64,000 bases of DNA, taken from Thalassotalea sp. LPB0316. GTDB taxonomy: Bacteria > Pseudomonadota > Gammaproteobacteria > Enterobacterales > Alteromonadaceae. Positions 1-64,000 of the stretch are shown in pieces. Each line of letters begins with the position of its first letter. The stretch's first letter is position 1. A program made the translations under genes and the position numbers. The notes below the pieces were generated by a model, which did not search any database, had not been told where the DNA came from, and saw only the letters and a program-made list of their open reading frames with translations. The stretch lies in contig NZ_CP062946.1 in assembly GCF_014898095.1 (NCBI RefSeq), positions 62,001-126,000 of the forward strand, written 5' to 3'.

Positions 1-634
1 CGAGTAGGGCCTTATCTGAATCACCCGCAAATGGCGTATCCACTGATGTAATACGCTCATTTAGCTTGAGCATTTTACTTACGTCTTCCACCGGTTTATC
101 TAGTTCATTTGCGATATCTTCAGCGGTTGGCTCATGGTCGAGTTTCTGTACTAACTCACGTGCGGTACGCAAGTAGATGTTTAATTCTTTTACTACGTGA
201 ATTGGCAATCGAATCGTACGTGTTTGATTCATAATCGCACGTTCTATTGTTTGTCGAATCCACCAAGTTGCATAGGTTGAAAATCTAAACCCTCGTTCTG
301 GGTCAAACTTTTCTACGGCTCTGATTAAGCCAAGGTTACCTTCTTCGATTAGATCTAATAATGGTAAGCCGCGATTGTTGTATCGACGTGCTATTTTAAC
401 AACGAGTCTGAGGTTACTTTCGATCATGCGCTTACGCGCTGCTTCATCACCCTTTAGGGCTAGGCGGGAAAAATAGACTTCTTCTTCAGCGCTTAACAAT
501 GGTGAAAAACCAATTTCCCCTAAATAAAGCTGAGTAGCGTCTAAGTTTGAAGATGTTTCTTCTTTCTCAATCTTTTTTTTCTTTTTACTTACTGGTTCAA
601 CAACAACATTATCTAAATCTTTATTAATGCCCAT
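1..634 (-). CDS. rpoS: RNA polymerase sigma factor RpoS (3' end cut by window)
   Basis: Stationary-phase/general stress sigma factor. About 211 N-terminal residues are visible. The translation begins [11 protein letters not shown], carries a Lys-rich stretch, then region 1.2 ([19 protein letters not shown]) and sigma-70 region 2 with [28 protein letters not shown] core-binding and -10 recognition residues (seen as [18 protein letters not shown]), followed by the start of region 3. The ATG at 634 is preceded by GGAGAAG, a good ribosome site. The upstream neighbour is nlpD, the usual arrangement in gammaproteobacteria, where an rpoS promoter commonly lies inside nlpD; whether that holds here is inference. 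The gene runs off the left edge, so regions 3-4 are not seen. Confidence 0.96.
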
Positions 635-732
635 GCCACTTCTCCTACTTGCAAGTATTATTATTGGTATTAACTACACAATTGCTCTCCATTTATCATT
701 ATTATTTATTATTAGTTTTCTATGTGACGTAG

Positions 733-1566
733 CTATTTTTTCGGCAAATACTTCTGCGGATTGACCGACTTACCACGAAAGCGAACTTCAAAATGAAGCA
801 TGACTCTTTGGGCGTCAGTGTCTCCCATTTTGGCGATTACATCACCAGCGTTGATTTGTTGCTGCTCTTTAACCAATATACGGTCATTATGGGCATACGC
901 ACTGAGATAATCATCATTGTGTTTAATTATGACTAAATTGCCATAACCCCTTAGCGCGTTACCTGCATATACAACTACACCCGACGCCGCAGCTTTGATG
1001 TTATCTCCTTTGCGGCCGGCAATATCAATGCCTTTATTTCCTTGTGGTTTTGTCGAAAAAGTTCGAATAACTTTTCCGTTATGTGGCCACAGCCATCGGT
1101 GGATTTTCTGTGAAAAAGTGCTTTGTTTTTTAGCGCTTTTCGTGTCGATTTTTTGTCCACCTTGAGTACCACCATACTCCTGATTTTTTTTCTGATCAAC
1201 AGCTTTTTTTACATTTTTTTCACTTTCAGAAGTTGAGTATTTATTCGACTGAGATGGAGTTTTTACACTAGAATTCTGCCTCGACTTTGTTTCCTTAAGA
1301 GATAGCTTCTGGCCAGGGTAGATATGATAAGGTGCGGAGATACTATTGATTGAAGCAAGTTGTTCAACACTGACATTAGCGCGCCAAGCGATGGCGTATA
1401 AAGTCTCACCTTTTTTGACTATATATTCACTTTGTTTAAGTGTGTTTTTCGACTGTTCAGTGATCGGTACGTGACCTTGAATATCAACAACAGGAGCAGG
1501 CTTATGTGGCTTAGATGAGCACCCTGCCAACAACAATAAACAAAATAAAAATGCACCTTTATACAA
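733..1566 (-). CDS. nlpD: Murein hydrolase activator NlpD (LysM + degenerate M23 lipoprotein)
   Basis: Outer-membrane lipoprotein that in the family activates the cell-division amidase AmiC at the septum. It begins MYKGAFLFCLLLLAGC, a lipoprotein signal with the lipidated Cys at residue 16. A LysM peptidoglycan-binding domain follows (about 47-92, YIVKKGETLYAIAWRANVSV), then a Lys/Gln-rich low-complexity linker and a C-terminal M23/LytM domain (about 160-275). The metal ligands are degenerate: the first His position reads NKGIDIAG and the HxH motif is LHFEV, as in other NlpD proteins, which points to an activator rather than an enzyme. The start is TTG at 1566, preceded by AGGGGGAAAG; no in-frame ATG keeps the signal peptide. 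It lies 16 nt downstream of the yqaA-like gene and upstream of rpoS. Confidence 0.95.
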   Translation of the reverse strand: MYKGAFLFCLLLLAGCSSKPHKPAPVVDIQGHVPITEQSKNTLKQSEYIVKKGETLYAIAWRANVSVEQLASINSISAPYHIYPGQKLSLKETKSRQNSSVKTPSQSNKYSTSESEKNVKKAVDQKKNQEYGGTQGGQKIDTKSAKKQSTFSQKIHRWLWPHNGKVIRTFSTKPQGNKGIDIAGRKGDNIKAAASGVVVYAGNALRGYGNLVIIKHNDDYLSAYAHNDRILVKEQQQINAGDVIAKMGDTDAQRVMLHFEVRFRGKSVNPQKYLPKK

Positions 1567-1582
1567 ACTTTCCCCCTAACTG

Positions 1583-2170
1583 TTAACTCGTTTGGGTGTG
1601 GTATAAATAAATAGCAACAATCAAGAAAACAACCGCCCAACCGATAATATCAATCCATCGACGAATTTTGTTTTCCATTTCCGCCCCGCCAAGTTTAATC
1701 AAGCCAGCAACTAAGAAAAATCGCATACCGCGACCAATGGTCGATGCGATTAAAAACGGGATAAAGGCCAAACTCAAAAAGCCGGCGCTAACGGTAAATA
1801 ATTTATAAGGGATTGGCGAAAAGCCAGCAATAAAGACAACCCATACCCCCCATTGTTCAAACCACACCAGTACTTGTTCGAGTTTATGCTGCCAACCTAG
1901 TTGGTTTATCGCCGGTTCGATAATTGGCTCAAACATCCACGCACCTAATAAGTAACCTAAAGCGCCGCCAAGGACAGATGAAACCGTAGCTATCGTTGCA
2001 AAATTCCAAGCTTTCTCTGGTTTCGATAGCACCATAGGCGCGAGTAAAACATCGGGTGGAATAGGGAAAAATATCGATTCAATAAAGGTTAAAAACGCTA
2101 AAGCACGAGGCGCGAACTTATGCTCTGCCCACTGCATAGTCCACTCATATAATCGTGAAAAAATCTTCAA
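1583..2170 (-). CDS. YqaA/DedA-family inner-membrane protein
   Basis: 195-residue membrane protein of the VTT/SNARE-associated (DedA-like) superfamily, closest in size and layout to YqaA. Visible hydrophobic segments include [20 protein letters not shown], the following [39 protein letters not shown] and a C-terminal helix [13 protein letters not shown]. The family motif FxPIPxxxxxxxxG ([15 protein letters not shown]) is present. DedA relatives are implicated in lipid flipping and envelope homeostasis, but the substrate of this subgroup is not established. The start ATG overlaps the pcm stop by 4 nt, so the two are translationally coupled within the ftsB-rpoS operon. Confidence 0.85.
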
Positions 2171-2829
2171 ATGACTGCTCCGGGAACTAAAGGTACAAAC
2201 TTGACTGCTTCAACAAGTTGCTCGTGAAATTGCTCGCCATGTTTGGTAATAATTTTTAATACTTGGGTTTGGTCGCCAACGGGGATCACTAATTTTCCGC
2301 CATCAGCTAGTTGTTCAAGCAATGCTTCTGGCACAGAAGTTGGCGCGGCGGTAACAATGATTGCTTGAAAAGGCGCTTTAGATTGCCAGCCTTTCCAACC
2401 GTCGCCATGTTTCATTGATACGTTGTGTAAATCCATTGCTTGAAGGCGGCGCTTAGCCTGAAACTGCAGTGCTTTAATGCGTTCAACACTAAACACTTTT
2501 GGAATAAGTTGAGCTAAAATCGAGGTTTGATAGCCCGAGCCCGTCCCAATTTCTAGGACATTTTCAGGAACGCCATGCTCGAGCAATAACTCTGACATTT
2601 TTGCGACAATATAAGGCTGAGAAATCGTTTGCCCCTGCCCTATTGGCAAGGCGTTATTCTCATAGGCTTTATGCGCTAGGATCTCAGGCACAAAAATATG
2701 CCTTGGAGACCGCGCTATAGCCTGAAGCACTCGCTGATTTTTGATCCCTTCATTGGCAAGCTGCTGAGCTAAAACTTCACCGCTTCTGCTCGACTTACCA
2801 CCTATCCTACTACCAACGAGTCGACTCAT
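2167..2829 (-). CDS. pcm: Protein-L-isoaspartate O-methyltransferase
   Basis: Repairs damaged proteins by methylating L-isoaspartyl residues with S-adenosylmethionine. The 220-residue protein has the family N-terminal helix region ([24 protein letters not shown]), the PRHIFVPE block, [21 protein letters not shown] (substrate site), the SAM-binding glycine motif [15 protein letters not shown] and the post-motif region KHGDGWKGW. Length is normal for the family (about 208-220). It overlaps surE upstream and the yqaA-like gene downstream by 4 nt each. The surE-pcm pairing is conserved in gammaproteobacteria. Confidence 0.96.
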
Positions 2830-3578
2830 AATTTAACTTCACTTATCCAATCTTGCATATTATTTAAACTGTTATGTGCTGTCATATCAACTGTTAACGG
2901 CGTAACCGACGCATAACCGTTAGCAACCGCGTGGAAATCCGTCCCCTCACCGGCATCCAGCTCTGCACCTAACGAGCCATACCAATAGATATCGCGATTC
3001 CATGGATCTTTCATCTTCTTCATGGTTTCAGCTTTATGGCGATGACCTAATCGGGTTGCTTTAATGCCCTTTAATTCACTTAATGGAATATCTGGTACAT
3101 TGATATTTAAAATTTGATCTGACTTTAACGGGTGCGCTTTTAAGCGCTCAATCACTTTTACCGCAACTTGTGCTGCCGTTTCATAATGTTTTTCAGCTTT
3201 ACCAACCAATGACACCGCAATTGCCGGCATGCCCATATGTCGCCCCTCAGTCGCAGCCGCAACAGTACCTGAATAGAGCACATCGTCACCTAAATTGGCG
3301 CCGTGATTGATGCCAGCAACCACTAAATCAGGTGGTGTCTCACATAACTGACTAATTGCCAAGTGCACACAATCGGTTGGCGTACCATTAACGCTAATAA
3401 AGCCGTTATCTAATACTTGGGTGCGCAAAGGGTTGATCAAGGTTAACGAGTTACTGGCGCCACTGCAGTTTCTATCAGGGCCAACCACCATGGTTTCACC
3501 AATCTGTGCTAGAGCATCAGCAAGAACTTTCATCCCCGGCGCATTAACGCCATCATCATTACTCACTAAGATTTTCAT
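2826..3578 (-). CDS. surE: 5'/3'-nucleotidase SurE
   Basis: Divalent-metal-dependent nucleoside monophosphatase/exopolyphosphatase linked to stationary-phase survival. The 250-residue protein starts [15 protein letters not shown], which supplies the catalytic metal-binding Asp-Asp pair. It continues with [17 protein letters not shown] (metal-binding Ser region) and [14 protein letters not shown], then [21 protein letters not shown], all standard SurE motifs. Full length. It sits between truD (24 nt gap) and pcm (4 nt overlap) in the conserved operon. Confidence 0.96.
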
Positions 3579-3602
3579 GTTACATCCTTATGCTAGGGCT
3601 TT

Positions 3603-4637
3603 CTATACCCTCACCGTCATATCTTGATACTTGATTAGCTCTCTTAATACCGTGGTAGCAAAACAACCTGATGGCAAAAAGAAACTCACTGTCACGGCTT
3701 GGCCATTGATTGAAATTTTTGGTTGGGTGATATTAAGACGAATACGGCGTCGTTCTTGTTTTAAGCCAAACTTAGCTAAGCCTTTGGCAAAATCAGTATG
3801 CTCATCTGCAACTGACTGCTCAAGTGCCGCGACATCGCCAGTTGTCATCAACTCGCCAGCGCCCCACATTGACGCCGTAATATCAATGTCTTTTTCTAGT
3901 AGGCGATTTTCGAGTGTTTGATCAATCGAGTCGGCTAAAAAGACGGATTGCGTACCCGCTAACATACAAACATCACCAGCTTGTAATTGGTGGTAGGTAT
4001 TAGTATTAATCCGTTTAGCGATAATTTCGTTGAAGATAAGTGAACGCGCGGTAGATAAATAAATACTGCGCTTCTTTTTGTCTTTCACTTTATTGCCAGC
4101 AAATAAACTGTGTGCTCGCTCAATATTGCCACCATCTATACCAAAGCGCTGCTCACCAAAGTAGTTCGGCACGCCCGTTTGACAGATTTGTTGCCAGCGT
4201 TGTTCAACAGCTGCCATATCGCTAACATCAGCTAAGGTGATTTCAAAGCGATTGCCGATGAGCGCGCCGGTTTTGAGCTTTTTATTGTGGCGTTGCCAAC
4301 TTAAGACCTCAACGCCTTCAATCTCGAGATCAGACAAATCATAGCTCTGTTTGCCCGGTAAATGGACGCCAAACGACTGCTCACAAACCGCGAATCGGTC
4401 TTTTAAACCAGCGTAAGTCACTAATTTTTCCGACACTTTAAAATATTTTGCCAACTCTCTGGCCACATAAACGGTATTGGCGCCAGTTTTACGCACGTGA
4501 ATAATTAAATGTTCACCTTCACCACAAGGCTCAAATGGCAAAATTTCAAACACTTTGAAGTCGCTCATCTGACTGCGCAGTTTACCTGTGACTTGTGGCT
4601 CACCGTAAAGATACGGCACAGGTTTTAGCTGGCTCAT
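3603..4637 (-). CDS. truD: tRNA pseudouridine(13) synthase TruD
   Basis: Converts U13 of tRNA(Glu) and related RNAs to pseudouridine. The 344-residue protein has the catalytic aspartate in [15 protein letters not shown], the GNRFEITL motif, and the [15 protein letters not shown] signature, with the TruD-specific insertion domain between. Length matches the family (about 340-350). Its start ATG overlaps the ispF stop by 4 nt, indicating coupling. The gap to surE is 24 nt. Confidence 0.96.
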
Positions 4638-5110
4638 TTTAACCGCTCCAACAAAACCACAGCGTGTACTGCTATCCCTTCTTGTCGACCGACATAACCT
4701 AACTTTTCAGTGGTCGTTGCTTTGACATTAACTTGTTCGATATCCGCTTGTAAATCTTGTGCTAAACAAGTGCGCATCGCCAATAAATGCGGTGCCATTT
4801 TCGGCGCTTGTGCAGCAATGGTGATGTCAGCATTACCAAGTTTGTAGCCTTTTTCTGTCATTAAGCCGACAACGTGGCGCAATAGAATTCGGCTAGAAAT
4901 ATTTTCATATTGCTCACTGGTATCGGGAAAGTGATTGCCAATATCACCGAGCGCTAGCGCGCCTAAAATTGCATCACATAAGGCGTGAATGGCGACATCA
5001 CCGTCTGAATGCGCGATGAAACCCTGTGGGTAGTCAATCTCAACACCGGCAAGTACGATCGGCCCTTGACCGCCAAATTTATGTACGTCAAAACCGTGAC
5101 CTATTCGCAT
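4634..5110 (-). CDS. ispF: 2-C-methyl-D-erythritol 2,4-cyclodiphosphate synthase
   Basis: Fifth enzyme of the MEP isoprenoid pathway; cyclises CDP-methylerythritol 2-phosphate with release of CMP. The 158-residue protein begins [13 protein letters not shown] (metal-binding Asp and His), has [24 protein letters not shown] with the second His ligand, and ends with the [21 protein letters not shown] signature. The 10-nt overlap with ispD upstream shows that the two pathway enzymes are co-translated. Full length with no anomalies. Confidence 0.97.
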
Positions 5111-5829
5111 ATTGTTTCCTGATTTGATAACTGTTGATTCGATAAAATAAATTTCGCTAACGCTAAATCTTCTGGACGGGTGATTTTGATATTATCACTG
5201 GCGCCTTCAATTAGCTGGCTCGGCTCATTAGCAAGTTCCATAGCCGATGATTCATCAGTAATCACCTTGTTTTGCGCAAGCCCTGCTACAATCGCGTCAA
5301 TTAATTTTACTGTTGGGTACATCTGTGGCGTTAAGGCGTGCCATAAGACACTGCGTTCAACGGTTTCGGCAACCGAGCCATCGCTAGATGAACGTTTAAT
5401 CGTATCTTTGGCAGGATAAGCTAACAAACCACCTTGATTGGCAGATAGACAGTGGTTAATTAACTGGTCAATATCTGAAGTTTTAACGCAAGGTCTGGCG
5501 GCATCGTGAACCAATACCCAGTCATAACCTATCGCTTGTACGCGATACAGCCCAGCTAACACAGAGTCGACTCGCTCTTGGCCTCCAATAACCGTTTCGA
5601 CATTGGGGTGATTAACTAATGATGTATCGGCAAAATAGCCGTCATTTTCACCTAAGGCGATGATAACTTTGTCGATACTTTGATGTGATAACAATCGCTC
5701 AACCGTATGCTCTAGCACGGTTTTATGATTAATCGTTAAATATTGTTTAGGACAAGCAGACTGCATCCGTTTGCCAACACCCGCTGCCGGAACAACGACA
5801 GCCAAGTTTGGCGATTCTTGCTTATTCAA
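5101..5829 (-). CDS. ispD: 2-C-methyl-D-erythritol 4-phosphate cytidylyltransferase
   Basis: Third enzyme of the MEP pathway; joins CTP and methylerythritol 4-phosphate. The 242-residue protein has the nucleotide-binding motif [19 protein letters not shown] near the N-terminus, the [10 protein letters not shown] motif about residue 107, and ITDESSAME, then [13 protein letters not shown] at the C-terminus, all diagnostic. It overlaps ftsB by 8 nt and ispF by 10 nt. The C-terminal tail after the family domain is Ser/Asn/Gln-rich and probably unimportant. Confidence 0.96.
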
Positions 5830-6142
5830 TGATGATTTCCTTGGCTTGATTATCTAACGCTTCTTCTTTGTGGGTTGGGATCACGCGAAAAAACACTTCA
5901 TCTTCTTTAATTAAGCCAAGTTCATTTCTCGCGCGCTCTTCAATGGCTTCAACCCCTGACTTTAAATCGTCAATTTCGGCATAAAGAATTTTGTTGCGCT
6001 GTTTAAGTTTCTCATTATCGGCTGCTTGGCGGGTAACTTCATCTTTGAGCGCCAAATAATCCGGCACTGAATTTTTACCGAACCAGAGTCGATACTGAAG
6101 TAGCAGTAAAAATGTTATCAGGATTATTGAAACCACACGCAT
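5822..6142 (-). CDS. ftsB: Cell division protein FtsB
   Basis: Small bitopic division protein that forms the FtsQ-FtsB-FtsL complex in the inner membrane. The 106-residue protein has an N-terminal transmembrane segment ([20 protein letters not shown]), a heptad-type coiled coil (about 30-70, with [17 protein letters not shown]) and the conserved [18 protein letters not shown] block. It is the first gene of the minus-strand operon; the 97 nt upstream (6143-6239) are AT-rich and probably contain its promoter, which I could not define precisely. Confidence 0.93.
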
Positions 6143-6239
6143 GGCGCTGAGTAAACTTATATTGATATGTCTTACTAGGTATTATAAAAGGGTGATCAGT
6201 TAAGTAAATTAAAATTATTATAAATTACTGTTAATACCA

Positions 6240-6872
6240 CTATCTCAAAGGTGGAGCAGGCTTTCGTAAGTTTTTCCAATTTATTGTGCAAGAGAGTAAT
6301 AATTCACGCAACGACAGCCGCTTAGGTTGTGTTTTTTGTTGATTGACCCAACGATGGCCAGCACAGGCAAGCATCAAAGCGCGCTTGCTTGGCTTGATCA
6401 CCTGCCAACCTTTTTCTGCCATAGTATCTGCTCGCTCATCTCGATAATAAAACCAACCGTGGGTATTGGTTCGATAACGACCATTGGCAAGATCAATGCG
6501 ATCAATCGAATCTAGGGTGAAACCTTGCTGTGTTTGAATGGGAATAACTAACCCTACAGTTAACGGCTTCGCACTATACCATTGTTTGATCGCGTCAATA
6601 TCACTGGCGTAATCTGACATTTTAGCGCTTTGCTTTAATGACCAACTGCCGTTTTGCACATCAAGCGTCATCGGCGTTTCACATAAGGTCATGTAATCAG
6701 CCGTGCGTTTGATGTAATAAGGTAAGCTTTTTAATCTCGCCTGCAGCCCTTGGACACTCAACTGTGAAGAATTGGCAAGCGTAGCTAACTCTCGTTCATA
6801 CAACGCATTACATAATTTGGCATAATCGTCATTATGCGCAACATCATTTTGCCAAAGTAGTGCTTGGGTCAT
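6240..6872 (-). CDS. Conserved hypothetical protein, 210 aa
   Basis: I do not recognise the family. It is a soluble-looking protein with no signal peptide or membrane segment. It has a central block KPLTVGLVIPIQTQQGFTLD followed by DLANGRYRTNTHGWFYYRDE, and a basic C-terminus (LRKPAPPLR). The gene is flanked by non-coding gaps of about 95 nt on both sides and runs in the same direction as ftsB, so it is probably a separate unit. The ATG at 6872 is the only plausible start. Confidence 0.7.
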   Translation of the reverse strand: MTQALLWQNDVAHNDDYAKLCNALYERELATLANSSQLSVQGLQARLKSLPYYIKRTADYMTLCETPMTLDVQNGSWSLKQSAKMSDYASDIDAIKQWYSAKPLTVGLVIPIQTQQGFTLDSIDRIDLANGRYRTNTHGWFYYRDERADTMAEKGWQVIKPSKRALMLACAGHRWVNQQKTQPKRLSLRELLLSCTINWKNLRKPAPPLR

Positions 6873-6967
6873 TTGAATAAAAAACAGCTCAATATTGCTT
6901 ACAGTTTAAGCAAAATAGTCAATTAACAAAAGGACTATTTCCCAAGTAACTGAATAAAAAGGTAAAG

Positions 6968-7843
6968 TTAGCTATCGATAAAGTGCTGTTTCAACACCGA
7001 CAATACTTTTTTGACTCGCTCAGGGCGATTCAAGTCTTGCGGGTAAAGTAAGTAAACATCGCGACTCTCACCATCAAAATCAGATAACACCGATACGAGT
7101 TGACCATTGGCAAGCTCTTGTTCAATTAAGTATTTTGGCAATCTGGTGATCCCCAATGAAGCGAGTGCGGCTTGCTTTAACAACAAGTTATCTGAAAACT
7201 GATAGTGCGGTTCAATTGATATTTCCTCGTATTTCCCAGCCTTGCTAAACGCCCAGTTGCGCCAATAAGCTAACGTAATACAGCGAAAATTCGCTAGCGC
7301 TTGCGGTGAACTCGGCACGCCACAGCGTTTAAGGTATTTCGGGCTGGCACAACAAATATAATCAGAGGTCATGAGTTTGATTGCCACCATGTCTTGTGGT
7401 GGCGTATTGGTGATGCGGATGGCAAAATCGTATGGTTCACTAACCAAATTATGGGTTTGATTGCCCGTTTCGCAAAGTAACTCGATTGCCGGAAAATGCT
7501 GATGAAGGTGCTCAATAACACCAAAAAGCTTAGTCTGCATTAAGCCCGTTGGCGCTGTATATCGCACTAGCCCTTCTAACTCATCTTCTTGGTGTTTAAT
7601 TAACTGTTTTGTTTCCTGCCAAAACGAGGTCAACGTTTGCACCCGTTGATTTAGCGTTTCACCCGCGGGCGTTAGCCTCATTGAACGGGTATTCCTCACT
7701 AGCAATTGACAATGTAAATTTTGTTCAAGCACTTTAATTTGTTTGGATACATAAGCCTTTGATACACCAAGGGCATCAGCAGTTTTAGTATAACTGCCAT
7801 AATTGACTAACTCAGCAAATAGCCTAAGTTGCTCTAAATGCAT
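6968..7843 (-). CDS. LysR-family transcriptional regulator
   Basis: 291-residue LysR-type regulator. The N-terminal winged helix-turn-helix begins MHLEQLRLFAELVNYGSY and includes TADALGVSKAYVSKQIK, followed by the LysR substrate-binding domain (about 90-290). It is of the CrgA/AaeR-like subgroup with short effector domain (YDFAIRITNTPP and SPKYLKRCGVPSSP). It diverges from the amylase gene at 8017 across a 173-nt gap, so it may regulate that gene and itself. The effector is unknown. Confidence 0.9.
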   Translation of the reverse strand: MHLEQLRLFAELVNYGSYTKTADALGVSKAYVSKQIKVLEQNLHCQLLVRNTRSMRLTPAGETLNQRVQTLTSFWQETKQLIKHQEDELEGLVRYTAPTGLMQTKLFGVIEHLHQHFPAIELLCETGNQTHNLVSEPYDFAIRITNTPPQDMVAIKLMTSDYICCASPKYLKRCGVPSSPQALANFRCITLAYWRNWAFSKAGKYEEISIEPHYQFSDNLLLKQAALASLGITRLPKYLIEQELANGQLVSVLSDFDGESRDVYLLYPQDLNRPERVKKVLSVLKQHFIDS

Positions 7844-8016
7844 CTACTTTCCCCTACTGACACCTAATAAATCACGCAAATGTAAATATTAGCGCTATTG
7901 TTTACATTGGGAAACAGTGATTTTCTCATCTGCTATTTTTTAATCGTGCCTTAGCAGTAACAATGAATTCGCTAAACTTGGCTTAGAAAAATTAGAACGC
8001 GCAGAGTAAAAATAAA

Positions 8017-9414
8017 ATGATAAAAACACTTTGGAACATTCCACTAGTCATTGCGGCTTTATGGTTAAGTGGTTGTGGTGATGAACAAACTAAAAACAAC
8101 GAGCAAGCAACTATGTCTGTATACCAGCCTAAACCTTATGTTGAGATCACTCATCCGCAATGGACAAAAAACGCTACTATTTACGAAGTTAATATTCGAC
8201 AATTTACCCCTGAAGGTACGTTTAATGCTTTTGCCGAGCACCTGCCGCGACTCAAAGAAATGGGTGTCGATATTTTATGGCTAATGCCTATTCACCCAAT
8301 TGGCGAGAAAAATCGCAAAGGTGAAAAAGGCAGCTACTACGCGGTTAAAGACTATATGGCCGTAAACCCAGAATTCGGTAGTCTTGCCGATCTAAAAGCA
8401 CTTGTTGCCAAGGCTCACAGCATGGGGATGTACGTGATTTTAGACTGGGTTGCCAACCACAGCGCGTGGGATAACCCATTAACGGTGAGTAACCCAGAAT
8501 GGTACACCAAAGATCACAATGGCAATTTTCAACCAACGCCATGGTGGGACTGGAGCGACATTATCGACTTTGACTTTCAAAACCCTCAGATGCGTGAGTA
8601 CATGACCAATGCATTAAAATACTGGGTCAAAGAAGCAGATATCGATGGCTACCGCGCCGATGTCGCAGGCTTTATTCCACTTGATTTTTGGGATAATGTT
8701 CGCACTGAGCTCGATGCTATTAAGCCAGTTTTCATGTTAGCTGAATGGGACTCGCGTGATTTACACAAGAAAGCTTTTGATATGAGCTATGCATGGAAAC
8801 TCCACGATACCCTGGAAGATGTTAACAAAGGGCATAAAGACGCCTCCGGTGTCTACCACTACTTTGCCCACACACTCAATGCTTGGCCGGATAACGCGAT
8901 AAAAATGAACTTTGTCGATAACCATGACAAAAATTCATGGGAAAAAAGTATGTTCGATCGCATGGGGCCATATTTAGAGGCAAGTATCGTGCTTACTGTT
9001 ACCGCTGAAGGTATGCCGCTTATCTATAGTGGTCAAGAAGCGGGGCTGGATCGCCCATTGGCATTTTTCGACAAAGATGAAATCAACTGGCAACCTCACC
9101 CAATCGGCGATTTATACAAAACCTTATTCAAGCTCAAACACGATAATCAAGCACTGTGGAATAGTCATTGGGGCGGTAAAATGATCCCAGTCCCTAACTC
9201 TGTGCCGACACAAGTGTTCTCATTTGCTCGGGTTAAAAATGACGACAAAGTATTTGTTGCGATTAATTTTTCCGGCGAGCCAGCACAAGTAACATTTAAC
9301 GAAAATATTCAACTGGGCAAATACCAAGAATACTTTTCACAACAAATCATCAGCATAACAACAGATACTGAATTAACGATACCCGCCTATGGCTATCAAG
9401 TATTTGTTAAGTGA
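8017..9414 (+). CDS. GH13 alpha-amylase-family lipoprotein
   Basis: Predicted surface- or periplasm-facing glycoside hydrolase acting on alpha-glucans. The 465-residue protein has a lipoprotein signal ending LWLSGC (Cys 20). The (beta/alpha)8 catalytic domain carries all four GH13 regions: DWVANH (region I), GYRADVAGF with the nucleophile Asp (II), FMLAEWD with the acid/base Glu (III) and NFVDNHDKN (IV). A short C-terminal beta domain follows. Exact specificity cannot be read. The gene stands alone downstream of a divergent LysR and is followed 48 nt later by an aldo/keto reductase. The Cys+2 residue is Gly. Confidence 0.92.
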   Translation: MIKTLWNIPLVIAALWLSGCGDEQTKNNEQATMSVYQPKPYVEITHPQWTKNATIYEVNIRQFTPEGTFNAFAEHLPRLKEMGVDILWLMPIHPIGEKNRKGEKGSYYAVKDYMAVNPEFGSLADLKALVAKAHSMGMYVILDWVANHSAWDNPLTVSNPEWYTKDHNGNFQPTPWWDWSDIIDFDFQNPQMREYMTNALKYWVKEADIDGYRADVAGFIPLDFWDNVRTELDAIKPVFMLAEWDSRDLHKKAFDMSYAWKLHDTLEDVNKGHKDASGVYHYFAHTLNAWPDNAIKMNFVDNHDKNSWEKSMFDRMGPYLEASIVLTVTAEGMPLIYSGQEAGLDRPLAFFDKDEINWQPHPIGDLYKTLFKLKHDNQALWNSHWGGKMIPVPNSVPTQVFSFARVKNDDKVFVAINFSGEPAQVTFNENIQLGKYQEYFSQQIISITTDTELTIPAYGYQVFVK

Positions 9415-9462
9415 CCCCTATGATTTGGCGGTACAAGCCGCCTGCGTTTTAAAAGGCTATTT

Positions 9463-10263
9463 ATGAAAATTCCAGCAATGGGCTTTGGCACCTTTCGTCT
9501 CGAAGGCGATGTTGCCTATCAATCCGTGTTAACCGCATTACGCGCCGGCTATCGCCATATTGATACCGCGCAAATTTATGGCAATGAAGTAGAAGTCGGT
9601 AAAGCCATTGCCGATAGTGGTATAGCTCGAAGTGAGATATTTCTTACCACCAAAGTATGGAACGATAATCTTTCACAAGAAAAGTTTGTCACTAGTGTTA
9701 AAACGAGCTTAAACAAACTAGCATCCGATTATGTTGATTTGCTTTTAATCCACTGGCCTGCACCACCCAAAGGTACGAGTCTTTTAGATGCTACTCAATC
9801 ACTCGTCAAAGCAAAAGAACAAGGCTTAACCCGTGCAATTGGTGTATCTAATTTTACTATCGCGCAACTTGAAGCAATTAAACCGGCGTTAACTGACACG
9901 CCCCTGTTAACTAACCAAGTTGAAGTGCACCCTTATTTAACTAATTTAAAGCTCAGAGCGTATTGCCAACAGCACAATATTACCGTTACTGGTTACATGC
10001 CTTTTGCTGTCGGTAAAGTGCTCAAAGATCCTGTGGTTACAAGTATTGCCAAAGCGCACAATTGCACCCCTGCACAGGCAATTATTGCGTGGACTCAAGC
10101 AAATCATTTGATCACGATTCCATCGTCAACTAAAGCGAAAAATATTGAAGCAAATTTAGCCGGATTATCAATTAAGTTAACCAGTACACAACTTGCAGCA
10201 ATCGATCAACTTAACTGCAACGAGCGAATTGCAACGCCAGACTTTTCTCCTGAATGGGATTAA
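9463..10263 (+). CDS. dkgB: Aldo/keto reductase, DkgB-like (2,5-diketo-D-gluconate reductase family)
   Basis: NADPH-dependent reductase of small aldehydes/ketones. The 266-residue TIM barrel has the AKR signatures MGFGTFRLEG, GYRHIDTAQIYGNEVEVG with catalytic Asp and Tyr, DLLLIHWPAP with the catalytic-region His, and IGVSNFTIAQLEA, plus the NADP-binding IPSSTKAKNIEANL. Size and the NEVEVG motif match DkgB (YafB) rather than DkgA. A ribosome site AAAAGG lies upstream of the ATG. It may be co-transcribed with the GH13 gene (48 nt gap), although a small GC-rich inverted repeat sits between them. Confidence 0.85.
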   Translation: MKIPAMGFGTFRLEGDVAYQSVLTALRAGYRHIDTAQIYGNEVEVGKAIADSGIARSEIFLTTKVWNDNLSQEKFVTSVKTSLNKLASDYVDLLLIHWPAPPKGTSLLDATQSLVKAKEQGLTRAIGVSNFTIAQLEAIKPALTDTPLLTNQVEVHPYLTNLKLRAYCQQHNITVTGYMPFAVGKVLKDPVVTSIAKAHNCTPAQAIIAWTQANHLITIPSSTKAKNIEANLAGLSIKLTSTQLAAIDQLNCNERIATPDFSPEWD

Positions 10264-10729
10264 GACCAACCGATAATAGTACGCCTAGTACCATCAATTA
10301 GGCGCCTTTATCCCTGATTTTCCAGCCACTAGACACCAGCTAAATACCAGGCAAGATATTCACAACATCTATTTTAAAAATAAACAACAGTGATACCAAT
10401 TAGACTAAATGCTTTAATCACAGGTCTGACAAGGTGCAGCTTTACACTGTCAAGTTTCACAAAATATTAACACTACATTTTAGCGGTTTGTTTAGAGTTT
10501 CTACACTATTGAATTGTTTGACAAGCCCATTTTTCCTCGTCAAATTTAAAAATGCACAAATTATAATCAATAAAAAGTATAAGGCGTTTACGCCAAGTAA
10601 ATTACCTAAAAATAATAAATGGGCAGTAATTGAGTTTTTCCGCGTAAGTATATGTCACGAAAAAAAGTCACGATAAAACGCGTCATGGAAAATTAATTAG
10701 ATGTCGCCTGTACACGAGGGGAGAGCTCA
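10264..10729. other. 466-nt intergenic region before a TonB receptor gene
   Basis: AT-rich, and no convincing gene. An open frame of 80 codons (10434-10676) starts with GTG, lacks a ribosome site and gives a composition-poor protein, so I do not call it. At 10393-10421 the sequence ATACCAATTAGACTAAAT followed by GCTTTAATCAC resembles the ends of the MITE-like element at 36.2 kb and may be a relic end. The TonB receptor's ribosome site GAGGGGAG lies at the right edge. Confidence 0.5.
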
Positions 10730-13342
10730 ATGAAGAATAACCAATCCTTTACGCCGAGCAAAATAGCACTAAGTGTTGCGGCGATCTTAAGTTTTAATTC
10801 TCTAGCAAGTTACGCACAAGAAACACCTAATGCGGATGAAGAAAAAGGTTTAGAAACCATTACTGTTACCGCCCAAAAAAGGATCCAAAACTTACAGGAA
10901 GTCCCAATTGCCGTATCAGCTTTTTCTGGTGATGAAATGTCTGAATCGGTCATAAAAGACGTATATGATTTACAAACCAGTGTCCCTGCCCTCGGTGCTT
11001 TTCAAAGCCAAAGCGCAACGAACTCAAGCTTTTCAATTCGCGGGGTCGGCACCTCTTCACAAAACTTTGGTTTGGAATCGTCAGTCGGTTTGTATGTTGA
11101 TGGTGTCTATCGCGCTCGACAAAACTCGATGATTAATAATTTAGTTGATGTCGAGGCAGTTGAAGTTTTACGTGGTCCGCAAGGAACATTATTTGGTAAA
11201 AATACACCGTCAGGTGCAATTTTAGTGAGAACAATTAAACCGAGCCATGATGGTGAAGACGGTTTTGTTGAAGCAACTGTCGGTAACTATGGTTTAGTTA
11301 ACTTTTCTGGTGCCACTTCAATTTCTGCGATTGAAGATCTACTGGCTTTTCGCATCACCGCGTTTGGCAGTCAACGCGATGGTATTGTTAATGATATTAA
11401 CTTAGGCGACAACAAACTCAACGACAGAGATCGCTGGGGCACTCGATTACAGGCACTTTATACACCGTCGGATGCGCTAGAAATTCGCTTTATTGCTGAT
11501 TATTCAGAAATAGATGAAATTTGTTGCGCCGCTCCCGTCCAATTAAGTAACTTACAAGCGAAGGAAATACCAGGTAAATTTGGTAGTGATGCTGTATTAC
11601 CGGCATTAGGCGGTACCGTATTTGCTGGTGGTGATGCCTTTTACGATAGAGAAGTCGCGCTGTCATTTTTACCCATTTCAACGATGGAAGACAAAGGACT
11701 ATCGATGGAAATCAATTATGAAATCGATAGCAATTACGCAATCACGGCCATTTCTGCCTGGCGCAGCTTTGAGTCGTTTGACGACACCGATACCGACTTC
11801 ACCGATGCTAATTTATTTGGCACAAAAAACGATGCCAAACAAAGCTCGTTTTCACAGGAAATTCGCCTCGATTATACCAGTGCAAACTTGAACTATATTC
11901 TTGGTCTTTATTACTTCCAGCAAGATTTAGACTTAGATTACAGCTTATACACCGACACCTTGTTCAACCCATTCTTTATGTCAAACTTCCAAGGTGCGTT
12001 AGATCCTTTACTAGCCGGTATCGATGGTATTAGTGCTTTAACCGGTGGCCTTATCGCACCTTCTGCCGATGCTGCGCCATTTGGTACTGGCTTTGATCAC
12101 ATTGCCAAGCAAGATCATGAAAGCTATGCAGTTTTCGGGCAGTTTGATTACAAGCTAACTGATGCCTTAACCCTTACAGCGGGTATTCGCTACACCGATG
12201 AAACCAAGGACTTATCAACAATATTTAGTGAAAACTTGCCCGGTGGCACGCCTTTTCCAACCTTTTTCTCATCGATTGGTGACCCGAGTGCGCCAGTACC
12301 AGGTACCTTAATATACGGCGCGGGCTTAGCAGGTGCACTACTGACAGCGGTAGGTGCCGGACAAATGAGTCCGTTAGACCCTACATTTTTAGCAGCCATT
12401 CAGCCATTTCAAACTCCGGGCTGGGGCTTTCAAGCATTAGGGGCAACAACAGCTAGCCGACCAGATATCAACGAAACATTAGAAGATGACCAAGTCACTG
12501 GTACGGTGAAACTCAGTTATCAAGTCGATCGCGATACCATGGTTTACGCTTCATATGGCACGGGCTACAAATCTGGTGGTACTAATACCGACCGTATTAG
12601 AGAAGGTTTTGAACCCATTTTTGATGCCGAAACATCATCGTCATTTGAGGTGGGTTTCAAGAAAGACTTTATCGAGCAGAATTTACGTATCAATGCTGCA
12701 GCTCATTACACCACAGTTGATGATTTCCAAGCTAACACCTTTACAGGGAACGGCTTTAATTTACAAAACGCAGGTGACTACGAAATATCAGGTTTTGAAA
12801 TAGAATCTGCTTGGTACCCAACCGATAGTATCGAGGTAAACTTTGCCTACGCCTACGTTAACGCTGAATACAAGAGCTTTGAACGGGGTAATTGTTGGGT
12901 AGCTTACACATGGCATACCGGTATAATTGATCCGGGGCAAGAAAGCACAGATCCAGCTAATCCGAACCCTTACTGTAACCGCTCGGGCGATAGACCTGCG
13001 GGCGAACCAGAAAATCAATTAATGTTAAAGCTTAAAAAAGAGTTTTACATGAGTGATACCATTTTCTCTTACGTGCAAGTTGATTACAGCTACACCGGCG
13101 ATATGGTGCTTGATGGCAGTAATGATCCTTATGCGATACAAGATAGCTACAACTTAGTGAATTTGCGTTGGTTCATGAACTTTGAAGAGTACGATACTGA
13201 TGTGATCTTATGGGGTCGTAACGTATTTGATGAGGAGTACATCAATCGCACTAACTTCAATACGCCATTACAAGAAGGTAAGTTAAATGCTTATGTGTCA
13301 GAGCCTGTCACTTACGGCATCACCTTTAAAAAGCGGTTTTAG
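10730..13342 (+). CDS. TonB-dependent outer-membrane receptor, 870 aa
   Basis: Ligand-gated beta-barrel importer. A signal peptide runs to about residue 29 (ending SLASYAQE), followed by a TonB-box-like segment LETITVTAQKR, a plug domain (about 55-165, including SIRGVGTS, VGLYVDGVYRARQ and VEVLRGPQGTLFGKNTPSGAI) and a 22-strand barrel ending in the aromatic terminus YGITFKKRF. The family (TonB receptors annotated near sterol, polyketide or xenobiotic catabolism in marine bacteria) does not reveal the ligand. The ribosome site GAGGGGAG precedes the ATG. A strong terminator follows at 13432. Confidence 0.94.
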   Translation: MKNNQSFTPSKIALSVAAILSFNSLASYAQETPNADEEKGLETITVTAQKRIQNLQEVPIAVSAFSGDEMSESVIKDVYDLQTSVPALGAFQSQSATNSSFSIRGVGTSSQNFGLESSVGLYVDGVYRARQNSMINNLVDVEAVEVLRGPQGTLFGKNTPSGAILVRTIKPSHDGEDGFVEATVGNYGLVNFSGATSISAIEDLLAFRITAFGSQRDGIVNDINLGDNKLNDRDRWGTRLQALYTPSDALEIRFIADYSEIDEICCAAPVQLSNLQAKEIPGKFGSDAVLPALGGTVFAGGDAFYDREVALSFLPISTMEDKGLSMEINYEIDSNYAITAISAWRSFESFDDTDTDFTDANLFGTKNDAKQSSFSQEIRLDYTSANLNYILGLYYFQQDLDLDYSLYTDTLFNPFFMSNFQGALDPLLAGIDGISALTGGLIAPSADAAPFGTGFDHIAKQDHESYAVFGQFDYKLTDALTLTAGIRYTDETKDLSTIFSENLPGGTPFPTFFSSIGDPSAPVPGTLIYGAGLAGALLTAVGAGQMSPLDPTFLAAIQPFQTPGWGFQALGATTASRPDINETLEDDQVTGTVKLSYQVDRDTMVYASYGTGYKSGGTNTDRIREGFEPIFDAETSSSFEVGFKKDFIEQNLRINAAAHYTTVDDFQANTFTGNGFNLQNAGDYEISGFEIESAWYPTDSIEVNFAYAYVNAEYKSFERGNCWVAYTWHTGIIDPGQESTDPANPNPYCNRSGDRPAGEPENQLMLKLKKEFYMSDTIFSYVQVDYSYTGDMVLDGSNDPYAIQDSYNLVNLRWFMNFEEYDTDVILWGRNVFDEEYINRTNFNTPLQEGKLNAYVSEPVTYGITFKKRF

Positions 13343-13431
13343 TCAGTAAAATCATATAATTAAACCACTGGTTTAGTTATCGACTTCAGGCATACTAACT
13401 AACCTGAACTCAAGTTAAGCAAACTAAAAAC

Positions 13432-13464
13432 AAGACAATAGCTTCTCCAAGCTATTGTCTTTTT
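13432..13464 (+). terminator. Rho-independent terminator after the TonB receptor
   Basis: A perfect 13-bp stem (AAGACAATAGCTT / AAGCTATTGTCTT) with a CTCC loop is followed by TTT. It ends the receptor transcript and lies just upstream of the nitroreductase start. Confidence 0.88.
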
Positions 13465-13482
13465 AACTCAATGGGAATTTAC

Positions 13483-14145
13483 ATGTCATTACAACAACTC
13501 TTATCCGAGCGTTTTTCAACTCGTGCGTTTACCGAGCAAGCCGTTGAGCAAGCAACACTCGAATCTATCTTTGAGCACGCTCAGCTTTCTCCGTCAAACT
13601 GTAATGTTCAACCATGGCAAGTTTATGTTGTTTCAGGCGAGAAGAAAGAGCAACTAAAACAAGCTTTCATGAAAGCACTAATGAGTGGTGCAAAACCAAG
13701 CCCAGAATTTGATTGGACACCTCAATACCAAGGCGTTCATCGCGAACGTCAGTTTGGTTCGGCCAATGCCCTTTACACATCAATGGGCATTGCACGCGAA
13801 GATAAACAAGCGCGACAAATGGCGATGGTTCGAAACTGGCAATTTTTCGATGCGCCACATGTTGCCTTTTTCACCATGGAAAAATACCTCAATATAATGG
13901 GCGCGGTCGATTTAGGGATTTATGCCCAAACGCTATCATTACTAATGCAAGAGCAAGGCATTGCTAGCTGTATGCAAGGTGCGCTAGGACAGTTTCCTGA
14001 GCCCGTAAAAACTTTACTCAATATTCCAGAGGAGCGCGGTATCTTATTTGGTATGTCTTTTGGCTATGCAGCCAAAGATGCACCGGCAAATAGAACGAGA
14101 ACCGAGAGAGAATCATTAGCTAACGCTGTCTCGTTTTTTGACTAA
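13483..14145 (+). CDS. Nitroreductase-family flavoprotein
   Basis: FMN-dependent NAD(P)H oxidoreductase fold, 220 residues. The N-terminal signature SERFSTRAF and SPSNCNVQPWQV (FMN phosphate contacts) are visible, as are DLGIYAQTLSLLMQEQGIASCMQGAL and the C-terminal ILFGMSFGYA. An upstream in-frame ATG at 13471 would add four residues, but GGGAA at 13473-13477 is spaced correctly for the ATG at 13483, so I choose the latter. The substrate cannot be deduced. It is transcribed with the downstream alpha/beta hydrolase or alone (62 nt gap). Confidence 0.9.
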   Translation: MSLQQLLSERFSTRAFTEQAVEQATLESIFEHAQLSPSNCNVQPWQVYVVSGEKKEQLKQAFMKALMSGAKPSPEFDWTPQYQGVHRERQFGSANALYTSMGIAREDKQARQMAMVRNWQFFDAPHVAFFTMEKYLNIMGAVDLGIYAQTLSLLMQEQGIASCMQGALGQFPEPVKTLLNIPEERGILFGMSFGYAAKDAPANRTRTERESLANAVSFFD

Positions 14146-14207
14146 ATCACAAGAAAAGTGGGCGCTTATTACGCGTTCGAATACAGGTAAATTGATTAAG
14201 GAAAAGC

Positions 14208-15110
14208 ATGACTTTTACCCACCAACACGTACACATCGACGATGTTGATATTCACTTTGTTGAAGCAGGCGAACAACATCAACAAACAATGGTATTCTTG
14301 CATGGTTTTCCCGAAAGCTGGCACACCTGGCAAAAACAACTTGATTACTTTTCAACGCAATACCGTGTTATTGCGCCTGATTTACCCGGTTATAATCAAA
14401 GTGATAAGCCCAGTAATATCAATTTCTACCAAATTCCTAACCTGATCAGTTTTTTTGCTAAATTCATCAATGCTATTAACCGACAACGAGAAGTGATCCT
14501 AGTCGCTCACGATTGGGGGGGCGCGATCGCATGGCCATTAGTCGCATTCTATCCTCAGCTCTTTTCTCAATTAGTCATTTTGAATGCCGCCCATCCAAGT
14601 ACCTTCACCCGGGAAATGATCAACAACCCTACTCAACAACTCAAAAGCGAGTATATCCATCAACTCATCGCTAAAAATGCAGTAAAAAAACTCAGCGCGA
14701 ATAACTTCGAATTTTTATTCAACAAGATCCTTTCCAGTATGCAGTCAAACGCGTTAACCGATGACCTTAAAGCGCAATATTTAGCCGTTTGGCAACAAGA
14801 TGGTGCGATAAACGGCATGCTCCAATATTATCGGGCAATGCCACAACTAGCGCCATCAAGTCAGCAACAAGTGGCTAATGGCGGACCTGTGATGTCGACT
14901 AAAGAAATGAATATTCCCAAAATTAATATTCAGCGCCCTACTCTAGTGCTCTGGGGCGTACAAGACCAAGCGTTTGTCCCAGAATGTGTAGATGGCTTGG
15001 ATGCATATATCGACGAGCTAACCTTAGTTAAATTTGACCAAGCCTCTCATTGGCTTCATCACGAACAAAGTGATGCCGTTAATCAAGCAATCGAGAATTT
15101 TTTGTCTTAA
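14208..15110 (+). CDS. Alpha/beta hydrolase, epoxide-hydrolase-like
   Basis: 300-residue alpha/beta hydrolase with the oxyanion motif FLHGFPESWHTW, the nucleophile elbow VAHDWGGAIAW with Asp as nucleophile (as in epoxide hydrolases and haloalkane/fluoroacetate dehalogenases), a cap domain, and the terminal His in ASHWLHHE. LVLWGVQDQAF carries the acid position. The substrate is not determinable from sequence. AAGGAAAAG precedes the ATG. It follows the nitroreductase gene by 62 nt. Confidence 0.88.
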   Translation: MTFTHQHVHIDDVDIHFVEAGEQHQQTMVFLHGFPESWHTWQKQLDYFSTQYRVIAPDLPGYNQSDKPSNINFYQIPNLISFFAKFINAINRQREVILVAHDWGGAIAWPLVAFYPQLFSQLVILNAAHPSTFTREMINNPTQQLKSEYIHQLIAKNAVKKLSANNFEFLFNKILSSMQSNALTDDLKAQYLAVWQQDGAINGMLQYYRAMPQLAPSSQQQVANGGPVMSTKEMNIPKINIQRPTLVLWGVQDQAFVPECVDGLDAYIDELTLVKFDQASHWLHHEQSDAVNQAIENFLS

Positions 15111-15317
15111 GCCGTCACTACTGGTGCGTATTAAAATCACAACTTAAGAGACAAACCAATATACTAAGTTGTGATGTCATGATTTTTTACATTTTTAAAA
15201 TCAAGCAAGCTATAGCGTTCTTAATACATTGTTTTTTATATGAATCATACTTTCGGTCTAGTTTATGCACAAGCATTCTAGCGGCAGATGACTGCGGCAA
15301 GACTAAGCGAGGTGATT

Positions 15318-16064
15318 ATGATAAAGACAATGATTAAGAAAGCTTCAAAGTATTTAGCAACATGCTCATTGATGACGTTATTGTCATTTAATGCCAATGC
15401 AGGACTAATGGCTATTGGTGACGTTGATGCCATGAACACGGGTTTTAGACAAGATAATTTCAACTTATTAGATGCTGCCAGATTTGGTGGTGACAATATC
15501 GCTTGGCTCGATGGTGGCACTAACTATGTGTTTGATTCAAGACATACTAATTTGCAAAACCAGTGGAGCAATAACGGTATTTCAATCACCTATGACCAAA
15601 CTAATGATATCAGTACCAGTCTCATTGATAGAGATCTTGTGATTGTTTCTTTGCGTTATTTTACCGATGCAGGTTTCTCACAACTGGGTAGAGACAAACT
15701 TGCTGACTATTTATCAGCAGGTGGCAATATGCTTTATGTCAGTCAACCCGGTGGCAATTATATTTCACATAATGACTTTCTAGCTGATATCGGATCTGCG
15801 ATTAGGTACACGGGCTCATTTGTAGGCTCAGGAACTTTTAACGTACAAGCCGGTTCTAGCTACGATCCAGCAGGAAACTATCTATTTGAGTTAGGTGGCG
15901 TTAATGAGTTAACAGGTGGTACCGTATTGGTGTCTGATGGTTTAGGTAAAGCCGGCGTAGTTTGTGAAAACTGTAATAACATCCAAGTACCAGAGCCGAG
16001 CACGCTCAGCTTGTTTGCAATATTTATTTCTCTGTTAAGTTATAGAAAATTTAAAATGCAATAA
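15318..16064 (+). CDS. PEP-CTERM-anchored secreted protein
   Basis: 248-residue exported protein of unknown function. It has a signal peptide (MIKTMIKKASKYLATC...SFNANAG) and a C-terminal PEP-CTERM sorting tail: VPEPSTLSLFAIFISLLSY followed by basic residues, recognised in this family by an exosortase. The middle part (DNIAWLDGGTN, DLVIVSLRYFTDAGF, GGNMLYVSQPGG) suggests a glutamine-amidotransferase-like or DUF4350-type fold, which is only a guess. I start at 15318 because GAGGTG lies just before it; an upstream in-frame start at 15288 would spoil the signal peptide. No exosortase gene is in this window. Confidence 0.8.
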   Translation: MIKTMIKKASKYLATCSLMTLLSFNANAGLMAIGDVDAMNTGFRQDNFNLLDAARFGGDNIAWLDGGTNYVFDSRHTNLQNQWSNNGISITYDQTNDISTSLIDRDLVIVSLRYFTDAGFSQLGRDKLADYLSAGGNMLYVSQPGGNYISHNDFLADIGSAIRYTGSFVGSGTFNVQAGSSYDPAGNYLFELGGVNELTGGTVLVSDGLGKAGVVCENCNNIQVPEPSTLSLFAIFISLLSYRKFKMQ

Positions 16065-16072
16065 TATGTATG

Positions 16073-16103
16073 AAAACCACACTATGCCATTAGTGTGGTT
16101 TTT
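16073..16103 (+). terminator. Rho-independent terminator after the PEP-CTERM gene
   Basis: A 12-bp perfect stem (AAAACCACACTA / TAGTGTGGTTTT) with a 6-nt loop is followed by further T residues. Confidence 0.88.
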
Positions 16104-16171
16104 TATAGTTACCTTCTCTGCGTTTGTAAATTGCTTTTCTCTCATCTATTTAAAAGATAATTGATCAAACA

Positions 16172-16747
16172 TTAGCGATCTATTTGATTTAATATCCCGA
16201 TAAAAGCAAACATGGTCGCTACAGGAATTACCATACCGGCATCGTAAGTTAGGGTAACAGGCGTTGCGACAAGCTTACCTACTGTTGCGACACCTGACTC
16301 AGGCGTTTGCACTAGAACATAGTGGTCTTTAGTCAGTTTTTGCAACGGAATTTCCCCTTCCAATTGGTAAACTTTTCCTTGCAGTGCAACTTCTATCACC
16401 ATGTTCTTGTATTTATTTTCAAAAAAGCCCATAGCTCTTAGCTTTTCTTTGTCGGGGTTGCCACGGGCAATTAACTGAAACTGACCGGTTACCTGATTAT
16501 TTTCATCAATTTTAAAATCGGTGTAATACGGATCAAAAGCAGTATTGCGGCTTTCATTGATCACAGCGATAACTTGTTCAGTTGCATCAAAAATGTAGCT
16601 ATATTTTTGACCTTCAACAATCAGCTTTTTATCTTGTTTTGCGCCGTAATAACCGAGAATTTTTTCTTCGAATGTTGGTGCTTGCCACATTTGCGTGGTA
16701 CATGCACTCATCAATAATGTGAGAAATAAAGCGCCTAATCTAAACAT
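16172..16747 (-). CDS. Hypothetical lipoprotein, 191 aa
   Basis: Family not recognised. The start at 16747 gives MFRLGALFLTLLMSAC, a lipoprotein signal with Cys 16, and is preceded by AAGGA. A longer frame to 16813 exists but would be translated through the terminator hairpin at 16783-16808, so I reject it. The mature part is beta-rich (QKYSYIFDATEQVIAVI, FKIDENNQVTGQFQLI) and ends in a hydrophobic segment (AGMVIPVATMFAFIGIL) that could be a C-terminal membrane helix. It is convergent with the PEP-CTERM gene. Confidence 0.72.
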   Translation of the reverse strand: MFRLGALFLTLLMSACTTQMWQAPTFEEKILGYYGAKQDKKLIVEGQKYSYIFDATEQVIAVINESRNTAFDPYYTDFKIDENNQVTGQFQLIARGNPDKEKLRAMGFFENKYKNMVIEVALQGKVYQLEGEIPLQKLTKDHYVLVQTPESGVATVGKLVATPVTLTYDAGMVIPVATMFAFIGILNQIDR

Positions 16748-16782
16748 GCTGTGTTCCTTAACGGTGAAATCCAATACAAAAG

Positions 16783-16808
16783 AAAAAGGTGCACAGTGCA
16801 CCTTTTTT
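16783..16808 (-). terminator. Rho-independent terminator of the acyl-CoA catabolic cluster
   Basis: Near-perfect palindrome AAAAAGGTGCAC / GTGCACCTTTTT around a central A, with T tracts on both strands. Read on the minus strand it ends the 17837-16839 gene; it may act in both directions. Confidence 0.85.
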
Positions 16809-16838
16809 AACAATTATTCATGACTTGTAAGATTCTGT

Positions 16839-17837
16839 CTATAGCTTAACCATTAATTTACCTTGGTTACCGCCGGTAAAAAACATATTCAATCCACTGA
16901 TCGCACTTTCTAAACCTTCTAACACATGCGCGCGATATTTAATTTTTCCGGCACTGACATAAGGCGTTAATTTAGCAAGTAACTCAGGAATATCACCAAA
17001 GTGATCGGGCATGGCAAAACCTTGAACCGTTAAGCGTTTTTTGATCATCGGGATCCAGTTCGGTCCTGGGCTTGGCACTGCTTTGGCGTAATCAGCAATC
17101 ATGCCACAAACCACCACTCTGCCATGAGTATTCATCTTATTAAATACTAGATTTTGAATCTCACCACCGGTGTTCTCAAAATAGACATCAACGCCGTTAG
17201 GTGCCAAATCATCTAGCTTAGCGACTAAATCATCGGTCTTATAATTAATCGCGCCGTCAAAGCCTAATTCATTAACGATCCAATCGGCTTTTGCCTCGCT
17301 ACCAACCACGCCAATCACATTCAAGCCATCCGCTTTAGCTAACTGCCCAACTATCGAACCAACCGAGCCTGCTGCGCCAGTAACGACGATAGTTTCACCG
17401 GCTTTAGGCTTGCCAATACCATATAAACCTTGCGTTGCAGTTAATCCCGGTAAGGCAAATACACTTAGCACCATTTCATCGGAAACACCCGGTGGTACTT
17501 TATTCATTCCTTTGCCATCAGTTAATAAGTATTCTTGCCAACCAAACATCCCCATGACGTGATCGCCTACCTTAAATCCAGGGTGTTTACTTTCAACCAC
17601 TTCGCCAACACCTGAGCTGCGCATCACTTCACCTAGCGCGACAGGTGGAATATAACTATTGGTATCAGGGCTCATCCAGCCAAACATTGCAGGATCGAGC
17701 GACATATAGGTTTGCTTGATCAAAACCTGACCATCTTGTACTTGTGGCAAAGGCTTTTCTACCACGTCAAACAATTCAGGCCCGATTGGCCCCCCCGATG
17801 GTCGAGCAATTAAATTAATCGCCTTGTAGGTTGTCAT
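16839..17837 (-). CDS. NADP-dependent MDR oxidoreductase (CurA / prostaglandin-reductase-like)
   Basis: 332-residue medium-chain dehydrogenase/reductase without zinc ligands, typical of enoyl/alkenal double-bond reductases (YncB/CurA, leukotriene B4 dehydrogenase). It has MSLDPAMFGWM, the Rossmann motif VTGAAGSVGSIVGQLAKADG, ENTGGEIQN and MIADYA. It is the last gene of the catabolic cluster, 40 nt after the patatin gene, and so may reduce an unsaturated intermediate; the substrate is unknown. Full length. Confidence 0.88.
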   Translation of the reverse strand: MTTYKAINLIARPSGGPIGPELFDVVEKPLPQVQDGQVLIKQTYMSLDPAMFGWMSPDTNSYIPPVALGEVMRSSGVGEVVESKHPGFKVGDHVMGMFGWQEYLLTDGKGMNKVPPGVSDEMVLSVFALPGLTATQGLYGIGKPKAGETIVVTGAAGSVGSIVGQLAKADGLNVIGVVGSEAKADWIVNELGFDGAINYKTDDLVAKLDDLAPNGVDVYFENTGGEIQNLVFNKMNTHGRVVVCGMIADYAKAVPSPGPNWIPMIKKRLTVQGFAMPDHFGDIPELLAKLTPYVSAGKIKYRAHVLEGLESAISGLNMFFTGGNQGKLMVKL

Positions 17838-17877
17838 ATTCCCTCCCGTTATTTTTTATCAGTTAACTTTTTATCAA

Positions 17878-18936
17878 TTAACCAAGCAATGCCTGCATCG
17901 GTTTAATTTTATTTAATGCTTGTTGCTCCACAAACTGATCAAAATCCTCTGCTAAGTATTCACTGGCAGCTAAAATATCTTGCCAATAGTTCAAGCGTTG
18001 CTGGGTTTCCATCTCAACAAAATCACTTCGGTCAGATATTTTTTGATAAGGCAAGGTCGCGACATACTTCGCCGATGGGCAAATCACCACGGTATTATCG
18101 TAGTGTTTTGAGCGCACTTTGCGCTTGAGGTTTTTGTCAAACCAGCCGGCTTTTAGCGTTGAACTAAAATGAGGATAAAGCGTTAGTCCTTGATTTTGAA
18201 TGGCAAAATCAAAGTGGTAATCAATGATCCCGCCATCGCGATACATCCCCGGCTCACACTCTGGAATATCTTTAATGCCTTTCATTACCAAGGGAATGGC
18301 GCCAGAGGCAATTAACGCTTGCTTAATGTTGTTATGGTTTAACGCTTTGTTGATGGTCGTGAAACCGTCTTCATCAACTAGCTGTAAGTCACTACTTGCT
18401 TGGCTAAACACGTAGCGTTGATATTGTTTGGTCAAGCGCTTTCTATCAAGCGCATTATTGACAAAACTTTTAGATAAACCAGCGATTTGCTTAACTTTGT
18501 GCTCACTGGCCACTAAGCCTTGGCATTTGGCAACGAGAAAGTGTGCCCGAAAAATATCATTATTTATGATTTCATCGATGCCAGTCTCGCCAAATAAATC
18601 GTCGAGAATATCAATCACGCTTTGAGTGATTTCACTAGCATCAGGTTTTTCACTGTAGGTGGTTTCACTGTAGTGCTTGGCAAAGCGCTTGGTGGCCGCA
18701 ACCGGATCTTTTTGGGCAAAACAAGCACTGCGAAAAGCGCCAGCACTCGAGCCAACAATATTAAGGGGCGCTGTTCTGCCATTAAAAAATTCGCCAAACA
18801 AATATTTGTCTAGGCCGAATAAGGTAAACCATTTGGGGCCTCCACTGGCCCCTAAAAAAGAGGTGAATAAGTCTGCACTAAAGCCGTTTTGTTCAATCGT
18901 TTTGCGAGCAGACTCACCCGCATATATCTCAAGCAT
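17878..18936 (-). CDS. Patatin-like phospholipase/acyl hydrolase
   Basis: 352-residue patatin-fold lipid acyl hydrolase. The glycine-rich oxyanion motif GASGGPKW is near residue 29, the nucleophile Ser sits in IVGSSAGAF, and the catalytic Asp in YRDGGIIDYH completes the Ser-Asp dyad. No signal peptide, so cytoplasmic. It follows the acyl-CoA ligase gene after only 4 nt, suggesting that it releases fatty acids which the ligase then activates. That coupling is inference. Confidence 0.86.
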   Translation of the reverse strand: MLEIYAGESARKTIEQNGFSADLFTSFLGASGGPKWFTLFGLDKYLFGEFFNGRTAPLNIVGSSAGAFRSACFAQKDPVAATKRFAKHYSETTYSEKPDASEITQSVIDILDDLFGETGIDEIINNDIFRAHFLVAKCQGLVASEHKVKQIAGLSKSFVNNALDRKRLTKQYQRYVFSQASSDLQLVDEDGFTTINKALNHNNIKQALIASGAIPLVMKGIKDIPECEPGMYRDGGIIDYHFDFAIQNQGLTLYPHFSSTLKAGWFDKNLKRKVRSKHYDNTVVICPSAKYVATLPYQKISDRSDFVEMETQQRLNYWQDILAASEYLAEDFDQFVEQQALNKIKPMQALLG

Positions 18937-18940
18937 TAAA

Positions 18941-20614
18941 TTAACTTGCCTCTGCTAAATCTCTTAGCTCCTTACGCAGAATTTTACCGACATTACTCTT
19001 GGGTAAATCATCAGAAAACTCAATTAGTTTGGGAACTTTATAATTCGTTAAATGTTGACGACAATGGGCGATCACTGATTCAGCGGTGACACTGTCATTG
19101 TCCTTGACCAGATAGATCTTAATTTTCTCACCCGTCACCTCACACGGCACGCCGATAGCGGCGACTTCAACAACGCCGTCATGCATCATGATCACTTCTT
19201 CAACTTCGTTAGGGTACACATTAAAACCAGAGACAATAATCATGTCCTTTTTGCGATCTACAATACGCAAAAAGCCATTTTCATCCATGGTGGCAATATC
19301 GCCAGTAGCAAACCAACCATCGTTCATCACTTCAGCGGTTGCCTCTGGTCGATTGTAATAGCCTTGCATCACTTGTGGGCCTTTGACCCATAACTCACCC
19401 GGTTCACCTAGTGCCACGGTATTACCTTCATCGTCTACCAATTTGATATCGGTTGACGCCGCCGGCAGACCTATCGAGCCATTGAATTCGGTTTGATTAT
19501 ACGGTGAGCTCGACACCATAGGGCAACACTCTGTCAAGCCGTAGCCTTCGAGCATATGGTTACCCGTCACCGCTTTCCATTTGTTTGCGACGGCTTCTTG
19601 CACTGCCATACCGCCACCAAATGAAATTTTTAACTTGCTAAAGTCAAGTTTATCAAAGCCCGGTGTGTGTAATAAGCCATTAAATAAGGTATTAACACCT
19701 GTTATCGCGGTAATTTGATAGTTCGACAACTCTTTAACAAAGTTAGGTAAATCACGTGGATTAGTGATCAATAAGTTTTGGCCGCCATGGCAAATGTAAC
19801 TCAGGCAGTTCGAGTTAAGTGCGAAGATATGATAGAGCGGTAAAGCCGTCACCATAAACTCTTTACCTACTTCAAAAATAGGGCTGGTCATCGCTTTCGA
19901 TTGTTCAATATTGGCAACCATATTGCGATGCGAGAGCATTACGCCTTTCGACACACCAGTTGTGCCACCGGTATATTGCAAAAACGCGAGATCATCACCG
20001 TTAACATCAACCGCTTGAAAGTTCAGTTTTTCACCTTTTGCTAACGCATCGTTGAATTTAACTGCGTTAGGTAAGTGATATTTAGGTACCATCTTTTTGA
20101 TATAGCGCACTACGCTATTGACCAATAAGCCTTTTAAGCCACCAAGTCGATCGCCTAGTGCGGTGAGGATCACGTGTTCAACATCGGTTTGCTCGATGAC
20201 CTGCTCCAAAGTATGAGCAAAGTTTTCGATGATCAAAATCGCTTTAGCACCAGAGTCTTTAAGTTGGTGCTGTAATTCACGTGCCGTGTAGAGTGGATTG
20301 ACATTAACAATCGTTAAACCCGCCATTAAACCGCCAAATAGCGCAATCGGGTACTGCAAAGTATTAGGCATCATGATGGCGAATTTATCGCCTTTTTTTA
20401 AGCTTAAATCTTGCTGTAGATATGCGGCAAAAGCCGTTGCTTGTTGATGAACTTCTTTATAGGTGAGGCTTTTACCCATATTGATAAAAGCTGTGTTATC
20501 AGCATATTGCGTTAAATACTTATTAATAATTTCAACTAAAGAGCTGTATTTTTCTGGATCAATCTCAAAAGGCACGCCCGGTGGGTAACTTTTCTCTAAC
20601 CAAAACTTTTCCAT
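18941..20614 (-). CDS. Long-chain fatty-acid-CoA ligase (AMP-forming)
   Basis: Activates a carboxylic acid to its CoA thioester using ATP. The 557-residue protein is full length for FadD-type enzymes. Motifs seen are the AMP-binding P-loop [27 protein letters not shown], the ATP-contact [16 protein letters not shown], the hinge [20 protein letters not shown] and the C-terminal catalytic Lys in [14 protein letters not shown]. FadD of E. coli is similar, but genomic context points to a cluster-specific substrate. It is flanked by the patatin (4 nt) and an SDR gene (122 nt). Confidence 0.92.
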
Positions 20615-20736
20615 CTAACTTTCCCCGCTTGTAAACGATTGTCTCGTTAATTTATTGTAATTGTTATTCGATTATTAACGTAACTGACTAGTGTCAAATT
20701 TACTATTGTTTTGCTTATATTTTTATTAACAGCAGA

Positions 20737-21642
20737 CTACATTGCCGCCATTGCTTTCATGACAAACTTTTCTGATTGTTTAACGCCTGCCTCAAGCGCC
20801 GTATGATCATGAGTATCAGTTAACTGCTGCCAATGCTCGCGCACAGCCTCTGGTGTTTGCTCGGCAACAGATAAAAAGATCCCTTCGGTCTCAAACATTT
20901 GTGCGCTTGCATAACCACCAGCACCGGCACATAAAATTGTCCGATTTGGCGCATCGTCATCACACAAAGTAATCAAGCCAGCGGTAACAGCCTCTGGCGA
21001 TAGTATTTTTGCCACTTGCTCAGGCATTAAATCTTCAGTCATCCTTGTGCCTGCTGTTGGCGCGAGTGAATTAACTTTAATATTGTGTTTTGCGCCTTCT
21101 AACACGAGCGTATTCATCAAGCCCACTAACGCCATTTTCGCTGCGCCGTAATTAGCCTGACCAAAGTTGCCATACATACCGCTTGATGAAGTGGTCATAA
21201 CAATGCGGCCGTAATTTTGCTCCTTCATTAAATCCCACACTGCTTTGGTGCAATTAACACTGCCCATGAGATGAACGTCCATCACCAACTTAAAGTCATC
21301 TAATGACATTTTGCTAAATGATTTATCGCGTAAAATACCTGCGTTATTCACTAAAATATCGACTTTTCCCCAACGAGCAACTGCGCTATCGACCATATCT
21401 TGCACTTCGTCAAAATTAGCGACATTAGCGCCGTGACTTATCGCATCACCACCATTAGCTTTAATTACTGCGACAACTTCTTCACTGGCTTGTGATGATT
21501 GACCGCTGCCATCGCGCGCGCCACCTAAATCGTTTACTACCACTTTGGCGCCACGTGCTGCTAACTCAAGGGCATGAGAGCGGCCAAGGCCGTTACCAGC
21601 CCCTGTTACAATAGCGACTTTGTTATCAAATCTGATTGTCAT
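20737..21642 (-). CDS. SDR-family (3R)-hydroxyacyl-CoA dehydrogenase-like
   Basis: 301-residue short-chain dehydrogenase resembling the dehydrogenase part of peroxisomal multifunctional enzyme type 2. The NAD motif VTGAGNGLGRSHALELA, the DLGGARDGSG loop, NNAGILRDKSFSK, and the catalytic Ser plus YGAAK are clear. The C-terminal ~50 residues extend beyond the SDR core. It lies 1 nt after a MaoC hydratase gene, so the pair would act as hydratase plus dehydrogenase in a beta-oxidation-like spiral, probably on (R)-hydroxyacyl-CoA. Confidence 0.88.
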   Translation of the reverse strand: MTIRFDNKVAIVTGAGNGLGRSHALELAARGAKVVVNDLGGARDGSGQSSQASEEVVAVIKANGGDAISHGANVANFDEVQDMVDSAVARWGKVDILVNNAGILRDKSFSKMSLDDFKLVMDVHLMGSVNCTKAVWDLMKEQNYGRIVMTTSSSGMYGNFGQANYGAAKMALVGLMNTLVLEGAKHNIKVNSLAPTAGTRMTEDLMPEQVAKILSPEAVTAGLITLCDDDAPNRTILCAGAGGYASAQMFETEGIFLSVAEQTPEAVREHWQQLTDTHDHTALEAGVKQSEKFVMKAMAAM

Positions 21643-21643
21643 G

Positions 21644-22117
21644 TTAATCTTCCTTTACCAGTTGAATCGAAATCCACTCAGCGATCAGCGCAGGTGTTTC
21701 GTTGCCTTCAATCTCAATGCTCACTTGGGTTTTAAAGCGAAATTGCCCGGGTTTAGTTTCTTCAATCGACAAGGTTGTCGCGTGGGCGCGAATTTTACTG
21801 TCGACGTTGACCGGCTGTAAAAACCGCACTTTATCGAACCCTGAATTTATTCCCATGTAAAAACCGTCAATGATCAAAGCAAACTCTTCGGCAAAATGTG
21901 ACAGTAATGACAAAGACAAAAAGCCATGTGCGATGGTGCTGCCAAACGGCGTAGCCTTGGCTTTTTCAGGGTCAACGTGAATAAACTGATGATCTAAAGT
22001 GCAATCGGCAAACTGATCAATTTGAGCTTGATTAACTTGATGCCAGTTTGTCGGCGGCGCTTGGTAATCAATATACTGAGCGATATCGGCTTTATTAATT
22101 ATTTTACTCATTATCAC
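21644..22117 (-). CDS. MaoC-family (R)-enoyl-CoA hydratase
   Basis: 157-residue hot-dog-fold hydratase. The hydratase-2 motif with catalytic Asp and His is seen in CTLDHQFIHVDPEKA, followed by FGSTIAHGFLSLSLL. It adds water to a 2-enoyl-CoA, giving the (R)-3-hydroxyacyl-CoA. It sits between an acyl-CoA dehydrogenase and an SDR dehydrogenase in the order that the reactions occur. Confidence 0.9.
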   Translation of the reverse strand: MIMSKIINKADIAQYIDYQAPPTNWHQVNQAQIDQFADCTLDHQFIHVDPEKAKATPFGSTIAHGFLSLSLLSHFAEEFALIIDGFYMGINSGFDKVRFLQPVNVDSKIRAHATTLSIEETKPGQFRFKTQVSIEIEGNETPALIAEWISIQLVKED

Positions 22118-22135
22118 TTCCGTTATTATTTTTGT

Positions 22136-23941
22136 TTAAAACCACTGTGGATTCATTTCATACGTTGTCTCATCAAGCGAGTTTAGCGTTGCTGCCCACA
22201 AGTCAATTTGCGGTAATTCATAGCGGAAAAAATACTTTGTTGCTTGGAGTTTGCCGCGATAAAAAGCCTGCTCTTCTTGGTGTAACTCACTTGTGAGTGC
22301 TGCACTTGCTATGCTAGCTTGCTTTAACCATAACCAACCGATAATCACGTGACCAAACATCGATAAATACTGGACAGAATTCGCTAACACCAGGTCGATA
22401 TTTTTCGTCGCCATCGATTGTAGCAAGTGCATCGTGGTGTTATTCAGGGTTACTAGCGCACTGCCCAATTGGTCGGCATATTCACTTACCGCTGGGGTTT
22501 GAATGGTTTGGTCGATGGTCTTTTCAATCTCAACGATCACCGCTCTGTAGCCAGCTTGTTTATCCATCACTAGTTTTCGGCCGAGCAAATCGAGTGATTG
22601 AATACCGGTTGTACCTTCGTGAATCGGGTTTAACCGGTTATCTCGATAAAACATTTCCACGGGATGCTCATTGATATAACCATGGCCACCAAGTACTTGG
22701 ATCGCTAAATCGTTAGCTTTTGGCCCGTATTCTGACGGCCAGGTTTTAATAATTGGCGTGAGAAAATCGAGGAGCAAATGAGCGTGCGCTCGTTGCTCTG
22801 GGCTTGGCGCTGTTTTTTCATCATCGGCAAGTTGAGCGCCATACAGTACTAATGCCATTGCGCCTTCAGCATAAGCTTTTTGCGCTAATAGCATACGGCG
22901 AACATCAGCGTGCTCAATTATATTAACCATGGGCGAGAGCGGATCTTTAGACGATGGCAATCGGCCTTGCGGGCGATTTTTCGCGTAATCTAAAGCGTAT
23001 TGATAACCTGCATTAGCAATAACAGCAGCGCCAGTGCCGACTAAAATACGCGCTTCATTCATCATGTGAAACATGTATTGAAGGCCTTTGTTTTCTTCAC
23101 CAACTAAATAGCCAATAGCACCCTTGTGTTCGCCAAAGCTCAAGGCAGTTGAGGTATGGGCACGACCGCCCATTTTGTGAAATAACCCAGAGAGTGCAAC
23201 TTCATTGTGCTCACCAATCGAGCCATCGTCGTTAACCAGATACTTAGGGACAACAAACAGCGAAATACCTTTAACGCCTTTAGGCGCGCCTTTTACTCGT
23301 GCGAGTACGAGGTGAACGATATTTTCCGTAAGGTTGTGATCACCGCCCGAAATAAAGATTTTACTGCCCGTGATGCGATAATTGCCGGCTTCATCTTTCA
23401 CTGCAGAAGTCGCCAAGTCGGCTAGCCCTGAGCCGCAATCTGGCTCAGTCATTGCCATGGTGCCAGCGTATCGCCCTTCGCGCAGTGGCTTAACCCATTT
23501 TTCAATCAGCTCATCACTGCCATGAGCGGCTAATAAATTTGCATTGGCTGTGGTGAGCATGCTGTAACCTAAGGCATTGCCACCGGCAATTGATAGATAA
23601 GCCCCGGCGATACTCGCCACAATCGGAGGTAGTTGCATACCGTTATATTCGTAATCGGCGCAAGCAGACGGCAAGCCAGATTCGTTGACGGCATCAAAGG
23701 CTGGCTTCATTTCTTCAATTAGTGTGACTTTTTTGCCGTCAAAGGTCGGCTGAAAAACATCTAACTTTTGACGAATCGGTAAAAAGTATTTTTCAGCAAT
23801 GGTTTTTGCCGTACTGATGACTTCAGAAAAGGTTTGTTTATCGTGATCTTGATAGCGCTCGCGTTGACATAAACTTTCGGTGTCAAACAGCTCATACAAA
23901 TAAAAAGCTAAGTCGCGCTCGTTGAGCATAGGTGCAGACAT
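22136..23941 (-). CDS. Acyl-CoA dehydrogenase with C-terminal extension (601 aa)
   Basis: FAD-dependent acyl-CoA dehydrogenase of the long (~600 aa) subclass with an extra C-terminal alpha-helical domain. It shows MAMTEPDCGSGLADL (FAD/acyl-CoA site), KIFISGGDHNLTENI, and the catalytic Glu in PIHEGTTGIQSLDLLGRK. Related enzymes oxidise medium/long-chain or branched acyl-CoAs. It is 18 nt upstream of the MaoC gene and presumably supplies its substrate. Confidence 0.92.
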   Translation of the reverse strand: MSAPMLNERDLAFYLYELFDTESLCQRERYQDHDKQTFSEVISTAKTIAEKYFLPIRQKLDVFQPTFDGKKVTLIEEMKPAFDAVNESGLPSACADYEYNGMQLPPIVASIAGAYLSIAGGNALGYSMLTTANANLLAAHGSDELIEKWVKPLREGRYAGTMAMTEPDCGSGLADLATSAVKDEAGNYRITGSKIFISGGDHNLTENIVHLVLARVKGAPKGVKGISLFVVPKYLVNDDGSIGEHNEVALSGLFHKMGGRAHTSTALSFGEHKGAIGYLVGEENKGLQYMFHMMNEARILVGTGAAVIANAGYQYALDYAKNRPQGRLPSSKDPLSPMVNIIEHADVRRMLLAQKAYAEGAMALVLYGAQLADDEKTAPSPEQRAHAHLLLDFLTPIIKTWPSEYGPKANDLAIQVLGGHGYINEHPVEMFYRDNRLNPIHEGTTGIQSLDLLGRKLVMDKQAGYRAVIVEIEKTIDQTIQTPAVSEYADQLGSALVTLNNTTMHLLQSMATKNIDLVLANSVQYLSMFGHVIIGWLWLKQASIASAALTSELHQEEQAFYRGKLQATKYFFRYELPQIDLWAATLNSLDETTYEMNPQWF

Positions 23942-23961
23942 GGCCCTCTCCTTGAAACGAA

Positions 23962-24723
23962 TTAAATTGCCGAAACGCCGCCATCAACAGCGATACACTG
24001 GCCGGTTAAATAGGTATTACCCGGCGACAACATTAACAACATGGTGTTGACCACTTCTTGTGGCTCGGCTAGGCGGCCAATTGGCGCGCGTCGACCTAAG
24101 TTTTGCTGGAGCTCTTCATCGGCAATATTGGTTACCATAGGTGTTAAGGTAAAAAACGGGCAAATAGCGTTTACCCGAATATTTTTCTTGGCATATTCAA
24201 CCGCGGCAGTTTTGGTTAAACCGATAACCGCATGCTTTGCTGCAGCATAAGCGCCAGCTAATGGCGCGCCGCCAAGGCCAGCCATCGAGCTGACATTTAA
24301 AATACTGCCACCACCGTGTTGTAACATCTGGCTAAGTTGGTATTTCATGCCTAGTTGAACGCCTTTGACATTAACGGCAAACTGCTGATCCATGACTGCT
24401 TCGTCAATCTCGTGAATCGTGCCAAAGTGATGGGCGATACCAGCGTTATTGACCGCAATATCTAACTTGCCAAACACTTCAACGGCTTTGTCGACCATCG
24501 CCTTACAATCGTCGGCTTTGGCAACATTACAACTCATTGCGTAAACCTGAGCGCCGGTTGCGGCAATTTCATCGCCAACAGCTTGTACTTGGTCAGCTTT
24601 AATATCGCCAATCACTAGCTTGGCACCGCGTTTCGCTAGCTCGATTGAAAGCAGCTTACCAAAACCTTGAGCTGCGCCTGTTACCAGCACGACCTTGTCG
24701 CTAAAATCTAACAATGAGTCCAT
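23962..24723 (-). CDS. SDR-family oxidoreductase (253 aa)
   Basis: Classical SDR: VTGAAQGFGKLLSIELA cofactor site, NNAGIAHHFG, catalytic Ser in NVSSMAGL and YAAAKHAV as the Tyr-x3-Lys pair. The C-terminus ends LTGQCIAVDGGVSAI, the usual SDR terminus. It lies between the phosphotransferase and the 601-aa acyl-CoA dehydrogenase genes. It probably oxidises a hydroxyacyl-CoA in the pathway; exact substrate unknown. Confidence 0.88.
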   Translation of the reverse strand: MDSLLDFSDKVVLVTGAAQGFGKLLSIELAKRGAKLVIGDIKADQVQAVGDEIAATGAQVYAMSCNVAKADDCKAMVDKAVEVFGKLDIAVNNAGIAHHFGTIHEIDEAVMDQQFAVNVKGVQLGMKYQLSQMLQHGGGSILNVSSMAGLGGAPLAGAYAAAKHAVIGLTKTAAVEYAKKNIRVNAICPFFTLTPMVTNIADEELQQNLGRRAPIGRLAEPQEVVNTMLLMLSPGNTYLTGQCIAVDGGVSAI

Positions 24724-24761
24724 CGTTCTTCCTTCCTAACCTGTTGTCTATATTTGTTATT

Positions 24762-25799
24762 TTATTTTTTGCTTTGCGCTATCACTTCTAGCGCCATTAA
24801 CGCTAGCGGTTCAACAAAGGCACCGACTTTGGCGGCGTTACTATTTGAGGCATTGCCTTGTGAGGCCCGCTTTGCGACACCTTGAACAATCGCGGCTAAC
24901 CTAAAAAAGCTAAACGCGAGATAGAATGTCCAGTTGTCGATTTTGTCGATGCCCATGCGTTGGCAGTACAAATCAACGTATGCTTGCTCACTGGGAATAC
25001 CGAGGGATTCTCTATCAATGCCTTTTAAGCCATCAGGGCCGCCAAGCCCTTGTGGCATGCGCAATTGCATACATTGATAGGCTAAGTCGGCATAGGGGTG
25101 ACCAAGCGTTGAGAGTTCCCAATCTAGGACGGCGATAATCTCGTGACTGGTTTTATCGAACATCATGTTATCGAGGCGAAAATCCCCGTGAACTAAACAA
25201 ACTTTGCCGTCATCTTCTGGCAATGCTTGTTCTAAATAGCTAATTAGCTGCTCCATAGCATCGATAGTTTTGAGCTCTGATGCGCGATATTGGGTCAGCC
25301 AGCGGCTCAGTTGACGCTCAAAATAATTACCCGGTTTACCGTAATCTGCTAAACCAACTTTGTTGATATCGACTTGGTGCAGGGCAACTAAGGTTTGATT
25401 CATTTGATCGTAAATTTTACTGCGCACGGCATTGTCGTTGATATCTTTTAACGGTGCATCCCAATAGACGTTGCCATCACAGTATTCCATCAGATAAAAC
25501 ATCGACCCAATCACTTCTGGGTCTTCACACAGGTGATACACTTTAGCGACAGGCACTGGCGTATCGGCAAGCGCCGCTAACACGCGATATTCGCGATCCA
25601 CCGCATGGGCTGATTTTAATAACTTACCCGGTGGCTGACGACGCAGCACATAAACACCTGAACTGGCGGTTAGCTTGTACGTTGGATTTGATTGGCCACC
25701 GGCAAATTTTTCTAAGGTGATAGGGCCACTAAAGCCCTCGATATGACGCGCTAAATAGTCAGTTAGCACATCGAGATTAATCTCTAGTTGTTTGCTCAT
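24762..25799 (-). CDS. ACAD10/11-type phosphotransferase (LvaA-like kinase)
   Basis: 345-residue aminoglycoside-phosphotransferase-fold kinase. It shows YVLRRQPPGKLLKSAHAVDRE, the catalytic loop LVHGDFRLDNMMFD and the metal-binding LDWELSTLGHPYADLAY. This subfamily is fused to acyl-CoA dehydrogenase in animal ACAD10/ACAD11 and is LvaA in Pseudomonas levulinate catabolism, where it phosphorylates the 4-hydroxyl of 4-hydroxyacyl-CoA. Here it directly follows a matching acyl-CoA dehydrogenase gene (15 nt), the unfused form of that pair. The function assignment is by family and context. Confidence 0.88.
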   Translation of the reverse strand: MSKQLEINLDVLTDYLARHIEGFSGPITLEKFAGGQSNPTYKLTASSGVYVLRRQPPGKLLKSAHAVDREYRVLAALADTPVPVAKVYHLCEDPEVIGSMFYLMEYCDGNVYWDAPLKDINDNAVRSKIYDQMNQTLVALHQVDINKVGLADYGKPGNYFERQLSRWLTQYRASELKTIDAMEQLISYLEQALPEDDGKVCLVHGDFRLDNMMFDKTSHEIIAVLDWELSTLGHPYADLAYQCMQLRMPQGLGGPDGLKGIDRESLGIPSEQAYVDLYCQRMGIDKIDNWTFYLAFSFFRLAAIVQGVAKRASQGNASNSNAAKVGAFVEPLALMALEVIAQSKK

Positions 25800-25814
25800 A
25801 AGATCCTCTGCGCC

Positions 25815-27026
25815 TTACTCGAAGCGTTTTGCTAAATCGCGACCAAGTTGCATCATATGCACTTGATCAGGACCATCAGCCAATCGCAACGTGCGCTGGC
25901 CAGCATACATGTGGGCTAAGAAGGTATCTTGCGAAACACCAACCGCGCCGTGCATTTGGATCGCTCTATCTAGCACATCGAGCGCCATATTAGGGGCAAC
26001 GATTTTGATCATCGCGATCAACTCTTTCGCCGCTTTATTGCCATCGGTATCCATTTTTTGCGCGGCTTTTAAGGTCATTAATCGCGCTTGCTCGATTTGG
26101 CAGGCAGAGATTGCGATATCTTCGCGCACCGATTGTTGCTTGATCATCGGGCGGCCAAAAACCACGCGTTCATTAACGCGTTTGCACATCATATCTAAAG
26201 CGCGCTGCGCAGCGCCGATCGAGCGCATACAATGATGGATCCGGCCTGGGCCTAAGCGCCCTTGCGCAATTTCAAAGCCGCGACCTTCACCTAAAATAAT
26301 GTTATCTACTGGTACGCGAACATTGTCGAAAACGATTTCCGCGTGACCCTCTGGTGCATCTTGATAGCCAAACACCGTCATTGGCCGGATCACTTTGACT
26401 CCCGGCGTGTTCATTGGCACGAGGATTTGCGATTGTTGAATATAACGATTGGCGTTATTTGGGTCGGTTTTCCCCATCACGATCATGATTTCACATTGTT
26501 TGCGACAGGCACCACTGATGTAAAACTTGCGACCATTGATCACGTATTCATCGCCATCGCGTTCAATGCGAGTTTCAATATTGGTGGCATCGCTTGAGGC
26601 AACTTCTGGCTCGGTCATGGCAAATGCTGAGCGAATTTCACCGGCTAATAACGGCTCTAGCCATTGTTTTTTCTGAGCGTCATTGCCGTATTTTGCCAAT
26701 ACTTCCATATTGCCGGTATCCGGTGCCGCACAGTTAAAAACTTCTGGCGCCCAAAACACTTTGCCCATCTCTTCAGCTAACGGGGCGTATTCTAAATTAG
26801 TTAAACCGGCACTGTACTCGCCATAGCTCACCGGTAAAAACAAATTCCACAAACCTTGGGCTTTGGCTTTTGCTTTTAGCGTTTCCATCAAAGGTGGTGT
26901 CGACCAAGGATCTTGTTCAACTTGCTCGTGCATTAACGCTTCATTTGGGTAAACGTGTTCATCCATAAACGCTTTAACTTGCGTTAATAGTGCCTTTACC
27001 TTATCGCTATATTCAAAATTCATCAT
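25815..27026 (-). CDS. Acyl-CoA dehydrogenase, ACAD10/11-like (403 aa)
   Basis: FAD-dependent acyl-CoA dehydrogenase of standard length. Features include [28 protein letters not shown] and a C-terminal segment [15 protein letters not shown] typical of the ACAD10/11 subgroup, which works on phosphorylated 4-hydroxyacyl-CoAs. Its partner phosphotransferase gene is 15 nt downstream. The start is one of two adjacent ATGs ([10 protein letters not shown]). Confidence 0.9.
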
Positions 27027-27057
27027 CTCGCCCCTTATCCATTCACTGTGATTGATA

Positions 27058-28164
27058 TTAGCTCAAGCTACCGAGTGCCTTCTTATTAAACGGTAAGATA
27101 TCGTCGAGTTGATTATCTTTAATTTTGTTAACCCACTGCGGATCGACCAGTAATGCACGGCCAATGGCAACTAAATCAAACTCTTCTTTTTCAATGCGCT
27201 CAATTAAGCCATCGATTCCCGTAGGGTTAGAGGTGCCACCAAGATCTGTCATGCCTTCACCGATAAAGTCGGTATCTAAGCCAACACTGCCAACGGTGAT
27301 CACTGGTTTATTGGTGAGTTTTTTCGTCCATCCAGCAAGGTTAAGATCTGAGCCTTCAAATTCAGGCACCCAGAAACGACGAGTACTGGCGTGGAAAATA
27401 TCAACGCCGGCATCAGATAAAATCGTTAAAAAGCGTGCTAACTCTTCAGGTGTGTTGGCTAATCGCGCATCGTAATCTTGCTGTTTCCATTGTGAAAAAC
27501 GCAAAATAATCGGGAAGTCGTCACCGACTTTTGCGCGGATCGCTTGAATAATTTCAACGGCGAATTGGCAACGTTTTTCAAGGCTACCACCGTATTTGTC
27601 ATCGCGTTGGTTAGTGCCTTCCCAGAAGAATTGATCGACTAAATAGCCATGGGCACCGTGTACTTCAACACCGTCAAAGCCAACATTTTTTGCATCTAGC
27701 GCTGCTTGGGCAAACGCCTCAACGACCTCGTCAATATCGGCTTGGCTCATCGCTACGCCATTTTCAGCGCCCGGCTTGTATAAACCTGACGGACTATAGG
27801 CTGGTGCTTCTTTATTAGGCCCTGTGCCTGGTTTTCTAACCGCACCAACGTGCCATAACTGAGGAACAATTTTCCCGCCAGCGGCATGTACTTCATCAAC
27901 TACGTGCTTCCAACCTGCCATTGCTTTTTCACCGTAAATATTCGGCACGCGATCATAACCGTGGGCACCAGCGTGATTAATACAAGTACCTTCGGTAATA
28001 ATTAGGCCTACATTGCCTTCGGCGCGGCGACGATAATACGCAGCAACATCTGGCGTTGGGATATTATCTGGCGAAAACGTACGCGTCATTGGCGCCATTA
28101 CCGTGCGGTTTTTCAGGCTTAAATTTCCTAAGGTGACGCTTTCAAATAGTTTATTTGTCTTCAT
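27058..28164 (-). CDS. NADH:flavin oxidoreductase / Old Yellow Enzyme family
   Basis: 368-residue FMN TIM-barrel ene-reductase. It has [25 protein letters not shown], the active-site motif [15 protein letters not shown] and [11 protein letters not shown] with a C-terminal [13 protein letters not shown]. Family members reduce activated C=C bonds. In this cluster it may saturate an enone or a 2,4-dienoyl intermediate. The gap to the adjacent acyl-CoA dehydrogenase is 31 nt. Confidence 0.9.
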
Positions 28165-28198
28165 TGTTTTTCCTTTAAATTTTTATCTGTTGGGCGAC

Positions 28199-28969
28199 TT
28201 AACCTAATAGGTAACCACCATCAACGTTAATGCAGCTTCCTGTGGTATAAGAAGCTGCATCAGAAACGAGGTACAAGACAGTGCCAGCCATTTCTTCAGG
28301 CTGTGCAACACGACGCATTGGTACATGGGCCATGGCTTGCTCTAATATTTTTGGATTTTTCACTAAAGCGGCGGCAAATTTAGTATCGGTTGCGCCCGGT
28401 AACAGTGCGTTAACTCGGATATTAAATTGCGCGCATTCTTTGGCAAATGCTTTAGTCATCGAAATAACTGCGGCTTTGGTAATTGAGTAAATCCCTTGTA
28501 AGTCACCGGGGATAACACCATTAACTGACGCGACGTTAACAATCGAGCCACCGCCTTGCGCTTTCATTAACTGGCCACCGAGCTTAGACATAAAGAAATA
28601 GCCGCGAATATTTACATCTACGGTTTTCTGATACGCCAATAAATCTGTTTCTAAAATATGACCAAAATACGGGTTAGCGGCTGCGTTATTAACGAGAATG
28701 TCTAACCGACCATAATCTTGCTCAATACGAGTAAACAAAGCTTGAATTTCGTCCATTTCCCCTATGTGACAAGGTATCGCTGTTGCTTTGCCGCCTTCGG
28801 CTGTAATTTGATCGACCACGGCTTGGCAACCTTCGAGCTTGCGGCTTGAAACCAAGACATGCGCACCGCTTTTGGCCAAAGTTTTGGCAATGTGCTCGCC
28901 AATGCCGCGACTTGCTCCGGTCACTAAGGCAATTTTTCCCGTTAAATCAAATAGCGCTTGGTTACTCAT
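28199..28969 (-). CDS. SDR-family oxidoreductase (256 aa)
   Basis: Classical SDR with VTGASRGIGEHIAKTLA, NNAAANPYFGH, catalytic Ser in NVASVNGVI and YSITKAAV. Ends TGSCINVDGGYLLG. Third SDR of the cluster, near its 5' end; the substrate is unassigned. It lies 34 nt upstream of the Old Yellow Enzyme gene. Confidence 0.88.
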   Translation of the reverse strand: MSNQALFDLTGKIALVTGASRGIGEHIAKTLAKSGAHVLVSSRKLEGCQAVVDQITAEGGKATAIPCHIGEMDEIQALFTRIEQDYGRLDILVNNAAANPYFGHILETDLLAYQKTVDVNIRGYFFMSKLGGQLMKAQGGGSIVNVASVNGVIPGDLQGIYSITKAAVISMTKAFAKECAQFNIRVNALLPGATDTKFAAALVKNPKILEQAMAHVPMRRVAQPEEMAGTVLYLVSDAASYTTGSCINVDGGYLLG

Positions 28970-28990
28970 AAAATCCTCTCTGGCTCGGTC

Positions 28991-29707
28991 TTACCGAAAG
29001 CTAATAAGTTCAGCATCGTGCTGAGTTAAGTGACTATAATTGTTATAAAAATCGACACTAATTCGCTGTTCATCAAACAGTAACTTAGTGACGGAGGTAT
29101 TGCGTAATTGCTGATTTAGGGCAAAGCCTTGCGCGCGATTTAGCCCCAAAACATGACTTAAAATCACGGTAATTGGCCCTGCAGAGGTAAATACCGCAAT
29201 TTCTTGCGCAGCGTTACCGGTTGTTTGTTTTAGGTGATTTTGTTGTTTGATCAAATCATTAAGTGCTTGAACACAGCGGCGCTTAAAGCTCGGCCACGAT
29301 TCTTTATATTGGTCGTCGTATTCACCTGATAACCAGCGCTCAACAGCTTGTTCAAAGGCATCGGCAAGTGCTTTTTTAGGCTCGTCAAATTGATCAAAAT
29401 GGGCGGTCATATCATTAAATCGTCGCCATTTAGGTTGGTACTTGATCAGGATATCTTGGTGATCAAACTCATTAAAACCACTGTGACTGATGCAATGAGG
29501 TAACGCTTGGTTAAGCCCATGATAAAAGTGTTGTTTGGTTTGCTCGTGCCTCAGTAAACTACCGGTATAACAAAAAGTGGGGACTTGCTGACGCGACCAA
29601 CTTTGGCCTAGAACAAACGCTTGTTGCTGACCTTTTTCAGACAATAGATCGTAATCGGCTTGGCCGAATGATGCTTGTCCGTGTCTAATTAAATAAAGTG
29701 CTGCCAT
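28991..29707 (-). CDS. Histidine phosphatase (phosphoglycerate-mutase-like)
   Basis: 238-residue histidine phosphatase. The catalytic LYLIRHGQASFGQADYD motif is N-terminal and the second His region appears in VFTSAGPITVILSHVLG. I use the ATG at 29707; an upstream TTG (29740) would add 11 residues before the RHG motif with no ribosome site. It is the first gene of the cluster and might act on the phosphorylated intermediate made by the ACAD10/11-type kinase; that is speculative, since this phosphatase family is broad. Confidence 0.8.
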   Translation of the reverse strand: MAALYLIRHGQASFGQADYDLLSEKGQQQAFVLGQSWSRQQVPTFCYTGSLLRHEQTKQHFYHGLNQALPHCISHSGFNEFDHQDILIKYQPKWRRFNDMTAHFDQFDEPKKALADAFEQAVERWLSGEYDDQYKESWPSFKRRCVQALNDLIKQQNHLKQTTGNAAQEIAVFTSAGPITVILSHVLGLNRAQGFALNQQLRNTSVTKLLFDEQRISVDFYNNYSHLTQHDAELISFR

Positions 29708-29790
29708 CAACAATAAATATGGGTAAAAAATATCTTGCAATCATCCTATTATCGTCATACAAATTTAACAAATGAATAATCTGCATAACC

Positions 29791-29812
29791 AACTATTCAT
29801 TATACGAATAGT
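29791..29812. promoter_or_regulatory. Inverted repeat, possible LysR operator
   Basis: ACTATTC and GAATAGT flank 8 nt (ATTATAC plus one base) in the spacer between the LysR gene and the catabolic cluster. The T-N11-A-like dyad and location fit a LysR operator; this is inference from position. Confidence 0.45.
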
Positions 29813-29824
29813 TAAACAACCATT

Positions 29825-30724
29825 ATGAAAATTGATTTAAATTTATTTCGAGTATTTGAAGCGATCTATTGTGAAGGCAATATTTCAAAAGCAGCAGCGG
29901 CGTTGAATCTCTCTCAACCAGCGGTGAGTCATTCATTAGCGAAGCTTCGCAGCCATTATGATGATCAATTATTTGTCCGCCAAGGTAATGAGATGCGACC
30001 AACCGCGTTGACTAAAAAAGTGATTATTGAAGTGCGAGATGCGCTACAAAAGCTTGAGATATCGTTAGTGCAATCACGGGCATTTGAACCAGCATCATCG
30101 AAAAAGCAATGCGCGATATCTCTGCACAGTTCACTTGAAGCTTATTATTTACCGCCTTTAATAAAACAACTCAGTGTTGAGGCGCCGTTATTATCGCTGG
30201 CAACGAACCGAACTAAACGCAGTGAACTAGAGCTGAAATTAGCCAGCGGCGATCTCGATATGGCGATTGATATTTTACTGCCAGTTAGCGATAACATTCT
30301 TCATACCCAGCTCGAATCAGATCAGTTGGTGGTGATCGCCCGTAAAAACCATCCAATATTGCAAAGCGCATTAACCTTAGAAGATTATTTATCAATCAGC
30401 CATATTTTGGTGTCATCTCGTACCTCAGGCCCCGGTATTGAAGATTTTGAACTTGGCCGTTTGGGACTGCAGCGCAAAATATCATTGAGATGTCAGCACT
30501 TACTATCGGCCTGCCGCGTTGTTGTCCATAGCGATTTGATTTTGACCCTGCCGCGCAATGCCGCAAAGCTCTATCAAAAGGTTTTTGATATTGCGATTTT
30601 TGAATTACCGGTGTCATTACCCGCGATTGATGTTCACCTATATTGGCATCGAAATGTTGATAAAGATCCCGCCAATCAATGGCTGCGCAATAAAATGATT
30701 TTATCAACGACTGAAGGGAGTTAA
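29825..30724 (+). CDS. LysR-family transcriptional regulator (divergent from catabolic cluster)
   Basis: 299-residue LysR-type regulator. The N-terminal helix-turn-helix begins MKIDLNLFRVFEAIY and contains KAAAALNLSQPAVSHSLA. The effector domain covers about 95-295. It is divergent from the 28991-29707 gene across about 117 nt, the classical arrangement for a regulator of the adjacent operon. The spacer contains the palindrome-like ACTATTCATTATACGAATAGTT (around 29791-29812: ACTATTC / GAATAGT, 8-nt spacer), a plausible LysR operator. Confidence 0.9.
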   Translation: MKIDLNLFRVFEAIYCEGNISKAAAALNLSQPAVSHSLAKLRSHYDDQLFVRQGNEMRPTALTKKVIIEVRDALQKLEISLVQSRAFEPASSKKQCAISLHSSLEAYYLPPLIKQLSVEAPLLSLATNRTKRSELELKLASGDLDMAIDILLPVSDNILHTQLESDQLVVIARKNHPILQSALTLEDYLSISHILVSSRTSGPGIEDFELGRLGLQRKISLRCQHLLSACRVVVHSDLILTLPRNAAKLYQKVFDIAIFELPVSLPAIDVHLYWHRNVDKDPANQWLRNKMILSTTEGS

Positions 30725-30819
30725 CCACACAGCATCAGAAAGTGATTAAAAAATGATCCCTTCATTGAATTACCCGCGTAATGAGCTTTGCAAATCTAAC
30801 AATACAACAAGGTAAAACA

Positions 30820-32235
30820 ATGAATAGGATCATTAAGAGTATAGTACCAATGGCGATGGCTGCTGTCATCATGGGATGTGGATCAGACAATGACGATGTT
30901 CGCGATATCGTTGTACCCGAACCACCAGTGCCTGAATTAGGCACATCATATGTCCGTGTTATTCACGGTTCAGCAGATGCGCCCCTCGTTAATATTAAAG
31001 CCGGCGATGACATTATCGAAGGGCTTGGCGGTGTCGATTATGGTGTTGGCTCTGGCTTTTTAGAGCTGCCTGAGGGCACTTATCCATTGAGCGTTGAGGG
31101 GATTTTACCTGACGATAGCACAATTCCCGTTCTTGATTTAGGTGATGTCGCTTTGTCTCCTGATGTCGAATATACCGTGATAGCGCATGGTTATGTGATG
31201 GAAGATGACGACACGTCGAATGATTTAGCTGCCGCTGTCATCACTAATGATAAAACAGATGTTGGCGAAGGTAATATTCGCGTACAAGTATTACACGCTG
31301 CCCCAAATGCACCAACTGTAGACTTGCACGTAACCGGTGCGACAGATGAATTAACCACTGCGTTAGCGACCTTAGCTTATGGTGATGCGACTGACCAAGT
31401 AGAAGTCCCTGCGGGTGTTTATCGCGTGCGTTTAGTGATCCCTGCTGGTATGGCAGGAGAAGGCACCGTAGCCTATGACGTTGTTTTACCTGACCTAGCT
31501 GCGGGTGCCGACCTCTTCGTTGCAGCCGTTCCCAATACTGAAGTGATGACATCACCCGTAAAATTATTGGTAAACGACGGTATGGGTACATCAACCATCT
31601 ACGACGATAGAACGACTGCGCAAGTGCGTGTGATCCACGCGGCAGCAGATGTACCAAATGTTGATATTTTCGTTGACGATACCAAAGTTGATTCACTTTC
31701 TAACGCGCCATTTGGGGGTGTGACTGGCTACGCTGCATTACCAGAAGGCACTTACACTGTCGATGCGCGGTTAACTTCTGATAACTCAGTAACCGGCATT
31801 ACAGATGACTTAATGGTAATGAACAACAATAAGTACACGGTTAACGCAGTAGGTACACTGGATGCCATGGACAGTGCCGATCTTGAGTATTACGTGCTAA
31901 CCGATAATGTTCGTGCCGTAGCGACTGAAAGCAAAGTACGTATAACGCATGCTCACCCAAGTGTTGGCAACGTCGATATTTACGTAACGGCTGACGGTAT
32001 GATTGACGATGTTGAGCCAGCATTTAGCGATGTGCCATTTAAAGCAACGACTGATTTTGTCACGCTAAGCCCAGGTGAATACAACGTAAAAGTAACCGCA
32101 ACGGGCACTAAAACAGTGGCTATTGATACTGGCATGCTAGATTTAATGGGTGGCAAAGTGTACTCAGCAACTGCCGTTGATGCGCCAATGGCAACGCCTG
32201 CTAATTTAATATTGTCAGATGACTTTATTGAATAA
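30820..32235 (+). CDS. DUF4397-repeat lipoprotein
   Basis: 471-residue surface lipoprotein. The signal ends AAVIMGC (Cys 20), followed by an acidic/Pro linker DDVRDIVVPEPPVPEL. Four DUF4397-type beta repeats begin near VRVIHGSADAP, VQVLHAAPNAPTVDL, VRVIHAAADVPNVDI and VRITHAHPSVGNVDI. DUF4397 function is unknown; these occur in secreted proteins. I start at 30820, preceded by CAAGG, since a frame opening at 30781 adds 13 residues that break the signal peptide. The linker is shared with the giant lipoprotein at 53.9 kb. Confidence 0.88.
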   Translation: MNRIIKSIVPMAMAAVIMGCGSDNDDVRDIVVPEPPVPELGTSYVRVIHGSADAPLVNIKAGDDIIEGLGGVDYGVGSGFLELPEGTYPLSVEGILPDDSTIPVLDLGDVALSPDVEYTVIAHGYVMEDDDTSNDLAAAVITNDKTDVGEGNIRVQVLHAAPNAPTVDLHVTGATDELTTALATLAYGDATDQVEVPAGVYRVRLVIPAGMAGEGTVAYDVVLPDLAAGADLFVAAVPNTEVMTSPVKLLVNDGMGTSTIYDDRTTAQVRVIHAAADVPNVDIFVDDTKVDSLSNAPFGGVTGYAALPEGTYTVDARLTSDNSVTGITDDLMVMNNNKYTVNAVGTLDAMDSADLEYYVLTDNVRAVATESKVRITHAHPSVGNVDIYVTADGMIDDVEPAFSDVPFKATTDFVTLSPGEYNVKVTATGTKTVAIDTGMLDLMGGKVYSATAVDAPMATPANLILSDDFIE

Positions 32236-32258
32236 GTCCTAAACCCTAGCGCAATATC

Positions 32259-32284
32259 AAAAGGAGAGCTTGGGCTCTCCTTTT
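32259..32284 (+). terminator. Rho-independent terminator (likely bidirectional)
   Basis: A perfect 11-bp stem (AAAAGGAGAGC / GCTCTCCTTTT) with a TTGG loop lies between the DUF4397 gene and convergent glpK. A/T tracts on both sides allow use by both genes. Confidence 0.87.
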
Positions 32285-32302
32285 CAATTTAACTCCCAGT
32301 AA

Positions 32303-33799
32303 TTACGTCTGCTCCGTCCGAATTCTTTCAACCGCATCAAGCCAACTGTGATAACGCTTATTCGCATCTGCTTGTGAAATTTGCGGTGAAAACGCCGCTT
32401 TGGCTTGCCATAAACTTTGGATATGTGAAAGCGATTGAAAAACGCCAGCTTGTAAACCAGCTAAAAACGCAACACCGAGTGCGGTAGTTTCGGCAGATAC
32501 AGGTTGGGTAACCTCAACTTGTAGGCAATTGGCTAGGTATTGTAACAACCACTGATTATTGGTCATGCCACCGTCTACTTTTAACGATTTAATATCGATG
32601 CCATCTTTTTCCATCGCCATCAGTAAGTCTTTGGTTTGAAAGCAAACAGATTGCAATGCCGCATTGACTATTTCTTTAATACCCGTATCTCGGGTGATAC
32701 CTAAAATTGCGCCACGAGCATCGGCATCCCAATACGGTGCACCTAAGCCAGTGAAGGCAGGAATAAGTGTTAATCCATGATCTTGATTTGCCTCCATAGC
32801 CAAGCGCTCCGAGTCGCTAGCTTTAGAAATTAATTCTAAACCATCTCTAAGCCACTGAATAACCGCACCAGCAACAAAGATACTGCCTTCAAGTGCATAA
32901 GTAACTTGGCCATTGATGCGATATGCAACCGTCGATAACAGTTTATTATTAGATTTGAGCGCTTTATCACCCGTATTGACCATGACAAAGCACCCTGTGC
33001 CATAGGTACTTTTCACGCTACCTGTTTCAAAACAGGCTTGGCCAAAAAGCGCTGCCTGTTGATCGCCAGCGATGCCTTGTATTGGAATATCAAAGCCAAA
33101 GTGTTGCTCAGATGTACAACCAAAATCCGCGGCACTGTCTAATACTTGAGGTAGCATACTGGCGGGAATATCAAATAACTCGAGCAGCTCTTGATCCCAA
33201 GCTTGTTGATGAATATTAAACAACATAGTGCGCGATGCATTGGTGGCGTCGGTATAATGAGACTTTCCTTGGGTTAACTGCCACAAGATAAATGAATCAA
33301 CCGTACCAAAGGCAAGTTGCCCCGCTTCAGCTTTTGCTCTTGCACCATCAACGTTATCTAATAGCCATTTTAGCTTGGTTGCCGAAAAATAGGGGTCGAT
33401 CACTAATCCTGTTTTTTGCTGGATAGTTTCGGCCCAGCCTTGCTCAACGAGTTGCTGGCAATAGCTACTCGTGCGCCTGTCTTGCCAAACAATGGCGTTA
33501 TAAATCGGCTTATGGGTGGTTTTATCCCAAACGATCGTAGTTTCTCGCTGATTTGTAATACCCAGTGATTTAATTTGGCCGGCTTGAATATGCTGTTTAG
33601 CGAGCAATTTACGGCAAGTTGATAACACTGAAGCGATAATTTCCTCTGGCGTGTGCTCGACCCAACCATTGTCAGGATAATATTGCGGGAACTCTTGCTG
33701 TTCACTATCAACGACATTGCCCAAGCAATCAAATAACATCGCCCTTGAGCTCGTAGTGCCTTGATCTATCGCTAAAATATAAGATTTCATTGGTATCAA
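32303..33799 (-). CDS. glpK: Glycerol kinase
   Basis: ATP-dependent phosphorylation of glycerol to glycerol 3-phosphate. The 498-residue protein has the FGGY-kinase phosphate motif LAIDQGTTSSRAMLFD, WQDRRTSSYC, IQGIAGDQQAALFGQACF and the C-terminal KSLKVDGGMTNNQWLLQ. Full length. An internal start three codons in (MKSYILAI) is equally possible. No glpF or glpD lies next to it, so it is a stand-alone gene here. Confidence 0.95.
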   Translation of the reverse strand: MIPMKSYILAIDQGTTSSRAMLFDCLGNVVDSEQQEFPQYYPDNGWVEHTPEEIIASVLSTCRKLLAKQHIQAGQIKSLGITNQRETTIVWDKTTHKPIYNAIVWQDRRTSSYCQQLVEQGWAETIQQKTGLVIDPYFSATKLKWLLDNVDGARAKAEAGQLAFGTVDSFILWQLTQGKSHYTDATNASRTMLFNIHQQAWDQELLELFDIPASMLPQVLDSAADFGCTSEQHFGFDIPIQGIAGDQQAALFGQACFETGSVKSTYGTGCFVMVNTGDKALKSNNKLLSTVAYRINGQVTYALEGSIFVAGAVIQWLRDGLELISKASDSERLAMEANQDHGLTLIPAFTGLGAPYWDADARGAILGITRDTGIKEIVNAALQSVCFQTKDLLMAMEKDGIDIKSLKVDGGMTNNQWLLQYLANCLQVEVTQPVSAETTALGVAFLAGLQAGVFQSLSHIQSLWQAKAAFSPQISQADANKRYHSWLDAVERIRTEQT

Positions 33800-34171
33800 C
33801 CTAAATTTTTATTCTTGTACATTGGCTAAACTATCACGGTTTATTGTATCGTTCTGTATTTTCAAACAACTTGGCTAGCATAATAGCCTTCAACAAAAAC
33901 ATCACGACTAACACTTAACGAATGTTTAACCTTATGGCAATATAGAGCGTCGATAAACAGTGACTTTATCTATGCCTAGAGATGTTTCCTACCGCAAGAT
34001 TTCATAAGCTATTGAATTTATGAACTTCCGAATCAATATCTGCTTGCTACTAAGTTGTTAAAGCATGACTTTTTAAAACAATTAAGCGACTACTCAAGAT
34101 AAACTCACTAATACAGCGTTAATTAATCAATAAAATAAAGCATAAAAAAAGAAACAATTTCAGAGACAACT
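33800..34171. other. 372-nt intergenic region between divergent glpK and SapC-like gene
   Basis: AT-rich. I see no open frame, hairpin array or RNA gene that I can support. It should hold the promoters of glpK and of the SapC-like gene, but I cannot place them reliably. Confidence 0.4.
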
Positions 34172-34933
34172 ATGGAAAACCTAGCCCCTTTATCACCACA
34201 AAACCACAGTGCACTTTTCTTAAAAGAAGGTGTTGATTTCCCAGCGATTAAAGCAAAGCGCAATGCCATGGTTATGGTCAGTGAATTTGCTGTCGCCTCA
34301 ACCAGTTACCCATTGTTTTTCATCAACAATACGGCAACCAATCAACTCGAAGCGATTGCGTTAATGGCACTTGATAGCCACAACGTCTTTTTCCCACAGG
34401 AAAATGCCTTAAACATCGCTTATTTACCAAAGAGCTTATCGTTATTACCGTTCCAAGTTGTTGCCGATCCAAACAACCCGAATCGCGTTGTGCCGCTCAT
34501 TGATACCAATTCAAGTTTATTGTCGATGCAAGAGCAAGAACAAAGTGCAAAATTGTTTAATGACGACGGTAGCCCAACAAACACCATTACTTCAAAACAA
34601 GAAGCGATGCGTGAGTTGTACCAGCACGAAATTACCACGATTGAGTTTATCAATCAGTTAACACGCTTAAACCTACTTAAAGAGCTCGACTTAGAAGTGA
34701 CTTTTTCAGGTGGCGAGAAAACAACGATCAAAGGCTTATTCACCATCAAAGAAGAAGCATTGGCGAACTTAACGGCTGAAGACAAAACACTGTTCGAGCA
34801 GCGCGGTTACATGCCAGCGATTTATGCGATGTTAGCATCACTGAGCCAAATGAACCGCATGCTACAACTTCACAACCATCAGCAACCAGCGAATTTAATT
34901 GAAAACTTACAGTTTAAGTTAGCAAGTAATTAG
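34172..34933 (+). CDS. SapC-family protein
   Basis: 253-residue protein of the SapC family (named from Campylobacter S-layer loci). The family blocks are visible: HSALFLKEGVDFPAIKAKRN, VMVSEFAVASTSYPLFFI and GFTLD-less C-terminal GLFTIKEEALANLTAEDK. In marine gammaproteobacteria such genes usually sit beside a TonB receptor, a tryptophan halogenase and a cupin; none of these is adjacent here. The biochemical role is unknown. No clear ribosome site precedes the ATG. Confidence 0.82.
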   Translation: MENLAPLSPQNHSALFLKEGVDFPAIKAKRNAMVMVSEFAVASTSYPLFFINNTATNQLEAIALMALDSHNVFFPQENALNIAYLPKSLSLLPFQVVADPNNPNRVVPLIDTNSSLLSMQEQEQSAKLFNDDGSPTNTITSKQEAMRELYQHEITTIEFINQLTRLNLLKELDLEVTFSGGEKTTIKGLFTIKEEALANLTAEDKTLFEQRGYMPAIYAMLASLSQMNRMLQLHNHQQPANLIENLQFKLASN

Positions 34934-34989
34934 TCAGCCAATGATTAGCCGTGCCCACTATTATCACTAGGATGAGCGCGGCTTAATTA

Positions 34990-35457
34990 TTACAACCAAC
35001 GGCGCACTGTCGCCATATAAGTTTGATACTCTTGGCCAAATATTTTGCCCAGTGCCTGCTCTTCAGCGCTAATTTGAAACTTGTTCATGTAGAGCATAAA
35101 GGCAGGAATAAATAACATTAAAAAGGTATGCCCTAGGTACGTTGCCCAGCATATTAAGATAAACACAAAACCAACATACATCGGGTTTCTCGATAAACGG
35201 TAAACGCCGGTATTGACCAACTGAGAGCTCGATTCAGGCGACATCGGATTAACCGTGGTTTGCGCTTTTCTAAACGCCAGTACGCCAGCCAAACAAAAAT
35301 AGCAGGCTAATAACAAGGTAACACCAATACCTACTGCTCGATACAAGGTTAATTCAAGACTACCACCTGCCAGAGCACTGGCGATAAACATCAAGACAGC
35401 AAAGATAACCACTAATGCTAGTGGTGGAATTTTCAAGGTAAGTGGATGTGATTTCAA
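34990..35457 (-). CDS. Isoprenylcysteine methyltransferase-like membrane protein
   Basis: 155-residue membrane protein of the ICMT/phospholipid methyltransferase (PEMT-like) superfamily. Hydrophobic segments are at about 8-30, 38-58 and 105-130. The conserved motif TGVYRLSRNPMYVGFVFILI is typical of the SAM-binding half. Substrate unknown. The 37-nt gap to the upstream GST gene suggests that the two are co-transcribed. Confidence 0.8.
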   Translation of the reverse strand: MKSHPLTLKIPPLALVVIFAVLMFIASALAGGSLELTLYRAVGIGVTLLLACYFCLAGVLAFRKAQTTVNPMSPESSSQLVNTGVYRLSRNPMYVGFVFILICWATYLGHTFLMLFIPAFMLYMNKFQISAEEQALGKIFGQEYQTYMATVRRWL

Positions 35458-35494
35458 AAGTGCTCCTTATTGCACAAAGATCATTATTAATAGA

Positions 35495-36103
35495 TTATTG
35501 CGTCATCGCAACATAGCCATCAAGTGCTTCAATACGCTTAAACCAGTTAAGCATATTGGGGTAATTGGTTAAATTAAACCCCCCTTGATGAGCGACATGG
35601 CTATAGGCGTAAAGTGTGATATCTGCCACGCTGCACTCGTTACCAATAAGGTATGGCGTTTTAGCCAATTGCGCCTCCATCACACCAAGTGCTTTATAGC
35701 CACCTTGGTGTTTAGCTTTATACTCTGCAACTTTGTCGTCTGGTAATCCGAGATAAAGTTGAATATAGCGAGCTACGGCGATATAAGGCTCGTGCGAGTA
35801 TTGCTCAAAGAACTGCCATTGCTGCACTTTAGCTAATAGCTTGACGTCACTCGGTAAGAATTTAGAGTCCTTTGCTAGATAATTTAAAATCGCATTAGAT
35901 TCAGATAAACACCAGCCAGTAGAGTCAACTAGTAGCGGAATTTTACCATTGGGATTCATCGCCAAAAACTCAGGGGTATGAGTCTCATTAGCTAAAATAT
36001 CAACGTTATGCCACTGATGCTCAATGTTTAACAGGTGGCATAGCAACTCAATTTTGTAGCAATTACCCGATCTTTTATCTCCATATATATCGAACATGAA
36101 CAT
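35495..36103 (-). CDS. Glutathione S-transferase family protein
   Basis: 202-residue GST with the N-terminal thioredoxin fold (FDIYGDKRSGNCYKIELL, NPNGKIPLLVD, and the SNAILNYLA glutathione-site motif) and the alpha-helical C-terminal domain with the N-capping box SVADITLYAY. The catalytic residue at the N-terminus is probably Ser or Cys in RSGNCYK. The substrate is unknown. It forms a probable pair with the downstream methyltransferase-like gene. Confidence 0.88.
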   Translation of the reverse strand: MFMFDIYGDKRSGNCYKIELLCHLLNIEHQWHNVDILANETHTPEFLAMNPNGKIPLLVDSTGWCLSESNAILNYLAKDSKFLPSDVKLLAKVQQWQFFEQYSHEPYIAVARYIQLYLGLPDDKVAEYKAKHQGGYKALGVMEAQLAKTPYLIGNECSVADITLYAYSHVAHQGGFNLTNYPNMLNWFKRIEALDGYVAMTQ

Positions 36104-36182
36104 TCATCCCTTTTACTCTTTTATTGTGCTAAAACAAAGCGCTATTGAATGACACCGCGATGCACGTACAATAGCGATACCT

Positions 36183-36494
36183 ATACCAAGTGAATTAAAT
36201 ATTTAATCACTCAGCGAGATTTAAAAGGCTTTTAGGCACAGGTTGTAAGTTCCAGACACAACCTAAGTACCTACATCCATGTAGGCAAGGCTTTGATTGC
36301 CGATAATGGTTATTCCCTTATCAAAATCAGTAACGAAGCATAAAAGTCTTTTAAACTCGCCCTTGGGAGCTCGTCAGAAAAGTGATAATTTCGCAAATTT
36401 ATTTGATGGAGAATGCTACATCTGCATAAATTTCCTTTATTCTAACTTCCCTGACGCAGCTCTGAGTTGGTCAAATATTTATTTCAATTGGTAT
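36183..36494. mobile_element. MITE-like element, 312 bp, with 22-bp terminal inverted repeats
   Basis: The left end at 36183-36204 (ATACCAAGTGAATTAAAT...) matches the reverse complement of the right end at 36473-36494 (ATACCAATTGAAATAAAT...) at 20 of 22 positions. Inside are smaller inverted repeats: AGGTTGT / ACAACCT near 36240-36270 and CCTACAT-CC-ATGTAGG near 36271-36286. There is no transposase frame, so it would be non-autonomous. An open frame of 77 codons at 36297-36530 crosses the right end and is not called. No target-site duplication is evident. Ends of this type recur in Alteromonadales genomes. Confidence 0.7.
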
Positions 36495-36513
36495 CACCTT
36501 TTTACCACAGACG

Positions 36514-36765
36514 ATGGCAAAACCGAATAAAAAAGCCCCGCAAAAGTCTGTCGATATTTATTGTCAAAAGTGCCGAGCGCAACTTTTTCAGTACAAAAAA
36601 GGCGGTAAAGGGGCGCTAATAAAGTGCTTTAAAGAGCGTATTACCAAAGACTTTACTGAGGTTGAAGGCGTTTGCCCAAACTGCCAAAGCCAATTCGCCC
36701 GTTCAGGTTTGGTAAGGGGCACACCGGCGTTAAAAATTATCGGCAATAAAGCGTTTGCTAGGTAA
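36514..36765 (+). CDS. Small zinc-ribbon protein, 83 aa
   Basis: Basic protein with two Cys-x2-Cys knuckles (YCQKCRAQ and VCPNCQSQ), forming a probable zinc ribbon. It ends LVRGTPALKIIGNKAFAR. Function unknown; proteins like this are conserved in Alteromonadales. The start codon lies 20 nt beyond the right end of the MITE-like element, so the element may have replaced or donated its promoter. Confidence 0.75.
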   Translation: MAKPNKKAPQKSVDIYCQKCRAQLFQYKKGGKGALIKCFKERITKDFTEVEGVCPNCQSQFARSGLVRGTPALKIIGNKAFAR

Positions 36766-36812
36766 TCTATATGCTAACATCTAATCAATCGAATCAAAGT
36801 TAAGGAACACTT

Positions 36813-37439
36813 ATGGCCATTCACGAAATTAATCACCCCTTGGTTAAACACAAAATCAGTTTAATGCGTGCAGATAGCCTGAGTACTCGTGATTTTCGTC
36901 AACTCGCCGCTGAAGTTGGTAGCTTACTGACTTATGAAGCAACCAAAGGATTGGCGCTTGAAGAGTACACCTTTAAAGGTTGGAATGGCGATATTACAGG
37001 TCAACGGATCAAAGGGAAAAAAGTAACGGTTGTACCTATTTTACGCGCAGGTATTGGCATGCTAGATGGCGTGTTAGAGCTGATTCCAAGCGCACGTGTG
37101 AGTGTGGTGGGTTTATATCGCGATGAGGAAACCTTAGAGCCCGTCACCTACTTTAAAAAGTTAACCTCAAGTATCGACGATCGCTTAGCCCTTGTTGTTG
37201 ACCCCATGCTAGCCACAGGTGGTTCAATGGTTGCAACAATTGATATTTTAAAAGAGGCTGGCTGTAAAAATATTAAAGCATTGGTTTTAGTGGCTGCGCC
37301 TGAAGGCTTGAAAAAGATGCAGGCAGCGCATCCTGATGTTGACATTTATACGGCGGCAATTGATAGCCACTTAAATGAAAATGGCTACATTATGCCGGGT
37401 TTGGGTGACGCGGGCGATAAAATTTTCGGCACTCAATAA
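36813..37439 (+). CDS. upp: Uracil phosphoribosyltransferase
   Basis: Pyrimidine salvage: uracil plus PRPP to UMP. The 208-residue protein has [29 protein letters not shown], the PRPP loop [16 protein letters not shown] and the uracil-binding C-terminus [17 protein letters not shown]. Full length. AAGGAA precedes the ATG. Confidence 0.97.
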
Positions 37440-37481
37440 AAGAGGCAAAGTGCCTAAAGCGCTGTTATTACACCAATTGAA

Positions 37482-37682
37482 TTACTTGGTACTTGATAGC
37501 GCGCGTTCTAGCTCTATTTGAAAATCATCACAGTATAGTGCTTCACTGAGCTGTTCTTGCTCAATGTAGCTCATCGCGTCGTCGAGTATTTGATGAATCT
37601 CTCGATACTCTTGCTCGCTATAAGTGTTATTGACAAATTTAACGATCAGCTCATACAAACGCTTGTAAGTTGCTACGTTCAT
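37482..37682 (-). CDS. Small hypothetical protein, 66 aa
   Basis: Not recognised. It is an acidic, helical-looking protein (LYELIVKFVNNTYSEQEYRE, DDAMSYIEQEQLSEALYCDD) with no signal peptide. Good coding character, with GGAGGC just upstream of the ATG at 37682. It is convergent with upp and in the same direction as the aspartoacylase-like gene 76 nt upstream. Confidence 0.65.
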   Translation of the reverse strand: MNVATYKRLYELIVKFVNNTYSEQEYREIHQILDDAMSYIEQEQLSEALYCDDFQIELERALSSTK

Positions 37683-37758
37683 AAAGCCTCCAACAAATGA
37701 AAAGCGTCTTATGAGTGTAGTTCAATTACCAAGGTTCAGCGATTAAATGAATTTTTCC

Positions 37759-38646
37759 CTATTGAGTCGTAACTGTTATTTTCTTAGCTAACGACATTGC
37801 TAGGTTATTATCATAGTAGGCCGCTTCATTGATAAAATGCGGGTAAGCCTCGTAGTCACCTTGATAGCAAACTTCACCACCATCAAACAAGGTAAAGATA
37901 GGGTCACCCTTCACTAGCGGTTTAAAATCTTGATCTTGAACATTTTTGTGAACCATACCAATGCGCTCACCGTTTTCATCTTCTGGCAGCTTTAAACTTT
38001 CAATGTAACGATAAGCGGTATAAGTTTCTGGCAAATCGTTAACTGCTTGCTGATTAAATAACACAACAAAGTCTAAAATGTGTTGAGTCATATTTTCCAT
38101 GTGATCTAAAACGTCTTGGCGAATAACCGATTGCGGCTGAGGGCCTATTTCAACAATTACCCCTTGCGGCGCAACAGATGCTAAAAAGTAATGTTCTTCA
38201 AGGCTAATTTGATCTTCAAAAACAATCACCGCTTCAGGCATTTTTGCTAAAACATAAGCGCCGAGCTGACGGTTAAACAAATCTGATTGTAGTAAAATAA
38301 GGGTTGGCCCCATATTCGAGGTGGTATTGTGCAGGTCGATAATAAAATCAGATTTCGCATTACCTTTTGGCCCTAATTGGCCATTGAGCACTTTTGCTCG
38401 ACTTTGCTCGTAGTTAGTCAGAGAGTTGTCAGCCAGATCACGAGCGATAAACTGTCGGTTAAGATCACAATCGATATAGCGTTTATTCTCTTGGTGAGCC
38501 TTGGTATTCGCAAAAACAGTTTCTATTTGCAGGCCATGACGAGCGAGTAATTCAGGGCGTTTTTGCCACTTTTTCAACAAATAAATACCACTAAACTCAT
38601 TGCCATGCGTGCCGCCTACTACCGCCACTTGCTCAATTTTTGCCAT
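37759..38646 (-). CDS. Aspartoacylase/AstE-family zinc hydrolase
   Basis: 295-residue M14-like deacylase of the AspA family. The zinc ligands are seen in VVGGTHGNEFSGIYL (His, Glu) and FIIDLHNTTSNMG (His); the catalytic Glu is probably in GVIVEIGPQPQSV. It would remove an acyl group from N-acyl-aspartate or a similar amino acid. Substrate specificity is not resolved. No neighbouring genes hint at a pathway. Confidence 0.87.
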   Translation of the reverse strand: MAKIEQVAVVGGTHGNEFSGIYLLKKWQKRPELLARHGLQIETVFANTKAHQENKRYIDCDLNRQFIARDLADNSLTNYEQSRAKVLNGQLGPKGNAKSDFIIDLHNTTSNMGPTLILLQSDLFNRQLGAYVLAKMPEAVIVFEDQISLEEHYFLASVAPQGVIVEIGPQPQSVIRQDVLDHMENMTQHILDFVVLFNQQAVNDLPETYTAYRYIESLKLPEDENGERIGMVHKNVQDQDFKPLVKGDPIFTLFDGGEVCYQGDYEAYPHFINEAAYYDNNLAMSLAKKITVTTQ

Positions 38647-38915
38647 TACTCAACCTTACCTCTACATAGTTCACTACTGTGTAGTTTACGTAAATCTTGG
38701 CAGTTAACTAGTATTAGTTGTTATAAGCTAGAAAAAACATCAGTAAATACTTTTTTGGGGTCAGAGTTTGCTAACTCTGACCCCCGAATAGCAATATTAC
38801 CCTTACCTTTTACAGATTAGTAACTAATTGAATTATTGTTTATTTCTGGTAGTTTCGTGAGATAGTCGTGGGCGGGTATTAGTGAACCGTCCACATAATG
38901 TACGTTAGGTGAATT
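38647..38915. other. 269-nt gap between aspartoacylase-like and secreted hypothetical genes
   Basis: Contains the REP-like hairpin at 38757-38784 and, just before the next gene, the weak dyad GTGGGCGG / CCGTCCAC followed by CGTTAGGTG. The latter resembles an integron attC end but lacks the rest of an attC site. Nothing else is evident. Confidence 0.4.
38757..38784. repeat. REP-like perfect hairpin (GGGGTCAGAGTT)
   Basis: GGGGTCAGAGTT and AACTCTGACCCC form a perfect 12-bp stem with a TGCT loop. The sequence matches the GGGGTCAGAGT class of palindromes associated with REP elements and their RAYT transposases. It is preceded by TTTTTT on the plus strand, so on the minus strand it cannot be excluded as a terminator-like element. 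Confidence 0.6.
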
Positions 38916-39365
38916 ATGTTAAAACTAGTATTTACAACTATTTTAATCTTATTTTGTTATGAAACTCATGCTGTTTGCTTTGATCCTAAAACATGGATTT
39001 CTGGTTATAAAATACCCTTGGAACAAGAAATTGAAGAGAGCAAAGCTATCATTATAGGGGAAGTAATCAAAGAAGAACGCATTCATGACATACCGAATGA
39101 TCCAGAATTTTACTCAGCCATTCATTTCACTATTCGGGTAGAACAAACATTAAAAGGCGATATAGAAGATGAGATTATGATCAAAGAAACGCTTGATAGT
39201 AGTCGTTATGGATTATCGTTAAATGAAAAACATATCTTGTTTTTATATCCCGACAAATACGATGAAAATTTTGATTACTCTGTAACTAGTTGTGGTAACT
39301 CCTCCTTATTACCTGAAGGAGAAGGTGTTGTAAATTCCATTTTGACGCATCTTAAAAGTAAATAA
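38916..39365 (+). CDS. Secreted hypothetical protein, 149 aa
   Basis: Signal peptide MLKLVFTTILILFCYETHAV, then a mature domain with Cys at both ends (CFDPKTW and TSCGNSS) that may form a disulfide. The segment AIIIGEVIKEERIHD followed by FTIRVEQTLKGDIEDEIMIK resembles the TIMP/netrin-like (OB-fold) domain found in many small secreted bacterial proteins; I consider this likely but unproved. The gene is AT-rich relative to neighbours. Confidence 0.65.
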   Translation: MLKLVFTTILILFCYETHAVCFDPKTWISGYKIPLEQEIEESKAIIIGEVIKEERIHDIPNDPEFYSAIHFTIRVEQTLKGDIEDEIMIKETLDSSRYGLSLNEKHILFLYPDKYDENFDYSVTSCGNSSLLPEGEGVVNSILTHLKSK

Positions 39366-39635
39366 TGCTCAACAATCATGAAGTTCACCTAGCAAGAGAA
39401 TAAATAGTGATTCACTAATTGATAAATGGTCATCTCATAGATGGACATCTATGGCTGTGTAAGTCTGTTTGATGAGCCCATTAAGTGAAAATACTGCTAT
39501 CAACTTGCTCGGTTCCATCTATCGCTAAAAGCATAACCAATCCCTGTATGAGCGCATTGGTAAATTTAATTATGGCTAAATCACTTAATTAGTTCTAAAA
39601 TAAGCCCTAAATTTAGTACTTAATTGGTGATTATT

Positions 39636-39887
39636 ATGAGGCAAGTTCTAGCCGATTGTTCAGCGAGTATTTCTGAACTAAAAAAAAATCCGACAGCTTT
39701 ACTTAATGAAGCCGATGGTGCTGCGATCGCAATATTAAATCACAATAAGCCTGCGGCATATTTAGTCCCTGCAGAAACCTATGAGTGGCTTATGGAGGTT
39801 GTTGATGATTATGAGTTAGCAAAAGTAGTAGAAGAACGCCGCCAAGACCTATCGGATGCCATTGAAGTTAATTTAGATGACTTATAA
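39636..39887 (+). CDS. Type II antitoxin, Phd/YefM family
   Basis: 83-residue antitoxin. The N-terminal Phd/YefM DNA-binding domain is seen in ASISELKKNPTALLNEADGAAIAILNHNKPAAYLV, followed by an acidic C-terminal tail (DDYELAKVVEERRQDLSDAI) that would neutralise the toxin. I take the ATG at 39636; an upstream TTG adds four residues. The toxin gene overlaps by 11 nt, so the pair is co-translated and probably autoregulated. Confidence 0.88.
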   Translation: MRQVLADCSASISELKKNPTALLNEADGAAIAILNHNKPAAYLVPAETYEWLMEVVDDYELAKVVEERRQDLSDAIEVNLDDL

Positions 39888-40164
39888 ATTAAAGTTTATA
39901 CCTGCGGCTAAAAAGGAGTGGGACAAACTAGCTGAACCACTTAAAACACAGTTTAAAAAGAAACTAGCAGATAGGTTAGAAAATCCACACGTTCCATCGG
40001 CCAAACTGAGAGGCTATGAGTCCGTTTATAAAATTAAACTACGCACCGCTGGTTATAGATTAGCTTACGAAGTCATTAATAATGAAATCGTAGTTTACGT
40101 TTTAGCTGTTGGTAAACGTGATAAAAACGCCATTTATAAAAAGTTAGCGTCAAGATCAATATAG
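39877..40164 (+). CDS. Type II toxin, RelE/ParE family mRNA interferase
   Basis: 95-residue RelE-type toxin: YKLKFIPAAKKEWDKLAEPL, LADRLENPHVPSAKLRG, the YKIKLRTAGYRLAYEV core with basic catalytic residues, and VVYVLAVGKRDKNAIYKK. RelE-group members cleave mRNA at the ribosome, ParE-group members inhibit gyrase; the motifs here look RelE-like. It follows the antitoxin with an 11-nt overlap. Confidence 0.88.
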   Translation: MTYKLKFIPAAKKEWDKLAEPLKTQFKKKLADRLENPHVPSAKLRGYESVYKIKLRTAGYRLAYEVINNEIVVYVLAVGKRDKNAIYKKLASRSI

Positions 40165-40217
40165 TCGCGATATAGTAAGGAGCTAACGCCGACAATTACT
40201 CATTGTCATGGTTTAGG

Positions 40218-40246
40218 CAAAAAAAAGCGGTAATAAATTACCGCTT
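40218..40246 (-). terminator. Rho-independent terminator of the HmuSUV-like operon
   Basis: AAGCGGTAAT / ATTACCGCTT form a 10-bp stem with an AA loop. On the minus strand a run of T follows, so it ends the CobN-like gene. On the plus strand a second imperfect hairpin (AACCCACA / TGTGGGGTT, 40254-40278) followed by TTTT may end the toxin transcript. Confidence 0.8.
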
Positions 40247-40297
40247 AAACATGAACCCACAAGTGATCAGTGTGGGGTTTTCTCAAGGGAGAGAACT

Positions 40298-43200
40298 TTA
40301 GGCTGCTTGTTTTAACGCAACCGATTGGCGCGTTAATTGAGCAGGCTTAGGCTTGGTTAGCCAGTCATAACCAAAGCCGAGTAAGAAGATCGCGAGCAAT
40401 AAATAAAGTGCCGTATAATCTTGCTCGATTTCTTGGCTTTGCACTTGCTCTTCAAGTTTTTGACCCGTTACTTGTTGAGAAGATTGCTGTGCCTCAGTAG
40501 CCTGTGGATTAACCGCTGCATTAGCCATAGCATTAGCTAGCGCTTGTGAAAGTGGCGTCATACCAAAACCAGCCGCAGTGGCATCCATATATTGATTGAA
40601 TTTTTCGTTTTGCGAGGCAACATCAAACTGGGCAGCAATCTCGGTATAAGTTTCAACCATTTTCTGCACCGTTTGCTCATCGGCTTGCCAATAGCCCTTG
40701 CGAACTGCTTCTAACATGCGCTCTAAAATTTGCGCAAGTGATTCAGGATTAGCTTGTTCGAAAAACTCACGCATATCCATTTGGTATTTGTCTTCAACGT
40801 AAACTTCAAAGAACTCTTGCCATTGGTCGTCGCGAATCGCCTCTGGTGTCATCACTTCCCAACCCCACATGTTATTCATACGATCGAGAATGGCGGTGGC
40901 ACCGGCGTAACCTGAATCTTGCATCGCTTTTATCCAACGCGGGTGGAAATAGCGAGAGCGCATTTCTTGGTTAACAAACTCATCAAGTGTTTGGCTTTTG
41001 AGCTGATCTTTTTTACGTAAATTTGATACGTACATCTCAGGTGTTTGACCATCTAAATAGCGCACGGCAAGGCCAATGCCACCAAAATATTGGAATGGAT
41101 CATCGTTTGTCATCAACGCATAAAGATTGGTTGAGCGCGAGAAAATCACACCATCAGTGCCAGATAGCACTTTGTTGTATAAGCCCTCGCCGTCACCAAA
41201 GGTATCACCAACATTTTCCGACCAACGCTTTTCATCGTAACCAAACGCGTAGCCCATGCGATCGAGATATAAGTTAGCGAGTTTGTCGTCTGACTCCCAT
41301 GTATCCGATGCCAACGAGCTTGCCGCTAACCCCGTACCATAGTTACCGGTTTCATTTGAAAAGATGCGAATTGACGATAGGTAATTGGCGTCTTCTTCTG
41401 ACTTTCCTTTATCTAGTAACTCTTGTTTTAACGCATTGGCGTGGCGATAAACAAAGTTGTTGTCTTCTTTCATTTTCGCCACTTTATCTATCGCTTTAGC
41501 CAGCCATAACATGACATTAGGAAAGGCATCTCGATAAAGCCCTGTTGCCGAAATTACCACGTCGATACGCGGGCGATTTAACTCATTCATCGGTATAACT
41601 TCGGTGTCAATAACATTGCCTTGATTATTCCACTTTGGCTTTAAGCCTAACGCGTGAAGAATTTGCGCTTCAAGCGCGCCTTGATGGCGCATGGTTTCTA
41701 ACGACCACAATGAAAATGCCAGTTTTTCAGGGTACTTGCCGTGTTTTTCTCGGTAGGCATCAATGGTTTGATTCATTAATGTAACGCCGGCTTGATAGGC
41801 TTCTTTTGATGGCACTTTCGCAGGATTAAAACCAATTAAGTTGCGGCCTGTCGGCGCAGCTTCTGGGTTGCGGATCGGATCGCCACCGTAGCTCACTGGA
41901 ATGTAATTTCCCTCTAGCGCTAAAAGTAAGTTTTTGATTTCGCTAATATCTTGAAAGTTATCCCAATAGGTTTTAGCTAGCGCTAGATCTTGACTCAACT
42001 GTTCATCAAGTGAAGTTAACGACTCAGGGTTGGTAATGTAGCGATTTAACAATTGAAAACCGTCTAACGCTTCAAGGTTTTTGACATTACGCTCATCAAA
42101 TTGCTCAGCTTCAAGTACTGCTAAACCGTGTTCTATCTCATAAGTTTTTGCACGAGCAGTAAAGTCATCACCAAGCATTTGCAACATCGTTGAGTATAAA
42201 TGCGCTTCAACCGGCAGCTCGCCAAAGGTGTGAATACCTAATGGCTGACTCATTTGAGCCAAGGCGTTGAGGTGATCTTGAAGGCGGGCAACTTGATTAT
42301 CAAAATCGTTAACTAGCTCGCTTTCACTAATAGATAAATCGTTGAGCATATTGAGCTTGACTGCCATCGCGACAATTTCTTGTTGCGTGTTGGCTTTGGT
42401 TTGACCTTGATCAAGCATCATATAATTATTAATTTTCTCACTTAAATCGGCAACTTCAACATATAACCCAGCCTTGGCAAAGCCCGGTGTTAAATGGCTG
42501 ATCATGGTTGCGCGGCCACGGCGTTTAGCCTGCATCGCCTCGCCAACGTTATCAATAATATAAGGATAAAATACTGGCTTGTTGCCAATCGCTAAACTCG
42601 GCGCATCATACACTGATAAACCACGCTCTTTGCCGGTTAACCATTCTTGCGAACCATGGGTGCCAAGGTGAATAAAAGCATCGGTACCAAACACTTCACG
42701 AGCGAATAAATAAATCGCCAAATAGCTGTGGTTAATCGGTGTTTTGGTTGAGTGATATAACGAAGTGTGCTCTTTTTGCGTTTCGCCACGCACACCTTGA
42801 GGTAGCACAATCATATTGCCTAAGTTCATCCGCGGAATTACAAACGCTGGCACTGTTTCACCGTTGATTTGAGCATCTCTCAGCATAGCGCTTTCTTCAG
42901 GCTTTCCCCAGCGCTCAACAATTGGCGCGGTTACGTTTTCTGGCAAACTATTAAACCAAGTTAAGTAGGTTTGTAAGGGTAAATACTGTGCTAAGTCTTG
43001 TGCAATTAACGCTTCGGCATCTTCACCGCGATAGTACGGGCGAAGTAATTTACCTGCAGATTCAATGAGATATTCACTGGTTTTAACATCGATGTTATAG
43101 CCTTGTGCTTTCATTGCCACGGCAATTTGTTCTATTGAAGAAGGTACATCTAAAAACGCTGCGCCGATGTTTTTCTCACCCGGTGGGTAATTCCAAATAA

Positions 43201-44392
43201 AGGTCGCAATCTTTTTATCTTGATTAGCAATATGTGTGAGGTTTGCGTGACTAAAGGCACGTTCAACCAAGGCATTTAATTGGTAGTCAATCGCCACTTT
43301 TTCGCCATTTTGATTGGCGGCAATAATGGTTGGATCAGCGCTACCAGTATCTTCAGGCATGACTAAAAAGAATGGCGTTAACGATGGCGATACACCGGCG
43401 TGATCAGCTTCAAATTGTGCCTGGTCGCCCTCGGTATAATTTAATGCATGTAATACCGGCACGCCGAGCTTTTCAAATTCGGCTCTGCGCTTTTCCACAT
43501 AATGCAGTGAGCGATAGTTGATCAGTAAATTAGCCCTTGGCTCACCGTTATCTGTCATCAATAAGTCAGTGTAATTAAGTGCGACATCATTACCTTCAAA
43601 GAAGAAACCAAACGCTTTGCCACCTTTGTTTTCAATACCTTTGATGAGCTGGTCGACAATTTGCTGTTGTTCATAATCAACCACACTGCGGTGCATGCCT
43701 ATGGCGATCACCACTTGATTTGGTTGCGAGTTTAAAAAGTTAAAAAACGCTGACTCGTCTGCCGTTACTTGGCCGTCAAATTCACTGTGATACAAGCCAA
43801 CATCAGGGACGATAAATGGTGCTTTTGCATCAAATTCAGCCAGTGATAACACATCATCAGCAATAAAGTACATCATCTGTTGATAATTATAACGACCAGC
43901 GTTTTTGTAATACTGTCCTAGCTGATTGTGATGCTCCGCGCTTAAGCCTTGATTCATTTTTTCATTGGTTAAATCGCCCAATGAAATTACCGGCACATTT
44001 GGAAACTGGCTAAGCATAGGTTGATGTTTTGCAAACATAAACTGACTAAGCGCGGGGTTAATACCATCAAGTAAAATAAGGGCGGCGTTTTGCCAGTCGT
44101 TCGCGATATCTTCATCGCTTTTTCCCTTCGTTGAATAAACAACAAACTCAAATGGCTGCTCTGCCGCTAAGCTTTTTAACAATTCGCCTTTTGGCTTTGA
44201 CGCATGCGATGACATCATTAACAACACTTGCGGTTTACCATTACCGTTAACTTCTTGGGCTTGGGCATAATTAACGATTAGCATCGCCCAAAACGTTGCT
44301 AATACAAGCGCTAGGCTTGACAGTACCGTAACTAAATAGGGCATCGCATTGACCAATGCGGTTGATAATTTTTCTTTTATCGCCTTAAACAT
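40298..44392 (-). CDS. CobN-type chelatase homologue, membrane-anchored (HmuS-like)
   Basis: 1364-residue CobN/Mg-chelatase H-family protein. A membrane helix near the N-terminus (about 17-44) and another at the C-terminus (ALYLLLAIFLLGFGYDWL) place the body in the periplasm. The family motif HLGTHGSQEWLTGKERGLS is present, as is PYIIDNVGEAMQAKRRGRAT. Cytoplasmic CobN works with CobS and CobT in B12 synthesis; none of those is here. Instead the operon also has MotA/TolQ/ExbB and DUF2149 genes, next to a haem-type receptor, as in hmuRSTUV of Bacteroidetes. HmuS there has been reported to remove iron from haem. Function here is inferred. Confidence 0.85.
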   Translation of the reverse strand: MFKAIKEKLSTALVNAMPYLVTVLSSLALVLATFWAMLIVNYAQAQEVNGNGKPQVLLMMSSHASKPKGELLKSLAAEQPFEFVVYSTKGKSDEDIANDWQNAALILLDGINPALSQFMFAKHQPMLSQFPNVPVISLGDLTNEKMNQGLSAEHHNQLGQYYKNAGRYNYQQMMYFIADDVLSLAEFDAKAPFIVPDVGLYHSEFDGQVTADESAFFNFLNSQPNQVVIAIGMHRSVVDYEQQQIVDQLIKGIENKGGKAFGFFFEGNDVALNYTDLLMTDNGEPRANLLINYRSLHYVEKRRAEFEKLGVPVLHALNYTEGDQAQFEADHAGVSPSLTPFFLVMPEDTGSADPTIIAANQNGEKVAIDYQLNALVERAFSHANLTHIANQDKKIATFIWNYPPGEKNIGAAFLDVPSSIEQIAVAMKAQGYNIDVKTSEYLIESAGKLLRPYYRGEDAEALIAQDLAQYLPLQTYLTWFNSLPENVTAPIVERWGKPEESAMLRDAQINGETVPAFVIPRMNLGNMIVLPQGVRGETQKEHTSLYHSTKTPINHSYLAIYLFAREVFGTDAFIHLGTHGSQEWLTGKERGLSVYDAPSLAIGNKPVFYPYIIDNVGEAMQAKRRGRATMISHLTPGFAKAGLYVEVADLSEKINNYMMLDQGQTKANTQQEIVAMAVKLNMLNDLSISESELVNDFDNQVARLQDHLNALAQMSQPLGIHTFGELPVEAHLYSTMLQMLGDDFTARAKTYEIEHGLAVLEAEQFDERNVKNLEALDGFQLLNRYITNPESLTSLDEQLSQDLALAKTYWDNFQDISEIKNLLLALEGNYIPVSYGGDPIRNPEAAPTGRNLIGFNPAKVPSKEAYQAGVTLMNQTIDAYREKHGKYPEKLAFSLWSLETMRHQGALEAQILHALGLKPKWNNQGNVIDTEVIPMNELNRPRIDVVISATGLYRDAFPNVMLWLAKAIDKVAKMKEDNNFVYRHANALKQELLDKGKSEEDANYLSSIRIFSNETGNYGTGLAASSLASDTWESDDKLANLYLDRMGYAFGYDEKRWSENVGDTFGDGEGLYNKVLSGTDGVIFSRSTNLYALMTNDDPFQYFGGIGLAVRYLDGQTPEMYVSNLRKKDQLKSQTLDEFVNQEMRSRYFHPRWIKAMQDSGYAGATAILDRMNNMWGWEVMTPEAIRDDQWQEFFEVYVEDKYQMDMREFFEQANPESLAQILERMLEAVRKGYWQADEQTVQKMVETYTEIAAQFDVASQNEKFNQYMDATAAGFGMTPLSQALANAMANAAVNPQATEAQQSSQQVTGQKLEEQVQSQEIEQDYTALYLLLAIFLLGFGYDWLTKPKPAQLTRQSVALKQAA

Positions 44393-44394
44393 GG

Positions 44395-44748
44395 TTATTT
44401 CCCTTCACCTGATTGTTGTTCTGCACTTTCTGCACTTTCATCACCTTCAGGCACATAAACAAAGCTGCCATCTGCCATTTTGTAGGCAACGCCGGCTCTC
44501 ATGCCCTCTCCCGAGCCAATTTCACCGGTTGATTTATACTGTTTGATTTCTTTACCTTTTTTCACGATAACCTCCATGTTTGGCTTACCGGCATTTTTAA
44601 CCACGGTGACATCGTCATCGTTAAATACATTGAGCGGATTTTGCGCCAGTGCAATCATTAAGGCGGCGATAATTACCAAAAATACGTCAACTAGGTTAAC
44701 CGCGCTGACAATTGGGTTTAATTCTTCGTCATCATCTAAAAAGCGCAC
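44395..44748 (-). CDS. DUF2149 protein (HmuV-like)
   Basis: 117-residue membrane protein with the DUF2149 layout: N-terminal DDDEELNPIVSAVNLVDVFLVIIAALMIAL (one helix), then VFNDDDVTVVKNAGKPNMEV and a GxGMRAGVAYKMADGSFVYV block. This is an ExbD-like topology, so it may pair with the TolQ-like protein to use proton motive force. Gaps to its neighbours are 2 nt on each side. Confidence 0.87.
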   Translation of the reverse strand: MRFLDDDEELNPIVSAVNLVDVFLVIIAALMIALAQNPLNVFNDDDVTVVKNAGKPNMEVIVKKGKEIKQYKSTGEIGSGEGMRAGVAYKMADGSFVYVPEGDESAESAEQQSGEGK

Positions 44749-44750
44749 AA

Positions 44751-45278
44751 TTAAGCCTCTTTAAGTTTGCGAATATTAATTAACTCATTGGCACACCAGC
44801 GTTTTTTAACCGATGCTGGCCAAAAGGTAATGGACGAAATCACTAAGCCCCAAATAACCGCAGCAAAGGCGATGATCAAGTTTTCACTGATACCTTGAAT
44901 GTTACCGTCGGCTAATGCTTGTAGTGCTGGCCCCATCGGGATCATGGTGGCAATAAGCCCTAACATTGGCGCAACACGCGTAACAATGCGCAAGGTTTCA
45001 AGCTCTTTAAGCGCAACAACTTCAAGTTCGTCTTCGCTAGCATTTGGATTGTTCATATAGTAATTGTGAATTGGATAGCCTTGTAAACTACTCGCCTCTA
45101 ATGAACTGATTTGGCGAATATAAGTAAGTTTGTTTTTGCGGCGAATAATTAGCTGAGCAATAAATCTACCCGCGCTAAACAAGGCATAAATCATTAGCAA
45201 AACAATCAGGATCAATACCGGTGTCATCAACAGGGTTGAAACCTGAGACATGCTTAATTCAATCATTTCAATGGTCAT
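44751..45278 (-). CDS. MotA/TolQ/ExbB proton-channel family protein (HmuU-like)
   Basis: About 175 residues with three predicted membrane segments (VSTLLMTPVLILIVLLMIYALF, then a loop with RRKNKLTYIRQI, then LGLIATMIPMGPALQAL and NLIIAFAAVIWGLVISSITF). Conserved MotA/TolQ residues lie in these. The ATG at 45278 is favoured over an upstream TTG, because TTGGAG overlaps that TTG and serves better as ribosome site. First gene of the minus-strand operon; it would energise the receptor or the chelatase with the DUF2149 protein. Confidence 0.85.
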   Translation of the reverse strand: MTIEMIELSMSQVSTLLMTPVLILIVLLMIYALFSAGRFIAQLIIRRKNKLTYIRQISSLEASSLQGYPIHNYYMNNPNASEDELEVVALKELETLRIVTRVAPMLGLIATMIPMGPALQALADGNIQGISENLIIAFAAVIWGLVISSITFWPASVKKRWCANELINIRKLKEA

Positions 45279-45365
45279 TTTTGTTGTTATCTCCAAACAC
45301 TAAAAAACTAAGTTGGTGTAATTCACTTGTCGGCATTCTATAGAAAGTAAAAAACAATTACAACA

Positions 45366-45384
45366 AATAATAATTATTCTCATT
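45366..45384. promoter_or_regulatory. Fur-box-like site between the HmuSUV-like operon and the receptor
   Basis: AATAAT-AATTAT-T-CTCATT contains two perfect NATWAT hexamers and a partial third, the Fur arrangement. It sits in the divergent spacer (45297-45491), so iron repression of both transcripts is likely. No cobalamin riboswitch is seen, which favours haem over B12. Confidence 0.55.
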
Positions 45385-45491
45385 TGTATTTACATTAAGT
45401 TTTTGATCGGATATGTTGTAAAAAGACGTTAACAAAGCGCTTACCAAATTAGCGTTTTCCAATTTTGTATATTGATAGGATTTAAAGACTC

Positions 45492-47669
45492 ATGGTTAAG
45501 CACCATTTATCAGTAATTAGTGTGGCAATTGCCGCATCATTAGCCACTGGTTATGCAACCGCAGACGAAGTACCAGCCGTTGTATTAGACGACATGGAAA
45601 CCATTACGGTTTCTAGTAAACGTGTTGATAAGCCTCTAAAAGATGTAGCGGGTAGTGTCTCAGTGTTAAGTGCACAAGACATTGAAAAACAAGTCGTTAC
45701 TGATATGAGTCAACTGTTTAAATACGATCCTAGCGTTGAAGTGACGGGCAACGCTGGCCAGGCCCAAAATATCATTGTTCGTGGTATGGGAGGTGATCGT
45801 ATTTTACTTATTAAAGACGGTATGCGGATGAATGAAGGCTATGGTGCTAACGGCTTAAATGACATTGTTGGCCGCGGTTTCATCGATACTGATACCGTTA
45901 AACAAGTAGAAGTTGCCAAAGGTGCTGCATCATCTTTATACGGCTCAGACGCCTTAGGTGGCATCGTTGTATTTACCACCAAAGATGCGAGTGACTACTT
46001 AGCTGAGGGCGAAGATTTTGGTGGTAAAGTAAAATTTGGTTATAACGCTATTAGCCAGCAATACACTGGTGGCGCATCATTAGCCCTTCGCACAGGCCAA
46101 TTCGAACACTTACTTCACTTGACTAAACGCCAAGGCGAAGAGCAACAGAACTACTACGAAACTGAGCCTGCACTTGATATTGATTCACAATCACTGCTCT
46201 ACAAAGGCAAATACCACCTTAACGATACTGACTATATTAGTTTCACTGCCGATTTGTGGAATCAAGAGGTAAAAGGTGATTATGCTTATGGTTTACTTGA
46301 GTATTTTCGTGATTTAGCTGGCTATACTGTGATTGAAGAGAACAGCACAAGTGAGCAAGACAATAAATCATTCCAGCTGCGCTATTTCTCTGAAACAGCC
46401 ACGCCAATTTATGATGTATTAAGCGTTTCACTCTACCAAAACGACACGAAACAAACCGATATTGAATACGGCCAACTTGATATAAACGCTAACTTTGGCT
46501 TCCCTGTGGTTGAAATTCGCGACATGTGGAAAACCTCGGTTTACAGCCAAGATACGGTGGGCTTTTTATCGAACGCTAGCCTTAAAATAAACGATAGCCA
46601 TACCCTAGGTTATGGTTTAGATATTGAAAATTCAGCATCAACCCGTACTGAAGTTAAGCTCTATGAAGTAGCCGGTGTAGCGAAACCGGGTTATCCGCAA
46701 AACACCGATAAATTCCCTAAAACCGAAGTTAAGCGCGCTGGTTTTTTCATCAACGATGAAATTAGCTTACTAGATGGCAAATTAACCGTTACCCCAGGTG
46801 CGCGATTCGACCAATACGAGATGACTGCTAACGGCGCACTAAAAGCAGATGGCAGTGCCTACAAAGATTTTGACGAAAGTAATGTCTCGTTAAATATCGG
46901 TGCACTATACAAGTTCACAGATACCATCGCCGCGTTTGCCCAGTATGGTCAGGGCTTTAAAGTACCGGCATACGACTTAGCTTATCTCGATCACGACAAT
47001 TCCATCTACGGCTATAGAATTGTCCCGAGTGATGATTTATCACCTGAAGAAAGCGATACCTTTGAAATTGGCGTTCGTGGCCATCAAGGTGATTTATTTT
47101 TCAGCGCAGCCGTTTATTACAGTAAATACGACAACTTCTTATCGACCGAATTAGTTGATATTGAAAGCAGTATTAACCCATGGACCGGCCAACCATCAGA
47201 TGTATTAGTATATCAATACCGCAATATTGACGCGGTTACTATCAAAGGTATTGAAGCATCGGTACGCTACCACTTAAACGATGAATTAGCAGTTTATGCT
47301 AACGCCGCCTATAACGATGGCAAAGACGACACCACAGGCGACTACTTATCAACCTTAACACCGTTATCAGGGGTTGTTGGTTTAAGTTATGCGCTAGACA
47401 GTGTCACTACTGATGTTGTTATCAACTGGGCTGATGATATGAAAAAAACCAACGAAGGGGAATTTGCAGCTGCCGGTTATGGCACAGTTGATGTGATGGT
47501 CAGTTATGACGTCAATCAAGATTGGCGCTTCAATGTCGCTGTTAATAACTTATTCGACAAAACATACATTAGGCAAATTGGCTTAAATGGCCACGCTAGC
47601 GATGCTAATTTAGAGAGCTTAACCGAAGCCGGCAGAACCATTGCAGCCAATGTTAGCTATCAGTTCTAA
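45492..47669 (+). CDS. TonB-dependent haem-type receptor (HmuR-like)
   Basis: 725-residue outer-membrane receptor. A signal peptide ends near GYATADE; the plug (about 40-160) has VSSKRVDKPLKDVAGSVSVL, NIIVRGMGGDRILLIKDG and VEVAKGAASSLYGSDALGG. The barrel includes GFKVPAYDLAYLDHDN and VPSDDLSPEESDTFEIG, in the places where haem receptors carry FRAP and NPNL boxes and a His between them. It ends with VSYQF. It is divergent from the HmuSUV-like operon. Haem is the preferred ligand; cobalamin cannot be excluded. Confidence 0.85.
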   Translation: MVKHHLSVISVAIAASLATGYATADEVPAVVLDDMETITVSSKRVDKPLKDVAGSVSVLSAQDIEKQVVTDMSQLFKYDPSVEVTGNAGQAQNIIVRGMGGDRILLIKDGMRMNEGYGANGLNDIVGRGFIDTDTVKQVEVAKGAASSLYGSDALGGIVVFTTKDASDYLAEGEDFGGKVKFGYNAISQQYTGGASLALRTGQFEHLLHLTKRQGEEQQNYYETEPALDIDSQSLLYKGKYHLNDTDYISFTADLWNQEVKGDYAYGLLEYFRDLAGYTVIEENSTSEQDNKSFQLRYFSETATPIYDVLSVSLYQNDTKQTDIEYGQLDINANFGFPVVEIRDMWKTSVYSQDTVGFLSNASLKINDSHTLGYGLDIENSASTRTEVKLYEVAGVAKPGYPQNTDKFPKTEVKRAGFFINDEISLLDGKLTVTPGARFDQYEMTANGALKADGSAYKDFDESNVSLNIGALYKFTDTIAAFAQYGQGFKVPAYDLAYLDHDNSIYGYRIVPSDDLSPEESDTFEIGVRGHQGDLFFSAAVYYSKYDNFLSTELVDIESSINPWTGQPSDVLVYQYRNIDAVTIKGIEASVRYHLNDELAVYANAAYNDGKDDTTGDYLSTLTPLSGVVGLSYALDSVTTDVVINWADDMKKTNEGEFAAAGYGTVDVMVSYDVNQDWRFNVAVNNLFDKTYIRQIGLNGHASDANLESLTEAGRTIAANVSYQF

Positions 47670-47694
47670 CTATTAATTTAACCCTCTCCAAGCA

Positions 47695-47764
47695 GGTTCA
47701 GTTTGTAAGAGTAACCAGGCAAATCCAGGCACGCCTGCGTTATTGAGTCCTTACAAACTGAACC
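47695..47764. repeat. 70-nt element bounded by a 15-bp perfect inverted repeat
   Basis: GGTTCAGTTTGTAAG (47695-47709) and CTTACAAACTGAACC (47750-47764) are perfect complements. Inside, CCAGGC occurs twice and CAGGC-AC-GCCTG forms a nested dyad. No T tract follows, so it is not a standard terminator. It lies between the receptor stop and cca. Confidence 0.7.
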
Positions 47765-47859
47765 ACCCCCTAACAATTTAACCCAAGTTCAGGTTATTTA
47801 ATCAAATAACGATTAATATGGTAGAATGCGACCAATCCCCTTGATGTAACAAAGGATTT

Positions 47860-49101
47860 ATGGAAGCGATATTAAATACCTATTTAGTTGGTGGTGCAGT
47901 GCGCGATGAATTACTTGGCCGCAAAGTCATTGAACGCGACTACGTTGTGGTTGGCGCAACCACGCAGCAAATGCTCGAACTTGGTTTTTCCCCCGTAGGT
48001 AAAGACTTCCCTGTTTTTTTACATCCTCAAACCAAAGAAGAATACGCATTAGCGCGGACAGAAAAAAAGCAAGGTGTAGGCTATCAAGGGTTTGTTTGTT
48101 ATGCCTCCCCCGATGTTAGCCTAGAAGACGATTTAAAGCGCCGTGATCTCACCGTCAATGCCATGGCAAAATCTTCATCAGGTGACATTATTGATCCATT
48201 TAATGGCCAGCAAGATCTTGAAAACAGAGTGCTACGCCACGTCAGTGATGCCTTTGTTGAAGATCCACTGCGCGTACTTAGAGTCGCCCGCTTTGCCGCT
48301 CGCTATTTTGACTATGGCTTTAGTGTTGCCCGTGAAACCATGGCATTAATGGCTGAAATAGTAAATCGAGGTGAGCTTGAGCACCTTTCCGCTGAGCGCG
48401 TATTCAAAGAGTTTGATCGCTCACTTGCCGAAGATCATCCAGAAGTATTTATTCAAGTGCTCAAAGACTGCGGTGCACTTAAAGCGATTTGGCCAAGCTT
48501 AAATAAATTGTGGGGGATCCCAAACCCAGCCAAATGGCACCCTGAAATTTGTTCCGGCATTCACACCATGATGGTGCTGCAACGCGCTGTCGCATTATGC
48601 GCAAAGCCAGCCGTTAGATTTGCTGCGCTGTGTCATGATTTAGGTAAAGGACTAACCGACGAAGCGAAATGGCCGAGCCATCACGGCCACGAAAGCGCCG
48701 GCCTGCCATTAGTAAAAGAGATATGCCAAAAACTCAAAGTGCCAAAAAGCTATGAGTTACTCGCCTTGCAAGTGTGTCAATTTCATTTGCACTGCCACAA
48801 AGCGTTTGAGTTAAACCCCAAAACCATTTTAAAGATGTTCAATAGCCTCGATGTTTGGCGAAAGCCCGAGAATTTTGACGATTTTTTAATTGCCAACAAA
48901 GCAGATTTTCAAGGCCGAACCGGCTTTGAAGATCGCGACTACCCACAAGCCGATTACTTAAAAGCCTGTTTTGACGCTTGCCAAAAAATCACAGCTAAAC
49001 CATTTGTTGAACAAGGCTTAAAAGGCAAAGAGATCAAAGATGCGATGAATGCTGAGAAAATTCGCGTGTTAACTCAATTAAAAGCCCAGCAGAAAAATTA
49101 A
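47860..49101 (+). CDS. cca: Multifunctional CCA-tRNA nucleotidyltransferase
   Basis: Adds and repairs the tRNA 3' CCA end. The 413-residue protein has the class II nucleotidyltransferase motif LVGGAVRDELLG with RDYVVVGATTQQ, RRDLTVNAMA, and DPLRVLRVARFAARY, followed by an HD phosphohydrolase domain (ALCHDLGKGLT) that gives the 2',3'-cyclic phosphodiesterase/phosphatase activities of the gammaproteobacterial form. AAAGGA lies before the ATG. An imperfect terminator follows. Confidence 0.95.
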   Translation: MEAILNTYLVGGAVRDELLGRKVIERDYVVVGATTQQMLELGFSPVGKDFPVFLHPQTKEEYALARTEKKQGVGYQGFVCYASPDVSLEDDLKRRDLTVNAMAKSSSGDIIDPFNGQQDLENRVLRHVSDAFVEDPLRVLRVARFAARYFDYGFSVARETMALMAEIVNRGELEHLSAERVFKEFDRSLAEDHPEVFIQVLKDCGALKAIWPSLNKLWGIPNPAKWHPEICSGIHTMMVLQRAVALCAKPAVRFAALCHDLGKGLTDEAKWPSHHGHESAGLPLVKEICQKLKVPKSYELLALQVCQFHLHCHKAFELNPKTILKMFNSLDVWRKPENFDDFLIANKADFQGRTGFEDRDYPQADYLKACFDACQKITAKPFVEQGLKGKEIKDAMNAEKIRVLTQLKAQQKN

Positions 49102-49121
49102 ACCAAGTAATAACAATTGTT

Positions 49122-49155
49122 TACCCTCTAAAATAGCTAGAGGTAAAATATTTTT
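49122..49155 (+). terminator. Probable terminator of cca
   Basis: TACC-C-TCTA and TAGAGGTA pair with a one-base bulge, and AATATTTTT follows. It separates cca from the peptide-export locus. Confidence 0.5.
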
Positions 49156-49225
49156 AAACGAATTATTTGATCTTGGTTAATTCTTGAACTAATTTTTTAG
49201 TCATCCAATATTCAAAGGAATGAAT

Positions 49226-50482
49226 ATGACTTTATTTAGGCAGGAAGCTATTGCTCATCAAAGTGAACGGTTAACGGGTGAAATTTCACTTGCCCAACCG
49301 CTATCTATCAAGCTTACCGTTGCATTACTCGTTGCTACCGCGATTGTCATTGTATGCTTTCTTTTTAACGCTCAGTATGCGCGCAAAGAAACCGTACGCG
49401 GTTTTCTAATGCCAAATAAGGGCGTGATCAAAAGCTTTGCCGGCCAAGGTGGCACAGTAGAAAAACTCTGGGTGAGCGAAGGTACGCACATTGAGAAAGG
49501 CCAACCAATTGCGACACTGATTTTACACAAAAATAGTAAAAATGGCGTTTCATTAAGCACCGAAATAATCGCCCAGTTAACTGAACAACGCACGCTAATT
49601 GATGATGAAATTAATCAATATAGCTTGCTTGAAGCGACTGAAAAACAAAACCTAACCACCCGAAAAACCGCACTATCGTTAGAAAAACAAGCACTAGAGC
49701 AACAACAGCTACTGGCTAACCAAAAACTAACACTACTTATCGAGCAATTAGCCGATATCGAATCACTCAAGCAAAAGGGCTATGTTGCCAAATTAGATGC
49801 CGAGCGCCATAAACAAGCATTGATCGACGCTCAGCAAGAAAAACAACAAGTCGATCGCTTGTTATTAAAACACGATAATCAATTGCGCCAAATAGACTTT
49901 GAATTGGCAAACTTACCCAGAGAATACACGCTAAGAGTTAATAACTTACGCCGACAAAAAGCCGATATTGAAAACCAATTAAGTCAAGTTAAAAGCAACT
50001 ATCAGTATACGGTTACCGCAAGCCACGCCGGCACAATAACCGGTATTCAAGTCGTGGAAGGTGAAACCCTATCGCCATCTAAAGCCCAATCAAAACCCTT
50101 ATTACATATCTTGCCAGAAGGCTCAGAGCTAGTTGCTGAGATTTTATTGCCAACGCGCTCAGCCGGGTTTATCGAGTTAGGCCAAGATACACGCCTGCGT
50201 TTTGATGCCTTTCCTTACCAACGCTTTGGCTTTATTGAAAGTGAAATCACCCGCATTGATCGGGCACTGATAGCCCCTAATGAAGTGCAACTACCAATTG
50301 CCCTGCAAGAGCCGGTATATCGATTGCGGGCGACATTAAATCAACAGCAAATAAGCGCTTATGGCAAAGCCTTTAACCTAAAAAGTGGCATGTTATTTCA
50401 GGCCGATATCATGTTAGAAAAACGCTCATTAATAGAATGGCTCTTTGAACCCATCTATAGTTTAAAAGGCAGGATCAGTTAA
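49226..50482 (+). CDS. HlyD/CvaA-type periplasmic adaptor for peptide export
   Basis: Membrane fusion protein of a type I peptide secretion system, 418 residues. One N-terminal membrane helix (about 28-50), a lipoyl-like half-motif (TVEKLWVSEGTHIEKGQPIATL), a long coiled-coil hairpin (about 110-250), the second half-motif (TVTASHAGTITGIQVVEGETL) and a beta-barrel/C-terminal ending FEPIYSLKGRIS, as in CvaA-like proteins. The ATG at 49226 has AAAGGA at proper distance; another ATG lies two codons earlier. It is the first gene of the locus, with the precursor peptide 153 nt downstream. A TolC channel is not in the window. Confidence 0.9.
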   Translation: MTLFRQEAIAHQSERLTGEISLAQPLSIKLTVALLVATAIVIVCFLFNAQYARKETVRGFLMPNKGVIKSFAGQGGTVEKLWVSEGTHIEKGQPIATLILHKNSKNGVSLSTEIIAQLTEQRTLIDDEINQYSLLEATEKQNLTTRKTALSLEKQALEQQQLLANQKLTLLIEQLADIESLKQKGYVAKLDAERHKQALIDAQQEKQQVDRLLLKHDNQLRQIDFELANLPREYTLRVNNLRRQKADIENQLSQVKSNYQYTVTASHAGTITGIQVVEGETLSPSKAQSKPLLHILPEGSELVAEILLPTRSAGFIELGQDTRLRFDAFPYQRFGFIESEITRIDRALIAPNEVQLPIALQEPVYRLRATLNQQQISAYGKAFNLKSGMLFQADIMLEKRSLIEWLFEPIYSLKGRIS

Positions 50483-50488
50483 GTAATA

Positions 50489-50617
50489 CGAAAAGGATTT
50501 CGGGTTTTGCTCTTCCAACCAATGAGCAAAATCTGGAAAAGGAGTGATTAGGCGTGCTAATCACACAATCGCTAACTCAATGACGAGTTAGTTATTCAAA
50601 CCCGATATGAATATCGG
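50489..50617 (+). promoter_or_regulatory. Five consecutive hairpins in the leader of the peptide gene
   Basis: Between the adaptor stop and the peptide start are five dyads: CGAAA/TTTCG (50489-50502); TTTTGCTC/GAGCAAAA (50505-50531, extendable to 11 bp with G-U pairs); GTGATTAG/CTAATCAC (50544-50564); CTAACTC/GAGTTAG (50572-50591); CCGATA/TATCGG with TGAA loop (50602-50617). None has a long T tract. The array probably forms a structured 5' leader, an mRNA-processing region or regulator-binding sites. AAGGAG of the peptide gene follows at 50622. Confidence 0.65.
50554..50583 (+). CDS. Possible 9-codon leader peptide
   Basis: AAAAGGAG at 50537-50544 lies 9 nt before GTG (50554), which opens nine codons (MLITQSLTQ) ending at TGA 50581-50583. 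The ribosome site is one of the best in the locus, and translation would disrupt the third and fourth hairpins. Speculative, but it is the only reason I see for such a strong ribosome site within the leader. Confidence 0.3.
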   Translation: MLITQSLTQ

Positions 50618-50635
50618 ATACAAGGAGAAAATATT

Positions 50636-50824
50636 ATGCGTGAATTGAGCGTAAATGAAGTAGAAGCAGTAAATGGTGGTAATGATGAAAGCAAAGAGAA
50701 ATCAAGTAAACCCAAAAGTAAATTAGCAAAGATAATTGCTGTAGGTGAAGTTATATATGATGAGCTTTCAAGTATTGATTGGGGAGACTCTATGGATGAT
50801 CCTGATACAAATTTAGCGCCTTAG
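50636..50824 (+). CDS. Microcin/bacteriocin-like precursor with double-glycine leader, 62 aa
   Basis: The leader MRELSVNEVEAVNGG (15 residues) matches the class II microcin pattern, and its layout corresponds position by position to the microcin V leader as I know it. C39-type exporters cut after GG, and such an exporter is encoded 0.8 kb downstream. The 47-residue core begins NDESKEKSSKPKSKLAK and ends MDDPDTNLAP. It has a Lys-rich N-terminal third, a hydrophobic patch (IIAVGEVIY) and an acidic end; I count 6 Lys against 11 Asp/Glu. It has no Cys and one Trp. AAGGAG precedes the ATG. Activity (bacteriocin or signal) is inferred, not shown. Confidence 0.85.
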   Translation: MRELSVNEVEAVNGGNDESKEKSSKPKSKLAKIIAVGEVIYDELSSIDWGDSMDDPDTNLAP

Positions 50825-50833
50825 CTATAGATT

Positions 50834-50864
50834 AAAGCACTATCATCCTGATTGATAGTGCTTT
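50834..50864 (+). terminator. Hairpin after the peptide gene (possible partial terminator)
   Basis: AAAGCACTATCA / TGATAGTGCTTT, a perfect 12-bp stem with a 7-nt loop, ends in TTT then CC. The short T tract suggests partial termination or mRNA 3'-end protection, giving more peptide than downstream product. Confidence 0.6.
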
Positions 50865-50925
50865 CCATAAATTCAAATTAACTATAAATACTACATTTAA
50901 ACTAAAATCCTAAAATGACGTAAAA

Positions 50926-51615
50926 ATGAGAAATAAAGAAAATATAAACTGGAGTATTACGGAAACATTTTGGTTAGGCATTGGTATTGTTATAATGTCT
51001 ACTATATTTGATGTAATCGCATTCAAAACATTAAACTCTATATCGATTAAAGTTGAAAATGCTAAGATAATAATGCAGATATTACATCAGTTATTTATTA
51101 TTTTTTTACTGATCTTTTTAAAAACATGTAAAACCAAAGATAGTTTATTAAAGTACTTCGAGTTTAATAAAACACTCAAAATAAAGGATGTATGCAAATA
51201 TTTCACAGCTTATTTTCTATTACTTGTCATCGAGTATTTTATAAGTAATTTAAACGCCGGTAGTTTTAATGACCTTTCTAAAGATACTACCTATTACACA
51301 AATGCTATTCCTTATTTTTTATTGATCGTATTAATAGCACCTATAGCAGAAGAGCTTTTTTTTAGAGGGTTCCTTTATAAAGGTTGGTGTGAAAATGCAA
51401 AAAACAAATACATTGGATATATTTCGATAAGCTTTTTATTTACTCTACTACATTGGCAAACATATGACCTTTTGGCACTAGCTTGGATTTTTCTTTTTTC
51501 TGTGTTCTTATGTCATATTAGAAATCACTCACAAACAATAACTGCCCCCATATTAATTCATAGCCTCAACAATTTAATTGGCTTTTTATCTTTATACATA
51601 AATTTTGAGTTTTAA
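50926..51615 (+). CDS. CPBP-family intramembrane protease, candidate immunity protein
   Basis: 229-residue, strongly hydrophobic protein (about six to seven helices) of the CPBP/Abi family. The catalytic motifs are present: EELFFRGFLYKG (EExxxR), LLHWQ (His in the second motif) and HSLNNLIGF (HxxxN). In bacteriocin loci such proteins confer self-immunity; others cleave leaders or regulators. The gene is very AT-rich: two 60-nt lines have 12 and 17 G+C, versus 29 in a line of the following ABC gene. That suggests separate acquisition. The start ATG lacks a clear ribosome site. It is 12 nt before the transporter gene. Confidence 0.86.
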   Translation: MRNKENINWSITETFWLGIGIVIMSTIFDVIAFKTLNSISIKVENAKIIMQILHQLFIIFLLIFLKTCKTKDSLLKYFEFNKTLKIKDVCKYFTAYFLLLVIEYFISNLNAGSFNDLSKDTTYYTNAIPYFLLIVLIAPIAEELFFRGFLYKGWCENAKNKYIGYISISFLFTLLHWQTYDLLALAWIFLFSVFLCHIRNHSQTITAPILIHSLNNLIGFLSLYINFEF

Positions 51616-51627
51616 TCTGGTAAATTT

Positions 51628-53763
51628 ATGTCTGAGCTACTATCATTTTCTCTAAGAAAAAAATTTCCTCCCCTAATCCTCCAAACTGAAGTCGCAGAAT
51701 GCGGCCTAGCCTCATTGGCGATGATATTGTGCTACTACGGTCACGAAGTTGACTTACCCGCAATGCGCAAGCGGTTTTCTGCTGATTTAAAAGGCATGAA
51801 CCTCCAGCAACTTATAGAACTAGCCGACTCATTAAATCTAGCAAGTCGCGCCTTGCAATGCCCTATTGATGAAGTCTATAAGCTTCAAACACCGTGCATT
51901 TTACATTGGGATATGAATCATTTTGTCGTCTTAACTAAAGTCAATGGTAAAGGCGCTAACGCGAAGTTTTCTGTTAACGATCCCGCCGTCGGCAAGAGAA
52001 CGCTAAAACATGAAGAATTTAGCAAGCATTTTACGGGTATCTGTTTAGAGCTAACGCCAACCAATAAATTTGAGAAGAAAAAAGAAAGCGCTCAAATGAA
52101 GTTGTCACAGCTTTGGAGCTCAATGAGCGGTTTAAAAACAGGCTTGTTAAAACTCATTGGTTTATCTTTGGTACTTCAACTTTTCGCATTAATGTCGCCT
52201 TATTATATGCAGTGGGTGGTCGATGAGGTCTTAGTGAGTTTTGATCACTCACTGCTGACCATATTAGCACTTGGTTTTGCCTTGATTGCCATCATTTCAA
52301 CGATTACCACAACCGTGCGTAGCTGGCTTATTTTACGGTTATCGAGTTTACTCAATATGCAAATGGGGGTGAATTTACTACGTCACTTGTTTCGTTTGCC
52401 AATGAGCTATTTTGAATCGCGCCATGTCGGCGATGTGGTTTCAAGGTTTGGTTCACTCGATCAGATTCGAGAGCGCATTACCACAGGTTTTGTTGAAACC
52501 TTAGTCGATGGAGTCATGGCGATTACCGTGCTAGTAATGATGGCACTGTACTCAATAAAATTAACCGCCGTTGTACTGGCTGCCATCGCCTTATATACCA
52601 TAGTTCGTTTGGCGTTATATCGCCCGTTACATCAAGCTACCGAAGAAATGATCCAAAGCTCCGCTAAGGAGCAGTCAAATTTTTTAGAGAATATTCGCGG
52701 TATTCAAACCATCAAACTGTTTGCCAATGAGCCTCAACGCCAAGGTATTTGGCAAAATCGCTATGCCGAAGTGATCAACAATGAAATACGTTTAGGCCGG
52801 CTTAACATCAGTTTTGACGCCTTTAATAAATTGCTGTTTGGCTTAGAAAATGTGCTGGTGATTTACCTCGCTGCGACCATGGTGATGGCCAATAGTTTAA
52901 CCGTAGGTATGGTACTGGCGTTTATCGCCTATAAAAATCAATTAACCTCGCGCTTTGCCAGTTTAATTGAACAAATTATTCAATTTAAAATGATGCGCTT
53001 ACACCTTGATCGTATTGCCGATATCGCCCTCACACCAGAAGAATCTCATCGCGATGGCCAGCACATAACACAAGACTTTAAAGGCCAATTAAGCTTGGAA
53101 AACATCAGTTTTCGTTATAGTGACGACCAGCCAACAATTTTAGAAAATATCAATCTAACTCTATCTGTTGGTGATTCTATTGCAATCACCGGCCCATCGG
53201 GCGCAGGAAAAACTACTTTAATGAAAATCATGCTCGGGCTACTACAACCAAGCTCGGGTAAAGTGTTGTTAGATGGTAAAGATATCAACCATATTGGGCT
53301 AACGAACTATCGCAAAAATATTGCTGCCGTGATGCAAAACGACACCCTACTCGCCGGCTCTATCGCTGACAACATCTGCTTTTTTGACCCTCAACCTAAT
53401 TATTTAAAAATAGAGCAATGTGCTCACTTAGCTGCGATCCATGAAGATATTGAACAAATGACTATGGGCTACAATTCACTCGTTGGCGATATGGGATCAA
53501 ACCTCTCCGGTGGTCAGATTCAGCGACTATTATTAGCTCGCGCTTTATATCAATCACCTTGCGTATTGTTTATGGATGAAGCCACTAGCCACCTAGACAA
53601 ATCGAATGAGGCCAAAATCAGTGAACAAATCAAACACCTCACGATGACCCGCGTTATGATAGCCCATCGCCAAGAAACAATTAGCATGGCAGATAGCGTA
53701 TTGGTTTTACAAAATAAACAACTGATCGAGTTGACATCCCCTGACAAAAAAACCGCAATTTAA
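51628..53763 (+). CDS. C39-peptidase ABC transporter, CvaB-like processing exporter
   Basis: 711-residue bacteriocin-type ABC exporter. The N-terminal C39 Cys-protease has its Cys in EVAECGLASLAM, His in HWDMNHFVVL and Asp in VNDPAVG, so it should be active. Six transmembrane helices follow (about 165-440), then the ATPase: Walker A GPSGAGKTT, signature NLSGGQIQRLLLARAL, Walker B CVLFMDEATSHLD and the His-loop MIAHRQET. It would cut the precursor after GG and export it through the adaptor and a TolC-type channel. The gene has normal base composition, unlike the CPBP gene before it. Confidence 0.94.
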   Translation: MSELLSFSLRKKFPPLILQTEVAECGLASLAMILCYYGHEVDLPAMRKRFSADLKGMNLQQLIELADSLNLASRALQCPIDEVYKLQTPCILHWDMNHFVVLTKVNGKGANAKFSVNDPAVGKRTLKHEEFSKHFTGICLELTPTNKFEKKKESAQMKLSQLWSSMSGLKTGLLKLIGLSLVLQLFALMSPYYMQWVVDEVLVSFDHSLLTILALGFALIAIISTITTTVRSWLILRLSSLLNMQMGVNLLRHLFRLPMSYFESRHVGDVVSRFGSLDQIRERITTGFVETLVDGVMAITVLVMMALYSIKLTAVVLAAIALYTIVRLALYRPLHQATEEMIQSSAKEQSNFLENIRGIQTIKLFANEPQRQGIWQNRYAEVINNEIRLGRLNISFDAFNKLLFGLENVLVIYLAATMVMANSLTVGMVLAFIAYKNQLTSRFASLIEQIIQFKMMRLHLDRIADIALTPEESHRDGQHITQDFKGQLSLENISFRYSDDQPTILENINLTLSVGDSIAITGPSGAGKTTLMKIMLGLLQPSSGKVLLDGKDINHIGLTNYRKNIAAVMQNDTLLAGSIADNICFFDPQPNYLKIEQCAHLAAIHEDIEQMTMGYNSLVGDMGSNLSGGQIQRLLLARALYQSPCVLFMDEATSHLDKSNEAKISEQIKHLTMTRVMIAHRQETISMADSVLVLQNKQLIELTSPDKKTAI

Positions 53764-53846
53764 TTAACCAACAACAAGTGGTTAATAAGCAAAGAAAAGG
53801 TGCGTTTTATTAACAAAAAATTAACCATAAAACAATTGTGGTTAAC
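53763..53846. promoter_or_regulatory. Two inverted repeats with the same arms (TTAACCA / TGGTTAA)
   Basis: ATTAACCA/TGGTTAAT at 53763-53786 (8-nt loop) and TTAACCA/TGGTTAA at 53821-53845 (11-nt loop) lie in the 189-nt gap before the giant lipoprotein gene. Paired sites with one sequence suggest a dimeric regulator; the first could also act as a weak terminator of the transporter gene. Confidence 0.45.
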
Positions 53847-53952
53847 TTGGATTTATCAATTTTTGTACTAGGCTCAAATAACTAAAAGTGCTGGCTGAAC
53901 AAGCTGGACTATCAGTCAATGCCAAATAACCTAGCATTCATAGGAATTGAGT

Positions 53953-56900
53953 ATGAACTTGTTAAAAAAAATAATACCTTGCTGTTTTAAGGTTATCCTA
54001 CTCTTAAGTTCACTATTTTTGATAACTAGCTGTTCAGATAGTGGTAATGATGTCAACGACATTGTCGTTCCCGAACCCCCTGCGCCACCTGAGCCACCTC
54101 AGCCCCCTGAACCAGACCCAGTATCGTTTTCAGGCGGCGGTGTTAAAGGTCCCATGGCCTTAGCTGAAGTCAATGTCTATCAAATAGACCCTAGTGCAGA
54201 TGGCTTTAAAGGAGAATTAGTTGGCAGTGCAGCGACCAATGCACAAGCACAAATAGAAAATCTAGCCCTCACTCCCCCACTCTCCCCACCTTATTTACTC
54301 GAAATTACGGCAGTTGAAGGCACGATAGACATAACCACAGGGTTAAGCCCGGTAATCACGCAAGTTAATACATTATTAACCCAGCAAATGATCGATGAAG
54401 AACTTGCGATCTATGCGACACCACTTACCGACATGACGGTCGCACTCATCTTTAAAAATGCCGATAGCAACGTTGCGCCATACACAGGTAACAACGATGG
54501 TGAAACGACGCTAGAAGAAATAATCGCAGCAATGCCGGCAGCCCAAAGCCAAGTAAAATCAACCTTAGGTTTTGGTTTAACTGACGACATCGATATTTTT
54601 ACCACGCCGCCATTGATCGATGACTCAACAGATAGTCTTGAAGAGCAAACGTCAACCACTGCTTACCGTAGCGCAGTAGAAGCATTAACCGCCGTAGTCT
54701 ACGAGATGCAACAACTCTCCGGCGATGGCGAAGCTACAACCGATGATATTATTGATGATATGGCTGCCGATTTATCAGATGGCATGATCGACGGTCAAGC
54801 CGACGGCGAGAGCACTGCGAGCTATCCTGAGCAAGCACTCGATGTGTTAGCGCAAGACCCTGCAACATTACCCATTCCAAATGATCCCTCTGGCCGTAAG
54901 GTATCAGACGTAAAAGACGTAGTGGTTGGTGAAACTCAGCAAACAGGCCAAGAGGATACCGACACTTCTGAATTTGAAGAATCGGAAGAGGTGATAGTTG
55001 TTAAGCCAGCAAAAACCTCACCGGATATCGACGGCGATGGTGTGCTTAACGACAAAGATGCCTTCCCTGAATCAGCTGCTGCTGATAAAGATACCGACAA
55101 AGACGGCACGCCAGACGTCAGTTACATTGTTGTTGACGGCGTTCGTACTGAAGAAATCGATGAGGCGAACTCAGATCCTGATGATGATAACGACGGTGTT
55201 AAAGATGTAAATGATGCCTTCCCACTCGATAAAAATGAATTTAGAGATACCGATGAAGATGGTATCGGTAACAATGCCGATGACGATGACGATGGCGACG
55301 GCGTACTAGATGTTGATGATGACTTCCCACTCGATGGTACTCGTTCAGATGCTGTCGATCAAGACAGTGATGGCTGGCCACAAGGGCAAGATAGCGACGA
55401 TAGTGACGACAGTGTGCCAGAGCAAGATTTTGTCGATACCGACGGTGATGGTTTAGCTGATAACGGTGGCATTGCGCCAGACTCAGATGATGATAACGAC
55501 GGTGTCTCTGACGACGACGACGCTTTTCCACTCGATGCCACAGAATCAAGTGACCAAGATAACGATGGCATTGGCGATAACACAGATACAGATATTGACG
55601 GTGACAACGTACCGAATAACCAAGATTTATTCCCGCGTAATCCTAAAGAATCAGTAGATACCGATCGTGACGGTATTGGTAATAACAAAGATAAAGACGA
55701 CGATGGCGATGGCTTAGATGACGAACGCGAAGCTTTGCTTGGCACCGATCCTCTTGATATCGACACTGATAACGATGGCGCACTAGACGGCAAAGATGCC
55801 TTCCCATTAAATCCGTTAGAGCGTTTTGACAGCGACAAAGATTCAATCGGCAATGAAACCGATAACTGTCCATTAGTTGCCAATACCGGCCAAATAGATA
55901 CCGACCAAGATGGCTTTGGTGATTTATGTGACAAAGATGATGACAACGACGGTGTACCAGATGTTGAAGATGACTTCCCACTTGACGGTACCAGAAGTGA
56001 ATCAAGCGACGCTGATAGCGACGGTTGGCCAAGTGATCAAGATCCTGACGACAATGATGCTAATAATCCAGGTACCGATTTTATCGATACTGATGGCGAC
56101 GGTATAGGCAACACAACGGATACCGATGATGATGGCGATGGCTTTGCCGACGACCAAGATCAATTCCCATTAGATATCAATGAATGGCGTGATAGCGACC
56201 AAGATGGCATCGGTAATAACGCCGATACGGATGACGATAATGATCAGTACTTAGATAGCGATGAAATTGCTGCCGGCTCAGATCCATTAGACGGGCAAGA
56301 TTTACCCGCCGATTTTGACGGAGATTTCATTCCTGACGTTAATGATGGCGACATCGATGGTGATGGTGTAGCTAATGGCGATGACGCCTTCGACTTCAAC
56401 CCTGAAGAATCAGTTGACTCAGACGAAGATGGTGTTGGCGACAACAGCGATGCCTTCCCTAACGATCCAACTGAAACTGTAGATACAGATCAAGATTTAA
56501 TCGGCGATAATAGCGATAACTGCCCATTAATTGAAAACCCTGACCAAATCGACGTTGACCAAAACGGTGTTGGCGATGCATGTGATCAATACAGCTTTGA
56601 TTTAACGGGTACTTGGTTAGCATCCGAAGTCATTAGCTTTGATCAGAACGATCCAAAATGCAGCGTGCATGAAAACGACACTTGGTTATTATCAATTGAA
56701 ATGAACCAAGGCGAACTCTTCATCAAAGATGCTGATGATGAGCACGATGATGACGGTGCCGTGGGAACAGTCGATTTCGCGGGTAACATCACATTAATGA
56801 CAATGGATGAAGATGATGACTTTATCGCCCAAGAAGCTTTCTATGATAAAGACACAGGAGTTATCACCATTGCATACAGCCAAACGTTTGATAAAGACAC

Positions 56901-59900
56901 GGCAACAGAGTGTGCCGTAACCGGTACATTAACCGCCACCCAATTTGAGCCTACCAATGAGCAAGTAGCCTTTACTGATGGCATTGCGTGGTTTGAAAGT
57001 GACATGGACTACACTAGCGCTGGTACTATTGAATTATTCTATGAATATGGTGTGATTTCACAAAGTGGCCCAGAATCTATTTTCTACTTCGATAGCGAAA
57101 CTAACGCTTGGGTTGTAGCTAATGATGAAGACAATGATGACTACGTGTTAACACCAGAAGGTATTCGTGTTGACCCAGATATTTTTGAAGTTGAAAGCTT
57201 TGGTGAAAACGGTGAAACAGCCATTATTTCGACAGGCGCGATTGACGAGCAAATCGAATTACTTGCTACGCCAATTAACGGCATTATGCAGCTTGCCCTG
57301 CTCGAAGATGAATTTTATGGCACGATAGCCAAAGATGCCGTCTTCAGCGAAGGCGCAATCGCCTACATTCCAATTGTTGAAGGGCTAAACGATACCTTTA
57401 GCTTCTGGTGTGATAACGATTTTATTAGCGATATCAACCCTGAGCTCGTCTGTAGCAACGGCATCGTATTGTCTTGGAACGAGGGTGATTTTAACTTAGC
57501 TCAGACAATCGACGATCTAGTTAATGTTTCTGGCTCTCCTGTTGATCAAATGCAAGGTTCAATCTGGTTAGGCGCTGGCAACGGGTATGATGTCCAAGCA
57601 TTCTTTGTATCAGACAATGGCCAAGCCGATGGTGCAAACTTAACAGCCAATATCTATAAGTTCAGTTACGACGGTACTATGCCAGAGCTCTATGAGTCTG
57701 TTGCTATCACCATGGATATGGTTGGTTCGACAGCTGCATATAGCTTTATGGTCCCAGCCGCCCTGCAGGCAGCTTTAGATATTGATATCGAAGATGCTGT
57801 TCCTATGGTATTTGAAGATAGCCAGTTAGAAGGACAAACTATTGTTCGCCAAGGCCACAAGCAGCTAGCAGGTGTCCGAGAGGATACAGGTATCGTCTTT
57901 AACTCCATCGCATTAGCCGACATCCTTGAAAGTTTTGACTTTGTTGATACTGACAATGACGGCCTGCCTGATCCATTAGATGAGGATAAAGATAACGACG
58001 GCATTAAAAATGAAGACGACGCCTTCCCGCTAGATGATTCAGAGACAACGGATACCGATCTAGATGGTATTGGTGATAATACCGACACCGATATCGATGG
58101 CGACGGTGTACTCAACGAAGATGACTTAGATCCTTTTGACGACAGCGTATCGCAAGCGCTGAGCTTTACCGCCAGCGATTTGATTGATGCTTACGTACTT
58201 ATTCTTGATGGCGCGCTTGACGAGCCAACAATGAGATTAGGATTCAACGACGGTGAGCGTTACGATTTCAACGACGGTTTTATGACCAAAAGCACAACCT
58301 TTGGCAGTGATTTTGCCGACTTTGCCTTCGAAGAAAACACCTTAAATCTTTACTTTGATAGTCTTGCTAGCTCGAGCTTTATGACCATTGAGCAAATGCT
58401 TGATATCGGCATGATTTCACAGCAACGCGCTGACGATTTCATCGCCGTGCATGGCAATTATCAAGTGGAAGTTATTATCACCACTGGCTTAACCAAGTGG
58501 CAACGGCTCGAGAGCAGTGCGCCGAACTACAGATTTTGGCAAGTTCAAGAGCAGCAATACTTAATTGCCCCTGAATGGGAGCGAGAACAGTTAACTGGCT
58601 CAACGGCAGAAGTACCTTATGTGACAGAAACAGATGGTAGTTTACTTGAATTAACCGATTACAGTTCAATAGAGACAATCGCTTGGAGCGCTGAAGAAGT
58701 CATGATGCAATGGGCAATGCCGGTAAACATTGACTTTTTCCACGAAAACCAATGGGATCGCAAGCAGTTTGATATTGTTGACTTTGGCGACAATAACACA
58801 GCCGTTTCAGCTATCTTTGGCATTCAAATGAACTGGTCGATTAACAATGACGGTATTCTTGTTATTGATTTAGGTGAAAATGTCCAAATCACGGTACAAA
58901 AAATCAATGATTTTACCACTGGTGTTGGCGCTTTAGTGCAAGCCAGTGATGGTCAAAACACCATTTCGTCATACGAGTTACTCGTGCCACAAAGCTCAGA
59001 CATCAATGTTGAGCCTCTGTTAAATAGCTATTTACAAAATAGTTTTAGCCTGACAAATCCAGATGCCTACAACGACGAAGGCATGCTCAATAGTGATGCC
59101 TACTTTGGCTATCGCTTAGAGACGGGTGGTGATCGCGCTACGCGAATTTACAGTGGCGATTTCAACTTTTACAACGAGCGCGATGGTTGGGACCGTTGGT
59201 ATTGGTCACTAGAGGAAAATAACGACATTAAGCTCAATGCTCTATGGCACAGCTATGACGGCGTTTATGCTTCTTGTTTCTATCAAGAAGACGACGACTG
59301 CAACCGTTGGCGAATCAGAACGTGGCGACCGCTACAAGTAGTCGGCAACAGACTCTATGTACTGGAGTGGGAAGAGCGCAATAACTTTGCCTTCTCGGTA
59401 CCTTCTCAAGAAGAAGAGCTCTATATTGCAATAGCGCCGCGAGTAAACTTCTATGAAGTACTCGACATCGATAGCGATAAAGACCGCATCCTTGACAGCA
59501 TCGACCCAGATGACGACAACGATGGCGTTAACGACCTAGATGATGAATTCCCGTTTGATCCATCAGAGAGTATGGACAGCGACGGCGATCTAATTGGTGA
59601 TAACGCTGATATGGATGACGACAACGATGGCGTGTATGACAAAGACGACGCCTTCCCGCTAGATCCTTTGGAAACAGCGGATACTGACATGGATGGCGTT
59701 GGTGATAACAGTGACCCAGACATTGATGGTGACGGTGCGCTAAATGAAGAGGATGTTGCTCCTTACAATCAAGATGTTGGTGCTGCGATGGCATTTAGCA
59801 GTGACGACTTACTGATGAAATACGTCCATATATCAGAAGGTGCACTCGATGAACCTGATATTGTTTTAGGCTTTAGCAATGGTGAAACTTATAGCTTTTC

Positions 59901-62826
59901 CAATAACGTTTCCCTAAAACAAAGTGCGAGTAAATCACTACCTGGCAGCTATGTCTTAGCTAACGATATACTCACTATCGATTACGACAATGCCGATTCA
60001 TTCACCCAGTACTATCAAGTAATGGATCTGGTTGAGTTCGGTATTGTTGATCAAGCTACAGCGGAATCTTTTATCGAAGTAATGGGTGATTACTACATGG
60101 AAGTGGTAATCGAAACACAAGGCGTGAGTTGGCAATTACTCGAAATGAATGGCGATACTCATGTCTTCTGGCAGCTTGCCTCACAAACACTTTATGTGGT
60201 CGACGACTATTACCGAGAGTTTTTATTCGGCTCAATGGAAGCGCCAGCTCAAAGCTTTATTGGTGAAGGCCAGATAGTCAGCTTGATGGATTTTGACGCA
60301 CTCACCTTTACGCCATGGACAGCACAAGAGTTAAACAGTGACTGGGCTATGCCGATAAAACTTGATTTTGCGATGGCAGAGCTTCCTCAACCACTCAGTG
60401 CTGATATTGTTAATTTTGCCGAAAATAACACAGGTACTACGGCTATCTTTGGCTTGAATTTTACTTGGTTAATTGACGCCGACGGCGTATTAGTCATTAC
60501 GCTTGATTCAGGCGAGATTATCACGCTAGCGAAAGAAGCTGTTTACGATACCGGGGTAGGTGTATTTGCGACTTATACCGTAGGTGAGACAACTTACACT
60601 AACTACAGCTTAGTGGTTGCACAAAACCAAATTGGCGACCTTAGCCAATACACTGACTTGTTCCTGCAAAATAGTTTCAGCTTAACCGACCCTGGAGCTT
60701 ATGATGAAGACGGGATGTTACGTGACGATCGCGTATTTGGTTGGCGATTAGAAAACAACGATAATCTCGTCACACGTATTACCAACGGCGATTTTGATCT
60801 ATCTGAAATGTTCAGCGGCTGGGATCGTTGGTTCTGGGAGTTCACTGTCGATGGTCAAGTGAAAATGACCAGTTTACGCAGTGAATACGGCTCATTTGCT
60901 GACTGTGATCCAGAGAGTGATGATTACTGTGCATACTGGCGAATCAGATACTGGCAACCACTAGCAACCATAGGTGATAGGATCTATGTCCTTGAGTGGG
61001 AGGAAATAAATGATAACGCTTACAGCTTCCCAGCAGAACCACCGGTATGGCGAATTAATATTCCACCGAGAGTACAATTCTATCAAGTGATGGATATCGA
61101 CTCTGACGGCGATGGTATTACCGATGCGCTTGATCCTGATAACGACAACGATGGTGTTAACGATCAAGATGACGAATTCCCATTTGATTCATCAGAGAGT
61201 ATGGACAGCGATGGCGATTCAATTGGTAATAATGCCGATAAGGATGATGACAACGACGGCGTTTATGACGAAGACGACGCCTTCCCGCTAGATCCTTTGG
61301 AAACAGCAGATACTGATATGGATGGGATTGGTGATAACAGTGACCCAGACATTGATGGTGACGGTGCGCTAAATGAAGAGGATGTAGCACCATACGATGC
61401 TCAAGCTGGTAGCTCGGTCGCTTTTAGCACTGACGACTTATTATCAGGTTATGTCCGGATTACCGAAAGTGCGTTGGCAAACCCTGCGGTTCGATTAGGT
61501 GTGCTAGACGGCACACAGTACCTCTTTGACCAAGGCGTTGCGACCAAAAGTGATAGTTTTGGCAGTCAGTCGGCAGACTATTTATTAGAAAATGATGTAC
61601 TGACTATCTACTTTCAAGGAGTCGAAAGTTCAAGCTATGAGAATGTCTCTAGTTTAATCAACAGAGGAATGATTACGCCGGAATTAGGCGAGGCATTTAT
61701 TGAACAACACGGTGACTATCAAGTGTTAGTATCAATTACGACAAGCACGGCAACGTGGCAACAGCTAGAAAGCTCGGCACCCAACTATCGATTTTGGCAA
61801 ACACAACTTCAGGCGTATCTCATCGTAGATGACTGGGAGCGTGAGCAGTTAACAGGCTCTTTAGATCAGGTACCTTTTGAGATGGAATCAGCACAGCTCG
61901 TTGAGCTCATTGATTTAGCTTCGCTGCCATCAATTGCTTGGGTCGCTGAAGATTTAACTGACAATTGGACGATACCGGTTAATATTGACTTTGCCAATGA
62001 AGTGGATTTCAACCGCAAACAAATGGACATCGTATCGTTTAATGAAAACGGCACGGCACTCTCAGATATATTCACTATTTCAATGGATTGGACTATTGAT
62101 GAGAACGGGATATTAATGCTTTCATTAGCTGATAATATTACGGTTAGCATCGAAAAAGTTGAACAATTTGATACCGGTGTTGCTGCTATTGTCATTGCTA
62201 CTGATGGCATGAATACTATGTCATCTTATGAATTCCTCGTGCCGGCTGCGAGTAATATCGATATCTCACCGGTACTAAATAGCTATTTAATGGGCAGTTT
62301 CACGCTAACGAACCCAGACGCATACGACAACGGTATGATCCAAGATGATGCCTTCTTTGGTTATCGCTTAGAGACGGGTGGAGATAGAGCCACTCGAATT
62401 CTCAATGGCAATTTCGACTTCAATAACGAACGAGATGGTTGGGATCGTTGGTTGTGGTCATTAAATGAAAATAATGACATCGTCCTAAATGCGCTTTGGC
62501 AAAGTGACTTTGGTGTCTATCAAGAATGTGACTGGGTCTTTGATGACAACTGCAACCGCTGGCGAATCAGAACATGGCGTCCGCTGCAATTGGTCGGTAA
62601 TAGACTCTATGTCCTCGAGTGGGAAGAGCGCAATAACTTTGCCTTCGACATACCATCAATGGCAGAAGAGCTAACCATGGCCATTGCGCCAAGAATTAAC
62701 TTTTATGAAGTTTATGATATTGATTCTGACAAGGATGGCATATTAGATAGCGTCGATCCTGATGACGACAACGACGGCATCGATGATGAAAACGACGCTT
62801 ATCCATTTGATATACACATGAATTAG
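53953..62826 (+). CDS. Giant modular lipoprotein with thrombospondin-type-3 calcium-binding repeats
   Basis: About 2957 residues. Lipoprotein signal ending FLITSC (Cys 27, next residue Ser, so outer-membrane sorting is likely), then a Pro-rich linker (DIVVPEPPAPPEPPQPPEPD). From about 63 a GVKGPMALAEV-type domain follows. Residues about 356-880 are a long array of DxDxDGxxD repeats. A beta-rich domain covers about 880-1330. Three duplicated ~440-residue domains follow at about 1403-1835, 1946-2381 and 2489-2923, each joined by further repeat arrays, ending with a short array and no sorting tail. I prefer ATG 53953 (AGGAA upstream) over TTG 53947. Probably a surface adhesin or fibre; function unproved. 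Confidence 0.9.
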   Translation: MNLLKKIIPCCFKVILLLSSLFLITSCSDSGNDVNDIVVPEPPAPPEPPQPPEPDPVSFSGGGVKGPMALAEVNVYQIDPSADGFKGELVGSAATNAQAQIENLALTPPLSPPYLLEITAVEGTIDITTGLSPVITQVNTLLTQQMIDEELAIYATPLTDMTVALIFKNADSNVAPYTGNNDGETTLEEIIAAMPAAQSQVKSTLGFGLTDDIDIFTTPPLIDDSTDSLEEQTSTTAYRSAVEALTAVVYEMQQLSGDGEATTDDIIDDMAADLSDGMIDGQADGESTASYPEQALDVLAQDPATLPIPNDPSGRKVSDVKDVVVGETQQTGQEDTDTSEFEESEEVIVVKPAKTSPDIDGDGVLNDKDAFPESAAADKDTDKDGTPDVSYIVVDGVRTEEIDEANSDPDDDNDGVKDVNDAFPLDKNEFRDTDEDGIGNNADDDDDGDGVLDVDDDFPLDGTRSDAVDQDSDGWPQGQDSDDSDDSVPEQDFVDTDGDGLADNGGIAPDSDDDNDGVSDDDDAFPLDATESSDQDNDGIGDNTDTDIDGDNVPNNQDLFPRNPKESVDTDRDGIGNNKDKDDDGDGLDDEREALLGTDPLDIDTDNDGALDGKDAFPLNPLERFDSDKDSIGNETDNCPLVANTGQIDTDQDGFGDLCDKDDDNDGVPDVEDDFPLDGTRSESSDADSDGWPSDQDPDDNDANNPGTDFIDTDGDGIGNTTDTDDDGDGFADDQDQFPLDINEWRDSDQDGIGNNADTDDDNDQYLDSDEIAAGSDPLDGQDLPADFDGDFIPDVNDGDIDGDGVANGDDAFDFNPEESVDSDEDGVGDNSDAFPNDPTETVDTDQDLIGDNSDNCPLIENPDQIDVDQNGVGDACDQYSFDLTGTWLASEVISFDQNDPKCSVHENDTWLLSIEMNQGELFIKDADDEHDDDGAVGTVDFAGNITLMTMDEDDDFIAQEAFYDKDTGVITIAYSQTFDKDTATECAVTGTLTATQFEPTNEQVAFTDGIAWFESDMDYTSAGTIELFYEYGVISQSGPESIFYFDSETNAWVVANDEDNDDYVLTPEGIRVDPDIFEVESFGENGETAIISTGAIDEQIELLATPINGIMQLALLEDEFYGTIAKDAVFSEGAIAYIPIVEGLNDTFSFWCDNDFISDINPELVCSNGIVLSWNEGDFNLAQTIDDLVNVSGSPVDQMQGSIWLGAGNGYDVQAFFVSDNGQADGANLTANIYKFSYDGTMPELYESVAITMDMVGSTAAYSFMVPAALQAALDIDIEDAVPMVFEDSQLEGQTIVRQGHKQLAGVREDTGIVFNSIALADILESFDFVDTDNDGLPDPLDEDKDNDGIKNEDDAFPLDDSETTDTDLDGIGDNTDTDIDGDGVLNEDDLDPFDDSVSQALSFTASDLIDAYVLILDGALDEPTMRLGFNDGERYDFNDGFMTKSTTFGSDFADFAFEENTLNLYFDSLASSSFMTIEQMLDIGMISQQRADDFIAVHGNYQVEVIITTGLTKWQRLESSAPNYRFWQVQEQQYLIAPEWEREQLTGSTAEVPYVTETDGSLLELTDYSSIETIAWSAEEVMMQWAMPVNIDFFHENQWDRKQFDIVDFGDNNTAVSAIFGIQMNWSINNDGILVIDLGENVQITVQKINDFTTGVGALVQASDGQNTISSYELLVPQSSDINVEPLLNSYLQNSFSLTNPDAYNDEGMLNSDAYFGYRLETGGDRATRIYSGDFNFYNERDGWDRWYWSLEENNDIKLNALWHSYDGVYASCFYQEDDDCNRWRIRTWRPLQVVGNRLYVLEWEERNNFAFSVPSQEEELYIAIAPRVNFYEVLDIDSDKDRILDSIDPDDDNDGVNDLDDEFPFDPSESMDSDGDLIGDNADMDDDNDGVYDKDDAFPLDPLETADTDMDGVGDNSDPDIDGDGALNEEDVAPYNQDVGAAMAFSSDDLLMKYVHISEGALDEPDIVLGFSNGETYSFSNNVSLKQSASKSLPGSYVLANDILTIDYDNADSFTQYYQVMDLVEFGIVDQATAESFIEVMGDYYMEVVIETQGVSWQLLEMNGDTHVFWQLASQTLYVVDDYYREFLFGSMEAPAQSFIGEGQIVSLMDFDALTFTPWTAQELNSDWAMPIKLDFAMAELPQPLSADIVNFAENNTGTTAIFGLNFTWLIDADGVLVITLDSGEIITLAKEAVYDTGVGVFATYTVGETTYTNYSLVVAQNQIGDLSQYTDLFLQNSFSLTDPGAYDEDGMLRDDRVFGWRLENNDNLVTRITNGDFDLSEMFSGWDRWFWEFTVDGQVKMTSLRSEYGSFADCDPESDDYCAYWRIRYWQPLATIGDRIYVLEWEEINDNAYSFPAEPPVWRINIPPRVQFYQVMDIDSDGDGITDALDPDNDNDGVNDQDDEFPFDSSESMDSDGDSIGNNADKDDDNDGVYDEDDAFPLDPLETADTDMDGIGDNSDPDIDGDGALNEEDVAPYDAQAGSSVAFSTDDLLSGYVRITESALANPAVRLGVLDGTQYLFDQGVATKSDSFGSQSADYLLENDVLTIYFQGVESSSYENVSSLINRGMITPELGEAFIEQHGDYQVLVSITTSTATWQQLESSAPNYRFWQTQLQAYLIVDDWEREQLTGSLDQVPFEMESAQLVELIDLASLPSIAWVAEDLTDNWTIPVNIDFANEVDFNRKQMDIVSFNENGTALSDIFTISMDWTIDENGILMLSLADNITVSIEKVEQFDTGVAAIVIATDGMNTMSSYEFLVPAASNIDISPVLNSYLMGSFTLTNPDAYDNGMIQDDAFFGYRLETGGDRATRILNGNFDFNNERDGWDRWLWSLNENNDIVLNALWQSDFGVYQECDWVFDDNCNRWRIRTWRPLQLVGNRLYVLEWEERNNFAFDIPSMAEELTMAIAPRINFYEVYDIDSDKDGILDSVDPDDDNDGIDDENDAYPFDIHMN
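58159..62720 (+). repeat. Three tandem ~1.63-kb coding repeats in the giant gene
   Basis: Domain copies start near 58159, 59788 and 61417, a steady period of about 1.63 kb. Shared blocks include DLxxxYVxIxEGALxEP, FWQxxxQxYLI, WAMPxxxDF, NSFSLTxPxAY, WDRWxW, CNRWRIRTWRPLQ and RLYVLEWEERNNFAF. Copies one and three are closer to each other than to copy two. The linker arrays before copies two and three are nearly identical in DNA (59642-59757 and 61272-61386). Confidence 0.85.
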
Positions 62827-62845
62827 ATTGATTTTAGCGTAGCGT

Positions 62846-62878
62846 AAAAGACCTGAACCTAGTTCAGGTCTTTTTTAT
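62846..62878 (+). terminator. Rho-independent terminator of the giant lipoprotein gene
   Basis: A perfect 13-bp stem (AAAAGACCTGAAC / GTTCAGGTCTTTT) with a 3-nt loop, followed by TT and more T-rich sequence. Confidence 0.92.
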
Positions 62879-62932
62879 TTCTATATGTCCAAACCATGCT
62901 AAAGTATTTAAAAAATTAACAAGGAAACCGTT

Positions 62933-63574
62933 ATGGCAACAATCTTGGGCGTTCCTGCCTCACCATTTGTTCGTAAAGCAATGCTAGCTCATCTTATTAA
63001 AGGCATACCATTTGAGATAAAAATGGTACCACCAGGCAGTGATGACGAAACCTTTAGACAAGCTAGCCCGTTAGGCAAGATCCCAGCTTATCAATCAGAC
63101 CAAGGCACACTGTTTTCAGACTCTTCAGTGATCATCGCGTATCTAGAAAAATCGCAACCAAGCACACCGCTCTACCCTAATGACGCTGAAAATTTTGCCA
63201 AAGCATTATGGTTAGAGGAATACGCCGATACAAAAATGGCTGAAGCAACAAATGCTTTATACTTCCAACGCGTTGTTGGTCCTGCTTTTTTCGAGCACAC
63301 CACCGATGAAGCTCGAGTAACCGAAATACTCAACCAATTAATTCCACCCGTATTGAATTTCTTAGAAGACAAGTTATCAGCTCAATACTTTGTTGGCGAT
63401 GAACTTTCAGTAGCAGATATTGCCGTTGGCAGTAATTTAATGAGCTTAACTAGAGCGAACTATGAAATAGACCAAACACAATGGCCGAAACTCGCTGAGT
63501 TTTACCGCCAATTTCTAGCCTTAGATGCGGTAAAACAGCAATTAGCAACTGAAGATAAAATATTTAACCGCTAG
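62933..63574 (+). CDS. Glutathione S-transferase family protein
   Basis: 213-residue GST. The N-terminal thioredoxin fold has GVPASPFVRKAMLAHLIKG (Ser active-site region), SPLGKIPAY and DSSVIIAYLEK (glutathione site); the helical domain has ELSVADIAVGSNL. Substrate unknown. AAGGAAA lies upstream of the ATG. Apparently monocistronic; it is convergent with the transglutaminase-like gene. Confidence 0.88.
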   Translation: MATILGVPASPFVRKAMLAHLIKGIPFEIKMVPPGSDDETFRQASPLGKIPAYQSDQGTLFSDSSVIIAYLEKSQPSTPLYPNDAENFAKALWLEEYADTKMAEATNALYFQRVVGPAFFEHTTDEARVTEILNQLIPPVLNFLEDKLSAQYFVGDELSVADIAVGSNLMSLTRANYEIDQTQWPKLAEFYRQFLALDAVKQQLATEDKIFNR

Positions 63575-63578
63575 TTAT

Positions 63579-64000
63579 TTAATCGCCAGTAGTTGACGTA
63601 CTTAGCACATCGTTTTGAAAACAATGTGCTAAGTGTGGATAGTGTTTGGCAAAGTTTTGCTGAATAAATTTAACAGGCATCTCAGCAAAAGTACCGTGAT
63701 CGACTAAATATTCCATGTGTTTATCACCTTCACCGGTAAACTCGTGGAAAATAGAGTCTGCTAAACCATCAAACTCAAGCGGGCTGATGTTATGTCGGGC
63801 GCACAAGTTTTTGTCGAATGCAGGCGTTGCTTTAACCCATTTACCCGCTAAAAACAAATCGACATAACCGTGCATTGAAAAGACATCGGTTTTCAGTTGT
63901 TCGAGGAGTTTTGGATTTGCTAGATGATTTTTCACATCGGCTAAACCTATTCTTGCAGGTATCCCAACCTTTCGGCACAAGGCGATCATTAAAGCACTCT
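63579..64000 (-). CDS. Transglutaminase-like protein (5' end cut by window)
   Basis: C-terminal 140 residues of a transglutaminase-like cysteine protease/transferase fold. Reading upstream of the internal Met at 63989 gives SALMIALCRKVGIPARIGLADV, the classical helix that follows the catalytic Cys in this family; the Cys itself lies outside the window. MHGYVDLFLAGKWVKATPAFD contains the catalytic His (HGYVDL) and a downstream Asp. It is convergent with the GST gene, whose stop is 4 nt away. Confidence 0.82.
   Translation of the reverse strand, partial: SALMIALCRKVGIPARIGLADVKNHLANPKLLEQLKTDVFSMHGYVDLFLAGKWVKATPAFDKNLCARHNISPLEFDGLADSIFHEFTGEGDKHMEYLVDHGTFAEMPVKFIQQNFAKHYPHLAHCFQNDVLSTSTTGD

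Follow-up and report, generated by a model that had tools for sequence, protein, structure and literature searches.

A microcin-like peptide locus with a structured leader and a CPBP-type membrane protein in Thalassotalea sp. LPB0316

What does the single C39 peptidase-ABC exporter of a marine Thalassotalea carry, and what is the function of the membrane protein encoded next to its small cargo gene? The locus lies in the window, which is the whole 64,000-nucleotide stretch of DNA that was analysed. Comparison with relatives, and analogy with a characterized operon, suggest that it is probably a bacteriocin cassette of the class II microcin type, with CPBP immunity and a fixed export chassis.

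Layout of the locus

The locus had been described, from the sequence alone, as four intact genes in one direction. All four reading frames are open on one strand, and the domains of the adaptor, the CPBP protein and the exporter were confirmed. The adaptor frame is real, but it opens at 49220; position 49226, previously taken as its start, is the second ATG. The features are as follows.

47860..49101, + strand: cca (tRNA nucleotidyltransferase; PF01743, PF12627, PF01966), conserved left neighbour, outside the system
49220..50482, + strand: HlyD-type periplasmic adaptor, 420 aa (PF13437 and PF16576 above cut-off)
50483..50635, + strand: untranslated leader, four predicted hairpins (inverted repeats, RNA fold)
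50543..50638, + strand: conserved structured element (model R1), ending on the precursor ATG (cmsearch)
50618..50627, + strand: AUACAAGGAG, Shine-Dalgarno overlapping a hypothetical CsrA-like RUACARGGA site (sequence; scoring against control starts)
50636..50824, + strand: precursor peptide, 62 aa; leader MRELSVNEVEAVNGG at 50636-50680, predicted mature 47-mer at 50681-50821
50777..50821, + strand: conserved C-terminal tail DWGDSMDDPDTNLAP (alignments A2-A4)
50834..50864, + strand: perfect 12-bp hairpin 3' of the precursor (inverted repeats; fold statistics)
50926..51615, + strand: CPBP (CAAX/Rce1-type) membrane protein, 229 aa (PF02517), likely immunity protein
51628..53763, + strand: C39 peptidase-ABC exporter, 711 aa (PF03412, PF00664, PF00005, all above cut-off)

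The exporter has a C39 domain (PF03412, E 1.2e-33) and ATPase motifs. Its Cys, His and Asp are intact, as had been claimed, and were located by motif at C25, H98 and D118. The spacing of 73 between Cys and His is the same as that of Cys32 and His105, quoted for CvaB (PMC9746304). In the PDB the exporter has sequence relatives in HlyB (2e-100) and an ABC-type bacteriocin transporter (8e-95). It is the sole Peptidase_C39 match at E <= 0.001 in the one-contig, 3.55-Mb genome, and among the matches listed the closest plasmid exporter (67.8%) comes from a plasmid of Shewanella oneidensis MR-1. The HlyD adaptor scores 124 bits with TIGR01843, under the cut-off of 208.65. A type-I-secretion TolC, encoded elsewhere in the genome at C1:1325524-1326777 (TIGR01844, 356.8 bits, above cut-off), presumably pairs with the locus exporter.

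The precursor has the GG leader that had been proposed, with the two glycines at residues 14 and 15 and a predicted mature part of 47 aa. The hairpin beyond its stop codon has a z-score of -5.05, with 0/200 shuffles equally stable, and a perfect hairpin of at least 8 bp within 90 nt past the last GG/GA peptide occurs in 14 of 36 related slots, compared with 2.1% in shuffles. It is possibly a partial terminator or 3' stabilizer. The output of the terminator scan does not include it; that scan gave 6 terminator-like structures in comparison with 4.3 in shuffles, about the chance level, and a promoter scan gave 9 predictions where 14.6 were expected from shuffles, that is, no excess.

An exchangeable slot and its tail peptides

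In relatives, too, peptide genes lie between adaptor and exporter: 36 of 42 HlyD-to-C39 slots contain GG/GA-leader peptides. The slot peptides adjoin varied membrane proteins. Two loci in T. eurytherma and one in T. loyana each have two GG peptides and a different membrane protein, the pair at T. eurytherma locus B being glycine-rich; cca flanks these loci too (89% identical in T. loyana, 81% and 60% in T. eurytherma). A second peptide was considered for the window in view of these two-peptide slots, and was ruled out when no other GG/GA leader was found in the window slot. The GC content of the cassette is unlike that of the chassis: the CPBP gene has 27.0%, against 42.6% for the window, and lies below all 633 sliding 690-nt windows tested. 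The comparison supports a process in which leader, peptide and CPBP gene would be swapped as one cassette between conserved HlyD and C39 genes.

The predicted mature 47-mer has a net charge of -5, a GRAVY of -0.81 and a computed average mass of 5137.6 when unmodified. Such an acidic, hydrophilic composition is unusual for a membrane-active peptide and counts against a bacteriocin. The window precursor has no Pfam or NCBIfam model above cut-off, hence no similarity to a verified microcin; because class II microcin cores are said to be highly variable (PMC9746304), the peptide is filed as microcin-like.

The precursor family has diverged, yet the leader with its GG end and the C-terminus are both conserved in the alignments, which rules out a random open reading frame. 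The tail signature, of the DWGxSMxxPDTNLAP or WGTASYEDMMLAP types, is present in 43 of 97 profile hits. The precursor is a member of an unnamed family in which the cores vary and the acidic C-terminal tail is conserved. Among the tail relatives, P0012 scores 25.9 bits with the NCBI class IIb bacteriocin model TIGR03949 (cut-off 21.5), mostly over its leader, and a PDB search with the A4 profile gave the carnobacteriocin B2 precursor with E 0.0044. Across the order, profile A2 of the tail had matches in 7 of 394 genomes at E <= 0.001, the one in the window being the only full-length match. A two-sequence profile at E <= 10 gave partial hits most of which covered the leader alone, so that they say little about the tail. 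Close plasmid-borne relatives of the peptide were sought by tblastn and none was found at E <= 1. AlphaFold2, run on the precursor alignment, predicted a helix at residues 29-45 with low confidence (mean pLDDT 57).

The CPBP protein scores 66.8 bits with PF02517 (cut-off 22.4, E 2.1e-18) and retains EELFFR, FTLLH and HSLNN, corresponding to the family motifs EExxxR, FxxxH and HxxxN. Searching the PDB with a profile of the CPBP proteins found no CPBP structure. A CPBP gene adjoins the tail peptide in all four independent loci, as opposed to 7 of the 30 other slots (p 0.007 in a Fisher test). The four are the window, the group of Glaciecola, Opacimonas and Alteromonas sp. LMIT006, Colwellia sp. 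RSH04 and T. sediminis; in this count the three Glaciecola-type slots were merged into one, as were loci L078 and L080, T. sediminis was added, and other related slots were kept separate. The T. sediminis tail peptide is situated about 462 kb from the listed exporter of that genome, and there it has a leader element of its own and a CPBP gene beside it. By analogy with microcin S, discussed below, the CPBP protein is the likely immunity protein of the locus. The T. sediminis CPBP protein lacks the EExxxR motif, which counts against this assignment.

The structured element before the start codon

The untranslated leader has a predicted fold of -46.9 kcal/mol (z -4.21; 0/200 shuffles as stable), with hairpins at about 50498-50538, 50544-50564, 50567-50596 and 50602-50617. 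Model R1, whose training alignment A5 excludes the window, matches it with 32.1 bits and E 1.1e-4 over model positions 1-131, the other match in the 64 kb having E 8.9. The first hairpin of the window copy is short and diverged. In A5, 15 of 29 pairs have changed on both sides, and the covariation is 0.281 as against 0.152 in shuffles (0/500). The corresponding values for A7, which consists of 37 matches from loci outside the training set that were fitted to the model and are hence biased toward it, are 28 of 29 pairs and 0.540 as against 0.207 (0/500). One A7 row (L297) is a weak opposite-strand match overlapping a good one.

Among 196 genomes R1 has 54 matches, 49 of which end at the start of a GG-leader peptide (47 of the 54 exactly on the ATG, 2 more within 3 nt). 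The remaining five have no intact GG peptide downstream: the match at G104:C1:632061 is followed by an interrupted peptide, a 60.8-bit match by another reading frame, and three are weak (30.9-37.2 bits). An order-wide search with the RNA model at E <= 0.001, a threshold of which the window's own genome fell short, had hits in 4 of 295 genomes, of which three belong to the same family and the fourth to another. Glaciecola-type tail loci are without such a leader, since only about 40 nt separate HlyD from the peptide. A known RNA family was considered as the identity of the element and ruled out, no Rfam 15 match overlapping it in the window at gathering cut-offs or in six related loci at E <= 1.

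We read the three-hairpin element, from its strong covariation and its position, as a putative cis-regulatory leader RNA. It is quite unlikely that it acts instead as DNA, as a site of recombination or insertion by which peptide cassettes are moved. The element does mark cassettes, tandem ones included (five matches on one contig of genome G058), and the cargo of the slot has clearly been exchanged. However, the element is one-sided and has a fixed position just 5' of the Shine-Dalgarno sequence and ATG, and 14 of the 49 peptide-linked matches still keep it although no exporter is listed closer than 50 kb to them.

At least five of six RUACAR matches before GGA were found in 8 of 32 starts, as against 15 among 374 controls (p 1.3e-4, relatedness uncorrected), and the Shine-Dalgarno site of the window scores 6/6. 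The 12-mer form (RUACARGGAUGU) separates less well, a score of at least 9 occurring in 5/32 against 18/374. The genome encodes csrA. Published CsrA sites lie mostly in hairpin loops and the candidate site of the window does not. CsrA binding here is a weaker guess than a leader RNA.

Related systems and the function of the locus

The microcin S operon of E. coli G3/10, mcsS-mcsI-mcsA-mcsB, is the nearest parallel: its immunity is conferred by the CAAX-family protein McsI, as was tested (PMC3316575). Both loci have a small peptide, a CAAX-family protein, an HlyD-family adaptor and a peptidase-domain ABC exporter, and neither has a dedicated TolC. The notion that CPBP immunity would be new fails on this precedent. 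The order in the window is adaptor-peptide-CPBP-exporter, the window locus is chromosomal whereas microcin S is megaplasmid-borne, and the structured leader and tail family go unmentioned for microcin S in the available part of its description (PMC3316575).

Nor would a GG-peptide locus outside Enterobacteria be the first, because Cdz of Caulobacter and Cdz-like loci are already in print (PMC5380434). Cdz of Caulobacter crescentus resembles the window locus in its pair of type I export proteins, in its small secreted peptides (one or two) and in a small membrane protein for immunity, for which the CPBP protein is the candidate in the window. Its peptides have glycine zippers and are retained on the cell surface, whereas no zipper is evident by eye in the mature peptide of the window. 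A neighbouring CaaX protease gene in Caulobacter is reported to be dispensable for Cdz killing (PMC5380434), which counts against CPBP immunity. Class II microcins, as described in PMC9746304, have in common with the window a GG-signal precursor, a PCAT with Cys/His/Asp, an MFP, TolC and a membrane protein of under 250 aa beside the peptide. The core of the window peptide is unrelated to theirs at the level of the libraries searched. Bacteriocin loci of lactic acid bacteria and streptococci are said to include Abi/CAAX proteins, which Kjos et al. in 2010 reportedly proposed to act in self-immunity. Like the window, these loci combine a GG-leader bacteriocin with a CPBP-family protein; unlike it, they are Gram-positive and have no HlyD/TolC envelope path.

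If the locus is a bacteriocin cassette, the conserved three-hairpin leader probably controls or protects translation of the 62-aa precursor. The C39 domain, like others of its family, would cleave after GG, and the ABC exporter, the HlyD adaptor and the TolC encoded elsewhere would export the 47-aa acidic peptide. The variable middle may fold as a membrane-active helix. The conserved tail (DWG...NLAP) may serve as a handle by which a factor of the target cell, or the immunity protein, recognizes the peptide. The CPBP protein from the next gene would shield the producer, in the role that McsI has with microcin S.

CPBP proteins are intramembrane proteases. The catalytic motifs are intact in the window and tail and CPBP co-occur, so there is a small but real chance that the CPBP protein trims or activates the peptide, perhaps via the tail, with immunity residing elsewhere. 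Against this, a CAAX-family protein alone confers immunity in microcin S (PMC3316575), CPBP genes also lie beside tail-less peptides (in 8 of 31 slots of that kind), the EExxxR motif has been lost from the T. sediminis partner, and the window slot shows no other immunity candidate. It is unlikely that the exported peptide serves in signalling, biofilm formation or self-lysis rather than in attacking other strains, with the membrane protein tuning the response. An acidic, hydrophilic peptide would suit such a role, and there are published precedents: the Neisseria Naps, GG peptides described as promoting autolysis with no detectable antimicrobial activity (PMC11798529), and small secreted GG-motif proteins that act in the Synechococcus biofilm. 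However, cargo and matched membrane protein turn over together in each slot, the pattern expected of toxin-immunity pairs; the pairing of tail with CPBP and the microcin S precedent favour immunity, and the four-gene stretch has no visible receptor or regulator gene.

A Cdz-type system, in which peptides aggregate on the producer surface and kill by contact, is very unlikely, despite the type I secretion genes, GG-type leaders and small membrane proteins, the glycine-rich pair at T. eurytherma locus B, and the published Cdz-like loci, which are described from many bacteria (gamma-proteobacteria above all) and mostly have a single toxin (PMC5380434). The window peptide and its aligned tail relatives have no glycine zipper evident by eye, and the precursor, at 62 aa, barely exceeds the lower limit of the published range of 60-151 (PMC5380434), many relatives being shorter still.

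Within the open-access literature, the tail peptide family and the covarying element without an Rfam match look new. We lean narrowly towards a wider proposal, that an uncatalogued leader-RNA class specifically controls GG-leader microcin-like peptides in Alteromonadaceae (in the GTDB sense) and travels with each exchangeable peptide-immunity cassette, and that the tail peptides form a new family of bacteriocins, each with a variable core that kills and a constant C-terminal module that CPBP-type immunity proteins recognize. If this is true, the element is a sequence handle for microcin-like peptides missed by core-based searches, such as those lacking a nearby listed exporter. The constant tail with its varied cores would then be a natural experiment on the targets of class II peptides and the mode of CPBP immunity, and the post-transcriptional timing of peptide weapon production in marine bacteria would be raised as a question.

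The sequence-only reading had overlooked the cargo swap in the conserved chassis, the family defined by the C-terminal tail, and the structured element in the leader.

The locus and its relation to known systems

All four genes are open reading frames on the plus strand, in the order claimed by the sequence-only reading:

49220-50482, plus strand, HlyD adaptor, open reading frame
50636-50824, plus strand, precursor of 62 aa with a double-glycine (GG) leader, open reading frame
50926-51615, plus strand, CPBP membrane protein (CAAX/Rce1 type, PF02517), open reading frame
51628-53763, plus strand, C39-ABC exporter, open reading frame

The exporter has its ATPase motifs and, as had also been read, the intact C39 catalytic residues (C25, H98 and D118). 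A single C39 peptidase was found at E <= 0.001 in the whole genome, which is one contig of 3.55 Mb and encodes a TolC of the type I secretion family. It is established for the family that the C39 domain cleaves the leader after GG and that the peptide is exported by the HlyD-TolC path. The exporter's C39 domain would thus cut off the precursor leader after GG, and the 47-mer would leave the cell by HlyD-TolC. By analogy with microcin S, the CPBP protein of the next gene would protect the producer. A reading frame of 2959 aa (53947-62826) lies directly downstream of the exporter; its start is lipoprotein-like and it contains numerous Asp-rich repeats.

The locus resembles class II microcins in its export route and microcin S in its parts. 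The microcin S operon has the same four kinds of part, and McsI, a CAAX-family protein of 216 aa, protected Escherichia coli on its own (PMC3316575). CPBP immunity is therefore not new, contrary to what had been supposed, and the supposed novelty of an occurrence outside Enterobacteria was not borne out either. The window peptide differs from Cdz in being without an evident glycine zipper. Since no core similarity of the precursor to the library families was found and its antibacterial activity is putative, the peptide is described as microcin-like rather than filed as a verified microcin. What appears to be new is a family of peptides with a conserved acidic C-terminus (the "tail", DWG...NLAP in the window), the pattern of exchangeable cassettes in Alteromonadaceae and, above all, a structured leader element; no description of any of these was found in the open-access library searched.

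Conserved chassis and exchangeable cargo

Exporter relatives at E <= 1e-120 are present in 109 of 196 genomes of Alteromonadaceae (GTDB sense). The best-scoring 60 loci outside the genus and four loci of the genus gave 42 slots, or HlyD-to-C39 intervals, longer than 150 nt. In 36 of them one or more peptides carry a leader of GG/GA type, as defined by our own patterns. A CPBP protein occupies 13 of the 42 slots, and all 13 proteins carry EExxxR. In the congeneric T. eurytherma JCM 18482 and T. loyana LMG 22536, with two loci and one locus respectively, each adjoining cca, two GG peptides and a different membrane protein lie between adaptor and exporter. The T. eurytherma loci (L032:3595-13816) are a duplication, two full HlyD-cargo-C39 loci in tandem with differing cargo; their cca genes, one per locus, are 81% and 60% identical to the window cca.

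In a comparison of nine loci, identity to the window exporter is 78-88% in the transmembrane regions and 55-78% in the first 70 residues, which adjoin the slot. The window CPBP gene has a GC content of 27.0%, against 42.6% for the window, and lies below all 633 sliding windows tested. The conserved chassis with its variable cargo, the drop in exporter identity beside the slot and the low CPBP GC content together indicate that peptide and membrane protein are replaced jointly, as a cassette.

The immunity position of one locus (L070 in genome G123, oriented 5505-6464) holds a 319-aa membrane protein containing AGMSGGAYS, which we take to be a rhomboid-like motif; the protein is perhaps another intramembrane protease serving immunity. 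In L082 (G027, oriented 3859-6070) a GG-like peptide is followed in the slot by two reading frames of about 314 and 328 aa, presumably ATP-grasp-like, as in graspetide clusters. Near-identical short GG peptides (e.g. MKELNxNEVQGIxGG...), unlike slot cargo, form tandem arrays 3' of the C39 exporters of L093, L205 and L206.

The tail peptides and their CPBP neighbours

The first search with the precursor found one relative besides itself, and genome searches with two profile rounds gave 97 matches at E <= 1. Of these, 52 were read individually and all 97 were checked for the signature WG...A[PA], which stands at the extreme C-terminus in 43, two of which (P0033 and P0036) appear to be one gene. 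The endings are DTNLA[PA] in 17, MMxAP in 21 and intermediate in 5; the last residues are AP in 40 and AA in 3. The remaining matches mostly have the leader in common. The stretch between leader and tail varies in length and composition. Full-length matches occur in 7 of 395 Alteromonadaceae genomes: the window genome, four of Glaciecola type, Colwellia sp. RSH04 and T. sediminis. These matches place the precursor in an unnamed family of peptides.

A PF02517-type protein lies directly 3' of the tail peptide in the window, the Glaciecola-type loci and Colwellia RSH04. The T. sediminis tail peptide is about 462 kb from that genome's listed exporter; its neighbour, of 160 aa, scores 26.7 bits against the PF02517 cut-off of 22.4 but lacks EExxxR. 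With related groups entered once, a CPBP neighbour is seen at 4/4 tail loci versus 7/30 other GG slots (Fisher p 0.007 in a small, after-the-fact test).

The structured leader element

Modelling of the element started from repeated hairpins noticed in the HlyD-peptide gap. Seventeen gap regions of other genomes, with the window left out, were aligned (A5), and a 29-pair structure was assembled manually, combining the alifold prediction with the last hairpin. Paired cells amount to 90.4% (83.0% in shuffles), pairs changed on both sides number 15 (8.5) and covariation is 0.281 (0.152), values as high being reached in 0/500 shuffles for each measure. Shifting the partners by one to three columns lowers pairing to at most 52%.

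The covariance model (R1) has its sole meaningful window match at 50543-50638 (32.1 bits, E 1.1e-4), the last bases being the precursor ATG; this copy is diverged and its first hairpin is short. In the 196 genomes there are 54 matches at E <= 0.01, spread over 31 genomes and 16 of 52 genera. Of these, 49 end where a GG/GA-leader peptide begins, 47 of them to the nucleotide and the others no more than 3 nt away, and when the 13 training-set matches are removed 36 of 41 still end at such a start. In fourteen of the 49 cases the contig carries no listed exporter closer than 50 kb. The 37 matches from loci outside training show compensatory change in 28 of 29 pairs and a covariation of 0.540 versus 0.207 in shuffles, in an alignment that was fitted to R1 and has some rows closely related to training rows. 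Among 295 genomes of the order, only one of another family has the element, again 5' of a peptide matched by the leader part of the tail profile. No Rfam 15 family overlaps the element in the window or in six other loci. The element is absent from the Glaciecola-type loci, where the gap is about 40 nt, indicating that tail family and element are separable.

The position of the element at the ribosome-binding site suggests that it most likely acts on translation or mRNA stability. The CsrA SELEX consensus is given as RUACARGGAUGU, with sites mostly in hairpin loops (PMC7652899). The window site AUACAAGGA fits its first nine letters, and the genome has a csrA gene. Five or six of the six upstream letters occur at 8/32 element-linked starts, whose sequences are related, versus 15/374 controls. 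Because of this relatedness, and because the window site lies outside a hairpin loop, unlike most SELEX sites, action of CsrA at these starts is possible but rather doubtful. A perfect 12-bp hairpin lies 3' of the window peptide gene, with a comparable one after the peptide in 14/36 slots; the hairpin may uncouple strong expression of the peptide from expression of the CPBP and exporter genes.

One short contig (G058:C227; loci L072, L312 and L315) carries a multi-cassette array of five peptide genes. Every one of these genes has a leader element of its own in front of it, and some are separated by small membrane proteins. An extra hairpin of the TTTTTCTG...CAGAAAA type, common in the leaders, lies 5' of the modelled element in L074, L067, L061 and others.
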